From positions 8,659,179 to 8,723,178 of the forward strand of contig CM038228.1 in assembly GCA_021442155.1 (NCBI GenBank): DNA of 64,000 bases, read 5' to 3'. Shown here piece by piece: positions 1 through 64,000 of this stretch. The stretch's first letter is position 1. Every line of letters starts with the position of its first letter. A program made the translations under genes and the position numbers. Below the pieces are notes generated by a model. That model did no database searches. It was given only the letters and a program-made list of their open reading frames with translations, and was not told where the DNA came from. This DNA comes from Cymbidium sinense (lineage: Eukaryota; Streptophyta; Magnoliopsida; Asparagales; Orchidaceae).

Positions 1-1984
1 CAGGCATTATTCTACATCATACCTATTTAGACACTCTTACTTTATGGGTTATCTGGTGAGAATTTATTTGTATGCAAACTCCCTTGGTTGATTGATATAA
101 GTCACCGATATGCTCATTCTCAATTTTATCCCTCACAAACCAACAAGGTCCATTTAAAATAAACCACAAATAAACTATTCCTTAGATTAGAATTCAAGCC
201 CCAAAGGGTCTTAAGAGCATCTTATCTTTGTAGTTTCACATCCCTATGGGAATCCCTACTATAAGATAAGTCTAGGTGAGACTCACAGGTTAGTTTAATC
301 TATTTCACACCCGGTTCACTTTTAGATACAAACTTGATACATTTTTTTAGTCCCTAAAACCAACCAACCCTAGGTTGATTGATTTGTCCCAAAGCAAATC
401 ACTCCATTGGTCTTTATAGTGGAAGATGTGAGTCCCGAGCTTTCTTAAATTGATCATGGAAAAGGCACCTTGGTCGATAGTTCTCCCATTGGCCAAGAAA
501 CTACCCTTTAGATTGGTAAGTCTGAGTAGTCTAGGCCTCCATGGCCACAAGTAGTTATCACAAACCAACAAATCCATCAAAACAAATTAAAAAAAGAAAT
601 TAATCTTGACTTGAGTGATTTAAGTCTCAACAATATTCACTCAATATAGGTTGGATTGATTTGTTGCCCAACCCATCACCCCATTGCTTATTTAAGATGT
701 GAGTCCCAAGCTTTCTTCCTTAAATTGATCATTGCAAAAAAGGCACACTCGGTGGATAGTTCTCCCATTGGCCAAGAAACTACCCCTTTGGATTGGTAAG
801 TCCAAAGTTAGGTCTCCTCCATGGCCCTACTAGTGTAGTCCATCAAAAACAAATCACCAAATCAAAACAAAATTAAAAATAGAAATTAATCTTGACTATC
901 TTGAGTTGATTTAAGTCCCCAGACATTCACTCAATAGCCTCTAGGTTGGGTTCAATCCATTGCCTAGCCCCAGAAGTCCCTACTGGAGGATGTAGTCTAC
1001 TATACTTTCTTCCTAGACCCACTTGAGATTGGTAAGTCTGAGTTAGGTCTAGGCCTCCATGGCTCCTACTTAGTGTAGTCCATCGCAAACCTACGGGGTC
1101 CACCAAATCAAAACAAATCTAAAAAAATATGAAATTAATCTTTGACTATCTTTGAGCTGATCTAAGTCTCCCAGCAACATTCACTCAATAGTCAGACCTA
1201 GGTTGGGTTCAATCTGTTGCCTTGCCAATAGATTACCCCAGCAACTAGTCCCTACTTTGGAGGATGTAAGTCTACTATACTTTCTTCCTAGTACAGTTGC
1301 GCATACCGAAAGGCATCCCTTTGGTTGGCTAGTCCTACTTTATGTTTGGTAGACTACCCCTTTGGATTGGTAAATCTGGGTTAGGTATAGGCCTCCATGG
1401 CTCCTACTCAATGATCCATCGCAAACCAACATGACCCATCTAAAATCTAAAATAAATCCAAAAAAAAACACAACAATCAATCTAAATCTAAATCTTTTGT
1501 TTCTCCTCGCAAGTCTTTCTAGTCCCTCTTGGATCTAGAATTCTAATCAGCGATTTCACAACCCCTCCCTTGTGGATGACTTGAATTTGCCTCCCTAGTG
1601 GAGAGTTCACTTCTTTATCCCTGGTGGAGTCTAAACAAACACAATAAAACAAACAACAAATTGAAATAAATTCAACCCTCTTCCCAAGCATAACTTAATT
1701 AAACAAATCAAATTTCTCCCTAGTGAGACTCAAATCAAACCTCTCATCCCCTTGTGGATGACTTGAACCTGCTTCCCTAGTGGAAGGTTCACCTACTCTA
1801 TCCCTTAGAGGATTTCTCTCTGTCTTATGTTTTGGACATAAGTAGAGCCACATTGCACTAAGCTGATTCCTTCTACACCTTGGGGTAGATTGTTTCTAGT
1901 GCTTGTGATCTTTCGTGTTGTTGATCATTTGGTCACACACACGTGGTGTTCCTTGTCACCACACCACACCTATTGGGCACCCTT
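1..1984 (+). mobile_element. 3' non-coding tail of a Tat/Ogre-type retrotransposon lying upstream of the first LTR
   Basis: This stretch aligns by eye with 28882-30393, the segment between integrase and the 3' LTR of element 1. Shared landmarks, in the same order, are the 'tttatccctcacaaacca' line, the 'attcaagcccc' line, the CCATGGC-containing repeats and the block ending 'cacacctattggg'. It carries no reading frame that resembles a protein. Because it sits directly upstream of LTR start 1985, the simplest reading is that another element copy lies to the left and shares this LTR (internal-LTR-internal-LTR). If the LTR actually starts further upstream, this would be LTR sequence instead. Confidence 0.6.
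310..1470 (+). repeat. Four diverged tandem copies of a ~265-bp unit
   Basis: The phrase 'gaaattaatctt' recurs near 594, 870 and 1130. Each unit then repeats, in order, 'taagtcyc', 'cattcactcaatag', 'taggttggrtt', 'gatgtgagtc', 'ctttctt', 'ggattggtaagtc' and 'cctccatggc'. Spacing is about 250-285 bp. Related copies occur at 28240-29830. Copies differ by indels and substitutions, so the array is old. Confidence 0.7.
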
Positions 1985-2293
1985 TGTTGACCTCATTTTA
2001 GAGTGAGCTCTCAACCCCTCCATCTTAGACATAGGACTCTCTTAGACTTTAAGGGATCTTAGTCTTAAGACACATCTAGTGATTAGGTGGACACTCAACC
2101 TAGCCCTAGAGACTTAGAAGAGTTAGCCATAGAATAGGTCATGCCTTAGGGGTGTTAGGAAAATTTGCCTACCCTTAGCTTGAACCATTCCTCACCTTCC
2201 TTCCTTCAAGTCAAAACTCCAAATCAATCTTATTTGATTTTCTCCAAAGTCAAATCAATATCACATGATTGAAATTCCAAGTTTGAAATATTT

Positions 2294-2846
2294 GCTAAGT
2301 CCTTAATTTCTTAAGGACTTAGCCTAAATCATCTTCAAATCAATTCAAACTCATAAAATTTTATCACAACTCATTTATACTCTCATTTATATTCACATAT
2401 ATAAATGAGATATAAATTTAAATCAATCAAATCAAATTCCAAATTGAAATTCCAAGTTCCAAATCTTGCCTAAGTCCTTTGATCTCCATTCATGGACTTA
2501 GCCTAAATCAAATCTAAATCAATTCCAATTCATGAAATTTTCTCATAACTCATTTATATTCACATATATAAATGAGATATAAATTCAAATCAATCAAATC
2601 AATATCCAATTGAAATTCCAAATTCCAAATATTTCCTAAGTCCTTTAATTTCTAAAGGACTTAGCTCAAATCAACTTCAAATCACTTCAAATCTTTGAAA
2701 TTTTCATAATCCATTTATATTCTCATTTATATTCACATATATAAATGAAATATAAATTCAAACAACCAAAACCAACCCCAAAAATCAAACTCAAATTCAA
2801 TCAAAATCCAACCTAAGTCTTTCAAGTTAAAATTTTGAACTTAGCC
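2294..2846 (+). repeat. ~170-bp tandem repeats in the LTR, each with a CTAAGTCCTT/AAGGACTTAG hairpin
   Basis: Self-complementary pairs lie at about 2294-2323, 2469-2502, 2635-2665 and 2812-2846 (spacings 175, 166 and 177). Between them the block 'catttatattcacatata' followed by 'taaatgagatataaatt' repeats and is itself partly palindromic (CATTTATA/TATAAATG). The 3' LTR has the same array at about 30700-31260, and a degraded version is visible near 7550-8060. Confidence 0.7.
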
Positions 2847-3099
2847 AAATCAACTTCAAATCAAGCCAAACTCTTGATTTTCTTTCATGATTCAATCAAT
2901 CCTATAATCATGAACCCAAATATAAATACAAACTTCAATCACCAGATCAAAACCCAATTCAAAAATCAAACCCAAATCTATTTCATGTTCACCCTTTGAA
3001 TATGAAATTATCAAATGAACCAAAACCCATTTGACTTCAAACAACTTGTAAATGGATTTATATTTCAATCATGAGTCCATAAACAAGTTCAATCAAACT

Positions 3100-4020
3100 C
3101 CAATCAAGCTTTGACCTAGTTATTTGACCTACTTAGGCTCACTTGACCCAAAGTGACCTAAAGTACCCTTTATGAGCCAAATTCTAATCCTAACCAAATT
3201 GGATTGAACTAAGCCCATCCATGCCTCTCATCATGATCAACAATCATCATGGGATGATCAATCAATCAAATTGGGTCAAATCAAGTCAAACCTAAGGGTT
3301 GACCAAGTCAACACTTAGCCAAAATGAAATCCAACATAGCCAAAATCCACCATAAGCAAAATTGATTGAAACCATTGATCTAAGTTCATTCATGACCAAT
3401 GTTTGAACTTGACAAAGTCAATATTTGAACCTAACCTAGCCCAATTGGCCACTTGACCCAAGTTGACCCAACTTGACCTAAAAAGTCAAAATGTGCCAAA
3501 ACTTGATCTAAGACAAATTGATTGAAACCCATTGGTCAAGTTCATTCCAAATCACTTATTGAACTTGACCAAAGCCTTAATTGGCCAACTAGACCTAACC
3601 TAGCCCAATTGACCTTGACCCCAACTTGACCTAAAGGGTCATTTTGAGCCAAATTCAAACTTAACAAAAATTGATTGGAAACAAAGATACCAATCCACTT
3701 CATATGACTAACCAAACCTAAACCTACCCATGACCTAGCTCAAATTGGTCAAATGGGTTAAATTGGTCAACTTGACCCATTTGACCTAAATGAAGTCATA
3801 TGAACCAAATTCAAACCTAAACTAAATTCAAACCTAAACCAAATTGAATCAAACCAAAGCCACTAAAATATTTCAAATGGTCATATGAACTTGACCCAAC
3901 CCTTAGTTTGACCCAATTTGACCAATTGGTCAACTTGACCTAAGTTGACCCATTTTGACCTAAATGGGTCAACATGAGCCAAACCATACCAAATGAACTC
4001 CAAATCCAATGAAACTTGGC
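3100..4020. repeat. TTGACC/GGTCAA-dense block of the LTR (W-box-like motifs)
   Basis: TTGACC or its complement GGTCAA occurs more than 25 times in about 0.9 kb, often as pairs such as 'cttgacccaagttgaccc'. The same block recurs in every LTR copy (about 8200-8720, 31540-32350, 39400-40500 and 48060-49000). TTGAC[CT] is the core binding site of plant WRKY factors. Function here is inference; the density may simply be expansion of a short repeat. Confidence 0.6.
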
Positions 4021-7000
4021 CAAACCTATTTTCTCAACATACCCAACATATCCAAATTCAAAAAATCAGCCAAATGACCATTCTACCCCTAGGCCATAGA
4101 ACAAATTTTGGTCAAATCCATGGGGAATTTGGTCAATTCCTCTACATACCTACTTGATTCTATCCTATTAGGTTGAGTAAACCCTATGGAGGGTGGTGCA
4201 CCCAACCCAATGGGTTTGGGTCAGCCCAACTTGACCCAAGGCCAAGCACATGGCTCACACATGCGAATCATGCTCACTCAATTTGAGCACACGGGGAGTT
4301 ACCATTCCACTCATCTAGCCAAACTGACCATGTGCAAGCCTCTAATAGATCAAAAAACCCACTGCCTTAGGTCAATTGGATCAAAATGGCTAGTGAAGCT
4401 TTGACTTTTCGATTGCCTAATGGGGAGATATACTCTAATTTAATTCACACACACACATCGACATTGGGAAGCCATATCTCCCCTAATTCAACTCAATTCA
4501 CACACACTATCAATTGAAGCATAGGAAGCCAGCAGAGTGATTCTAGAGTGATCCTAAGCTCTCTAGAGGGAGATTAAATTTCCATTCTCGGTTTTCCTTA
4601 AGCAAAACATGGGAGCTCCAAGGATTTGCCAACTTCCACTACACTCAAATTCAACCAAATTCCCTTTGCACACTCCCTCAAGGGATCAAGTCGAGCTTGC
4701 CCAACCTCTTTCCCAAGTTCCAAAGGCAAGGGGAGATTCACTTCAATCAAAATCGAGCTCACTATGAGGAGGTTGGTCCATAGAGCTATCCACTCAACCT
4801 CAAGTGCTAGAACTTTCACCAAAGCTCTCAACTAGATGAAGCTTCCGGGAATCGAGCGTCGGTGAGGTTAGACATTTTTGATCACTTAACTCCATGTGTG
4901 TTGGTCCGTGAAAGAAATGTTAATGGCATGAAGTTTCAAAAAATGTGCTTGCCATTAGGGTTAGATGGTGTGCAAAATTTCATTCCACCGAGCTCAATCT
5001 CGGATCAAGACCTAGAACTTGACTCCATGGATCACAAGCGTTGGATAGATCTTCGCCGCCCATCCGCATTTTGGATGGAACGAGATTAAACATATGCTTT
5101 AGATCTATTTTATCATTTTAAAATTGTGGATTAAATCATTTCAATCCTTGATCAATGGTAGAAGCAAAGATAGCGCCACCATGCACAGATGTGATGTATC
5201 TGAGGACGATGCGTAAAGCACGCCGAGTCACCGCATGTGGCCATTGGATTAAGGAATTAATTAGAGCTTATTTAATTCTAATTAATCATATAAACTTCTA
5301 AAATTCATATCTCCACCTAGAAAATCAAAAAAATATGAGGTAAATTGCCACTTAAAGATAATTCAACCTAGAATATTCTAAAATTGATTTCAATAGATTT
5401 TGAAATGTATCTTTCTTGATTTTGGGTTTTCTTGGGAATGTTGTTTCATTAATTATCCTTTAATTAAGCCATTAATTAATCTCAATTTCTTGAGTATATT
5501 TTGGGAATGACTGCCTCCCCTAATTTTTGGGAATTATTGGTGGCTAAATTGGGGAAATTACTATTTCATTCCTAATCACCCCTTAATCTAATTAAAACCC
5601 TAATTAATTTAGTAAATTAATCTTTATTTAATTTGATTAAGGTGTTATAATGAATAGGAGGTTTAGGAATAATTTTGGGCAATTAAGTACTTAAACCCCT
5701 TCCATTCCTTAATCCTCACTTCATTAATTACTCCTTAATTAATTTAAATTTTAAAACATTCTAACTCAACTAATTTGTTTTGGGTAGGTGCTTAGGTGTT
5801 CAATAACCTAAGTAGTTATAAATCCAAACAATTCACATGTAAATTGAAAGTACTTAAATTAACCCTTAGTTTAATTAATTTAATCATGAGCCAAATTGAA
5901 CTTTCTTTCCTAGGTTAATTGTCACATTTAAATTTGTGTGATTTTATGTCATCTCATCTCATAATTATTGGATTAACTATGGGTGGTGTGTAAGGATTTA
6001 ATACACTTTAATCATTTTAACCTAACTAAAGCATAAAATTGATTTAATCATCTAAAAATTGAACAAAAATGAACACATGTGGTAATTTTAATATAAATTG
6101 CATCACATTTCTCAAATTTAAATCAAACATAAACATAAAACAAAAAAAATGAAACAAAATCACAACAAACTTGATTTATTTAAACTTATCTCATAAGATT
6201 GTCTTTGGAATTAATTAGATGTGAAAGTATTTACATACTTTAATCATTTAATTCTTTCCAAGATGCTAAATATGTGTCATATGATTTCACATTCATGCTT
6301 TCAAAATCAAATTTAGAAATGAAAATATTTTATGTCAAATTGCATATTTTAAAATAGAATATGAATCTCTTATCACTACTTCCAAATTATTTTCAAAATA
6401 TATGAATCAATTATCAAAACAAAAGTGTGCTACTTATAGTTTCATAAGCTTGCATGTTAAATATAAAGATGTATAGTGTAGTTTTTCCTTTCCTTCATAT
6501 TTACATATTTGAATAAAAATTTGGAAAGTGTAAAATTTCATTTGAAAAGAAATCAATAACTTTTGAATCCATTCTTATTCATCTATATGTTATCAAATAG
6601 AAGGAATTACATACATGTTAAAACTAAACAAATAAAAAAAACTTTGTGTTTCCTTTTTCCATTTACTTTTTTTACATATGCTTTCTATTTGAAAGTGGTA
6701 TATTAGTTTACATTAACACTTAAGTATCCCAAGTAGGTCAACCTTACATAACAATGGTGAGACTCACTTATTCTCTCTTATACATTCATGTGTGTATGTG
6801 AAAAAAAAAGAAATCCCTTTTCTACTTAATGAAAATCATCCTCATAAACATCCAAATTTTCTTAAATAAGTTACTTAGCATGCATCATAAAGTGTGTTAA
6901 ACATTTCCATTTGTATGTTTAGATATGTTTAAGAATTATTCATATGCATGTTGTGACTAAAAGAAACAAGTGATATGTGTTTAGGGATTTCATTTCACTT

Positions 7001-7287
7001 TTTTAATCTTAAAATGCCTTTCTTTTTTTGAAAGTTTATTAAACCATTCTAAACTTAATTTAATTAAAAAACACATAATAAAATCAAATCAAAACCAAAG
7101 TCAATCTACTTAGAAATTACTTAAGGACTTAAAAAAGTTCTCTCTCTTCCCTTTATAACTTAGAAATTTATATTCATTTATAATCAAAAAACAAAATAAA
7201 ATTCAACCCAAAATCTAAAAATTAAATGAATTCCTTAAGTTGAAATTTCATACTTAGAAAATCTAACTTACCATTTAATCATACCAT

Positions 7288-10200
7288 ATTCTAATGATCA
7301 AACCTATTTCAAATTAGATTCTCAAAATTTATATTTTATATATAAGAAATTATATATAACTCTCAACCCCAAAATTAAATTCCAAATTTTGCTAAAATTC
7401 ATAAACCATTCATTTTTTCAAGTAAAACTTCAAATCAATTCTATTTTGATTTTCTTTATATTTAAATATTATATTAAATATATATAAACCCAATCAAAAT
7501 TCATCAAAATCCCATTAAAATTTTAAATTCCTTTAATGGATTTAACCAAAATTATGATTAAATCTTCAAATTCTTGAAATTTTCTCATGATTTATATTAT
7601 CATTTATATTCACATATAAAATGAAATATAAATTAAACCAAAAATCAAATTCAAAGATCAAACTAAAAATCAAATCCTAATTTTCATTAAAGGACTTAAA
7701 AATCAACTCAAATCAAACCTATTCAAACCTTGAGATTTTCTCTCAATTTATATCCCATTTATATCATGAGCTCATATATAAATCCAAATCCCAATTCAAT
7801 CAAACCCAAATCAAATCAAATTAAAATCAAATCCCTAAATTCATTAATTTTCCTTTGAATGAGATCAAATGAATCAAATCACTTCAAACTTGATTTTCAA
7901 AATATATTGTATTCTCATTTATATTTCAATCATAAATGAAATATAAATCAACCATCAAATCAACTCAAAAATTATATTTCAAATTAAAACCCATTAAATC
8001 CTTAACTTTAATGATTTAACAAATTATGATTAAACTCAAATTCTTGAAATTTTCATCATGATAAATTTATATCTCATATTCACATATAAAATGAAATAAC
8101 CAAAAAAAAACCAAACCAACCAAAATCAAACCAAATCAAATCAAATCAAATCTAAGTCTTTCAAAATTTGAACTTGCAAAATCACCAACATTTGCCAAAC
8201 CCATTTTTTTGGGTCAAAATGTGTCAAATCTGATCTAATAAATTGAACCAATGGGTCAAGTCCATCCCAAATCATTTGTGGAACTTAAAGCCTCAATTGG
8301 CCAACTAGACCTAACCTAGCCCAATTGACCTTTAACCCAACATGACCTAAAGGGGTCATGTTGAGCCAAAATTGAACCTAACTCAAATTGATTGGAAACA
8401 AAGATACCAATCCACTTCATATGACCAACCAAGCCTAAACCCACCCTTGTCCTAACCGAAATAGGTCAAATGGGTCAAATAGGTCAACTTGACCCATTTG
8501 ACCTAAATGGGTCATATGAGCCAAAACCTAATCTATACCAAATTGAGCCAAACCAAAGGCACCAAAACATTTCAAATGTTCATATGAACTTGATCCAACC
8601 CTTGGTTTGACCCAATTTGACCTATTGGTCAACTTGACCCATGTTGACCCATTTTGACCTAAATGGGTCAACATGAGCCAAACCCTATCAAATGGATTCC
8701 AAATCCATTGAAACTTGACCCAACCTATTTTCTCAACATACAAACATACCCAAATTAAAAAATATCAAAATGACCATTATACCCGTAGGCCATAGAACAA
8801 GGTTTGGCTGCCATCAGTATTATGGTCATGCACTCATCACAAACACTTGAGGCTCTCCTAAAACATCAAGGGGACCTAGTGATGAGTGACATAATGAGTT
8901 TGGGTCAGCCCAGTTGGCCCCAAGGCCAAACTCGACCCCATGGGTCAAATTAGCAAATTCAAACTCCCTCTTCCACTCAATTGAAAGCACATGGGAGGTT
9001 GGCAATCCACTCAAGGCCTCAAACCGACCATGTGCACACTCCTAACAGCTCAAACAACCATCCCATTGTGGTCAATTAGATCAAAATGATAAGAGCATTG
9101 CCGTCTGATCCTTCAAGGGGGAGATATACTCCCCCTAAATAAACTAAAATGCATCATTCTTAATTGGATTGAGTGCTAGTGAGACTTAGGAGCCATCAGA
9201 GAGTGATAGCAAGCATCCTAAAGCTCTTGCCAATTCCCCATTCTCAGTTTTCAAACAGTGGAAACAGGGGAGCTCCTTTGAATTTCCAAATTCTTCCACA
9301 CTCCATTTGGATCCAATTGCTGCACACTCCATCGGAGGATCTTGAGCTTGGCTCCCTAAAGTTCCAAAGGCAAGGGGAGACCTAGCTTGATCAAGATCGA
9401 GCTCAAAGTGAAGTGGTGTTGGTAGGCAATTCACTCAACCCTAAGGTCTCCAAACTTCAGCAAGGCTTCATGTCAACTAGACAAAGCTCCTCTAAGGGAA
9501 TCGGGCATCGGTGATCACCTCCGAGGTATGCCATTTTCTGACCCTTAAACTCAATGTGGTGTGGAGCTTTGTGAAAGAAATAGTTATCCCATAGGATTTT
9601 GACTATTAGATGTGATCTAAGGTTTATGTTGATGGTGTGGGTTGAGTTTCATTCCAATCTGAGCTCAATCGAGCTTGGATCAAAGCTTCAAAGATGGACG
9701 GATCACATTCTCCATGAGCTTTGGCAGGGATGAATCACTGGCCATCCATCCACATTGTTTGGATGGATGAGATTATCCACACTTTTTATAAGTCGTTATC
9801 CATTTTATAAACTGTGGGGAGATCCCTGGCCGTCCGATCTTTGATCGACAAGAGATCAAAGCCCCGCGCAGCCCTAAGGTGACTTTTAAGTGGATGCTCA
9901 CCGTGATGATGCGTAAAGCCGACCCGCCGCCGCGTGCCATGAGTAGAGGGATTAGTAAGGGATTTAATTAAATGCTTATTAATCCTTAGATCTTCTAAAA
10001 TTCATAACTAATTCAATTAAAATCAGAAAAATAAAAGAAAAAAATGCTATGGATAGATAATTTCATCTAAAATAAATTTAAATTTTTTCCAATGCATTTT
10101 GAATTCTCTTTTTCTATGAATTTGGATTTCTTTGGGAATGTTAATTAGCTAATTACTTTCTAATTAAGCCATCAATTAATCTCAAACTTATAGAGTTTAT

Positions 10201-13200
10201 TTTAGGGGATGACCTCTGCCTCCTCTAATTTTCTTGAGATTTATTGAGGCCTTGATTAGGAACATTGCTAGCTCATTCCTTAATTACCCATTTCATGCAA
10301 TTAAGGGTAATTAAGATGTAATTAGTGGATTTTCCCTATGTTTAAGTTGGATTAAGGTTAGATCCAGTGAGAAAGGGTCTTAGGGAATAATTTTGGAGTA
10401 TTCCCCTTAAGCTATTCCCTAAACCCCCTTTTCTTTCCTTAATCCCTTCTTAATTAAGGGTTAATGCATTAATTATTCCTTTAAACAATTTTCAAAAATT
10501 CTAAAAATCTCCAGAACTTAATTAATCTACCTTGGGTAGATGCTTAGGTTTTTAATAGCCTAAGTTCAATTAAGGAAATTAGACCCCCTTTCATAAGTGT
10601 GAAAGGGGTGTTTTAGAAGCACTTAAGCTTAATCCCTTAGCTTAATTAACTCTTAATTGAGAGCCAAATTGCATTAGGCCTTTCATTAATAGGTGTATTG
10701 CAAATTTAAAGACCTTATGGGTTTTATGTCATCTCATTAGCTCATAATTACTTAGTTAATTTTTCTAAGGTGGTGTAGGGTTAATTAAGCCATTTAATTC
10801 ATACATTAACCTAATCAATACTTAAAATGAATCTAATGAACTAAAAATTAAACTAAAATCTAAAACACATGTGGGAATGGGTTAAGGACAGCAAACCCAT
10901 CTCACTTTCAAAATTAAATCAAACTTTAAACCAAACAAAATCATTTTGAAATTTACTTTGATTTATTCTAGATTTTCTTATTCCTTAAGAATGTCTTTAG
11001 GATTTAAGTAAAGTGAGTTTGTTTACATGCTTTCATTTCTTTGGATCTTTCCCAACATGTTAAGTTGTATGTCATGTGATTCATGCATTCATAATTTCAT
11101 GTTTCAAATTTTAAAATGAAAATTGTTTACTTTATATCAAATGTGCATGTGTTGGCTAAAGTAAAATATGAATGGCTATTATCACTACTAAATCCAAATT
11201 ATTTTCAAAACTTATAAATGAAATATCAAATATGAAAGTATGCTACTTATACTTTATAAGCGCATGTGAGATATTATGAAGGTATGCTTACTATAGGTTT
11301 CCCTTCTTTTCTATGTTGGCATAATTTTGAATAGGAATGTTGGTGAGATATGAGGTTCATTTGAAAAGGACCTAATGCTCACCTAATTTCATACCCTATT
11401 CATCCATATGCTCTCACCTAAGAAGGGTTACCTTCACTTACATACATAAATTGCATAAATAAAATGAATTCATTAAACAACTTTTGCATCTTCCTTTTCT
11501 ATTTCATTTCTTTTATATACATGTTTGTACTTAAGGAAAGTGGTATATTAGTCCGGAAAACCCGAGGTTATGAGGCTTTAAGTAGCCAGTAGGTCTTGTA
11601 CCTTACACCTCGATTAACAATGACTTGTACTCACTTATGCCTTTCTTACTTTTATGTATGTATGTGAAATTTTGGATGAGGAAAACCTTTTCTACTTAAG
11701 AAAAATCATGCATATTTAACTTCTAAATTTTCTTAAGTGGATTACTTAGCATGCATCATAAAGTGTGTTACCTATTCTCACTTGCATGTATAGATATGCT
11801 TATGGTCCATCCATATTTATGTTATATATATGTTGGAAAGAAATGAAGTAATGCATGTCATGTGATTTTTGATTCATTTTATTTAATCTTAAAATGCCTT
11901 TCTTTTTGAATAAGTTTCTTTAGGGTTTATCTAAACTTAGGATTGAATAAAATATGTAATTAAAACATTCACCTAAATGAAACTAAAATGTGACTTACCC
12001 TTAGAAGTTACTTAAGGATTAGGAAGGAAAGAGAAGTTCTCTTTCTTCCCTCTTTATAACTTAGTAATTAATTGTAGGTTTCACTCAAACCAGACAAAAC
12101 ATGAAATAAAAAATAACCCAAAACACTTAAAAAACTTAAATGAAACTCTCCTCTAAGTTGAACATATCTTTCACACTTAGAAAACTTGAACCCAAAATCC
12201 TAAGCTAAGCATGCCACACAAACCTCCAAAGCACACACATTAGCCTAAGTCACAAAGTCACAACTTCTAGCTTTAGGTTAGGTCGGTGCATGGCATGATG
12301 TCTTGTTTTATTTTTGTGATGAATGTTTTATACTGGATGATAGGGTGTATGCTCATAGAATGAATGGTAGGATGCTTAGTCTAAATTATTCTTTAAGGGA
12401 TTGTGCTAAAGGGGTGCTATCATAAATAAAAATATAAATGCTTCTTAGTTGCAGGTGCTTATAACCCTTAGCATAATCCATAGGCTAGGTGGACTTGAGT
12501 ACCCATGTGTGGAGTACTAAGTCCAATATACATGCTTGGGATTTGTATGGTGTGATTTAACTAACCCTTGTTTTACAAGTATTAGTTAAATTTATGCTTT
12601 CCCTTTTCATGTAAACAATTTGTATATTTAGGATTTGGAATGATTTGTTATGGGGGATTAAGATGAACACTGATCATAAGTCTCAGAGCACCAACCATGC
12701 AACCATCCAAAGGAAGACCAAAGAAGAAAGAAAGAAAGAAAAAAAGAAAGAAGAGAGAAGAATGAAGCTTGAAGACCCCCCATAATAATGAATTCTTTTT
12801 GCTTAAGTGTAATTTAATTCATTTGTTGGGTTGTATAAGGGTAGAGCTCAGCTACCCAATTTGAAATTTTTTGGGTTTGTGTGGTGGTGCCCGACCACAA
12901 TGTCCTTTTATTCTTTTTGTGCTAATTTTATAAATTGGTTGATGTTTCTTTAACTTAAGCATTAAGTGGCATTCCTCTCGTAGTTTATTCCTTGCTTTAT
13001 GCATGGCTTGGATGAGGATTAGGCTCTTTAGGGAAAAATAAATCTTTTACCCAACTTAACAAACTCAAAATTAAAATAAGAAACTCATAACCTAACTTAA
13101 AGCTTAGGATTAAAATCAAGATAAAAGAATTAGTAACCCCTTAGCTGGATGAGTTTTTTGTGGTTACTTTATAACATCATGCACAAATACATATTGTCTC

Positions 13201-14352
13201 ACTCTTGATTGGAGGGCTTCCATCTTAGTAGAGAACTTCGTCTTGACCTTTGACGGCTGTGGTGGAAACTCACCTCCAAAAATTCTAGCTTATTTTGGCC
13301 AATAATCTATTTCTCATGCATTAGTCATAAAATGTCCTATTAGCTGAGTCAAAAATGATAATAAAATGAAATTTGAAATGCATTAGATTTAGGTCATTGA
13401 AGCATGTCCCTTTACATGATCTAGTCTCTTGAGTGAGTTTAAGGACTTAGTTTCTTTCTAAATAAAATAGCCCAACTTATCTTGCATAAAGACTTTCCTA
13501 AATGTATTTAAAATCATAGGAGGAGTTAGTTGACCACCCCAAGGTGGTTGTAAGTCTATTTTGGTTTCCTCTCTTGTGGAGGCAAACCAATTACCTTTTT
13601 TTTGCCTTAGATTTAGGTTGTGCTTTCGGCCCTCGCCGAAGCTCCCTAGATTTAGGTTCTGGGGTTGCTTTTCCATTTTGTGGGCCATAAGTATAATTCC
13701 TCACCTCGTAGGCATTTCCTTAATCTTGTATTAAGGAATCTTAAGTCCTAAATTTCTAATGAAAAATACAACTCAAACAAACTAAATAAATTTCTAAACT
13801 GTAAAGCCCAAATTTAGGATAGTTCAAGATGTTCGCTAGGTTTCCGAGCATCGTGAGCATCTGCTACTTATTCCTATTTTGGCTTGATAATAACTCCCTC
13901 TTTTGATCAATCCCATTTGATATTCAAACATAAACTAATCGATTGATAGTCCTTTCATATTGAAATCTTTAGAAATGATCATTTACCTTAATCTAGAGTT
14001 TTCTTAAGGGATCTGCCCTTAGATGTAATTAACTATGGGGCTTTGTAAACACTTAACAAATCCAGTTTATAATAAACTTTACTTTTCATGTAAAGTAGAG
14101 AAGAATATCCGTACATATGTAGACCCCATCATCCTTAGAAGTCCTTATTGAGGTGATTGGTTCCATCAAAGGGTAGTGATTTCTATCTTTCAAGATAGTG
14201 TATTATACCTTGATGACATACCCGATCACCTGAATAAGTACATCTGCGGATCTATGTGGCATATTACCAAGACAAATTTTTGTAAGGGTGTCCTTCTTCT
14301 CTTCTCCCCATAGATTTGAAAGGTGACTCCCTTATAGGAATTTTTCACCACA
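7288..14352 (+). mobile_element. LTR copy nested inside the 5' LTR (solo-LTR-like, ~7.07 kb)
   Basis: It repeats the LTR order a second time: 170-bp-type repeats (7410-8160), TTGACC block (8200-8720), CpG-retaining block (9830-9950), AT-rich tracts, TATA-like block (12831) and U5-like region. It ends in CA at 14352. The host sequence on either side is continuous when it is removed, and 5-bp flanks ACCAT (7283-7287) and ACCAC (14353-14357) look like a target-site duplication. Its first ~120 bp do not match the canonical LTR start, so that end is degraded or rearranged. Confidence 0.65.
12831..12857 (+). promoter_or_regulatory. Conserved TATA-like block of the nested LTR
   Basis: TTGTATAAGGGTAGAGCTC is followed by a CTACCC that can pair with GGGTAG. 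It is one of four copies kept in four LTRs while the surroundings have diverged. A purine-rich AAAG/GAAA tract lies just upstream (12720-12770). It may be the LTR core promoter (TATA box) about 1.5 kb before the LTR end. Confidence 0.45.
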
Positions 14353-16485
14353 ACCACACAAACCTCTAAAGCACACATATTAGGCTAAGTCACCACTTCT
14401 AGCTTTAGGTTAGGGTTTTGATGTTTGCTTTTGTTTTGTGATATATGTTTTAATCTGGATGTTAGGGTGTATGCTCATAGAATGAATGGTAGGATGGTTT
14501 AGTCTAACCATTATCTTCTGTAGGAGATTTTGCTTAAGGGGTGCTATCATAAACAAAAATATAAATGCTTTTGTTATGTAGGTGCTTATACCCCTAAGCA
14601 TTATCCATTAGGCCAGGTGGACTTGAGTACCCATGTGTGGGGTGCTAAGTCTAATATACATGCTTAGAATTTCTGTGGTTTGTTTTAGCTAATCTCTATT
14701 TTGTAGGTGTTAGTTAGATTTTCATTCTTTTTCTTTTCATATAATTTTTGTAATTAGGATTTTGGAATGATAGTTATGAGGATTAAGATAAGCATTGGTC
14801 ATAAGATTATATCTTATGTACCACGTGAAGTCTTTGGAGCATCAATCTTTCAACCATCCAAAAGAAAGAACCAAATAAGAAGAAGAAAAGAAGATGAAAG
14901 AAAGAAAGAAGAATGAAGAAAGAAAGCTTGAAGACCCCCATAATAATGAATTCCATGCTTAATTATATTTAATTCATTTGTAATCCGGGTTGTATAAGGG
15001 TAGAGCTTGGATACCCAATTTATTTTTGAGTTTGTGCGGTGGTACCCGACCACAATGGCCTCTTATTCTTTTACGATTAGCTTTATAAATTGATTGATGA
15101 TTTGTTTAGCTTGTGCATTAAGTGGCATGCTTTTCCTAATTTCTTCCTTGCTTTATGTATGGCCTGGATGACGATTAGGCTCTTAGGAGAAAAATAAATC
15201 TTCTACCAAATTTAACAATTCAAAACTAAAAATAAAAACTCATAACCTCACCTAAAGCTTAGGCTAAAAATCAAGATAAAAGAATTAGCAACCCATTAGC
15301 TGGATGAGTACTTCTTTTATAACATCATGTACAAATGCATATTATTTTCACTCTTGATTGAGAGGGCTTCCACCTTTCTAGAGAAACTTGGCTTAATCTA
15401 TGAGAGCCATGATGGAAACACACCTCCTAATTGAATACTCTCATTATGCCTGAAGTCAAAATAATCCCCAAAATGAAAATAAAATGAAATTTGAATTGCA
15501 TTAGATTTAAGTCATTTGAACCATACCCTTACATGATCTAGTCTCTTTAGGGAGTGAGTTTAAGGACTTAGTCAATTTCTAAATAAATAATGCCCAACTA
15601 TCTTATATAGAGCATTTGACTTGCCTACATGAATTTAAAATTGTAGGAGGAGTTAGTTGGTGGCCACCCCAAGTTGTGTAAGCAAGTGGGTGATTTGTTC
15701 TCTTGTGGAGGCAAACCAAATACCCATTTTCTCCTTAGATTTAGGTCATATTTTTGGCCCTCGCCAAAGCTCCCTAGATTTAGGTTTTGAGGTGACTTTT
15801 TCCCTTTATGGGCCATAAGCATAAATTCTCACCTCTTAGGCATTTCCATAATCTTGTGTTATGGAATTGTAAGCCCTAGCATTCTAATGAAAATGCCACT
15901 CAAATGAACTAATTCAATTTCTAAAATATAAAGCCCAACCATAGGGTAGTTTGGGGTGCTTACTAGGCTTCCTAGTATCCTAAGCATCCCCTACTTATTC
16001 TCATTTGATAAGAACTCCCTCCTCTTGATCAATCCCATTTGATTTTCCAAAAATAAACCAATCGATTGATAGTCCTACCTATTGAAATCTTTAGAGACAA
16101 TGATCATTTACCTTAATCAAGAGTTTTCCTAAGGAATCCCCATTCCTTAGGATGTAATTAGCTACGGGGGCTTATCCCTGTAGGGAACTTAATGAACCCA
16201 GTTTAAAATAAACCCTGCTTTACTTTTCCATGTAAAGTAGGGGAAGAATCTCTAGTGCACTTTAAAGACCCAACATCCTTAGGAGTCCTTACTGAGGTGA
16301 TTAGGTCCATTAAAGGGCAGTGACTCCTATCTCTCGAGATAGTACACTATTCCTTGATAATGTACTCGATCACCTGAATAAGTACACCTGTGGATGTACG
16401 TGGTATCCCAAAAAGATGAATTTTTATATTCTTACCTTTTCACCCTACAGATGGAAGGAAACCATATAAAATTTTTTCTAACCCA
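14353..16485 (+). mobile_element. 5' LTR of Tat element 1, right part (to LTR end)
   Basis: It resumes the interrupted LTR at 'accacacaaacctct' and aligns to 35886-38045 to the end. It contains the purine-rich tract (14870-14930), the TATA-like block (14990), a small inverted repeat around 16330-16350 ('tctctcgagata'), and ends 'attttttctaaccca', identical to the 3' LTR end at 38045. The primer-binding site follows 10 bases later, which fixes the LTR boundary. Confidence 0.8.
14990..15017 (+). promoter_or_regulatory. Conserved TATA-like block of the 5' LTR
   Basis: TTGTATAAGGGTAGAGC is followed by a slightly altered partner (ATACCC), in the same position relative to the purine-rich tract as in the other LTRs. 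Candidate TATA box and start region for element 1 transcription. Confidence 0.5.
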
Positions 16486-16495
16486 TTGATTTTTT

Positions 16496-16514
16496 TAGCA
16501 ACTCCGTTGGGGAT
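16496..16514 (+). other. Primer-binding site of element 1 (tRNA-Arg type)
   Basis: The sequence TAGCAACTCCGTTGGGGAT closely matches the TGGCGACTCCGCTGGGGA-type site known in Tat/Ogre elements, complementary to a tRNA-Arg 3' end. Differences are mostly transitions expected from decay. It lies ten bases after the LTR end and begins the internal region. The tRNA assignment is from family knowledge, not from a search. Confidence 0.7.
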
Positions 16515-16657
16515 GGTTCCTCTCTCCATCTTTGGTAAATGATCGTTGTCTCTAAGCATGATAGTGGGTTTATACTTTTGCATGAATCCAAGACTATTCT
16601 TCTTATCATTGGCTCTTAGCTTATTTCATCCTTAAGTTAAGCTAGCCAACATCTTTA

Positions 16658-16693
16658 GGTTTTAGGACCTCACCTCGTGTTGGTCTTAAAACC
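16658..16693 (+). other. Leader stem-loop downstream of the PBS
   Basis: GGTTTTAGGACC (16658-16669) pairs with GGTCTTAAAACC (16682-16693) over 12 positions with one G-T pair, enclosing a 12-base loop. Another short pair, AAAACCC/GGGTTTT, begins at its 3' edge. Element 2 keeps only part of the region near 49975-50000. This could be a genomic-RNA leader structure; the role is inferred. Confidence 0.45.
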
Positions 16694-17030
16694 CCCGTTG
16701 GGTTTTCCAATGTGTAAAAACAAAAATGATCTAAATAAAAAAGAAAATATTTAAAGACTTCCTCCTTATCATTTTTATGATAAAGAAATGTTCATTCTAA
16801 AATAATAAAGACAAATAAATTCTTCCTTAAAAAGAAAAAGAATCTTGCTTTTTTTAAAAAAAGCACTCTTTCAAAAATGCACTTAATAAAATGTTTTGCA
16901 TAAAGATTTTCCTAAATCATCTTCATCTAACAATATTTATGATTGTTATATGTGAAGATCATCTTCATAATAATAAAATTCCAACAATCATAATCTTTCA
17001 AAAAAGCACAAAATTTGAAGATGAGCATTT

Positions 17031-19000
17031 CCATTCAATACATCTAAATGTGTTGGATGGATGTTCTATCTTCAAACCAAAATCACAATTTTGAAATTTC
17101 ACTCAACACATTCCACATTTGTTGAGGTGGAATTCTCACCTTTCCAAAAGCATATATGAAATCTCTCCATTCAATATACTCACATTTATTGAACGGAGGT
17201 TTCATTTTCAATCACAATCAAAAGTAAATTTTTCCATAGCACACATGAAATCTTGCCATTCAATATATTCAAATTTATTGAATGAAGGTTTCATTATGAA
17301 ACAAAATTAATAATGAACTTTCAAAAAGCACATATGAAACCTCTCCATTCAATATACCCACATTTATTGAATGGAGGTTTCATTTTCAATCACAATCAAA
17401 AATAAATTTTTCCAAAAGCACACATGAAATCTTGCCATTCAATATATTCAAATTTATTGAATGGAGGTTTCATTTCAAAAAAACAAAATCAAGAATGAAC
17501 TTTCAAAAAGCACATATGAAATCTTCCCATTTAATATACTAAAATCTATTGAAAGGAGGTTTCATTCCCAAAACAAAATCAACATAATTTTTTTTTAAAA
17601 GCACATATGAACATCTCCATTCAATATACCCAAATTTATTGAATGAAGATTTCATTCCCAAACAAAAATAACATCATTTGAAATCCCACTTAAACATATC
17701 CCATATATGATTAAGTTGGAATTCCCTCTTCCAAAAAAAAAGTAATAGTCACACCCAAGACAAATTTTCACATTTACAAAGAAAAATTAGATTGACTTCC
17801 ACTTCTACATACCCAAATGTGTTGAATGGAAGTCTTCTTCTAAAAAAATCAAGACTTAACAATTATACTTTCAAAATTCAAAACACATTTGGAACTTCAT
17901 TTAGCATACTCAAATTTGCTAAGTGAAGTGTCCAAATTCAAACCAAAAAATTTTCAAACACATTTGGAACTTCATTTAGCATACTCAAATTTGCTAAGTG
18001 AAGTTTCCAAATCCCAAACCAAAAGTTTTTCAAACACATTTGGAACTTCATTTAGCATACTCAAATTTGATAAGTGAAGTTTCCAAATTTAGAACCAAGA
18101 AATATTCAAAACACATTTGGAACTTCATTTAGCATACTCAAATTTGCTAAGTGAAGTCTCCAAATTCAAAATAAAAAATTTTCAAACACTTTTGGAAGTT
18201 CACTCTTTAGCATACCAAATTTTCCAAAGAGAAGTTTCCATTTTCAAAACAAAACTAAAACATAAAATTTCAAACACATCTTTTGGAATTTCATTTAGCA
18301 TACTCAAATTTGCTAAGTGAAATTTCCCTTTCACAAAATTAAGTGGAACTTCATCTTTAACATACCATATTTGCTGAAGTAAGGTCTCCACTTTCAATCA
18401 AAAAGAAATCAAAACCAAATGAAACACATTAGAATTCCCTTAGCATACTTAAATTTGCTAAGAATCCTACTTTTTCAAAAATCAAAATATCCAAAACAAA
18501 TGAAACACTTTAGGATTTTCTTAGCATACTCAAATTTGCTAAGAATCCTATTTTAAAAAATCTTTCAAAAAAAAAACACACTTGGGTTCTTCATTTAGCA
18601 TATGCAAATTTGCTAAATGGGAATTCTAACTTTCAAAATCAACAAGAAATCACAAGACAAAGCAAACCAAACCAAAAGGAACAATTGTTTTCAAACACCT
18701 CACTTAGCATACCCAAATTTGCTAAGTGAGTGAATTTCAAAATTTCAAATCAAAATAAACTAATTGACCCTTACTTTAACATACCCAAATTTGTTAAAGG
18801 AAAGGGTCCTCAAATCAAAATCCGATTTCAAACATGAACCTATGGAAGCATCCATTTAAAAATATTTGAATGCTTCAACATACCTAAATTTATTGAAGTT
18901 GGATTCATATTCAAAATTTTCTCTTCCAATCAAAATTCTAAATCTTCTTTAAATCCATTTGAACCCCACTTAACACTTCCAAGATGTTGGATGTGGGTTC
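17031..19000 (+). repeat. Array of about 24 tandem hairpins with a near-constant 10-nt loop
   Basis: About 24 inverted repeats follow each other every 60-100 bases between the PBS and the first reading frame. Loops sit near 17041, 17109, 17177, 17266, 17355, 17445, 17537, 17627, 17680, 17810, 17907, 17982, 18058, 18135, 18213, 18301, 18363, 18446, 18527, 18601, 18710, 18782, 18881 and 18976. The loop is nearly always 10 nt, consensus TAYYCAAATT. Stems differ between units yet stay paired: CCATTCAATA/TATTGAATGG, CTTCATTTAGCA/TGCTAAGTGAAG (one G-T), CTCACTTAGCA/TGCTAAGTGAG, CCCTTACTTTAACA/TGTTAAAGGAAAGGG. The best stems reach 19 bp with a one- or two-base bulge. No reading frame spans the array. 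Confidence 0.85.
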
Positions 19001-19101
19001 AAATTTTAAATTCAAATTCAAAAATCAACAAAAATCTGATGCAAGTTTATTTTCAACATTGCACTCGCTCAGTGATAGTCTAGTTTAGTAGTGTTGATAC
19101 T

Positions 19102-20711
19102 ATGGCAGCTTCCCAGAAGTTTGTGTTCACTTTCCCATATGGCATGGACTTGGCCTTGGATCAGGCCAATCTCCCTCGAGCTGATCATACCCACCTTATC
19201 CATTTTGGCAGGGGATTGAGGGAGTGAAGATCACCTGTGAGGGCACTCCCCTCACAACTATCAGTAGGACTGCGGTGGCCTGGCAGAAGCTAGTCATCCA
19301 GATCAATCTACCTTCAGATTCTGACATCACCTCATTGAAGAGGAAAGCAATGGCAGTCCCACCAATTTCAACAGAGATAGTGGCTGACTGACACATGGCC
19401 TGTCCCCGCTAGACCCACTCTTTGGCACCCTCTAAGGGCAAGGCTCCTCTGATTCCACATATTGCCTCCCCAGCCTTTGAGGTTGGGTTTAGTTCTCACT
19501 CTGCTCATCCTACCAGGACACAAAGGAGAAATAAAAACCACATGATGAAGCGGTATCATACTAGGATTGTCAGGGAGATGGAGGCCGCTACGTGGTTTAG
19601 TAGGAGGAACCTACTTTGATCACCTCGCTACAGAATCGCCATCCTCTCTCTGATACAGAGGATGCTAGGAGGATCCTCACTTCACCTCCACTAGTGGTTC
19701 AGCACCGCCCCTCGCCATCGGGAGCAAGAGGTTGTACCTTCGAGTCTTATGCCACTGGTGAGCTTATGGATTCGTGAGTCCGGACCTCAATTTGATTTGA
19801 GATCCATCATCCCCTGTAGTGTGGGGAAACATCTGCGACAAGAGAGGGCCAGAGAGGCCCATACATATGTTCATATCACCAGTAGGGAGAGGCAGATGTT
19901 CAGTTGCTTGTTGGCAGCTTCTGCACTCATCGATTTTCCAACAGCAGCTACTAGCCGACCATACAGATAGCATCCTACTTATTGGGACCAGTCATCACAG
20001 GAGGATAGCTTCTTCTCATAGAGTGGTGGTCCACCACACGCTCCACCCTCGCCCCGCCATCACCAGTTCAAGTCACAATCTCTAGTTCCACAGAAGGCCA
20101 TGAAGGCCATATTCGGGGAGAAGCGTACCCCATTGGTGATCCAACTATGGTCGAGGGATCCTACTCCATCTACACTACTACCTGTGAAGCTCTCGCCGAC
20201 CTTACCCTAGTGGTGGTGGAAGGAGTGGCGACTCAAGCATAGTGGTCATTCCTTCACCAACACCGACATCGATTTGGAGATGGTTACTACAACTGCAGAG
20301 AGAGCAGATGATAGCCCTGTTGTATCGATGATAGTAGAGCCTCCTAGGAATGTCACACCTTTCAGAGTTAGTGATAGTCAAGAGTGTATATCTTCTAGTG
20401 AGTACAATCCTCATAGGATTGATTCTCTAGCAGGGGAGGTTTAGTGCCTCTCAGTACATGACAGTGATCACATTAGTCAGCCCAAGTCATATGTGCCTAT
20501 TCAGATTGATCATTCTTTAGATGAGATAGTGGCTCATTATTTCATGGAAAAGAAGGAGATATTAGGATATGATTGGTCTGATGAAGAAAAGATTAGCTTT
20601 GATCTCAATGAAGATGATTTATTGGGAGACTGGAGTGCATTGATACATCGGGTTCTCTCCTTTGAGAGTAGCAGGCTATGGAAGGTGATGATGCTGAGCA
20701 AGAAGACATAG
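19102..20711 (+). pseudogene. Upstream reading frame before Gag, element 1 (unknown function, decayed)
   Basis: I do not recognise a named domain. From an ATG at 19102 the frame reads a KFVFTFPYGMDLALDQ start, then frameshifts and stops scatter it over several frames. The matching start in element 2 (50474) is KLFFSFSSGADLALDQ, and later segments also correspond, for example a 'KRTPLVIQLWSRDPTPST' stretch here against 'RLVIRLWPKDPTSSTP' there. Two diverged copies keeping the same residues implies it was once coding. Ogre elements carry an extra ORF upstream of gag, which fits; an N-terminal extension of Gag is the alternative. The 3' part (20493-20711) is acidic, with a DWSDEEKISFDLNEDDLLGDW run. 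Confidence 0.55.
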
Positions 20712-20955
20712 CCCACTCATATCAAGACCTCCTAGCATAATTAAAACAAAAAGATGAAAAGATAGATAGGATGGCAAAGCAACGTGAGGACTTGTTAGAG
20801 TCTCGATTCAAGCACCAACAGTTCATCCTACGCTTGAGATCGCAGTTAGTGCATGTCTTGGAACCAACCAAGACTTTACCTCTTGAGCAAGGTAGCACTA
20901 GCATGTATAAGAAGGTAGTGGAAGTACCTCCATATAAGAAAAAGACATAAAATCT

Positions 20956-21800
20956 ATGGTTGAGCAGCAAGTGAAAGAAGCATTGGCTCAAGCCCGAGGG
21001 AGATCATCAGTTCCAAAGGGTAGACCCTACCCGGAGGAATTTGATACCATCTAGTACCCCAAAGGTTTTTTGCAACCATATTTCAAAAGCTTTGATGGCA
21101 GTGGAAACCCGAGGTAGCATGTTGCACATTTCAAGGCTAGTTATTGCAACGTCGATGGTAGCGATGCTTTACTTTTCTATCTCTTTGTCAGCAGCTTAAC
21201 AGGGATAGCATTTGATTGGTGGTGAACTGCCCAATGGTTCAGTGAAGACTTTTGTTGAGTTAGAGCAACTCTTCATCAAGAGGTTTGCTGGAGCTCAGCA
21301 AAGGATGACTGTTGGCGATCTCGTTGTGGCCCAACAGAATCCTATTGAGTCCCTCATTGATTACATTCTCAGGTGGCATAACTTGAGTATGAAATGCAAA
21401 CCACAACTATCTGAATAGCATGCCATCGAGATTCTACTTAAGAATATCCATGGCCTAGTCGCCTTCATGCTCAAGGGTTTCACCATCAAAACCTTTGAGA
21501 AATTAATCAACAAGGTGGCTAGCTTACAAGGAGAAGCTAAATAGTCACCTTTCTCTGACCAATCAACTAAGCAGAAGTCACAGAAAGATTTTAATAAGAA
21601 GCATAGGGTAGTTATAGCAGTAGATAAGGGAAAATAGCTTGCTAGAGATCAGTCTGAGAGACCATGACCTGCCTCCACCTCCTCTACCACCATCGAGGCA
21701 GCCCTACCAGCCTCCACAACAGCCTCCATGGCCAGCACCGTCGCCTCCTCAGCATACCATCAGCAGCGGTGACACACATACCCGCCGCCAGGTAGCAATG
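20956..21800 (+). pseudogene. gag: Gag capsid region, element 1
   Basis: Gag forms the particle of the retrotransposon. The frame starts MVEQQVKEALAQARG, then keeps a GRPYPEEFD segment and a retrotransposon-gag core at 21212-21640 (SVKTFVELEQLFIKRFAGAQ, then MTVGDLVVAQQNP, SLIDYILRWHNLSMKC). A proline-rich linker lies at 21670-21770. It is broken by TAG stops at 21052, 21115, 21416, 21542 and 21637 and by frameshifts. At 21052 and 21416 element 2 has CAA (Gln), indicating CAG to TAG decay. Homology to Tat-type Gag is clear; no zinc knuckle is seen. Confidence 0.85.
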
Positions 21801-21829
21801 GTCCACCTACTCTTTTAGATAAGCTTAAC

Positions 21830-22300
21830 AAACCTTATTTTTTAAGAGGGAGGTAATCAGGAAGATCTTTAAGAACCTCTTAAAGAATCCTGATTTTTAG
21901 CTACCCGAACCTAAGAGATCGGAGGAAGTAGGCAAAAGCCATGATCCTAACTTTTTCCCCTACCACCTTATGCTAGGTCATGTTTTGGAGGATTGCTTCA
22001 CATTTAAGGATTGGCTTGAACATAGCTTCAAGACCGGTGCTGTAGTTATCCCAAAGGAATACCTTATGGAACAACCTTCCAGTTCCATTAGGGTAATCCT
22101 TGGGGATACTTGTGATCCTACCAAAATCAAAGAAGGTTGGGATATCTCCTTATCGAAAACCTCTAAAAAATCATTAAGAAGATCAAGAGCTTTCCTTGCA
22201 GGTGCCCGAGTCAGCTCAAACCTCCAATATCAAGGAAGGTTTGCAAGTTTCCAGTGCCAACTCAAGGAACTAGGGAGATCAGACTGTGCACCGGGATAGC
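21830..22300 (+). pseudogene. gag: Gag C-terminal segment, element 1
   Basis: It keeps the LGHVLEDCFTFKDWLE motif typical of the C-terminal part of Tat-lineage Gag, followed by VVIPKEYL and a lysine/serine-rich tail. The Cys and His spacing (PYHxMLGHxxxDC) suggests a metal-binding knuckle-like element, with the first Cys now lost here but present in element 2 (CPYHSMLGHILEDC at 53161). The frame is open from 21970 to 22299 and then stops. Confidence 0.75.
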
Positions 22301-23100
22301 CTAATAGTACAACCACACCGAGTCCACTAGTCTACCATTGCTACCACATGACTTCTTCCACTTCTTCTTCTTCTACTAGTTGAACTCTTGTATCGACGGA
22401 TAAGGGCACCAAACCCATAACCCTCTTAATTTACTTGATTTCTACTTTGTACCTCCTATCAAATCCAAGAAATTGAAGAATAAAGCTAGCTTGAATTACA
22501 TCTATGTCACTTCTGATGGGTTGTCTACTTCTATTCTTATTGATAACTCTTCAAGTCAAAATAATTATAATAATTTTGATCTTCCTCTTTCTGATTCAGA
22601 GTTGGATTTTCCTACTATGAATATTATGAGTTTACCTCTTGAGATAGACTTGGAATCATCTGATTCTAAGGGTCCCATAGGAGAAGCTGTAGTGAGCCTG
22701 ATGTACAAGTAGAACCTTCCATTACCCTGCCACAAGAGATCACTGAAGTCAACCTCCGTAATGGCAAGGTTCTACCTCCTAGGGCAGCACCTCAAGATAG
22801 AGGGAAACAAATCATTGGTGTAGAGGATCGAGAAGCCCCTCCACAGGATGCTCCACCCTTAGATATGCTTTTGGAGGATCAGCACTAGGTGGACAACAAC
22901 ATCCTTTCTAACCTAAGAAAGTTTCCATCTAAGCTAAGCATATATGATGCCCTTGTCTTATCCAAAGAGATGAGGAATCATTAATCAAGGCTCTCCTTGA
23001 TCCTGAAATATGCTTAGCTCAGCTGACCAATGTGTTGAGGAAGCACATTACTCTAGAGAAGCTCAAGGGATCATGTTCATAGATAAAGACCTTCTTCTAG
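22301..23100 (+). pseudogene. Gag-Pol spacer, element 1
   Basis: This is the decayed connecting region between Gag and protease. A 79-residue open stretch at 22473-22712 is acidic and Ser/Asp-rich; around it are TITEVNLRNGKVLPP-type and APPQDAPPLDML-type segments in shifting frames. The latter has a counterpart in element 2 near 53790-53850 (APPQDAPSIDML). No catalytic motif is visible. Confidence 0.5.
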
Positions 23101-23109
23101 GGGACTTGG

Positions 23110-23530
23110 AGTAGAACTTTCCCTCTACATCATAGTTGACATGGGCAAATTCAAACTAACCAGAGTTTTCATCGATCTAGGTGCATCGATGAACATTATG
23201 AGTCTAAAGACCCTTGCCTATTTGAGGATCGATATCTCCACACTCGAGGAGATCGGATGATGTTGAGAGGATTCAATGAACAAGGTGAGCGGGCTTTAGG
23301 TTCTATAGTGTTACCATTGGAGATTGGTGACTGGAAGACTGAAGCCAAGTTTTACATCATTGATTCAAATACTTCATTCACTGCATTGCTCGGTAGGCCT
23401 TGGATACATCAAAACAAGATGATTCCATCCTCCCTCCATCAGTGAATCAAGTTCAGAAAGGATGGGATTGAATACTGTGTCAAAAGTGATGAAAAATAAT
23501 TTTTTGTTAGAGAGTTGAGATTTATGAGGA
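23110..23530 (+). pseudogene. Aspartic protease region, element 1
   Basis: The retroviral-type aspartic protease that cleaves the polyprotein. An active-site-like stretch IDLGASMNIM lies at 23171-23200 (Asp codon 23174-23176); the usual Asp-Thr/Ser-Gly has Leu in the second position. A frameshift near 23255 separates it from the C-terminal half (23257-23445) with ALGSIVLPLEIGDW and LLGRPWIHQ, the usual end of this domain in Tat elements. Followed by a purine-rich tract (23580-23655). Not functional. Confidence 0.75.
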
Positions 23531-23735
23531 TGCGACCTACTATCTTCCTCAAAACACCCTTTCTCATGAACTTGGACAAAATTCAAATTCAAAAGAAAAA
23601 GAAAATGATGAAAAAGAAAAGCTAAAAGAAAAATAAAAGAAAAATAAAAATTCAAGTGAACAAGAAAGGGGAATTTAAGAAGAAATAGATCTGCATATCA
23701 CATTCCACCCACAGTCCATTCCTTCATATCGACAT

Positions 23736-24660
23736 ATGGGTAAGATGACTCAACCTCCACTAGGCAGTGGCACAGGTAGAAACAGAGGTAGTTCCAGAGG
23801 TGGAAGACCCTCTGATTGGCCATCAGCCAACACGGGTTATGTTCTAGTTTGTAGGAGTACCCCTACTATTCACATAGATTTGGAATCCAGCTCAGAGGAC
23901 AAGTCTCATGTGATTAGTATACCTGCCAACCCCTCTCAGCAGGGTCCATTGGAGGTGACTTTCGATCCAGACATTGACAAAGACCAGACCTCCAGATAAG
24001 GCAAAATATTTGAATCAGATGCATGTAAAACTATTATAGATCAGTTGGGAACCTTAGCTCTAACCTCACTTTCATCCCAAAAAGTTGAAGGTTTAGTTGT
24101 TAAGGAAGCCCCTCAGTCTTCCAAATATATAAAGCTGAATAGATTCTTTTTGGGTTCATCATCCTCAAGTCCAGAAGTTGATGTAAAACTTGAGGAGGAT
24201 TCATTTAAAGAATTAATGGAATTACCATTTGACTTTTACTCGCCTTATGTTCAAAATCTTATATAGAAAGGTTTGTTCCTCATACATGGCCCAGGCAGTG
24301 AGCATTTTGAGAAACTTTGGAACAATATAGGAAGAGAAGCACAATCAAGATTAGGACTAAGATTCAGTACAGTGGTCAATGACGATGATTACTATTTGGT
24401 TGTTACCAATCATTTGGAGATAGGTTCTTTTCACACAACCCCAACTCTTATGAAAATGTGTTTAGAAACCTCGATGATTGATGATCTTCAAATCAAGGAT
24501 GCACCTCCAATTTGAAGAGGAGATTCATTCAACAATCGACAAGCTTAAAGAAATCAACCTGAGAAGAAAATCCACGCCGATACATCACTCATATGTTGAA
24601 TGAAGAAGAAACCAATGACTTAGTTAGGCTATTGATTGAGTTTAAAGACTATTTGCATGG
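23736..24660 (+). pseudogene. Linker between protease and RT, element 1
   Basis: Three consecutive open pieces (23736-23999, 24045-24266, 24273-24515) belong to one decayed chain. The last has RLGLRFSTV and DDDYYLVVTNHLE, which recurs in element 2 near 55275-55340 (DDDYCLVITNHLE). Tat/Athila-type Pol has a long non-catalytic spacer at this place. No known fold is recognised. Confidence 0.6.
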
Positions 24661-24689
24661 AGTTATGAAGAGATGCGGATTATCTCAGT

Positions 24690-25330
24690 AGTAGTCCATA
24701 AGCTAGCAATAGATCCTAATGCTACCCTTATTAAGAAAGCTCCTAGACTCATGCGACAAAAAATCAAACAACGTCATTTTTGAGGTCAAGAAACTAATCG
24801 ATCGGCTTCATCAAGGAAGAAAAAATGCCTACCCGGTTATTAGTGTCATCCTAGTTAAAAGAAGAATGGCCAAATTCGCATATGCAATTTCAGGGACTTA
24901 AATAAGGCATGTCCTAAGGATGAGTTTTCTCTTCCTATACCAAAATTAATGGTGGACATTGCCTCATCTCATGCAATATTTTCTTTCATGGATGGGTCAT
25001 CTAGCTACAACCAAATCAAGATGTCTCCGAAAGATGAAAGAAATACCACTTTTCAAACCCCAATCATAATCTTTTGTTATAAGGTCATGCCATTCGGCCT
25101 TAAAAATGCTTGTGCTACATATCAATGGGCCATAACTCAGATCTTCAATGAATTCATCCATCATCAGGTTGAGTGCTATGTTGATGATCTAGTAAAAAGC
25201 GAGAAAAGGAAGACCACATCTTTGACTTGAGGGTAATTTTTGAACGGTTAAGATAATATAACCTCAAAATGAATCCCCTGAAGTGTGCATTCAGAGTAGC
25301 TTCAGGGAAATTCCTTGGGTTTGTTGTTTG
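24690..25330 (+). pseudogene. pol: Reverse transcriptase, element 1
   Basis: Copies the element RNA into DNA. Visible blocks are EVKKLID (about 24785), NFRDLNKACPKDEFSLPIP (24888-24944), FSFMDGSSSYNQIKM (24979-25023), KVMPFGLKNACATYQ (25081-25125) and the catalytic YVDD (25177-25188). The N-terminal fingers are frameshifted; from 24949 to 25230 the frame is open. The usual FMDGYSGYNQI appears with Ser in place of Tyr/Gly. Ty3/gypsy RT beyond doubt. Confidence 0.9.
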
Positions 25331-25479
25331 ACACTGGGGAATATAGGTAGATCCTGAAAGGATCAAAGCTATCTTAGAAATGTCACCTCCTAAAAGTCTA
25401 ACATAACTCAGATCCTTCCAAGGATGACTGGCGTATCTAAGATGCTTTATCTCCAACCTATCGGGGAGATGCAAGCCAT

Positions 25480-25860
25480 TTTTTGCACTTGTCAAAAAGG
25501 ATGCCAAGTTCAACTGGGATGATAAGTGCCAGTATGCCTTTGAAGATATCAAGCAGTATTTGGTGAAGCCGCTAGTTTTAGCAGCCCCTATCCCAGGCAG
25601 GCCACTCATCCTCTACACTACTATATTGGATGTCTCTCTCAGTACTCTTTTGGCCCAAGACAATGACGAAGGAAAGGAAATCACTCTCTACTATCTCAGC
25701 CTTCATTTGATTCCTGTTAAAGCAAACTATCCACCTATTAAGAAACATTGCCTAGCTTTGATCGTTGCTTCCCAAAAGCTACGGTACTACATGCTTTCTC
25801 ATAAGGTGAACTTGATCTCCAGAACAAATCCACTACAGATCTCATGACACGGCCAATGCA
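25480..25860 (+). pseudogene. RT-linked RNase H, element 1
   Basis: Removes the RNA strand during reverse transcription. It follows the RT connection (FGLKLN-type region frameshifted around 25230-25480). Open frame 25560-25847 reads PLILYTTILDVSLSTLLAQ, EGKEITLYYLS, ANYPPIKKHCLALI and LRYYMLSHKVNLISR, the normal order of the gypsy RNase H. A stop ends it at 25845, just before the RIDPL-type continuation. Confidence 0.85.
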
Positions 25861-26039
25861 ATCTGGATGTTTGGCACGTTGGTCCATGATACTCTTGTAG
25901 TTTGACATCACATTCGTACCCCTCCATACAGTAAAAGGACATGCACTAGCAGATTTCTTAACAGCACACCGCTTGCTGATTCTCGCTTAGTGACAATCTC
26001 CCTGATGAACAAATCATGAACTTAGGGGAGGTCAGCAAC

Positions 26040-26460
26040 CACCGATGGGAGATGTATTTTGATGGTGCAGCTTCTTTTCACAAAGGAGAAGCACCATGAT
26101 CTATTCTCCCAGGAAAGACAGGAGTAGGAATAGTTCTTCTAACTCCAGACCGCAATGTGATGAGATTCTCATATTATCTTTCCAACCCCTGCACCAATAA
26201 TGAAGTTGAGTATGAGGCTTTGATTGTCGGTCTGGAGTTAGCCATCACCATCAGGCTTTGGGGATTCCCAGTTGGTCATCATTCAGATTATTGGATCCTA
26301 CAAGGTTCTCAAACCCAAGCTTCGTCATTACCATGAGTATACCATGAAGCTGTTGGCCCAGATCCCTGAAGTCACCATCTACAAGGTTCCCCATGGAGAG
26401 AACGTAGTAGCAGATGCCTTGGCTAAACTTGCCAAAGAATTGGCATGTCCGGAAGATGAG
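26040..26460 (+). pseudogene. Additional archaeal-type RNase H, element 1 (Tat hallmark)
   Basis: A second RNase H after the RT-linked one is diagnostic of the Tat/Ogre lineage. Seen are MYFDGAAS (Asp codon 26061-26063), GVGIVLLTPD, NNEVEYEALIVGLELAI (26197-26247), GDSQLV with its Asp at 26263-26265, and HGENVVADALAKLAKEL (26394-26441). All four acidic/His-type landmarks are still readable, in two frames split by a small deletion near 26250. It may take over RNase H function in these elements. Confidence 0.85.
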
Positions 26461-26539
26461 TCCATTTTAATATGGGTACAAAATAGACAAGTCTTATCCT
26501 TTATTGATTGTGAACTCATCGAGAGACTTTCTCGTGAAG

Positions 26540-27820
26540 GAGAGGTTACCGTTTCCAAAAAGGATGAGGATCTGGATTGGAGGCAACCATTCATAGACTA
26601 TTTGAACACTAGAAAACTACCTCAACAAAAGTCACAAGCCCATCAGGTGAAACAGAGAGCTCTCTCCTATGCTTTCATTGATGGAACCCTGTATTGCCGG
26701 TCCTTTAACCAAATGTGGTTACATTATTTAGACAAATATGAAGCTCATGACATTGTAATCAAGGAATATTCAGGTCTATGCGGAGCACATCAATCCGATC
26801 CGAAGATGAAGATGAAGATCAAGCAACTTGGATACTACTGGCCTTCGATGATTACAGACTGCATGGATGTGGTTAGGAGATGCCATCAGTGTCAGGTGCA
26901 CGGTATGTCCTCCACCAACCACCCAACATTCTACACCCTACATTAGCCTCATTGCCATTCGAGTGTTGGGGTACCGACATTGTGGATCTATTGATCCTCC
27001 TTCTTTCAAGGGGCATCAGTTCATCTTAGCTGCCACCAACTACTTTTTCAAGTGGAAATCCCACTCAGAGATGTCACAGCTCAGCATGTGCTTCAATTTT
27101 TTAGGAACCATATTGTATCTAGGTTCAGGGTGCCTCGACAAATTATATTTGATAATGGTACTACATTCAAAAGCACCAAGATCAATAGCTTTTCCAGAAG
27201 ACATGGTATCGATTGGAGATACTCCACCATTTACTATCATAGAGCAAATGGTTTAATAGAAGCATTCAACAAAACTCTCATCCAGATACTGAAGAAGACT
27301 CTTGATGACAACAAGAGACAGTGGCATGAGTAGTTGGTTGAAGCCTTGTGGGCCTACCGCACCACATACCGAACTCCAACTTAGTCTACCCTATTTTCCT
27401 TAGTGTATGGGTCTGAAGCCATTCTACCTTTAGAAGTTTAACTCCCTTCACTAAGGATAGCATTGGGTAGCAAGATCACTACAGAGTAGAATGCAAAGTT
27501 GCGGTTAGAAGAGCTCAAAGGTTTGGAGGAGAGTCGCCTACGGGTGTGCCAGAACCTTGAGTTGTACAAGGCCAAAATGATTCAAGCTCACAATAATCTG
27601 GTCCACCCTAGGTCTTTCTGAGTAGGAGAACTTGTGTTAGTCCTAAGGAGACCAATTGTTGCCCGTCAAAATATGGGAGGCAAGTTTGAACCCACTTGGG
27701 AAGGCCCCTATATCATAGAGAAGGCCTACCAAGGAGGATCTTATTAGCTTATTGATTGTAAAGGGGAACACCCGATGCTTCCAATTAATGGGCTCTATCT
27801 AAAGAAATATTACCCATGAA
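26540..27820 (+). pseudogene. Integrase, element 1
   Basis: Inserts element DNA into the genome. The zinc-binding N-terminus is intact in frame (H...H then CHQC, 26720-26910). The core continues in other frames: WGTDIVGSIDPPSFKGHQF with Asp at 26976-26978, IFDNGTTF with Asp at 27151-27153, and ANGLIEAFNK with Glu at 27259-27261, giving D,D(35)E spacing. The C-terminal part has ALWAYRTTYRTPT, YGSEAILPLEV and KFEPTWEGPYIIEKAY. No chromodomain is seen. TAG stops at 27331, 27382 and 27487 and a TGA at 27619 break it. Confidence 0.9.
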
Positions 27821-27940
27821 ATAAATCATGTTTGAAAATAAGTATTAATAAAAATAACAAAATTTGATTCCACTCATCAAATCTTCTCTTCTTCGAAGCA
27901 TTATTTGCTTATCTTGGGAATCCACCATGACGTGTTTAGG

Positions 27941-28190
27941 TTAGGTGTAAGAGACCCCTAGTGACATTCTATCTCTCTTTCACAACATGAACACAATCTC
28001 TGCTATTAAAATAGGTGTAAGAGAACCCGAGAGGCATTCTATTTCGATTAGTACAACTGAGTTAGGTGTAAGAGTCCCCCAACGGCTTCCTTTTCTTAGT
28101 GGGAATTCCTGGTTGCCATCTATGGAAACATTTCATTAAACTCCCCAATGTGTTTAAGATAGGTGTGAGAGAACCCAAGAGGCATCCTAT
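27941..28190 (+). repeat. Four short tandem copies of an AGGTGTAAGAGAACCC unit
   Basis: Copies start near 27941, 28011, 28061 and 28159. Each reads 'rggtgtaagagacccc' or close, followed by a 'gaggcattctat'-like phrase. Spacing is 50-100 bp. Related phrases ('agtccccagtggcattcac') recur further on, so the short unit may have seeded the longer one. Confidence 0.65.
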
Positions 28191-28239
28191 TCTTTTTAAC
28201 ACATGCAAAAAAATAAACACAAATCTTTTATCTTAGGCT

Positions 28240-29830
28240 ATTTTGATGTGGGGAGCAAGCCCCGTGTGGCACTCACTCATTAGCTGCTCTAGGTTGGGTC
28301 TACTACCGCTAGTATGTTACCCCAGTGGTCATTTGTTGGAGGATGTGAGTCCTCACACTTTCTTCTTGACTTGACTACTGTAAACCAATGAGCTCCTTGT
28401 TAGTTTGGTAGGCTTCACTGCCCAGCCAGTAAGCTACCTCATTTGACTTCATTTAAGAAGATGTGAGTCTTAGTGCTTTATTCTTGAACTAGCCATCATG
28501 CATTAACTAGGTTGACTATATTTGAGGTTTAGGATAAGTCCCCCAGAGGCTCCTTTCCTCTTGACTACTTTTGAATTGATATAAGTCCCCAGTGGCATTC
28601 ACTCAGTAGTCGCCCTAGGTCGGATGGCACTTGTCGAGATAGACTATCCCGAATCGTTCAGCTATAGGAGAGGATGTGAGTCTCCAAGCTTTCTTCCTAT
28701 GATTGTTGTAAATGGCACCTTAGGTTGGTTGATGTTTATGATGACTCACCCTGAGTACACCACTCTTGGTATGAATTCCGTGCTTTCTCCTCGAGTTGGA
28801 CACTGAATACCTATGTGATATATGACTAACCATGTCATCTTCTCCAAGGTGTTAGATTAAGCCTCTAGTGGCCCCATCCCCTGTGGGCATTCTATTTGGA
28901 TCACGTCCTATGCGACCCCATTTAGACACTACCCGAGTTACTCTTGGATTGGACAGTTCCCCTTTCCTAGTAACCACCCCTATGATTAGAGAATTTGTTC
29001 AGCGGATGCACATATTCTCCCTTGGTTCAGTAAATATGAGATAGGTCTAGGCTGATATAAGATCTTCTCAGTTTTATCCCTCACAAACCAATAGGGTCCA
29101 CGTTAAAACAAACTATTCGCTTGCGGATTAGGAATTCAAGCCCCCAAAGGGCCCCTTTTCCAGGACATCCTATTTTAAGGTGGTGAGAACTCCTATAGGA
29201 ATTGCGACTACGTATTGAGATAAGTCCCCTGGACTCACTCTGTAGCCCCAGGTCAGGTTTAATCTATTTTGCCACAAGCAGGTTACCTCGATAGTCATTT
29301 CGCTTTGAAAGATATAAAACTATGATGCATTCTTTCTAGCATGACTATCGTAAACTGACGAGCAGCCCTAGGTCAGATTTGATTTGTTGCCCAAAGCAGC
29401 CGATCATCCCAGTGGTCTTTTATAATGGAAGATGTGAGTCCTCAAGCTTTCTTCTCTTAAATTGATCATTGTAAACTGAAAGGCACTCCTTTGAAATCAA
29501 AACAAATCTAAAAAATGAAATTAATCTTTGACTATCTTTGAGCAGATCTAAGTCCCCAGTAGCATTCACTCAATAGTCAACCCTAGGTTGGGTTCAATCT
29601 ATTGCCTTGCAAATAGATTGCACCAGCAACTGGTCCTTACTTTGGAGGATGTAAGTCTAGTAAAGCTGTTGCATACCGAAAGGCATCCCTTTGGTTGGCT
29701 AGTCCTACTTTATGTTTGGTAGACTACCCCTTTGGATTGGTAAATCTGAGTTAGGTCTAGGCCTCCATGGCTCCTACTCAGTACGATCCAACGCAAACCA
29801 ATAGGATCCATCTAAAATCTGAAACAAATC
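28240..29830 (+). repeat. Diverged tandem repeats of ~200-300 bp in the 3' UTR
   Basis: Repeated phrases are 'aagtccccagtrgcattcactc', split by indels, 'ccctaggt', 'ggaggatgtgagtc', 'agctttcttc' and 'ttgtaaac', with copies near 28240-28430, 28440-28560, 28570-28740, 29200-29480 and 29520-29800. They are the same family as 310-1470. Confidence 0.65.
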
Positions 29831-30393
29831 CAAACAAAACACAACAATCAATCAATCTAAATCAAAATCTTTTGCTTCTCCTCAGTGAGATGCAAGTCTT
29901 TCAAGTCCCTCAACGGATCTAGAATTCTAATCCCTTAGCGAATTTCACAACCCCTCCCTTGTGGATGACTTGAATTTGCCTCCCTAGTGGAGAGTTCACT
30001 TCTCCATCCCGGTGGAGTCTAAATAAACACAATTAAACAAACAAAAAATTGAAACAAATTCAACCCTCTTCCCCAGCGAAACTTAATTAAACAAATCAAA
30101 TTTCTCCCCAGTGAGACTCAAATCAAACATCTCATCCCCTTGTGGATGACTTGAAATTGCTTCCCTAGTGGAAGGTTCACCTACTCTATCCCTTAGAGGA
30201 TTTCTCTCTCTCTCTCTATGTCTTGGACATAAGTAGAGCCACATTGCACTAAGCTAGATTCCTTCTACACCTTGGGTTAGGGGTAGATTATTTCTATTAG
30301 TGCTTGTGATCTTTCGGTGTTGTTGATCATTTCGGTCAACACCAATATGTGTGGTGTTCCTTGTCAGTCATACCACACCTATTGGGAGCCCTT

Positions 30394-33300
30394 TGTTGAC
30401 CTCATTTTTAGAATGAGCTCTCAACCCCTCCATCTTAGACATAGGACTCCTCTTAGACTTTAAGATCCTTAGTCTTAAGACACATCTAGTGATTAGGTGG
30501 ACACTCAACCTAGCTAGAGATTTAGAAGAGTTATATAAGAATAGGTCATGCCTTAGGGGTGTTAGAAAATTTTCCTACCCTTAGCTTGAACCATTCCTCA
30601 CCTTCCTTCCTTCAAGTCAAAACTCCAAATGAATCTTATTTGATTTTCTCCAAACTCAAATCAATATCACATGATTGAAATTCCAAGTTTGAAATATTTG
30701 CTAAGTCCTTACCCTCTTAAGGACTTAGCCTAAATCATCTTCAAATCAATTCAAACTCATAAAATTTCTCACAACTCATTTATACTCTCATTTATATTCA
30801 CATAAATAAGATATAAATTTAAATCAATCAAATTGAATTCCAAATTGAAATTCCAAATTCCAAATCTTAAGTCCTTTGATCTGTCATGGACTTAGCCTAA
30901 ATCAAATCTAAATCAATTCCAATTCATGAAATTTTCACATAACTGATTCATATTCTCATTTATATTCACATATATAAATGAGATATAAATTCAAATCAAT
31001 CAAATCAATATCCAAATTGAAATTCCAAATTCCAAATATTTTCTAAGTCCTTTAATTCCCTCTTAAGGACTTAGCTCAAATCAACTTCAAATCACTTAAA
31101 ATATTTGAAATTTTCACATAACCCATTTATATTCTCATTTATATTCACATATATAAATGAAATATAAATTCAAACAACCAAAATCAACTCCAAAAATCAA
31201 ACTCAAATTCAATAAAAATCCAACCTAAGTCTTTCAAGTCAAAATTTTGAACTTAGCCAAATCAACTTCAAATCAAGCCAAACTCTTGATTTTCTTTCAT
31301 GATTCAATCAATCCTACAATCATGAACCCAAATATAAATACAAACTTCAATCACCAAATCAAAACCCAATTCAAAAATCAAACCCAAGTCCATTTCATGT
31401 TCACCCTTGAATATGAAATTGTCAAATGAACCAAAACACATTTGACTTCAAACCACTTGTAAATGGATTTATATTTCAATCACGAGTCCATAAACAAGTT
31501 CAATCAAACTCCAATCAAGCTTTGACCAAGCCATTTGATCTACTCATCTCACTTGACCCAAAGTGACCTAATGTATCCTTTATGAGCCAAATTCTAAGCC
31601 TAACCAAATTGGATTGAACTAAGCCCATCTATGCCTCTCATCATGATCAACAATCATCATGGGATGATCAATCAATCAAATTGGGTCAAATCAAGTCAAA
31701 CCTAAGGGTTGACCAAGTCAACACTTAGCCAAAATGAAACCCAACATAGCCAAAATCCACCATAGGCTAAATTGATTGAAACCATTAATCTAAGTTCATT
31801 CATGACCAATGTTTGAACTTGACCAAGTCAACATTTGAACCTAACCTAGCTTCCCACTTGACCCAAGTTGACCCAACTTGACCTAAAAAGTCAAAATATG
31901 TCAAAACTTGATCTAAGCCAATTTGATTGAAACCAATGGGTCAAGTTCATTCCAAATCACTTATTGAACTTGACCAAAGCCTCAATTAGCCAACAAGACC
32001 TAACCTAGCCCAATTGACCTTGAACCCAACTTGACCTAAAGGGTCATTTTGAGCAAACTTAACCAAAATTGACTGGAAACAAAGATACCAATCCACTTCA
32101 TATGACAAACCAAACCTAAACCTACCCATGACCTAGCTCAAATAGGTCAAATTGGTTAACTTGACCCATTTGACCTAAATGAAGTCATATGAACCAAATT
32201 CAAACCTAAACCAAATTAAATCAAACCAAAGCCACTAAAACATTTTAAATGGTCATATGAACTTGTCTCAACCCTTGGTTTTACCCAATTTGACCAATTG
32301 GTCAACTAAGTTGACCCATTTTGACCTTATCAACAAGAGCCAAACCATACCAAATGGACTCCAAATCCAATGAAACTTGGCCAAACCTATTTTCTCAACA
32401 TACCCAACATATCCAAATTCAAAATCAGCCAAATGAACATTCTACCCCTATGCCATAGAATAAATTTTGGTCAATTCCTCTTCATACCTACTTGATACTC
32501 TCCTAATAGGTCAAGTAAACCTTATGGAGGGTGGTGCACCCAACCCAATGGGTTTGGGTAAGCCCAACTTGACCCAAGGCCAAAACCAAGCACATGGCTC
32601 AAATTGGCCACATGGAATCATGCTTCCACTCAATTTGAGCACATAGGGAGTTACCATTCCACTCTTCTAGCCAAACTGACCCTGTGGAAGCCTCTCATAG
32701 ATCAAACAACCCACTGCCTAAAGTCAATTTGATCAAAATAGCAAGTGAAGCTTTGACCATCGATTGCCTAAGGGGGAGATATACTCCCCCTAATTCAACT
32801 CAATTCACACACACACTCTATCGATTGAAGCATAAGAAGTAAAAGGAGTGATTCTAGAGTGATCCTAAGCTCTCTAGAGTGAGATTGAATTTGCCATTCT
32901 CCTTAAGCAAAAATAGGGGAGCTCCAAGGATTTTCCAACTTCCACTACACTCAAATTCAACCAAATTCCCTTTGCACACTCCCTCAGGGGATCAAGTAGA
33001 GCTTGCCCAACCTCTTTCCCAAGTTCCAAAGGCAAGGGGAGATTCACTTCAATCAAAACCGAGCTCACTAGGAGGAGGTGTTGGTCCACAGAGCTATCCA
33101 CTCAACCTCAAGAGCTAGAACTTTCACCAAAGCTTCATCTCAACCAGACGAAGCTCCTAGGGAATCGAGCAGTGATCACCTCCATTGAGGTTAGACATTT
33201 TTTGATCACTAAACTCCATGTGTGTTGGTCCTTGTGAAAGAAATGTTAATGGCATGAAGTTTCAACTGTTAGATGTGCTCGCCATTAGGGTTAGATGGTG

Positions 33301-36300
33301 TGTGCAAAATTTCATCCCAATCAGCTCAATCAAGCTCGGATCAAGGCCTAGAACTTGGACGGTCTCCATGGATCACATGCGTTGGCAGGGATAGATCTCT
33401 AGTCCTTCTGCGCATTTTGGATGGACGACCGAGATTAAACATACGCTTTAGATCTGATTTTATCCTTTAAAAAAAAGTTGATCCTGATCAAACTACAGAG
33501 GCTTGCATAGGCCACACGCTAATGTGATGTTTAAGTGGCCACTCGGAGGATGACGAGTGTAAAGCGCATCCGAGTCAGCTGCATGCGTGGTGCCATTGGA
33601 TTAAGAAATTAATTAAGGCTTATTTAATTCTAATTAATCATATAAACTTCTAAAATTCATATCTCCACTTAGAAAAATTAAAAAAATATGAGATAAATTG
33701 CCACTGAAAGATAATTCAACCTTGAATATTCTAAAATTGATTTCAATGGATTTTGAAATGTATCTTTCTATGATTTCAAGTTTCTTTAGGAATATTATTT
33801 CATTAATTATCCTTTAATTAAGCCATTAATTAATTTCAAATTTCTTGAGTATATTTTGGGGGATGACTTCTGCCTCCCCTAATTTTCTAGGGATTTATTG
33901 GTAGCTTTATTGGAGAAATTACTAATTCATTCCCTAATCACTCCCTTAATCTAATTAAGCCTAATTAAGGGTTTAATTAGTGAATTAATCCTTTGTTTAA
34001 GTTGATTAAGTCTGTTATAGTGAATAGAAGGTTTAGGAAATAATTTTGGGGAATTTCCCCTAAGCTATTCCTTAAACCCCCTTTCCCTTCCTCAATCCTC
34101 ACTTAATTAAGGATAATTCATTAATTACTCCCTTAATTAATTTCATAAATTTCTAAACATTCCGAACTCAACTAATTTGTTTTGGGTAGGTGCTTGGTGT
34201 TCAATAACCTAAGTAGCTTAAGGAAATCCAAATCCAATTGACATGTGTGAGAGGGATTAGGAAAGTACTTAAATTAACCCCTTAGTTTAATTAATCCTTA
34301 ATCATGAGCCAAATTGCATTAGACCATTTCTTTCCTAGGTGCATTGTTGATTTAAATTCCTTCTGTGATTTTATGTCATCTCATTGGCTCATAATTATTT
34401 GATTAACTATGCTAAGGTGGTGTAAGTAAGGGATAATTAATACACTTAATCACGCCTTAACCTAACTAAAGCATAAAATTGATTTAATCATCTAAAAATT
34501 GAACAAAGATAATGAACACATGTGGGAATGGGTTAGGAACAGCAACTTACCTCACATTTCTCAAATTGAAATCAAACATAAACATAAAACAAAAAAATGA
34601 AACAAAAATCACATGAAGACAAACTTTGATTTATTTTAAGCATGCCTATCTCATAAGATTGTCTTTATGAATTAATTAGGGTGAATGTATTTACATGCTT
34701 TCATCACTTTATTTTTTCCCAACATGCTAAATATGTGTGTCATATGATTTCATACATTCATGCTTTTCAAAAATCAAATTTAAAAATAAAAATATTTTCT
34801 TTATGTCAAATTGCATGTTTTGGCTAAAGTAGGAATATGAATGGCTATTATCACTACTAAATCCAAATTAATTTCAAAAATATATGAATCAATTATCAAA
34901 ACTAAAAGTGTGCTACTTAAATTTTACTTATAAGCTTGCATGTGATGGAAATATAAAAATGTGTCTAGTGTAGTTTTTCCTTTCCTTCATATTTAGCATA
35001 GTTTTGAATAAAAATTTGGTAAAGTGTATAACTCATTTGAAAAGAGCACACCACTTGTTTGAATCCATTCTTATTCATCTCTATGATATCAAATTAGGAA
35101 GGACATCCACACTTACATATATAAACTAAACAAATAAACCAAACAAATAAAAAAATGAACTTTGCATCTTTCCTTTTCCATTTACTTCTTTTCTACATAT
35201 GCTTGTATTTAAGGAAAGTGGTATATTAGTCTGGACAACCTGGGGTTGCAAGACTTTAAGTAGCCCCAAGTAGGTCTTGTACCTTACACCCCTGGTGCAA
35301 ACAATGGCGTCATACTCAGTTATGCCTTTCATACATTCATGTGTGTATGTGAAAAATTAGAAAAGAAATCCATTTTCTACTTAATGAAAATCATGCATCA
35401 AAAACATCCAAATTTTCTTAAATAAGTTACTTAGCATGCATCATAAAGTGTGTTAAACATTCCCATTTGTATGTATAGATATAGGAATTATTCATATGCA
35501 TGTTATACATGTTGGGAAAGAAATGAAGTGAGTTTTGTGATTTCATTTCACTTTATTTAATCTTAAAATGCCTTTCTTTTTGAATAGGTTTGTTTAGAGT
35601 TTATCTAAACTTAGGATTAATTAAAATACATAATAAAACATTCACTAAATAAAACCAAAGCTTGAATCTACTTTAGAAAATACTTAAGGTAAGGAAGGAA
35701 AGAGAAGTTCTCTTCTCTTTCTCTTTCTTTATAACTTAGTAACTAATTGTAGGATTCGCTTGAACCTAATCAAAATATAAAATAAAATCAACCCAAAACA
35801 TCTAAACAACTTAAATGAAACCCTCCTCTAAGTTGAACATCCTTCATACTTAGAAAACTCTAACTTAAAGCCATAGCTAAGCATACCACACAAACCTCTT
35901 TAGCACACACATTAGGCTAAGTCACCACTTCTAGCTTTAGGTTAGGTGCATGGTTTGATGTTTTCTTTTATTTTTTGATATATGGTTTAGTCTGGATGTT
36001 AGGGTGTATGCTCATAGAATGAATGGTAGGATGGTTTAGTCTAACCATTGTCTTCTATAGAGGATTGTGCTTAAGAGGCGCTATCATAAATAAAACTATA
36101 AATGCTTTTGCTATGCGGTGCTTATCAGCATAATCCATTAGGCCGTGGACTTGAGTACCCATGTGGGGTGCTAAGTCCAATATACATGCTTGGGATTTGT
36201 GTGGTTTGTTTTAGCTAATCTCTATTTTGGGTTAGTTAGATTTCCATTCTTTTCTTTCATTTTTTTTGCAATTAGATTTTGGAATGATTGTTATGGGGAT

Positions 36301-38045
36301 TAGGATGAGCATTGGTCATAAGATTACATCTTATGTACCATGTGAAGCCAGCATCCATCTTCCAACCATCCAAAAGAAAGAATCAAAGAAAAAGAAGAAA
36401 AGAAGAAGAAAGAAGGAAAGAAGAATAAAGAAAGAAAGCTTGAAGAACCCCATAACAATGAATTCCTTGCTTAATTGTCTTTAATTCATTTGTAATTCGG
36501 GTTGTATAAGGGTAGAGCTCAACTACCCAATTTATTTTGGGTTTTGGTACCACATACAATGGCCACTTATTATTTTATGATTAGCTTTATAAATTGATTG
36601 ATGATTTGTTTAGCTTGTGCATTAAGTAGCATGCTTTTTCTAGTTTCTTCCTTGCTTTATGTATGGCCTGGATGACGATTAGGCTCTTAGGAAAAAAATA
36701 AATCTCCTATCAAATTTAACAATTCAAAACTAAAAATAAAGAACTCATAACCTCACCTAAAGCTTAGGCTAAAAACTAAGATAAAAGAATTAGCAACCCA
36801 TTAGTTGGATGAGTACTTCTTTTATAACATCATGCACAAATGCATATTATTTTCACTCTTGATTGAGGGCTTCCACCTTTGCCAGAGAAACTTAGCTTGA
36901 CTTAGAGAGCCATGATGGAAACACACCTCCTCCTTTCTCACTGATTTAGGCTAATAATCTCATTTCTCATGCATTATGCATATGAATCATATTAGCCTGA
37001 GTCAAAATAATTGTCTAAAATGAAAATAAAATGAAATTTGAATTGCATTAGATTTAGGTCATTTGAAGCATACCCTTACATGATCTAGTCTCTTTAGGGA
37101 GTGAGTTTAAGGACTTAGTCTTTTTCTAAATAAATAATAGCTCAACTGTCTTGCATAGAGCATATGACTTGCCTACATGAATTTAAAACCGTAGGAGGAG
37201 TTAGTTGACGGCCACCCCCAGGCGGTTGTAAGTCCAAACAGTCAGGTGGTTTGTCCTCTCTTATGGAGGCAAACCAAATACCCATTTTTGCCTTAGATTT
37301 AGGTTGTGTTTTTGGCCCTCGCCAAAGCTCCCTAGATTTAGGTTCTTAAGTGGCTTTTCCCTTTGTGGGCCATAAGCATAAATTCTCACCTCTTAGGCAT
37401 TTCCATAATCTTGTATTATGGAATTGTAAGCCCTAGCATTCTAATGAAAATGCCACTCAAATGAACTAATTCAATTTCTAAAATATAAAGCCCAACCATA
37501 GGGTAGTTTGGGGTGCTTACTAGGCTTCCTAGTATCCTAAGCATCCCCTACTTGTTCTCATTTGGCTTCGATAAGAACTCCCTCTCTTGATCGATCCCAT
37601 TTGATTTTCCAAAAATAAACCAATCGATTGATAGTCCTACCTATTGAAATCTTTAGAGACAATGATCATTTACCTTAATCGAGAATTTTCCTAAGGAATC
37701 CCCATTCTTTAGGATGTAATTAACTACGGGGGCTTGCCCCTGTAGGGAACTTAACTAACCCGATTTAAAATAAACCCTGCTTTACTTTTCCATGTAAAGT
37801 AGGGGAAGAATCTCTGGTACACTTCGAAGACCCAACATCCTTAGGAGTCCTTATTGAGGTGATTTGGTCCATTAAAGGGAGTGACTCCTATCTCCCGAGA
37901 TAGTACACTATTCCTTGATGACGTACTCGGTCACCTGAATAAGTACACCTGCGGATCTGCATGGCATCCCAAAAGATGAATTTTTATATTCTTGCCTTTT
38001 CACCCCATAGATGGAAGGCGACCATATAAAATTTTTTCTAACCCA
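30394..38045 (+). mobile_element. 3' LTR of Tat element 1 (~7.65 kb)
   Basis: It runs from TGTTGACCTCA to CTAACCCA and is the least disturbed LTR in the window. Order: 170-bp hairpin repeats (30700-31260), TTGACC block (31540-32350), CpG-retaining block (33400-33600), AT-rich tracts, purine-rich tract (36370-36440), TATA-like block (36501), and a 1.5-kb end region. The start is supported by the solo LTR at 39082, which begins at the same point beside a likely target-site duplication. Short open stretches inside are chance ORFs. Confidence 0.8.
36501..36528 (+). promoter_or_regulatory. Conserved TATA-like block of the 3' LTR
   Basis: GTTGTATAAGGGTAGAGCTC followed by AACTACCC; GGGTAG can pair with CTACCC. 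Same position relative to the LTR end as in the 5' LTR. Confidence 0.5.
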
Positions 38046-38129
38046 CAATTTTTTTTTGCCTTTTTTGGGGTAACTATGTAAAATGGATTGTGTTGGTTAG
38101 TTGTAATATTTCAGCAATCAGATAAGTAG

Positions 38130-38269
38130 GTTAAACGGGCCGGGTTTGGGCTACTTGAGTCTGAGTTGAGTCAAGTTCATGTTGGGTTTTTCCACCCATA
38201 TAATATTCGGGTCGGGTTCATGTCATGAAAATTTTGGACAACCCATCCGTCAACCCAATTGACACCCTA
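38130..38269 (-). mobile_element. Fragment of a hAT-like non-autonomous element (TAGGGTGTCAA end)
   Basis: On the minus strand it begins TAGGGTGTCAATTGGGTTG and continues with repeated GGGTT/CGGGT/CGACCC phrases. This matches the common plant class of hAT-type small elements that start TAGGGGTGTCAA. The other end is not clear, so it is probably truncated. Confidence 0.5.
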
Positions 38270-38506
38270 GTTGGAGGAGTTATTAATCTTTATCATTTAT
38301 TATTATTATTTTATTTCTTTTGATCAGGTATGTATAAAAATATACATAATGATATATACATATTTGAGCTTCTTTCACTTTTGTTCTAACTAATATATAT
38401 ATACATATACTTTGATGATTATGTTTAAGAATTTTTTTTACAATAATTCAATTTAAGTATAATTAAAAATGGATTAAGTGTTTTTTTAGAATTCTATCTC
38501 CTTCTC

Positions 38507-38509
<3 letters not shown>

Positions 38510-38544
<35 letters not shown>
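38510..38544. repeat. (TG)n microsatellite
   Basis: About 17 uninterrupted TG units. Confidence 0.95.
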
Positions 38545-38545
<1 letters not shown>

Positions 38546-38712
38546 TCTCAGTAATGTGGATATCTACTTTAAATAGTTTCTATATTATGAGCACTTTGAT
38601 GAGATCTATTTTATGAGTAGGGCGTTTGAGTAACTTCGATAGTGGTGAATTGATTTTGATCCAACTTGCTTGATGTCGATTTGTAGGTTATTGTCATCAT
38701 CGTCATACTCAC

Positions 38713-39081
38713 TTGATTCAAGATGTGACTATTTGTAAATGTCAACACATCACTCAGTATATCGGGGGATTGAAGAAGTCAATTCAAGATAAGCTGGAGA
38801 TGATAACAGTATGGTCATTTTCCCAGGCCATGAATTATGCCTACTTAGCAGAAATGCAACTAAACAGGGTGAACAAATCCATATATACTAAAAGAGGGGC
38901 TATAAAAACTCCTGCCAACAACCCTTCTAAGGTAGTCAAGGTAATCGTGGCAAATCCACTGCCAACCCAAGCTCAACTTTAACTAGTGGGAATGTAGATC
39001 ATAAAATTGCAAACAAACTTTCCTTTCCTTGCCAAAATATATATATATCACAAATGTGACCTTAAATGCTTTAGGTGTTTC
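38713..39081 (+). pseudogene. gag: Chromovirus-like Ty3/gypsy Gag, left part up to the zinc knuckle
   Basis: The open frame contains QYIGGLKKSIQDKLEM and VWSFSQAMNYAYLAEMQ, typical of the C-terminal half of chromovirus-like Gag and unlike the Tat Gag of elements 1 and 2. After a stop at 38980 the same frame continues to LKCFRC (39061-39078), the first two cysteines of a CCHC knuckle. It is interrupted after 39081 by the solo LTR and resumes at 46794. Two stops lie in this part. Confidence 0.75.
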
Positions 39082-40615
39082 TATTGACCTCACTTTTGGA
39101 GTGAGAATTCAATCTTCTCATCATAGGTCTAGGAGATTTCTAGACACTAAGAGCTCGTTAATCATAAGGCACTTATAGTGGCTAAGTGAACACTTAACCT
39201 AAACCTAGAGACTTTAGGATGGGTTGCCATAGGATTAGGCTAAGCCTTAGGACCCAAGGTGACTTACCCATCTTATGGCTTAACCAAGCTCATGCCTACC
39301 TCCTTAGCCAAAATCCAACCTTAAATCAATGTACCCAGTACCAATTTAATCTCAATTCATATTCCAATATCTAAACTCAATTCAACTCAAAACCAATTCA
39401 TTTGACCCATTAGGTTCACTTGACCCAAAGTGGCCTAAAGGACCCATTTGAGCCAATCCAACCCAAATTGGAGTGAACTAACCTATCCAAACCCTTCTAT
39501 GATGACTTTTTATCATCTTTGATTGATCAATTGCAATCAATTGGGTCAAACTAAGTCAATTTTGTCATTTGACCAAAGTAACCCAATTAACCAACATGAG
39601 CCAAATGAACCAAATCTTACCCCAAGCCAAATCAATTGAAATCAATGATTCATACCAACCTAAAATCAATGGCATCAACTTGAGCCAAACCAAACCTAAT
39701 TGGTTCTCTTGACCTAAGTTGACCCAATTTGACTTAAAGGGCCAAATTGAGTCAAATCAAAACCTAATCCAAATTGATTGCAACAAATGGCTCAAATTTA
39801 TTTCAAATTGATTATTGAACATGATCAAAGCCTTGATTGAACCCAATTGACCTATGTAGCCCAAATTTAACTAAAGGGTCAAATTGGTCTAAAGCATTCC
39901 TAAATCCAAATTGATTGAAATAAAAGCCTACAATCATCTTCAATTGATCAATCAAATATGAACCAATGGCTAACCCAAGCCAATTTGGCCAATTTAGCCA
40001 AATTGGTCAACTTGGCCTATTTGACCTATATGAACTCAAATGGATCAAATCCAAATCCAAGCCAAATTAAACCAAATAATTGACCAAAAGCATTCCAAAT
40101 AATTCATAAAATATGATTGAAACATAATCTAAGCATAAAATAATAAATTGAATCACATAAATCAACTTAACCAATTTTGGTCAAAGTTAGTCAAACCTTA
40201 GTCAAACTTGTGTCAAATTCAAATTAATCCAAAATAAATAAAAGTAATCAATCAAAATTATCATAAATGATTAATCAAACATAATTGAAGTCTAATCCAA
40301 ACCCAACATGACCATTTAGGCCATGTGAACCCAATTAGATCCACTTTGGTCAAAGCGGTCAAAATGGGCTTAAATCATTTTAGGATCAAATTAAACTAAA
40401 TTAATTAAACTCATATGAATAAAATGATCAATTGGTTATAATTGAACCTTACACCCAAAGCCAATAAGTCAATTTGGGTTACTTAAACCCAATCCAACTT
40501 ATTTGGGTCAACATGAGTTGACCTAATTCAAAATCTAAGTCCAAATTAGATTTTGGCAACCTAAACCTTAATGTAAGAGTTGAACTTCAACTTTTGTGGT
40601 TGGGTGAAACCAAGT

Positions 40616-40620
<5 letters not shown>

Positions 40621-40671
<51 letters not shown>
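40621..40671. repeat. (GA)n microsatellite
   Basis: About 25 uninterrupted GA units inside the solo LTR; other LTR copies lack it here. Confidence 0.95.
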
Positions 40672-40673
<2 letters not shown>

Positions 40674-41199
40674 TCAAAAATTGCCAAAAGACCATAAAAT
40701 CCTATCATGCATCTCCCCTTTCCTCACTTAGCTAGCTCTGAGGTGGTCTACAAATAAATACCAATTTTGACAAAAAATCCAACCACCCCACCTCTAATCA
40801 CCATTAATGGTGATTTTGGCCACCATTAAGAGGAGAAGAAAGGATGCTTCAAAACTCAAGTTTTAGCATTGGTCATCCTCTAGAAGCTCCACTAAAGAAT
40901 CAACCTATTCTCCACTCCTTTTCGACATGAAACCACCCAAACCAAGTGATTTGGTGAAGAGCGACAATTGTCATGGCTACAACGTTCCAAGGGGAGGAAA
41001 GAGTCTATATTCACTCCAAAGCTTTGTCTCACATCCGGAGCATTTTGAATTGATTCACCACTGACAACTGAGTGAGGTAATTTGTCAATCTTTTGTCATA
41101 GGTCCCTTTATTTGTGATAATGCTCGTACAATTTTAGGAATATCCATTAGATTTCCCTTGCACTTTATGTGTTAGTTGATCCTAATGCAAGAGCGAGCA

Positions 41200-41450
41200 T
41201 TTTTCAGCGGGATTCACTGAAAAATTGAGCCCGAACGGATCTACGACGTCGATTTTCCCATTCGTCAGTTCTGGTTCATCGTCCACAGGGAAGGCGAGTC
41301 GGCATCCGTCCGATCCCCCATCAAAGATAGGACGATACAATCGAATTATGATTTTCACGCTCAATTTCCATGTGGAGCTATGTTGCCTAATGGGCCGTCG
41401 ACATGCGTAACGTGTGATCCAGTCAGCGCCATGTGGCCCTGACTGGTTTA
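41200..41450. other. CpG-retaining block of the solo LTR
   Basis: This short block is far richer in CG dinucleotides than its AT-rich surroundings. Equivalent blocks occur at the same LTR position at 5040-5240, 9830-9950 and 33400-33600, each followed by 'ttaattctaatt'-type sequence. It may be a regulatory core; no known element is recognised. Confidence 0.5.
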
Positions 41451-43960
41451 TGTAGAAAAATAGGGAGCTTTCGGTTTTAAAAAATACTTAAAATTGCCTA
41501 AAACTTCAAAAATTCATAAAAAAATAGTCATAAAAAAATACAAATAAGGGCTCGTTGGATTTGTCTTTTCGAGAGGAATCTAATAAACTAAAAAGCCTTA
41601 ATTTCTATTGTGTATTTTGAACTTAATTTATGTTTTAGTGAAAATCAATTTTCATTAATTAACCTAAAAATATTATTCAGATTGATCTGAAACTTTTATG
41701 GATTGAAATTGAGGTTAAAATACATATATCATAAACATTTCAGGTCAAAAGAATCTCTAGATTGGGAGATATTAAAATTTGAAGCTTAAATAGTCTATTT
41801 TAGAACAAATTAATAAATTTTATAAAATTGGAAAATTATTGAAATGGCTTTAAAACACTTTAATTAATATCAGAGAGCTAAAAAAATGGAACTCTTTGGA
41901 TCTCAAAAATAATTAATATTCTATTTGATTTAGTTTAATTAATATTTAAGTAATAATTAAAACCAACATTGATTTTATCAAAGCTAAAACTCAATCAATA
42001 TCAAACCGAACTCATAGGTAGATTAATATTCAAACTCCCATTAACTAAACTCTAGGTTGAATCAAACAAACTTGAACTTTAATTTTAAAGTCAAATCAAA
42101 TGAGTATCACATAATCCTCAAATCAAAATTAAACTAAATTAAGCATAAACCTAAAATTAATTGAAAACTAACTTAAGTATTAATTAAACTCTAAACTAAA
42201 CTTAATTAAACCATCAATCATTAATTGAATCATAATTAAAGCTTAATCATGCTAGATCAAAACAAATTAGGTTTCAACTAAGGTTAACTAATTGATTTAA
42301 ATAATTTAAAAACATAAAAAAATCAATCAGTAGTAAATTTAATTAAGATTTGATTTTCCTTTTTATTTAGCCTAAACTAAATTAATTATGATTGATCTTT
42401 AATTAGGTTGGTCATCTAAGCTAAACATTTCATAAAATCAATTACAATAGATTAAATTTATAGTTAAAACCTTAAAAATCAACTATTGAATAAGCTGAAA
42501 ATTAATCAATCACTAAATTAATCTTAAATGAGTCAACCTTTTAATCAAATCAATTATGATTAACTCAACTAATCATCAATTAGATTTTGTTTATGTTAAT
42601 CAATTAGGCAAGATAGACATCTAATTAAGCCAATAAATAACTATGTAATTAGGCTTAATTTAATTAATCATTCAATAAATTAAGCTCTTAATTAAGTTCT
42701 TAATCAAATTAATTGCTTAACAAGATAAAGACTTAATTAATCGCCAATCTTATGTTAATTAATCATCCAATCAAATTAAACTTAATTAATCCTTGAACTA
42801 AGACAGACCTTTAATCAAACTGATAGTGAAATGTCGCATTAAGTTAATTAATTATCAAAACTATATTAAATTAAAGAAATCAAAAAAGACTTAAAGAAAA
42901 TTAAACTCAATTTGGATAAAGTAATTCAAACAAGTACACTAAGACAACCAATAATCAAACCCCAATTATTTAGATTAATTAATCAATATAATCATGGACA
43001 TCAAATTAATCACTCATCATACTTTAATTAAATTCAGATAAATATGGATTAATCAAATCGACCCTACAACATAATCAACTAATCTTCAAATAAACTTTAA
43101 AATTTAATTGAGAACATTCAATAATCATTTATCAAATCTTAACTAAGCCTTAACTAGGTTTATCATTAAATCATTTAGTTTGGAACGAAACTAATCAAAG
43201 TCCTAATTACATAAGTTAACGCTTCCATGTATAAATAATCAACTTAGTTAAATATACAAATCAAACTAATATAATTAAACCTATATCAAGCATTGAATCT
43301 TAACCATATAAAACCACTTAATAACTTAAACTCAATTGAATATTGATTAAACATTAAACTTTAAATCAAATTGACCATAAATCAAACTAAATCAAATGAA
43401 ACTAAAGTAAACCTTAATCAATTCAATATATAATCAAGTTAGGTTCAATACAATCTATTTGAATTAGATGAATTAATTAGTCATTAAACATACAAGTATA
43501 ATAATCAAATTAAACATGAACTATTATTCAAAGACATTGACCAAATTCTAATAAATGAATCAAATTAAATGAAACTCTAAATGCAAACAACCAAATTTAA
43601 TTGAATTCAAAATAAACATTTAATTCACTTAACCAAAGCAAATCCATAAACTAATAAAACTTACCAAATCAAATCAATTAAGTCACCTTAAAAGATTTAA
43701 TTAAATAATCCTCAAACTAAAACTAATATATAAATCAAATCACCAAATCTAGTAAACCAAATGGTCAAACTCTTAATTAGAATCAAAATAAGAAATTGCT
43801 TTGAACCTTGATCAAATAAGAAGTTAATTAAAATAAAATATTTTAACTAAATCAAATCAATCTAAATGAAAAGATGAAATCAATAAATTTAAATAACATT
43901 AAAATAATTTAATCAATATCATATAAATTAAAATCTTAAATCAAACCCAAGAGAAAAGAA

Positions 43961-44375
43961 TTAGATATTAATTCAAGGGATATTGAATTATCAAAATTTA
44001 ATTAAATCAAAACATCTAATCCAAATTAATCAATCAAAATACATGTAGTTAAACAAACTTAAACTTTATTAGATATTAATTCAAAGGATATTGAATTATC
44101 AAAATTTAATTAAATCAAAACATCTAATTCAAAATTAATCAATCAAACTTAAACTTTATTGGATATTAATTCAAAGAATATTGAATTATCCAAATTTAAT
44201 TAAATCAAAACATCTAATCCAAAATTAATCAATCAAAATACATGAAGTTAAACAAACTTAAACTTTATTAGATATTAATTCAAAGGATATTGAATTATCA
44301 AAATTTAATTAAATCAAATCATCTAATTAAAAATTAATCAATCAAAATACATGAAGTTAAACAAACTGAAATTTT
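43961..44375. repeat. Four tandem copies of a ~108-bp AT-rich unit
   Basis: 'TTAGATATTAATTCAAAGG' or a close variant starts at 43961, 44069, 44159 and 44268 (spacings 108, 90, 109). The third copy has a ~19-bp deletion around the 'acatgaagtta' phrase. Copies are nearly identical, so this is a recent local expansion compared with the rest of the LTR. Confidence 0.85.
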
Positions 44376-45320
44376 AAAATCTAAATCAAATCAAACAAAC
44401 ATTAATCAAATCAAATTAGTTTAGTTGAATCATTTACATAAATTCAAATGAACTAATTATGATACTAAGGTTCTTAGTTTGACCCTTAGAATAAACTTTT
44501 ATCTCAAGATGAAAGTTTCATTATATTAGGATTAGAATATTGAATGAAATGGATTCTGCCCTAAGTAGAATTTATCTTATTCTTCATTCTTTAAAATTTA
44601 AATTCAAATTAAACATAAAAATGAACTTAAAATTGAAACAAAAAAATCTATTAAATTATTTAAATCGAAACTACCCAATGGTAAAATTGAACATAGTATG
44701 AATTCAAATCAAACTTAAAATGAAACAAAGCCTAGAACAAACTTGCCATACAAGCCTTCTAAGCAAACACATTAAGTCACTACTTCTAGCTTTAGGTTAG
44801 GACGATGTGTGTAATGTTGTTTTGTTTTATCTTGTGATGTAATATTTTAGACTGGATGTTAGGAATGTAAATCGTAGACTGGATGTTAGGCTGTTGATAG
44901 TTTAACATTATTTTATTAATATTATGCTTATAAAATAAATATAAATGTTTTGCTTGCAAGTTGCTTATCCCCCTAAGCATAATCCAAGTTAGGACATATG
45001 GGCTTGATTACCCATGTACAGGGTGCTAAGTCAAAATTATGAAATACTGCTTGGGTTGTATGTATGTTTAGCTAACCTTTGTTTTGCATGTATAGTTATA
45101 TTTACTTTCATATAAGATGTAATTTTAAAATAGAAAATAGGATAAGTGCTATGGGAGATTAGGATGAGCAATGGATAGAAGGTTTTGTCCTGGAGTGCCC
45201 TGTGATGCCTTTGGAGTAAATCAAATCAAAAGAAAGAGAAGGACATGAAGAAATGAAGAAAAGAAGACCCCCATAGCATGTATTCAATTTCAATTGTAAC
45301 TATTCTTTTATATTTCGGGC

Positions 45321-45347
45321 TGTATAAGGGTAGAGCTCGGCTACCCA
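45321..45347 (+). promoter_or_regulatory. Conserved TATA-like block of the solo LTR
   Basis: TGTATAAGGGTAGAGCTCGG is followed by CTACCC. This copy keeps the fullest GGGTAG/CTACCC pairing of the four. Confidence 0.5.
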
Positions 45348-46788
45348 TCTTTTCTCTTTTTCTAGGATGGTACCAGTCGGCCTTTTATTGTTTTGTGGTA
45401 GTCTATAAAATTGTTTGATGTTGTGTTTACATTACACTAGAATTGCATACTTTTCTCTAGTTTCTTCATGTTTGAATGTGAATTTGGATCCGATAGGCTC
45501 TTAGGATAAAATTAATTTTTCTACCTAATTAATAATTCATAATTAAAATTTAAAATAACTCATAACCTCATCAATAATCCTATGACATAAATAAGATAAT
45601 TAAAAGATTTAGTAACCCTTTAGCTGTATGTTGTATGCCTCATCATGCATGTCATATTCCTTCTTTCTTGAATATGGGGGATCTTCATCCTTGCGATGGG
45701 GAATGCTTGACCTGTGAAGGCATCCCTTGTGGTGGAGATACCCTCTTCTCGTTGATTTAGCCCATAACACTATTTCATCATGCATTTAGGCATAAAAATC
45801 TCAAGCCTTTTTCCAAATGAATATGTCAAAATGAAATGAAATTTATAAAATTTTGCACTTTAGAGTAAGTCATATGCTCATACCACTCATGCTCTAGTCT
45901 CTTAGGGAGTGGGTTTAAGACTTTAGTTTCTTCCAATTAAATAACAGCTCAACCATCTTGCAATTTTATAAGATCGACTACATGATTTTGAATCGGGAGG
46001 TTAGTGTAGCCATTCACTAGGTTGTCAGAGAAGTCATCTGGGTTTATTCTCTCTTATGGAGATAAACCCTTATGTCTCATTTTCGCTTAGATTTTGGTCG
46101 TGCTCTAACTTGTGTTAAAGCTACCTAGATTTAGGATCCGAGGTTCCTAGTTTCCTTCGAGCTACAAGTTTAAATCTTCACCTCTTAGGCATTTTCATAA
46201 TCTTGTGTTGATGGACTATAGGCCCTAGCATTCTAATAGAATTTCAACTAAAAAAAAAAATAAATCTTCTCACTTTCAAACATGTAAAGCCTTACCATAG
46301 GTAGATTGAAGTGCTCACTAGGCTTCCTAATATCATGAGCACCCCCTACTTATTCTCCTTTGGATTCTAAAATAAGTCTTTCCAATTGAACAATCTCACT
46401 TAATTGTCAAAAAAAGCCAATCCTTTGATAGTCTTAACTTTGAAATCTTTGAAGATAACAATTGCTTACTTTAATCGAGAGTGTTCTTAAGGAATTCATA
46501 TTCATTAGGATGTAATTAACTATAGAGGCTTGCCTCCATAGGGAACTTAAGAACCCAGCTTAAAATAAACTCTACTTTACTTTTCCATGTAAAGTAAGGG
46601 GAAAGATCTCTGGTATATTTGAATACCCATCATGCCTTAGGAGTCCTTATTAGATGATAGGTCTATTATAGAATGATGTTTCTATCTTTCGAGATAGTAC
46701 ATCATACCTTAACATTGTACCCGATCACTTCAATAAGTACCCCCTAAGATCTGCATGGTGTCCCCACATCCAAAATTAAAACACCACA

Positions 46789-46808
46789 TCTTCCAATCAG
46801 GCCATAGG
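46789..46808 (+). pseudogene. gag: Chromovirus-like Gag, 20-bp middle scrap of the zinc knuckle
   Basis: Positions 46794-46808 encode five residues including the knuckle histidine, in frame with 39081 on the left and 47286 on the right. It is stranded between the solo LTR and the hAT-like element. Confidence 0.65.
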
Positions 46809-46960
46809 TAAGACTATAAAAAAAGCTTGTTATTTATGAACAACTTATGTTCGGCTTGTTCATTAAGCAAGCAAGTCGAACACAAATAAATATTTTAAGC
46901 TCAATTTATGAATGAGCTGAACATGTATAATCCTTCATTTGATCGTGTTCAACACGTCTT

Positions 46961-46961
<1 letters not shown>

Positions 46962-46998
<37 letters not shown>
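46962..46998. repeat. (TA)n microsatellite
   Basis: About 18 TA units within the hAT-like element, followed by a short CATA-rich run (about 47005-47035). Confidence 0.95.
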
Positions 46999-47002
<4 letters not shown>

Positions 47003-47057
47003 TATATACATACATACATATGTACATACATACAAAATAATTTCATAGTAGTAAGCA

Positions 47058-47111
47058 TGGCTTAGTGGTTGGAGTTTTTGCCATGTAAAAAATTGGCTCA
47101 GGTTCAAATCC
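47058..47111 (+). other. tRNA-like Pol III promoter boxes (possible SINE fragment)
   Basis: TGGCTTAGTGG (47058-47068) fits the A box and GGTTCAAATCC (47101-47111) fits the B box exactly, with starts 43 bases apart and a T-run about 10 bases after. This matches the head of a tRNA-derived SINE. The region does not fold as a proper tRNA (weak T stem), so it is not a tRNA gene. Confidence 0.5.
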
Positions 47112-47277
47112 TTCTCCATATTTTTGGATTATTACTTTTTCGAGCCATTTCAAGCAATGCAAGCTGAACACAAACACTAAAATTAAAGCCATTTCGAACA
47201 CAAATAGAGCAATTTCTGAATGAACCAAACAGAAATAAAGGTTCAGCTCGCTCAAGCTCAGCACATTTATACCCCTA

Positions 47278-47504
47278 ACCATAGGTCCAATGAATGTCCT
47301 AATAGACATCAGCTACAACTTGATGGAGAAATTAAATGAGATGCTGAAGGCATGGATTTGCCAAGCATTGGAGAAGTAGAAGCTGAAGTGGAATATTTCG
47401 CTACTAATGAAGGAGAATCAATAAACTGTGTTATAAAATAACTCCTATTTGCTCTTAGGTGGCCCAATAATTCACAAAGGCATGCAATATTTAAGACTCG
47501 TTGT
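47278..47504 (+). pseudogene. Chromovirus-like Gag-Pol junction, right part
   Basis: The frame resumes at 47286 with the last knuckle cysteine (SNECPNR), passes an acidic linker (EVEAEVEYFATNEGES) and ends QRHAIFKTRC (47473-47504), the segment that precedes protease in chromovirus-like elements. Two stops lie inside. It is cut immediately before protease by the LTR of element 2. Confidence 0.75.
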
Positions 47505-49815
47505 TATTGACCTCACTTTTGGAGTGACGATTCATTCTTCCTATCATAGATTTGGATTTTATAGACACTAGAATCTTCTTAGTCATAGAAAACTTTAGTG
47601 ATTATGTGAACACTAAACCCAAGCCTAGAGACTTAGGAAGGTGTACCATAGGTTTAGGCTATACCTTAGGACCAAAAGAACCTACCTATCCCATGGCCTA
47701 AACCAAAACTTATGCTTATCCACTTAAAAATCAAACTCAAACCAATATAATCAAACCCAATTAGATTTCATTTCATATCCAAGCTTTAAGACAAAATGAT
47801 TTGAACTCAAATCCATCTTAATCCCATAACCCAATCCTATGGAATCAACCCAAAGCCCCTTTAATTAAACCAAACCCAATTGATTTTCACAAAAGCATTC
47901 CAAACATTCAATACATCTTTTCAAACTATTCAAAAACCTACAATCAAGTCAAACCAATTCAATTAACCCAACCTAGCCCATTTGACCTTAAATTCAAATT
48001 AATTGCAATCAAAGTCATCAATCAATCCTGAATCAATTATCAAACTTAATTCAACCCAATTCAACCTAATCCAACTCAAATTGACCCATTTGGTTCACTT
48101 GACCCAAAGTGACTTAAATGACACATTTGATCCAAACTTCAATCCAACCCAAATTGGATTGAACCAACTAATTCAATACCTTCTACAATGATTGTTGATT
48201 ACCCTTGATTATTCAATTACAATCAATTGGGTCAAACCAAGCTAATTTGATCACATGACCCAAGTTGACTCATTTGAGCCTATATGAACTAAATTGAACC
48301 AAACTTCATTAAACACAATTGATTGAAACCAATGCCTTCAATCATCAATCAGTATTGAATATGATTCAACCATCAGTCAAGCCAAACAAAGTCCAATTAG
48401 ATTTTTGACCCAAGTTGACCTAATTTGACCTAAAAGGCTAAATTGGGTCAAACCTCAATCCAATCCAAATTGATTGAAACTAATGGCTCAAATCCATCAT
48501 GAATTGATTATTGAACATGATCAAACCTTCAATTGAATCTAATTTGATCAAACCAATCCAATTGACCCATTTAGCCCAAATTGAGCTAAATCATTTCCAA
48601 ATCCAAATTAATTGAAATCAATACCTACAATCATTCTCAAATCATCAATTGAATCTAAACCAACCCCTAACTCAAGCTAATTTGGCCAAATTGACCAAAT
48701 TGGTTAACATAGCCCATTTGACCCAAATGAACCCATGTGAGCCAAAATCAAATCCACTTCAAATCAAATCAAACTAATTGAACCTAAACATCCCAAATGA
48801 TCATTTGAACATGACCTAATCCTTAGTTTGATCCAATTTGACCCATGGGTCAACCTAGGCCAAATGAACCCAATTTGAACTATGTGGGTCAAATTGAGCC
48901 AAACCAAGCCCAAACCCAACCAAACTTGGAATGACCATCCTTGGGTCACCATGGGTCAGCCCAAATGAACCCAACCCATGCTTGACCCGAATTAGGCCAA
49001 AATCAATTGGGTAAACCCCTCCAAATGAGACAAAATCCCCATTTGGATGGTCAAACCCACTCTCCAACCCTTGGAGGCCACTCCAAGCGGTAAGTGTGAA
49101 GAGTCAGATATATTTATTCTCTCTTGTGGAGGTAGACCATTGTATCCCCCTTTCCACTTAGATTTAGGTCGCTCTCTTAGCTTGTGCTAAAGCATCTTAG
49201 ATTTAGGATCCGAGCTTGCTTATTTCCTTAGGGCTACGAGTATAAATCCTCACCTCTTAGGCATTTCCATAATCTTGTGTTGATGGACTATAAGCCCTAA
49301 CATTCTAATAAAATTTTAACTCAAATTAATTAAACCATCATCTCTCTCAAACATATAAAGCCTCACCATAGGGTAGATTGGAGTGCTCACTAGGCTTCCT
49401 AGTATTATGAGTGCTCTCTACTTCTTCTCCCTTGGAATCCAAAAATAAGTTATTTCAATTGAACATTCCCACTTGATTTTTCAAAAATAACCAATCCATT
49501 GATAGTTTAGCTTTAAAATCTTTGGAGAAATGATTGACTACTTTAATCGAGAGTTTTCTTAAAAAATCTCATTTCCTAGGATGTAATTAACTATGAAAGC
49601 TTGCTTCCATAAGGAATTAAAGAATTCGATATAAGATAAACCCTGCTTTACTTTTTCATGTAAAGTAGGAGAAAAATCTCTAGTATATATGAAGACCCAT
49701 CCTTTTTAGATTAAGTGATTAAGTCCATTATAGGGTGGTATTTTCCAGCTTTCAAGATGGTACATCCCACCTTAATATTGTACCTGATCACTTCAATAAG
49801 TACCCCCTAAGGATA
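47505..49815 (+). mobile_element. 5' LTR of Tat element 2, internally deleted
   Basis: It begins TATTGACCTCAC like the solo LTR. Positions 47505-49080 match the first ~1.5 kb of that LTR, including the TTGACC block. At about 49080 the sequence jumps to the equivalent of about 46025, so roughly 5.4 kb of LTR is missing, including the TATA-like block. The end stops at 'taccccctaagga', about 100 bases short of the canonical LTR end. It is fused directly to a decayed primer-site region. Confidence 0.7.
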
Positions 49816-50473
49816 GTGGACTCCACTAAGGATTGTTCCTCTCTTTATCTTTAGTAGTCAATCATCATCTAAAAGTATTGATAGTGGAATTATATTTCAT
49901 ATAAGCCTAAGGCTATCTTTCTTTCCATCAGATACTTTGCTTATTTCATCCTTAAGCAAGGATGGCCAACATCTTTTAAGTTTTCAGACCTTCCAATAGG
50001 TAAAAAAATTAACTAAATAAATTACCCAAAATATAAACAAAACAAAATCAACAACCTCTTACCACTAGCTTGGAGAAGCAAGGTTCATTCAACATTCTCC
50101 CAAAATTCCAATGAAGTCCAAAGCAAAAGCAAAAGGAAGCTTCTCCAAAATTCCAAACTTCCCCCACAAACAAATGAACCCCATTTAGCATAATCAAATT
50201 TATTAAATGAGGATTTCCATTCAAAATCAAAAAATCAATCAAACAACAACAATCAAAAGCAATAGTCTCTTCTCCAAAATTTTCAAAATCTCTTAAACAT
50301 ACCAACAAACCTCATTTAGCATAATCAAATTTGTTAAATGAGAGTTCCAATTCAAAATCAAAAGTTAAGTCAAGTCAACAAAAATTAAAGCAAAAGTCTA
50401 ACTCCATGTCTCTTTCAATAGTGCAGCAGACATACAAGCCCCGCTCTTCTCTTTCCTTTCTTCAGTCAACATT
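49816..50473 (+). mobile_element. Leader of Tat element 2 with remnant primer site and two hairpins
   Basis: TAGTGGACTCCACTAAGGAT (49816-49835) corresponds to the element 1 primer site but has diverged. The following 'tgttcctctctttatcttt' and 'cttatttcatccttaag' phrases match 16513-16640. Two hairpins with the loop TAATCAAATT sit at 50180-50215 and 50310-50345 (stems around CCCATTTA/TAAATGAGG and CCTCATTTAGCA/TGTTAAATGAG), the same type as the element 1 array. Confidence 0.65.
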
Positions 50474-51960
50474 ATGTCATCCGAAAAGTTGTTCTTTTCC
50501 TTCTCCTCTGGTGCAGATTTGGCTCTGGATCAGTCCATACTCACCACCACCCCCATCATCAAGTTTGGCCTTAGCTTTGAGCATTTTAAAGTCACTTGTG
50601 AGAGACCTGTCCTCACCACAGTTAGCTGATAGGAGGTGACAGACAAGAAGCAACTCCTATAGTTTGATTTGCACTTAGATTTTGAGTTCCTCTCACTGAA
50701 AAAGAAGGCAATAGAGGTTCTCTTACTTATTTTGCCGCCTCTTGTAGTCTCAACACAAGATAGTACCACCTCTATAGTTTTCCTTCTCAAGGGAAAGACT
50801 ATCTTAGCTTCCTAGATAGTTTTCTCCACATTTGAGGGTTAGTTCCCCGCTCCATTGACTAAAACCCAACACTATAATAAGAACAAAAAAATTAAAAGAC
50901 ATTACGAGCATGTAAGGAGGTAGAAGAAGCCTCCCATGTGGTTAAGGAGGGTTCCCTCGTGAGGCCTCTCCCTTCTTGGTGAGGGTTTCACCCCTCTCGA
51001 CCTCAAAGGAGAGGACTATAGAAAGATTGTTCCATTACCCCCAGCATCTGTAGAGTATAAGACATCAGCTAGGGAGAGGAAGAGGCTCTATGTTGGTCTA
51101 TGGTATGTGCTCAAGAGAGTTGGGAGAGCCCACGGACGCTTGGAGTCTAGCACTTTACATAATCTGAGGAGGTTAATCCATATGAGCATTAGGGATCATA
51201 TTCATAGGGAGCAAGAGGGACAGGAAGGATGGGAGGAGGTTCGCCAGGTAGTTGGTGGCATCCTCTTTGATTGGCCATTCTGATCGGCAAGCTGGTAGAG
51301 CCGATCAATGATATACTACTTGGTTCTAGTAGGAGGAGATCTTTGAGAGGGGCCTGTCACCCCATCACACCACTCCACTTGCCAACCACCTTCACTAGTT
51401 CATGTTCCACTATCTGAAGTCCCCACCAAGTTCCACAAGCCCAAATCTAGAGAGAGAGCTTCCCGCTTGGTAATCCGATTATGGCCCAAGGACCCCACTT
51501 CATCTACTCCCATTAGAGTGAGGTTGAGCTACCTTCCATCCCAACGGTGGTGAAGAAGGAGTGGCAGCCCAAGAGTGTGGTCGCTCCACCACCGCAATTG
51601 GAGGAGGAGAAGGGAGGGGATACCGAGGTGACCCCCATGGCTATTGAGTCAGTCAGGGAGAGTACTTCGCATGTTCAGAGCATTCAGTGCATAGCTTCTA
51701 TAAAGCTCAGTCCATTAGTCAATCACCATTCAGCCTATGTTCCAGTAGCACCGAATTGGGTGGACGACCAATCTTTGGATAATATTTTGGAGGACTATCA
51801 TTCTATGGTGAGGCAAATAGTTGGGGATGATCGGCCAAGAGGGGTAGGGTAGACTTTGATGCCGATAAGGATGACATGTTTGATGACTTAGCACAAGTCC
51901 ACATGGTAGATACTAGAATCCTTGCATGGGGAGCAACCCAGCGGAAGGCGTGGTAATTGA
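50474..51960 (+). pseudogene. Upstream reading frame before Gag, element 2 (unknown function)
   Basis: It begins at an ATG with KLFFSFSSGADLALDQ, matching the element 1 frame. Further corresponding pieces include FKVTCERPVLTT, an RLYVGLWYVLKRVGRAHG-rich basic section near 51085-51140, and RLVIRLWPKDPTSSTP. The first open stretch stops at the TGA/TAG cluster near 50630. No known domain is recognised. Shared residues between two diverged elements are the evidence that it was coding. Confidence 0.5.
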
Positions 51961-52239
51961 GGAAGGTGAGGCATCGACTCAACTCAATGCCTCCTCCAAC
52001 AAATCAAGTAGAAGATGATTAGATTGATAGAATGGAGAGAAGAGTGGAAGAGTTGAAATGATCCTAGCCTTGCAGAACCAAGCCCCAACTTCAAAACCCT
52101 TCCCTCATGGAGGCCAATCGGCCTGAGCTAGTACATACCCTAGATCATCCCAAGTGCACTCCTATGGATGAGGACGCTAGTAGTTTGCATAGAAAGGTCA
52201 CCGATAGCACCTCCATGCATGAAAAAATATAAAATAATT

Positions 52240-52860
52240 GGTGCAACAGTAGGTGAAGGAAGCATTGGCACAATCCCGAGGGAGCTCATCTATTCCAACA
52301 GGTAGACCCTACCCAAAAGAATTTATTGTAGTTCAATACCCCAAGGATTTTAAGCCACCATCCTTCAAGGTCTTTGATGGAAGTGGGATAGTATTTAGCT
52401 CATTTTGAGCCGTTGTAACGCCAGGATGATAGTGATGCACTCTTCCAACCATTTGTTAATAGCCTTTAAGGGGTAGCTTTTGATTGGTATGCCAAATAAC
52501 CCAATGCTTCAGTGAAGACCTTTGAAGAGTTGGAGCATCTATAAATCAAGAGATTTGTAGGAGCTCAGCAAAGGGTAACTATAGGTGACCTCGTTATAGA
52601 GAAGCAAAAGCCTAACAAGTCACTTATTGATTTTATTCTTAGATGGCAACTAAGTATGAAATTGAACCGAATCGCAGGAGAGAAGCAAGCTATTGAGATG
52701 CTACAAAAGAATATCCATGGCCCACCTTCATGCTCAAACTTTTTATCATTAAGATATTTAAGAAGTTAATTAGTAAGATGGCTAACCTATTAGAGGAAGC
52801 CAAATAGTTACCCTTCTCGAGACCGACCATCCGTGACTAAGCCTCAAAAGGTTTTAAGAA
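52240..52860 (+). pseudogene. gag: Gag capsid region, element 2
   Basis: It keeps VKEALAQSRG, GRPYPKEF, VQYPKDFKPPSFKVFDGSG, SVKTFEELEHL, IKRFVGAQQRVTIGDLV, SLIDFILRWQLSMK and KQAIEMLQKNIHG, collinear with element 1. At 52335-52337 and 52686-52688 it has CAA where element 1 has TAG. The TAG at 52805 lies at the same place as 21542 in element 1. Confidence 0.8.
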
Positions 52861-53029
52861 GAAGCCGGGATTGTAGTGACATTTGATAAGGGGAAGTAGT
52901 GAGAGCATAGTTTGAGAGGAACACTAGCAGCCTCTCCTCTTCTACAACTGCCACCACATCATCCTACATAGCAGCGGTACCAGTATCCACCGCCAAGTAA
53001 CTACTTTTCACCTACTATTACTAATAAAC

Positions 53030-53460
53030 TCAACAAACAATACTCATTCAAGAGAGAGGTAGTCAAAAAAATCTTTAAGAACCTTCTTAAGTAGCCTGAT
53101 TTTGAGCTACCTGAACTTAGAAAGCCAGAGAAAGTGGGCATGAGTGATGATCCTAACTACTGCCCCTACCATAGCATGTTAGGCCATATCTTAGAGGATT
53201 GTCTCACTTTTAAGGATTGGCTTGAGGGTAGCTACAAGTTAGGAGCCATAGTTATCCCTAAGGAATACTTAGCATAACGACCTTCTAGTTCTATCAAAGT
53301 AATCTTTAGGGATACATCCGATCATCTTAGGATAAAAGAAGGTTGAGATATTTCTTTATCTCATACCTCTAAAAAAATAATTTCAAAATCAAGAAACTTT
53401 CTTTGCAGGTTCCTGACTCAGCTCAAACCTCCAACATCAAGGAAGGTTTGTCAGTTGTGA
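53030..53460 (+). pseudogene. gag: Gag C-terminal segment, element 2
   Basis: It reads CPYHSMLGHILEDCLTFKDW then VVIPKEYLA-type sequence, keeping both cysteines and the histidines of the presumed metal-binding motif. Stops at 53275 and 53344 break the tail. Confidence 0.7.
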
Positions 53461-53900
53461 AGGATAACTCAGGAAGGGTAAAAGCCCAACAGTAGTAGTA
53501 ACAACATTCACTTTCCTAAGATAGATTCATAGTGCAACCACCAGTCCAACACTACCTTTCATCGCAGCCTACTACACATCTACCAGCTTCTCCACCTCCA
53601 GCATGAGCATTATATCGATGGACGAGGGCATGAAACCCCTCATACCACTTATTTTACTTGATTTCTATCATGTACCACCACCAAAATTAAAGAAATCAAT
53701 GAAAAAGATTAATTTTACTTACATTCTACCTCTTAGAGTAACACCTTAGGATAAGGGAAAATAAGTCATTAGTTATAGTGAGCAGATAGCCCCTCCACAG
53801 GATGCTCCATCCATAGATATGCTCATGAAGGACTAGCCCAAAGTTGGCTACAATGTCCTTTCACACCTTAGAAAGTTGTCGTAAGCATATATGATGCCCT
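53461..53900 (+). pseudogene. Gag-Pol spacer, element 2
   Basis: Decayed linker collinear with 22301-23000 of element 1, sharing the APPQDAP-type segment near 53790. No domain is seen. Confidence 0.45.
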
Positions 53901-53906
53901 TGTCTT

Positions 53907-54580
53907 ATGAAAAGAGATGAGGAGTCATTAATCAAAGCTTTACTTGATCTAGAAATATGCTTAGCTCAGTTGAGCACTATTGGAGAGGAGGCATGTTTCT
54001 CAGAAGAAGTCCTAAGAGTTACATTCACCAATGAAGATTTACGGGACAATCGAACCCCGTCCCTCTATTATAGCGATGTTGATTCGTGATATCCAAAGTT
54101 ATAGTTGATCCGGTGCATCATTGAACATTTTGAGTCTAAGAACCCTTACCTACTTGAGGATCAACATCTCTAAACTCTAAGTGGAGATGATGATGTTGAA
54201 AGAATTCAATGAACAAAGCGAGAGGGTCTTAGGCTCCATAGTGTTACCTTTGGAGATACATGATTGGATGATAAAAGCCAAGTTTCACATAATATATTCG
54301 GATACATCTTTCAATGCTTTTCTTGGGAGACTATGGATACATGAGAATAATATGGTTCCATCCTCTCTACATCAGTACATCAAGTTTCTAAGAGGTGGAA
54401 TTGAGTATTGTGTCAAAGGAGATCTCAAACCGTTCACAGTTCATGAGGTCGGGATATATGAGGATGTGGCCTACTATCTCCCTAAGAAACAAAATATCTT
54501 ATCTCATGATCTTAGTCAAAATGAAAAAGAAAAAGAAAAGAAAGAGAAAAGAAAAGAAAAGAGAATGAGAAGAAGACCTT
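53907..54580 (+). pseudogene. Protease region, element 2
   Basis: An SGASLNILSLRTL-like active-site remnant near 54105-54160 has lost its catalytic Asp to decay. The C-terminal half is open from 54181 to 54582: RVLGSIVLPLEIHDW, AFLGRLWIHENNMVPSSLHQYIKF, IEYCVKGDLKPFTVHE, ending in a lysine/glutamate-rich coiled tail. It aligns with 23257-23530 of element 1, where the tail has several stops. Confidence 0.7.
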
Positions 54581-54599
54581 AGGGAAGAAGTAGAGCTCG

Positions 54600-55590
54600 A
54601 GATTAGATTCCACCCACTATTTGTTAATACATTCCAATAAGTTGGGAGGATGAACCGACCCCCACTAGGATGAGAAAGAGGCAAGTCTAGAGGGAGTCCT
54701 AGGGGTAGAAGGCCTTCATACTTACCACCCACCAGGAGATTAGTTCCAGCATCCAAGAGTACACATGTTATCTTCATAAATTTAGAATCTAGTTCAGAGA
54801 ATGACTCTTATGTAGTTAGCGCACTGGTCAGCTCTTCTCAATAGCAGATCCTATTGGAGGTGACACTCGAGTTAGGCAACGATGAAGATCGGGTCCCTAA
54901 GCAAAGCATGAATGTATCCAAGTCTTCCACATGTGAAACTATCAGGCATCATATAGGAACCTTAGCTCTAACCCCACTTTTCTCAAAAAAAGTTGAGGGT
55001 TAGGTAGTTAAGGAAGCCCCTAAAGCATGTATAACCACAAAGATTTAGAGGTTTTATCCAAGAGCAGCATCCTCAAGTCAAAAAGTTAATGTAGAACTTG
55101 AGAATGATTCATATAAAAAATTAATAGAATTATCTTTTGATTGATACTCTTCTTATGTTCATAATTTAATGAAGAAAGGTTTAATTCCACATACATGGTC
55201 AAAGAACAGGTCAGAATACTTTGAAAAGATATGAAACAACCAATGCAAGAACTCTCAATGAAGACCCGGACTAGGCTTTAGCACTGTAGGTCCGATGGAT
55301 GATGATGACTACTGCTTGGTCATCACCAATCATTTGGAGTCTGATAGGTTCTTTTCAAATCACATTAACTCATATGAGGAGGTGTGCTTAAAAGCTTCAG
55401 ATGATTTCTAAGTCAAAGATGCACCACCAAAATTTGAAGAAGTAATCAAATCAACCATTAATGAACTCAAAGAAATCAACTTGGAGACTAAAGCTAACCC
55501 ACCGATGTATCGCCTTGTTGAATGAAACTGAAACCAATGAATTAATTAAGCTACTCACTAAGTTTAAGGACTACTTTGCATGGAGTAATG
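54600..55590 (+). pseudogene. Linker between protease and RT, element 2
   Basis: Collinear with 23700-24690 of element 1. Shared pieces are IDLESSSE-like versus 'INLESSSENDS', the LALTPLFS-like segment, DDDYCLVITNHLE and ELKEINLETKA. Heavily frameshifted, no catalytic site. Confidence 0.55.
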
Positions 55591-55599
55591 AAGAAATGC

Positions 55600-56240
55600 C
55601 CTGATTAGCTCTTGACGTAGTGGTCCATAAGCTAGCGATACAGCCTAACGCTAATCCTATTAAGTAGCTCCTAGACGCATGTGATTAGACATTGATCAAC
55701 AGGTCATTTCTGAAGTCAAGAAACTGATCGATGTTGGTTTCATCCAGAAGGAAAAATACCCCACCTGGTTGGCTAGTGTCATCCCAATTAAGAAGAAGAA
55801 TGGTCAAATTTGCATATGCGTCGATTTTAGGGATCTTACCAAGGCATGTCCTAAAGATGAATTTTCACTACCAATATCAGAATTGATGGTGGGCATTATC
55901 TCATCTCATGCGGTCTTCTCTTTCATGGATGGTTCATCTCGATATAACCAAATAAATATGACACCTGAAGATAAAAGGAACACTATTTTCAGAACCCCGA
56001 TCAAAATATATTATTATAAGGTCATGTCTTTCGGTCTTAAAAATGTTAGAACCACATACCAGCGGGACATGACTCGAATCTTTGACGAACTCATTCATCA
56101 CCATGTTGAATGCCACGTTGATGATCTCATAAACAAAGACAAAGAAAAGGAAGATCACATCTTTGACTTGAGAGTAGTTTTCAAGCAATAATACAACCTC
56201 AAAATGAACCATCTGAAGTGTGCATTGGAAGTATCTTCAA
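55600..56240 (+). pseudogene. pol: Reverse transcriptase, element 2
   Basis: The open frame 55769-56191 includes ASVIPIKKKNGQICICVDFR, CPKDEFSLPI, FSFMDGSSRYNQINM, YKVMSFGLKNVRTTYQ, and the active-site position HVDD at 56114-56125 in place of the usual YVDD. The His replacement would normally abolish activity. The FMDGSS variant is shared with element 1. Confidence 0.85.
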
Positions 56241-56429
56241 GGAATTTCCATAGGTTTGTTGTCTGGAACTGCAAAATTGAAATCGACCGAGAGAAGAATA
56301 AAGCGATATTAGAAATGCCACCCCCTAAAATTCTAACCCAACTTAGATCATTCTAATGGAGGTTGATGTATCTAAGATGCTTTATGTCCAACTTATCAGG
56401 CATATGCCAACCAATTTAAGCACTAGTCA

Positions 56430-56790
56430 AGAAAGACGTCAAGTTCAAATGGGATGAAAAGTGCCAGCATACCTTTGAGAGCATCAAGCAATACCTTATG
56501 ATGTCGCTAGTTCTAGTTGCCCCTATCCTGGGAAAACCTCAGATATTATACACTACTATATTAGATGACTCCCTTAACAGTTTATTGGCCCAAGTCAATG
56601 ATGAAGGGACAGAGAATGAACTCTCTCCGTCGATACCTATCAAACAAATTATCCACCCATTGAGAAACATTGCATAAGTTTAATTTTTACAGGCCAAAAG
56701 CTACGATACTATATGCTCTCTTATAAAGAAAACTTGATTTCTAGAATCAATACATTGCAATATCTCATGACACAACCGACACTATCCAGA
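56430..56790 (+). pseudogene. RT-linked RNase H, element 2
   Basis: KFKWDEKCQHTFESIKQYL, LVLVAPILGKPQILYTTILDDSLNSLLAQ and NDEGT remain, collinear with element 1. It is frameshifted after about 56600, with remnants of the LSYKxNLISRI-type end. Confidence 0.7.
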
Positions 56791-56939
56791 CGGTTGGCAT
56801 GATGGTCCATGATATCACATTCGTACCCCTCAGCATGATGAAAAGACAAGCACTCATGAATTTCTTAGTATTGCACCCACTTCCTACAGGTTCAACGCTT
56901 AGTGATGACCTCCCTGATAAATAAATCATGAACTTAGGG

Positions 56940-57800
56940 GACTCAAGCATTCACCGTAGAGAGATGTATTTTGATGGTGTGACTTCCTCTCAAAGAGGAG
57001 AAGAACCATAATGTATTCTCCCAAGTAAGGCAGGGATATGAATAGTCCTCCTAACACTATACCGTGATATGGTGAGATTCTCATATCATCTATTTGAACA
57101 TTGCACCAACAATGAAGTCGAATATGAGGCTTTGATCATCGGTCTGGAGTTAGACATTTCATTAGGCATCCAGAACATCAACATTTTTGAGAATTTTCAG
57201 TTAGTTGTCAACCAGATCACTGGGTCCTACAAGGTCTTGAAGCCAAAACTCCATCACTACAATAAATATACCATGGAGTTGCTAGCTCAAATTCTAGATG
57301 TCACAATCTAGAAAATGTCATAGCTAATACCTTAGCCAAGATTACCAAAGAGTTGGCATGTTTGGAAGATGAGTCTATATCGATAGAGGTCAGTAATAGG
57401 CAAGTCTTGCCCCTTATTGATGGTGAACTCATCGACAAATACTCTCTTAAAGAGGAGGTTATCATTGCCAAATAGGATGAAGAATTGGATCAACATCTTT
57501 AGAGATTCTCAGTTAGTTGTTAAGTAAATCATTGAGTCCTACAAAGTCTTTAAGCTAAAGCTCCATCACTATCACAATTATACCATGGAGTTGCTAGCTC
57601 AAATTCTAGAGGTCACAATCTTTAAAATACCTAGAGGAGAAAATGTCATACGATGCCTTAGCCAAGCTTGCCGAGAGTTAGCATGTCCCAAGATGAGTCT
57701 ATATGAATAGAGGTCCATAATAGGCAAGTCATACCTCTTATTGATGTTGAACTCAATGACAAATACTCTCATGAAGCAGAGGTTGGTGTTACCAAAAAGA
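56940..57800 (+). pseudogene. Archaeal-type RNase H, element 2, with internal tandem duplication
   Basis: It contains REMYFDGVTSS, the NNEVEYEALIIGLEL block (57108-57152) and NFQLVVNQITGSYKVLKPKL. A ~310-bp segment starting at about 57178 is repeated from about 57488: both copies read 'atttt/tctt...ttcagttagttgt', 'tatacc', 'atggagttgctagctcaaat' and 'ttattgatg'. The second copy keeps FRDSQLVV and RGENV. Element 1 has a single copy, so the duplication is specific to element 2. Confidence 0.75.
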
Positions 57801-57906
57801 TGAAGAGCTCAATTAGAGGCAACACTTCATTGATTACCTTAATAAAGGCAAACTACCTCAAGAGAAATCTCAAGCACATTAAGTGAATTAAAGGGCACTC
57901 TCCTCA
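57800..57906 (+). pseudogene. Start of integrase, element 2, truncated
   Basis: HFIDYLNKGKLPQEKSQAH corresponds to PFIDYLNTRKLPQQKSQAH at 26590-26646 of element 1. The match ends at 'ggcactctcct' near 57906. Nothing of the catalytic core remains in the window. Confidence 0.7.
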
Positions 57907-58053
57907 ATGTGCTTAACAAGCTACATGTAATAAGTTCAAACCCCGACGCGCGACCTCTCTGCTAGGGTTTTTTCTGCTGCCTCTTGCCCGCTTTCGCCAA
58001 TTTTGCTACCGTCTGGTTTTGCGGCTTCAAATGTTCATCCCGTGATCCGCTTG

Positions 58054-59205
58054 ATGGCGGAAAATCACCTTCGCTAACCTAAACTCCGCTCGGATGGATC
58101 GATGAAGGTGATGCCCTCTCTAAGTTCGCTTCCTTCATCCAATACTCGCGGAAATCCTTCAAGGACGCTTTATCCGGTAACAATCATTCCCCTTCAATGC
58201 TAACTTAATTGCTACCGCTTTTGAGGAATGCCTGCGTGATGTGTTCGCATGGATGTAGAAAAATTATCTAAACCATTCAAATATTCACCGATTGGAAATT
58301 TAATTTACTGAGACCTACCGCTGATAAGATTCGGGCTTTCTTTCATAGTCTAAAACTTTCGGGTTCCTTTTGGTATGACTTGACCTCGGCATGTGCTTAT
58401 CCAACTAACTAATGATCCGGACTATTCGAGAGTGTTTGCACGCCGCTCTTACTTAGTTTATAATTGTCAAATGCCTCTCCTTAAGTGGTCGCCTAGTTTT
58501 GATGTTAAGGAAGAGTCCCCATTGTCCCAATTTGGCTATCTTTCCCTAACATGCGATTCATTTTGTTACACATCAAGTGCTATTTGCGTGGGGCTATATT
58601 TAGTTGGCCATTACAAATAGATCAGGCCGACAGTGAAATCCGCCCTTCTATTGCTCGGGTTTTAGTTGAAATAGATATTACCAAAAAGCACCCTAAAGAA
58701 GTTTGGATAGGCTCGTAAAAAAACTAGGCTATAACCAAAAGTTGAATTTGAAAACTTTTCGCTTTTCTCCCATTGCAAAATTCATGGGCATGAAAACTCG
58801 ATTATTTTATTCTCCATCCTCGCCTAAAAAAGAATAAGTTATCGACTCTAACCTCCTTACCAAAAGATCAACCTACTAAAATGGCCTATGTTCCCAAAAT
58901 CAACCACAAGGACACAACCAATAAACTTATCGCTTTCTACACCTACCGATGAAAAAGGGCTTCATAATGAATTAGTGGAATATCATGATGATACGCCCCG
59001 TGAGGGAAAGGGTTAACCAGTTGAAATTGTACCTAAAGACAACTTATTGCCCCAACCCAATCTTGACATTTACCCTGACCTAGCTCAAAGAAACAATGGT
59101 GATGACTTGGGCGTAAAACAAGAGATACTCATGGCTCTTTGACATCCAACAAAACAAACGGATTGAGGAACCCTAGTTTTAGAAAAACATCCAACTCATA
59201 ATCAA
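58054..59205 (+). pseudogene. LINE ORF1 (DUF4283-like RNA-binding protein with CCHC remnant)
   Basis: ORF1 proteins of plant L1 elements bind the element RNA. Readable segments: LSKFASFIQYSRKSFKDALS (58113-58172), VLIQLTNDPDYSRVFARRSY (58390-58449), MPLLKWSPSFDVKEESPLSQFGYLSL, and RPSIARVLVEIDITKK-type sequence near 58645-58690, in DUF4283 order. A knuckle follows near 58765 (SHCKIHGHENS) whose first Cys is now Phe. Several frameshifts; from 58850 on it is a low-similarity tail. Confidence 0.7.
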
Positions 59206-59560
59206 AATGGAGATTGGAAAAATCACCACCTCCACTATCGCTCATATAGATACTCAGGCTAACCTATCCTCTCAACAAATTTCAGACACCGAAGAAGGGG
59301 AAATCTCTATCACCATTCCATTAATTGCCACTGAAGCTAACATGAATTTTTTAAATTATTCTCTTCGATGGAGATACATGAGACCGAAAGACCTTTCCAA
59401 ACAGCTTTCCTACAAAAGAAGTCAACAAATCCTAGAAGCTCCACTAGATCTACCAGATCCGCCTCCACATCTCTTAAAAAATGCAATTAGGTTTTCTTTT
59501 GCATACTTTCCTTATCCATATTCCTTATTATGCTCTTCAAATTTCTTTTGCATCATCGTT

Positions 59561-60350
59561 ATGATTAGGTCTATTATTTGGAATAGTGGTATTGGGACCC
59601 CTAATGTCCGCAATAGGGTTAGAAGCCTATGTCGCACTCACAACGCCTCACTTATTATTATAGAACCTCTTATTCATTCTTCCAAGATTGCTAATGTTGC
59701 TCAGAAATCGGTTTCCAAAATTTTTTCACAACATTAGCAATAAAATTTGGTGCTTCTGGAAACCATCAATCACTATCACCATCCTAGAAGATCATAATCA
59801 ATTGATTAATGTTCTCATCTCTTTAGGGGATTTCTCTACTCTGGGCTCTTTTATTTATGCCGCTTGTAACAGAGGGGGCAGGAACATCCTCTGGAATAGC
59901 TTAAGATCCTTTGCCTCATCTGTCACTTTACCTTGGTTTGTTGGAGGTGATTTCAACACTATTCTTACAAAGATCCAAAGAAGCTCCTCCCTAACACCCA
60001 CTCCATGGAAGATTTTGTGAATATGATCCTTGATTGTAACTTAACCGACATCGGTTTTTCAGGTTCTAACTTCACTTGGAACAACTCCAGACTTTGGCAA
60101 CGCCTCGATCGTATCCTATTTAACTCACTCTGGATTGACCAATGGCCAAACACCACAGTGGAACATTTGAGTAGAACACTTTCGGATCACGCTCCACTCC
60201 TTATTATTTCTATGAACCCCCCACCTCTTAGACAGTCTCCTTCCCCCTTTAGATTTCAAAACATGTGGACGAACATAATGACTTTTGAATGTTGTCTCTA
60301 TGAACTGGATGGCTCCCATTCACCCCGACAACTCATATAGGTATGATCCG
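59561..60350 (+). pseudogene. LINE ORF2 endonuclease domain (APE-like)
   Basis: Nicks target DNA to prime reverse transcription. It begins MIRSIIWNSGIG and RNRVRSLCRTHNASLIIIEP (Asn and Glu of the active site). After a frameshift near 59735 come CNRGGRNILWNSL and WFVGGDFNTIL (59937-59969), then a second frameshift to FSGSNFTWNN, LWQRLDRILFN and the terminal SDHAPLLI (60182-60205). Motif order is complete. No C-terminal lesion in SDH. Confidence 0.85.
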
Positions 60351-60819
60351 CTTTTGGCTCAAACTTAAACGACTCAAATAAATTCTAAATTGGTGGAACA
60401 AACATCATTTTAAAACATTTTGCTAATTTAAAAGTATGGAAAATTTGGTTTGTTCTCTTGAAGAAGCAAATCATCACGACTCGAGCAAACATGACCAACT
60501 TAAGGAAGCTAAGGATAAGATTAAATTTCAAAATATGGAAGAAACTTATTACCAAAAGTCGCTAGTAAACAAATAACGGATGGCACGTAAATACAAAATA
60601 TTTTCACGCTTTTCAAAAAAGAAAAGTTCTAAACTCTTAAAAAAAATTAAAATGAGAATGGCTTGGATCACCAAAAGAAAGAATTACAAGACTTTGGTAA
60701 CCATTTTAAAAATTTACTTAATACCAACCTCGAACTTATTGATATCTCCAATCCTCACTTGATTCCCTCCTTGATCACCTCGAGCAAAACAATTTACTCA
60801 CATTCTCACCTAAAGCCGA
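60351..60819 (+). pseudogene. LINE ORF2 linker between endonuclease and RT
   Basis: Lysine-rich, charged and heavily frameshifted stretch (pieces at 60420-60560 and 60580-60762) at the place where plant L1 ORF2 has a helical connecting region. FFHASTK-like and NHFKNLLNTN-type residues remain around 60690-60730. Confidence 0.55.
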
Positions 60820-62208
60820 GATTGGTGATACCCTTAATAGCATGAACTCGGACTCTATCGCTGGCCCTGATGGGTTTACTACCCATTTCTTCCAACATTG
60901 TCGGTCCACTATTAAAAGCGATTTGATTAATGCGGTTTTGATTTTTTGAGGGAAACCCCTTCCTAGAGCCTTCGCTAGTACCTCCATCATTCTTATCCCT
61001 AAAAATTCAAACCAAATCGGGTGATTTTAGACCTATGTCTTTGCACCTTTTCAATAAATTAATTGCTAAACTAATCTCTAATCAATTAGGCCCTGCTTCC
61101 CAATATTATCTCTCCTAATCGTGATTTATGAAAGGTAGAGCTATTTATAACATCCTCCTTGCCCAAGAATTAATCCATGACATCGAATGCTTCCCACCGA
61201 GGTGGAAACATTATCTTCAAACTTGATATATCTAAAGCTTTTGACAATCTATCTTGGGACTTTTATTTAAGATTCTTCCTTTTTTGGGTTCAAGTTTATT
61301 ATTCATCTTATTAAAAATTGTGCCACGAATGCTTGGTTTTCTCGTGATCATCAATAGTGAGTTTTTTTCACATCTACCCATGGCTTGAGACAAGGAGACC
61401 CTCTTTCCTACTCTTTTATCATTGCGTTGACTACCTATCCGTGTTTGAATGATATTTTCTTTTATAAACCTAACTTGCTTTATAAAACTCATGGGGCATT
61501 CCGCTTTCTCATCTTAGTTTTGCAGATGACTTTATCATCTTCTGCAATGCTTCTATCCCACATATAAAAACAATCTTGAAATTGCTTAATAATTTTGGAA
61601 GGGAAAGTGGATTATTTCTTAACAAGACAAAATGCTGCTTTATTCCTTCATCCAAAATTGCCATCAATAGGATTAACCATATTCAGCGAATCACTAATTT
61701 TAAGCAACATCAGTGGCCTCTTAAATACCTTGGTGCTCCTCTTTTCAAAGGACATAAAAGGTCACATCATTTCGATGATATAATCCAAAAGATCTCTAAT
61801 CGTATTTCTTCTTGGGAATATAACTTTCTCTCTTTGGCTTTGCTTACCACGATTAAGAGCACCCTCAATTCCTTACCTATTTATCTCATTCAATCTATTG
61901 TGCCTACAAATTCTATCATCAATAGGATTGAGAGGCTTATAAATAAATTTTTTTGGGGCTCTAACACTTCTACCAAAAAAATGCATTGGTCCAGTTGGCA
62001 AAAATGTTGTGGCTCCTTCGAGGAAGGCGGTCTTGGTCGTAAGACTATTAAAGATACAATCACCGCATTTTCATACAAACTTTGGTGGAACTTTAGATGC
62101 AATAATAACCTTTGGGCTAACTTCATGAATGTTAAATATTGCCAAGGGAAGCACCCTATAACTTGTTCCTACAATTCTAGAGACTCCGACTTTGAGAAGA
62201 TTATGTAG
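60820..62208 (+). pseudogene. LINE ORF2 reverse transcriptase and thumb
   Basis: Recognisable RT blocks in order: SIAGPDGFTTHFFQHC (60856-60903), PLPRAFASTSIILIPK (60957-61004), IIFKLDISKAFDNLSW (61210-61257), HGLRQGDPLS (61379-61408) and the catalytic FADD (61519-61530) in LSFADDFIIFCN. The thumb region 61576-62208 is a single open frame with LKYLGAPLFKG, ISSWEYNFLSLA, INKFFWGS, WSSWQKCC and EEGGLGRK. The palm is broken by at least four frameshifts. Confidence 0.9.
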
Positions 62209-62700
62209 CATTAAATGGATGGCGAGTCACAAATTACTTGGGGCATAAATTCGCAACTCTTATTTTTGGCAAGATAACCGGATTGGTCGGGTCCATTGAC
62301 GAATTACTTTCTTCGCATTCTACTGATACCATTAGAGTTAACTCATTCTGGCATAATAATAAGTGGAATATGTCTAAACTCCTTGAATACATCCCCTCCT
62401 CTATAATAGATAAGCTTAATTTCATTCAGATCTCTCCCAACAAGGATCGATCCTATTTAAACTATCACGTAATGGTGAATTTAATTTAAAAAATGTTTGG
62501 ATATATAATAAAAGAAATGTTGAAATCTCTAATGTCTATGACAAAATATGGCATAACAATATTCCTACTACTTACTCCATTCTTGTTTGGCGTATTCTTA
62601 AGAACTTTATCGGTTGATTCCTTAATGTGGAACAAAGGCTTCCACTTACCCTCTAAATGTTATTGTTGTTTTCACATTGGAGGTTAATCTCATCTTTTTT
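62209..62700 (+). pseudogene. LINE ORF2 zf-RVT-like region
   Basis: Continuation of ORF2 after a stop at 62206. KVWI-type sequence is visible as VWIYNKRNVEISNVYDKIWHNNIPTTYS then ILVWRILKNF (62490-62600), followed by LPSKCYCC (62647-62670). This matches the region named zf-RVT in plant L1 ORF2. The cysteines survive, the frame does not. Confidence 0.65.
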
Positions 62701-63080
62701 GTTAATGGGGCCATTCGTCGCTGTGGTGGTATGATGATCTTTTAACAATGACCTTTTCAATGGTTCCTTATCCATATACCAACTCCTTGATATTTATTTT
62801 AAAACATCCCTAAAGGTCACATCAAAATTACAAGCTAGTATTATTATTTGGTTTATATGGATGGCGACGAAGCCAAACACAACGGTATAGCTATGAATCA
62901 CAGAAAAATTATGGCTAGAATAAAATACAAAATTAGTGAGCTATTTAATGCCAACATAATTAAGCAGAAACACTTCAAAGGTTGTATTATTGTGGCTACC
63001 AAATTAGGTCTTCATCTACCTATTCGAACTATATGTCATTACTGAAAAGGTAGTTTATTGGGTTAAACCCAAAACAATCT
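62701..63080 (+). pseudogene. LINE ORF2 segment between zf-RVT and RNase H
   Basis: Decayed coding stretch; an IWFIWMARN-like motif near 62850 and NHRKIMARIKYKISELFNAN (62896-62955) are recognisable as the usual connector. No catalytic residues. Confidence 0.5.
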
Positions 63081-63084
63081 TATT

Positions 63085-63475
63085 AAAATTAATACGATGG
63101 TTGTGCACCGTAATGGTTACGGTTGTGGTGGTATTTTAGAAACTACACCGGTAAAGCTCTTTATGCTTTTGCTTTTCCTCTACAAACCCTGTCTCCATAT
63201 CTGAACTTATGGTACGTACTATGCCCTTGAGATTTGCCTTCAACAAGTTTTTAACATCTGGATTGAAGTGGATGCTTTCTTGATTATTGACCTCTTAACT
63301 TCTACAAATAATGTTTTTCGTGCTCAAGCATATCCGAACCCTCCTTTCTAAATTCAATTATAAGATCTCCCATGTTTGGAGGGAAGGCAATGCATACTAC
63401 CAAACTTAGGTGTTAGACCAATAGAGCTATCTTTGATAACTTAACTCTACCTCATCATCGAAGGCCTAGTTAACC
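63085..63475 (+). pseudogene. LINE ORF2 C-terminal RNase H
   Basis: Plant L1 elements often carry this extra domain. Readable: the first Asp in 'acgatggttgtgc', NGYGCGGIL, NYTGKALYAFAFPL (63141-63182), SELMVRTMPLRFAFN with the Glu, IEVDA with the second Asp (63264-63278), and HVWREGNA (63373-63396). At least two frameshifts. Confidence 0.75.
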
Positions 63476-64000
63476 TTGATCGGACTGGGCTACCCTATTG
63501 CAGAGTATAAACAGCATGTCTTGTTGGCTTGGTATTGCTTGGACCTGACGGTCCAACCCCCCTTAATTTATTTTCATGTTGCTGGTTCTATCCACTAATA
63601 GATGTTTCTGATTGTTCTTTAATTATTTTCTGGTTGGTTCCTTTAATTTGGGATTGCGGTTGTTTGGCTGAACCGTGGAGCCTTCTGTTAGAACTTATAT
63701 GGAATTTTAAATGGGTTGTTGGTGTTGGATTCTCAGTATATGCACGCGTGTAACCTATGGTCTGGCAACATAAGCTTTTTTGGTATTGGTTGGTATAATA
63801 CTGTAGGTATTTGTTATCTTGGTTTTGTTGGTGGGCTATCCTATTTCGAGTAATGTCTCTTGTTGGCACTAGCTAGATGTTTCGATTTTCCTTGTTTATT
63901 TTGTTCCTTTATTTGGGGCTTGCGGTTGTTTTGTGATCCGTGGAGCCTTCGATTTTTTCATGTTCTTTGGTTCTAACCACTAGATGTTTCTTAATTGTTT
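63476..64000 (+). repeat. LINE 3' region with diverged tandem repeats
   Basis: 'TTGCGGTTGTTT' followed by 'CCGTGGAGCCTTC' occurs at about 63653 and 63917, and 'TAGATGTTTC' occurs at about 63600, 63872 and 63979. The spacing is irregular (about 270 and 105 bp). No polyadenylation tail is present, so the element end is outside the window, or this is a neighbouring repeat. Confidence 0.55.

Follow-up and report, generated by a model that had tools for sequence, protein, structure and literature searches.

A tandem array of 24 covarying hairpins in the leader of a decayed LTR retrotransposon

The leader of a decayed LTR retrotransposon (element A), lying in the 64-kb stretch of DNA analysed here (the window), carries 24 tandem hairpins in which the loop stays nearly constant and the stems change from unit to unit with their two arms in step. 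The array stands before the first reading frame, its loop is conserved and its arms covary, and two units of the same kind are present in a related downstream element (element B). We consider it likely that this is a selected hairpin array acting in the sense RNA.

A sequence-only reading of this DNA had described about 24 inverted repeats between a primer site and the first reading frame, and we were able to locate 24 units singly between the primer-site-like sequence (~16495) and the first frame, which has its first ATG at 19102 (Table 1). The span it had assigned to them, 17031–19000, is close to the 17017–19004 found with full predicted stems. Its description of the individual units was also borne out: the loop is nearly always 10 nt long (19 of the 24 array units), TAYYCAAATT serves as a loop consensus (exact in 11 of the 24), and the arm pairs that it quoted are present in the array, including ACTTCA/TGAAGT in u11 and ATTTCA/TGAAAT in u16, which differ by a C-G to T-A double change. 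When element B is included, the loop measures 10 nt in 21 of 26 units and 9 or 11 nt in the remainder, and A[AC]AT is present in 23 of the 26 loops. The linkers are A-rich and nearly G-free (A 0.49, G 0.04).

Table 1. Coordinates of the hairpin units and of the element features around them, in positions of the window. Stem lengths are predicted.
Feature	Coordinates	Strand	Description or basis
Primer-binding-site-like sequence TTAGCAACTCCGTTGGGGATGG	16495..16516	+	At the 5′ LTR end or immediately behind it; putative primer site
Leader, primer site to array	16517..17016	+	Alignment
Tandem array, 24 covarying hairpins	17017..19004	+	Hairpin scan, unit-by-unit location, folding, covariation tests
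u1	17017..17073	+	25 bp
u2	17092..17138	+	17 bp, 11-nt loop
u3–u8	17156..17655	+	Subfamily, arms CCATTCAATA/TATTGAATGG, period ~90
u9	17680..17724	+	17 bp, 11-nt loop
u10	17787..17843	+	21 bp
u11–u14	17887..18165	+	Subfamily, arms CTTCATTTAGCA/TGCTAAGTGAAG, period ~76
u15	18193..18240	+	Decayed, 12 bp, 9-nt loop
u16	18285..18326	+	u11–u14 subfamily, with one C-G to T-A double change
u17	18341..18393	+	18 bp, 9-nt loop
u18–u20	18439..18626	+	Inner arms CTTAGCA/TGCTAAG and CATTTAGCA/TGCTAAATG
u21	18696..18732	+	CTCACTTAGCA/TGCTAAGTGAG
u22	18766..18808	+	Unit location and folding
u23	18867..18907	+	Weak
u24	18957..19004	+	20 bp, 9-nt loop
First reading frame onward	19102..22296	+	Putative gag region, possibly with an extra ORF before gag; stops and frameshifts
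RT, RNase H, second RNase H (RVT_3), integrase zinc domain	24859..26943	+	Pfam matches, in this order
b1, leader of element B	50181..50210	+	Inner 10 bp and loop
b2, leader of element B	50312..50341	+	Inner 10 bp and loop

Alignment within the window indicates that it consists largely of related LTR retrotransposons. In element A, the 5′ LTR extends to ~16496 and the 3′ copy to ~38055, giving an LTR of ~7.7 kb (30393–38055) with boundaries estimated from the alignments. Pfam places RVT_1 in 24859–25227, RT_RNaseH_2 in 25428–25844 and RVT_3 in 26100–26333; RVT_3 is matched again in 26242–26946 (E = 0.00046, slightly under the curated cut-off), at the end of which Integrase_H2C2 is found. A second RNase H (aRH) between RH and INT marks the Ogre and Retand elements of angiosperms in the available text of PMC6317226 and, because element A has this arrangement of the Tat clade, we class it as a decayed Tat/Ogre-type Ty3-gypsy retrotransposon, whose host is probably a flowering plant. 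Its LTR is far longer than the 315–1,194 bp given for Retand in the tabled recently active clusters of PMC11963269, and does not fit that range. The ORF listing contains no stop-to-stop ORF of at least 150 aa between pol and the 3′ LTR, where Retand has the antisense TRP28 ORF. The Ogre lineage has an additional ORF ahead of gag and an intron separating gag-pro from pol. In element A the first frame at 19102 is broken and a piece of this region, 21901–22296, gave no Pfam match; the one piece tested from element B (50402–50626) is likewise without a match. The sections of PMC6317226 available to us mention extra ORFs only as eORFs. Both elements are decayed, and the copy of element A is old, since its reading frames are broken and its two LTRs, compared over three aligned pieces, diverge at 5–15% of sites (0.0495, 0.084 and 0.147). 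Ahead of its 5′ LTR, positions 1–1988 resemble its own pol-to-3′ LTR region (aligned from 29494 on, and further upstream by eye), as might be expected in a tandem of elements with a common LTR. A second LTR-like stretch lies within the 5′ LTR at 7287–14352. On its far side the surrounding LTR continues with 4 bases of overlap (35885–35888 in the 3′ copy), a pattern such as would be left after an insertion.

Element B is 73% identical to element A over 3688 aligned coding columns, and 73% identity is also found between 16511–16670 in the leader of A and 49830–49991 in B. The leader of element B is only 660 nt long, with 6 ATGs, and holds two hairpin units at the equivalent place ahead of its first frame, one of which is weak (z = −1.06). 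As B has two units and A has 24, the array probably grew by tandem duplication, a comparison that covers the two elements of this window and hence one array of 24 and one pair. One exact pattern scan each of viral_contigs and genome_contigs for relatives outside the window returned no match, and the five pattern stretches from a protein-based scan of viral_contigs included no relative. Before the leader of B lie two successive LTR-like stretches, 39082–46764 and 47505–49811, the second without most of the middle part. An AT-rich stretch at 43905–44376 consists of a tandem repeat with units of ~90 and 109 bp that are 93–95% alike. The pieces downstream of element B (59183–62208) seem to belong to another kind of retroelement and include an RT match (61486–62208); at a guess, this is a LINE.

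Hairpins are far more frequent in the array than expected by chance. An ungapped mechanical scan of 17020–19020 yielded 24 hairpins with a score of at least 7, against 8.7 ± 2.6 in 60 dinucleotide shuffles (maximum 15); these are not exactly the 24 located units, as some fall within linkers. Restricting the count in the same region to hairpins with 10-nt loops gave 12, against 0.6 in the shuffles (maximum 4). In local folding the array reaches −217.5 kcal/mol per kb, whereas 12 shuffled versions reach −114 ± 5 (z = −21). When each unit in 17017–19004 is folded on its own with flanks of 24 bases, the predicted stems have a mean of 17.3 bp and a median of 18. Extracting and folding the units, as the sequence-only reading had proposed, placed 22 of the 24 at z below −2 relative to dinucleotide shuffles; u15 (z = −0.88) and u23 (z = −0.84) fold no better than shuffled sequence.

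Plant transposons supply small RNAs, and plant miRNA hairpins are, like those of the array, imperfect and small-looped. The array stems are shorter, averaging 17 bp, and it is the loop that is conserved instead of an arm, the arms differing in sequence from unit to unit. Moreover, Rfam 15 assigns no family above its gathering threshold within 16400–19200: there are six matches at E ≤ 1, all far below threshold, and the best (24.5 bits against a threshold of 53.5) is on the minus strand. That the hairpins are miRNA or siRNA precursors, a source of small RNAs as had been suggested, is therefore unsupported and appears extremely improbable.

Loop and stem are conserved in different ways. All 21 ten-base loops carry A2, A6, A8 and T9, and the mean pairwise identity among 21 units is 0.81 for the loops versus 0.69 and 0.65 for the arms. 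The same holds for the 8 divergent units with 10-nt loops (0.74 versus 0.63 and 0.59), and the closing A-T pair is retained in 26 of 26 units. Conservation is thus of the letters themselves in the loop and at a few stem positions, and mainly of pairing at the remaining stem positions. Since it is the loop that stays constant, on stems that vary as scaffolds would, a protein most likely recognises the loop. We also considered base pairing between the loop and a distant site and rejected it: the exact complement of TAYYCAAATT occurs on the plus strand once, at 42909, outside both leaders.

Covariation between the arms was analysed in an alignment of 26 units, comprising the 24 of element A together with b1 and b2. 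The 23 distinct rows (230 cells) contain 87.8% standard pairs, compared with 75.9% when the letters of the right side are shuffled, and 41 cells in these rows are changed on both sides versus 15.3 after shuffling. The covariation score is 0.48 against 0.255 in shuffles and at most 0.162 in slid registers. Two weaker measures separate less clearly, namely the number of stem pairs in which both sides have changed (7 of 10 versus 5.7, reached in 86 of 500 shuffles) and the number of further pair types (17 versus 14.4, reached in 19 of 500). When entire right arms are exchanged at random between the 26 units, the count of standard inner pairs falls from the observed 232 of 260 to 201 ± 4.9 (maximum 221) and that of Watson-Crick cells from 216 to 166 ± 8; the observed Watson-Crick count was reached in none of 20,000 permutations. 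The excess persists among the 13 most different units, with 107 standard pairs against 94.4 ± 3.6 (reached in 10 of 20,000) and 97 Watson-Crick pairs against 78.6 (0 of 20,000).

Because the units are related through duplication, we also simulated a tree-aware null, a home-made procedure rather than R-scape, in which columns evolve along each of two trees through as many parsimony steps as were observed. It yields 192–193 ± 12 standard pairs (maximum 224) versus the 232 observed over 26 rows, and 7–8 doubly changed cells (maximum 24) versus 46; neither observed value was reached in 1000 simulations per tree. Furthermore, since the registers had been picked by eye, the test was repeated with units anchored on the loop motif alone, using the pairing-blind pattern TA..YAMAT. 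(in which the final point is part of the motif). Its 17 hits in the leader of A average 9.18 of 10 possible pairs, with at least 8 in 15 of them, and the four hits in the leader of B have 10, 8, 4 and 2 pairs; the 81 hits outside both leaders average 4.05, with at least 8 in only 2. Across the 21 leader hits, 180 of 210 pairs are standard versus 150.8 ± 4.4 after permutation (0 of 20,000), and relaxing the motif, so that it has 33 hits in the leaders, yields 224 of 330 versus 164.6 ± 8.8 (0 of 20,000). An excess of covariation over controls, which the sequence-only reading had made a test of its proposal, is therefore seen against arm permutation, slid registers, letter shuffles and the tree-aware null. 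Together with the retention of hairpins at the equivalent place in the diverged element B, this supports its proposal of selection on RNA structure.

Paired changes would also arise as a mutational by-product, if hairpin-templated correction in reverse transcription or replication kept the arms alike with no function involved, and inverted repeats are frequent in the LTRs of this family as well. The LTRs provide a comparison here because correction at the DNA level would act on them too, and their hairpin stems should then show paired changes since insertion. Between the 5′ and 3′ copies of element A, 283 of 324 stem pairs are unchanged and 41 have changed, of which 30 are broken, 10 are one-sided but still standard and 1 is double; because the stems had been selected in the 5′ copy, the count is skewed towards broken pairs. 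These changes are mostly uncompensated, which argues against DNA-level correction; correction in reverse transcription may still have taken place. Bulges, which correction would erase, are retained in subfamilies of the array (two extra left bases in u4–u6, three versus one in u3 and u7, and one extra right base in u11–u14), a weak argument given that these units are recent duplicates. Between nearest sisters (u3/u5, u4/u6, u11–u14 and u18/u19) only 4 pairs have changed, none of them doubly, and correction would leave the conservation of the loop unexplained. We therefore regard this explanation, raised in the sequence-only reading, as disfavoured and improbable.

In 12 comparisons of similar units, some of which are used repeatedly, single changes prevail, which counts against the main reading. 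Of 41 changed pairs, 21 are broken, 11 are one-sided and standard, 7 are double and standard, and 2 are double and broken. Of the standard doubles, u12/u16 accounts for one; the other six come from u11/u20 and u12/u21, which are more distant pairs. Covariation thus belongs mainly to the older divergences among units, and the changes between unit pairs would fit slow compensation followed by decay after insertion.

We regard the sense RNA as the natural target of selection because the array is located in its leader, although sequence alone gives no proof of this. The 415 intended pairs have a mean predicted probability of 0.70 in the sense strand versus 0.36 in the antisense. Replacing the linkers by shuffled or strand-balanced random sequence leaves the sense value at 0.71, and complementing them lowers it to 0.58, so that a special insulating role for the linkers is without support and the sense advantage is nothing special. 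By folding energy, the antisense array is at least as structured (−243.9 versus −217.5 kcal/mol per kb), and the difference between G-T and A-C mismatches is unclear (16 versus 11 of 260 cells).

What the hairpins might do is best approached by analogy. The 5′ part of yeast Ty1 RNA contains determinants of Gag binding, packaging and dimerisation according to the available text of PMC4974528, and packaging in hepatitis B virus and a number of RNA viruses is promoted by repeated stem-loops that have a loop motif in common (PMC6281560 and PMC7612645, in the parts available). For these reasons we tentatively favour packaging as the purpose of the array, with the hairpins as a multivalent Gag site; the array has many stem-loops with a common loop motif and variable stems, as such repeated signals do. 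The 24 inverted repeats are predicted to fold as hairpins, with stems of 17 bp on average, in the genomic RNA of the element. Selection would keep the stems mainly as scaffolds presenting a loop of the form ~UANNYAMAUU, the part that is recognised, and the hairpins would jointly form a multivalent binding site whose candidate ligand is the element's own Gag/nucleocapsid during packaging. The array probably expanded by tandem duplication, with two units seen in B and 24 in A, and each added unit would then increase the avidity of the RNA in packaging. A counterpoint is that element B has just two units, one of them weak.

The sequence-only reading had named packaging, dimerisation, translation initiation and small RNAs as possible targets of selection; the last of these fell away above, loop-loop dimerisation is weak on energetic grounds, and the first three are inseparable by sequence. 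The same covariation and loop data would equally be expected if the ligand of the selected hairpins were a host RNA-binding protein or an export or stability factor, as in a nuclear export element; the sequence names no ligand. Placement in the leader favours packaging over such a factor by analogy, which is weak evidence, and we think a host ligand rather unlikely.

Another potential role is in translation, where the array would make ribosomes shunt or enter internally, or cause the leader to be spliced, thereby separating translated from packaged RNA. The 2605-nt leader of A holds 42 ATGs (~34 expected from base composition) and stable hairpins ahead of 19102, which makes plain scanning to the first frame implausible, and the plant element BARE has distinct pools of translated and packaged RNA (PMC3735527, available text). 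Translation control would not explain why the loop is conserved as the stems change, nor does it sit well with the 660-nt leader, 6 ATGs and only two units of element B; it is a serious alternative, which we nevertheless judge unlikely. Dimerisation of the genome through kissing of the AAATTT part of the loop is very unlikely. The 8-nt palindrome CAAATTTG, which extends from the loop into the edge of the stem, is present in 9 copies within the array and would form a self-duplex of −5.8 kcal/mol (predicted) once the stem edges were opened, and dimerisation of Ty1 RNA begins with kissing loops (PMC5454406, available text). The free loop, however, offers only four self-pairing bases, for which the predicted duplex energy is +1.6 kcal/mol in the four CAAAUU loops tested and, worse still, +2.8 kcal/mol in a CACAUU loop. 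A dimer initiation site of retroviral type, with a strong self-complementary loop, was rejected on these values for the five 10-nt loops tested.

With packaging as the preferred reading, the array can be set beside known systems. The lineage Tat/Ogre/Retand has short tandem arrays within LTR retrotransposons, and those described in the available parts of PMC7004042 and PMC11963269 sit in the 3′ UTR, after pol; the array of element A lies before the first frame and consists of hairpins with covarying arms. The word 'hairpin' is absent from the main text of PMC7004042. The packaging and dimerisation hairpins of Ty1 and retroviral leaders (PMC4974528 and PMC5454406, available text) are likewise stem-loops in 5′ genomic RNA but are distinct from one another, whereas element A has one type 24 times over, with a common loop and with kissing too weak by predicted energy. 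Closest in form are the packaging signals of single-stranded RNA viruses and hepatitis B virus (PMC6281560 and PMC7612645, available text), with many stem-loops sharing a short loop motif; those are dispersed through the genome and their binding to coat or core protein has been studied, whereas the array is in tandem in a leader and known only as sequence. The sequence-only reading knew of no named element type with this arrangement. That stands for the arrangement, as the titles and abstract openings of the open-access literature searched contained no tandem covarying hairpin array in a retrotransposon leader, but not for the host element, which is of the known Tat/Ogre type.

What we regard as new here is that the leader hairpins are serial and expandable; leader hairpins as such were already known. 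More generally, and more speculatively, LTR retrotransposons could carry an expandable packaging array, in which a hairpin with a fixed Gag-docking loop rises by tandem duplication from 2 to 24 copies and families compete for particles by avidity. If true, such an array would be a tandem equivalent to the packaging signals that lie dispersed in RNA viruses and, if copy number sets packaging strength, it would suggest how element families compete for particles. The 2-kb array with its internal covariation is a testable candidate, since its units are natural replicates of one hairpin and allow scaffold bases to be told apart from those that may be recognised.

Strong hairpins are also found outside the leader. 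The whole window contains 152 ungapped hairpins with a score of at least 9, against ~0.6 per kb in shuffles, and the LTR kilobases 2001–3000, 3001–4000 and 31001–32000 (8, 7 and 8, respectively) are as rich as the two array kilobases in 17001–19000 (9 and 7). The LTR segment 2230–4230 folds with z = −16.4. The leader is set apart from the LTR hairpins by repeating a single hairpin type whose loop is constant. A model derived from the 26 units recovers 25 of them at E ≤ 0.0078 (u24 at E = 0.15); minus-strand reads of units aside, its best non-unit matches are six LTR hairpins at 15.7–16.8 bits (E = 0.78–1.4), which is only suggestive of LTR and leader hairpins being the same feature. The LTR copies contain tandem units of ~170–180 bp at 2250–2770 and 30656–31194 with two hairpins each, CTCATTTATAT/ATATAAATGAG and CTAAGTCCTT/AAGGACTTAG, the first of which is a weak match to the leader model (16.8 bits, E = 0.78). 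TTGACY, which we take to be the W-box core, occurs 198 times in the window versus 83 ± 9.5 in shuffles, with 30 occurrences in 3001–4000, and is clustered in the LTR copies at 3031–4375, 8212–9075, 31522–32758, 39402–40523 and 47982–49054. Many of these motifs are in inverted pairs that form hairpins, and many of the strong hairpins of the window involve inverted TTGACC motifs; the LTR is possibly a WRKY-responsive promoter.
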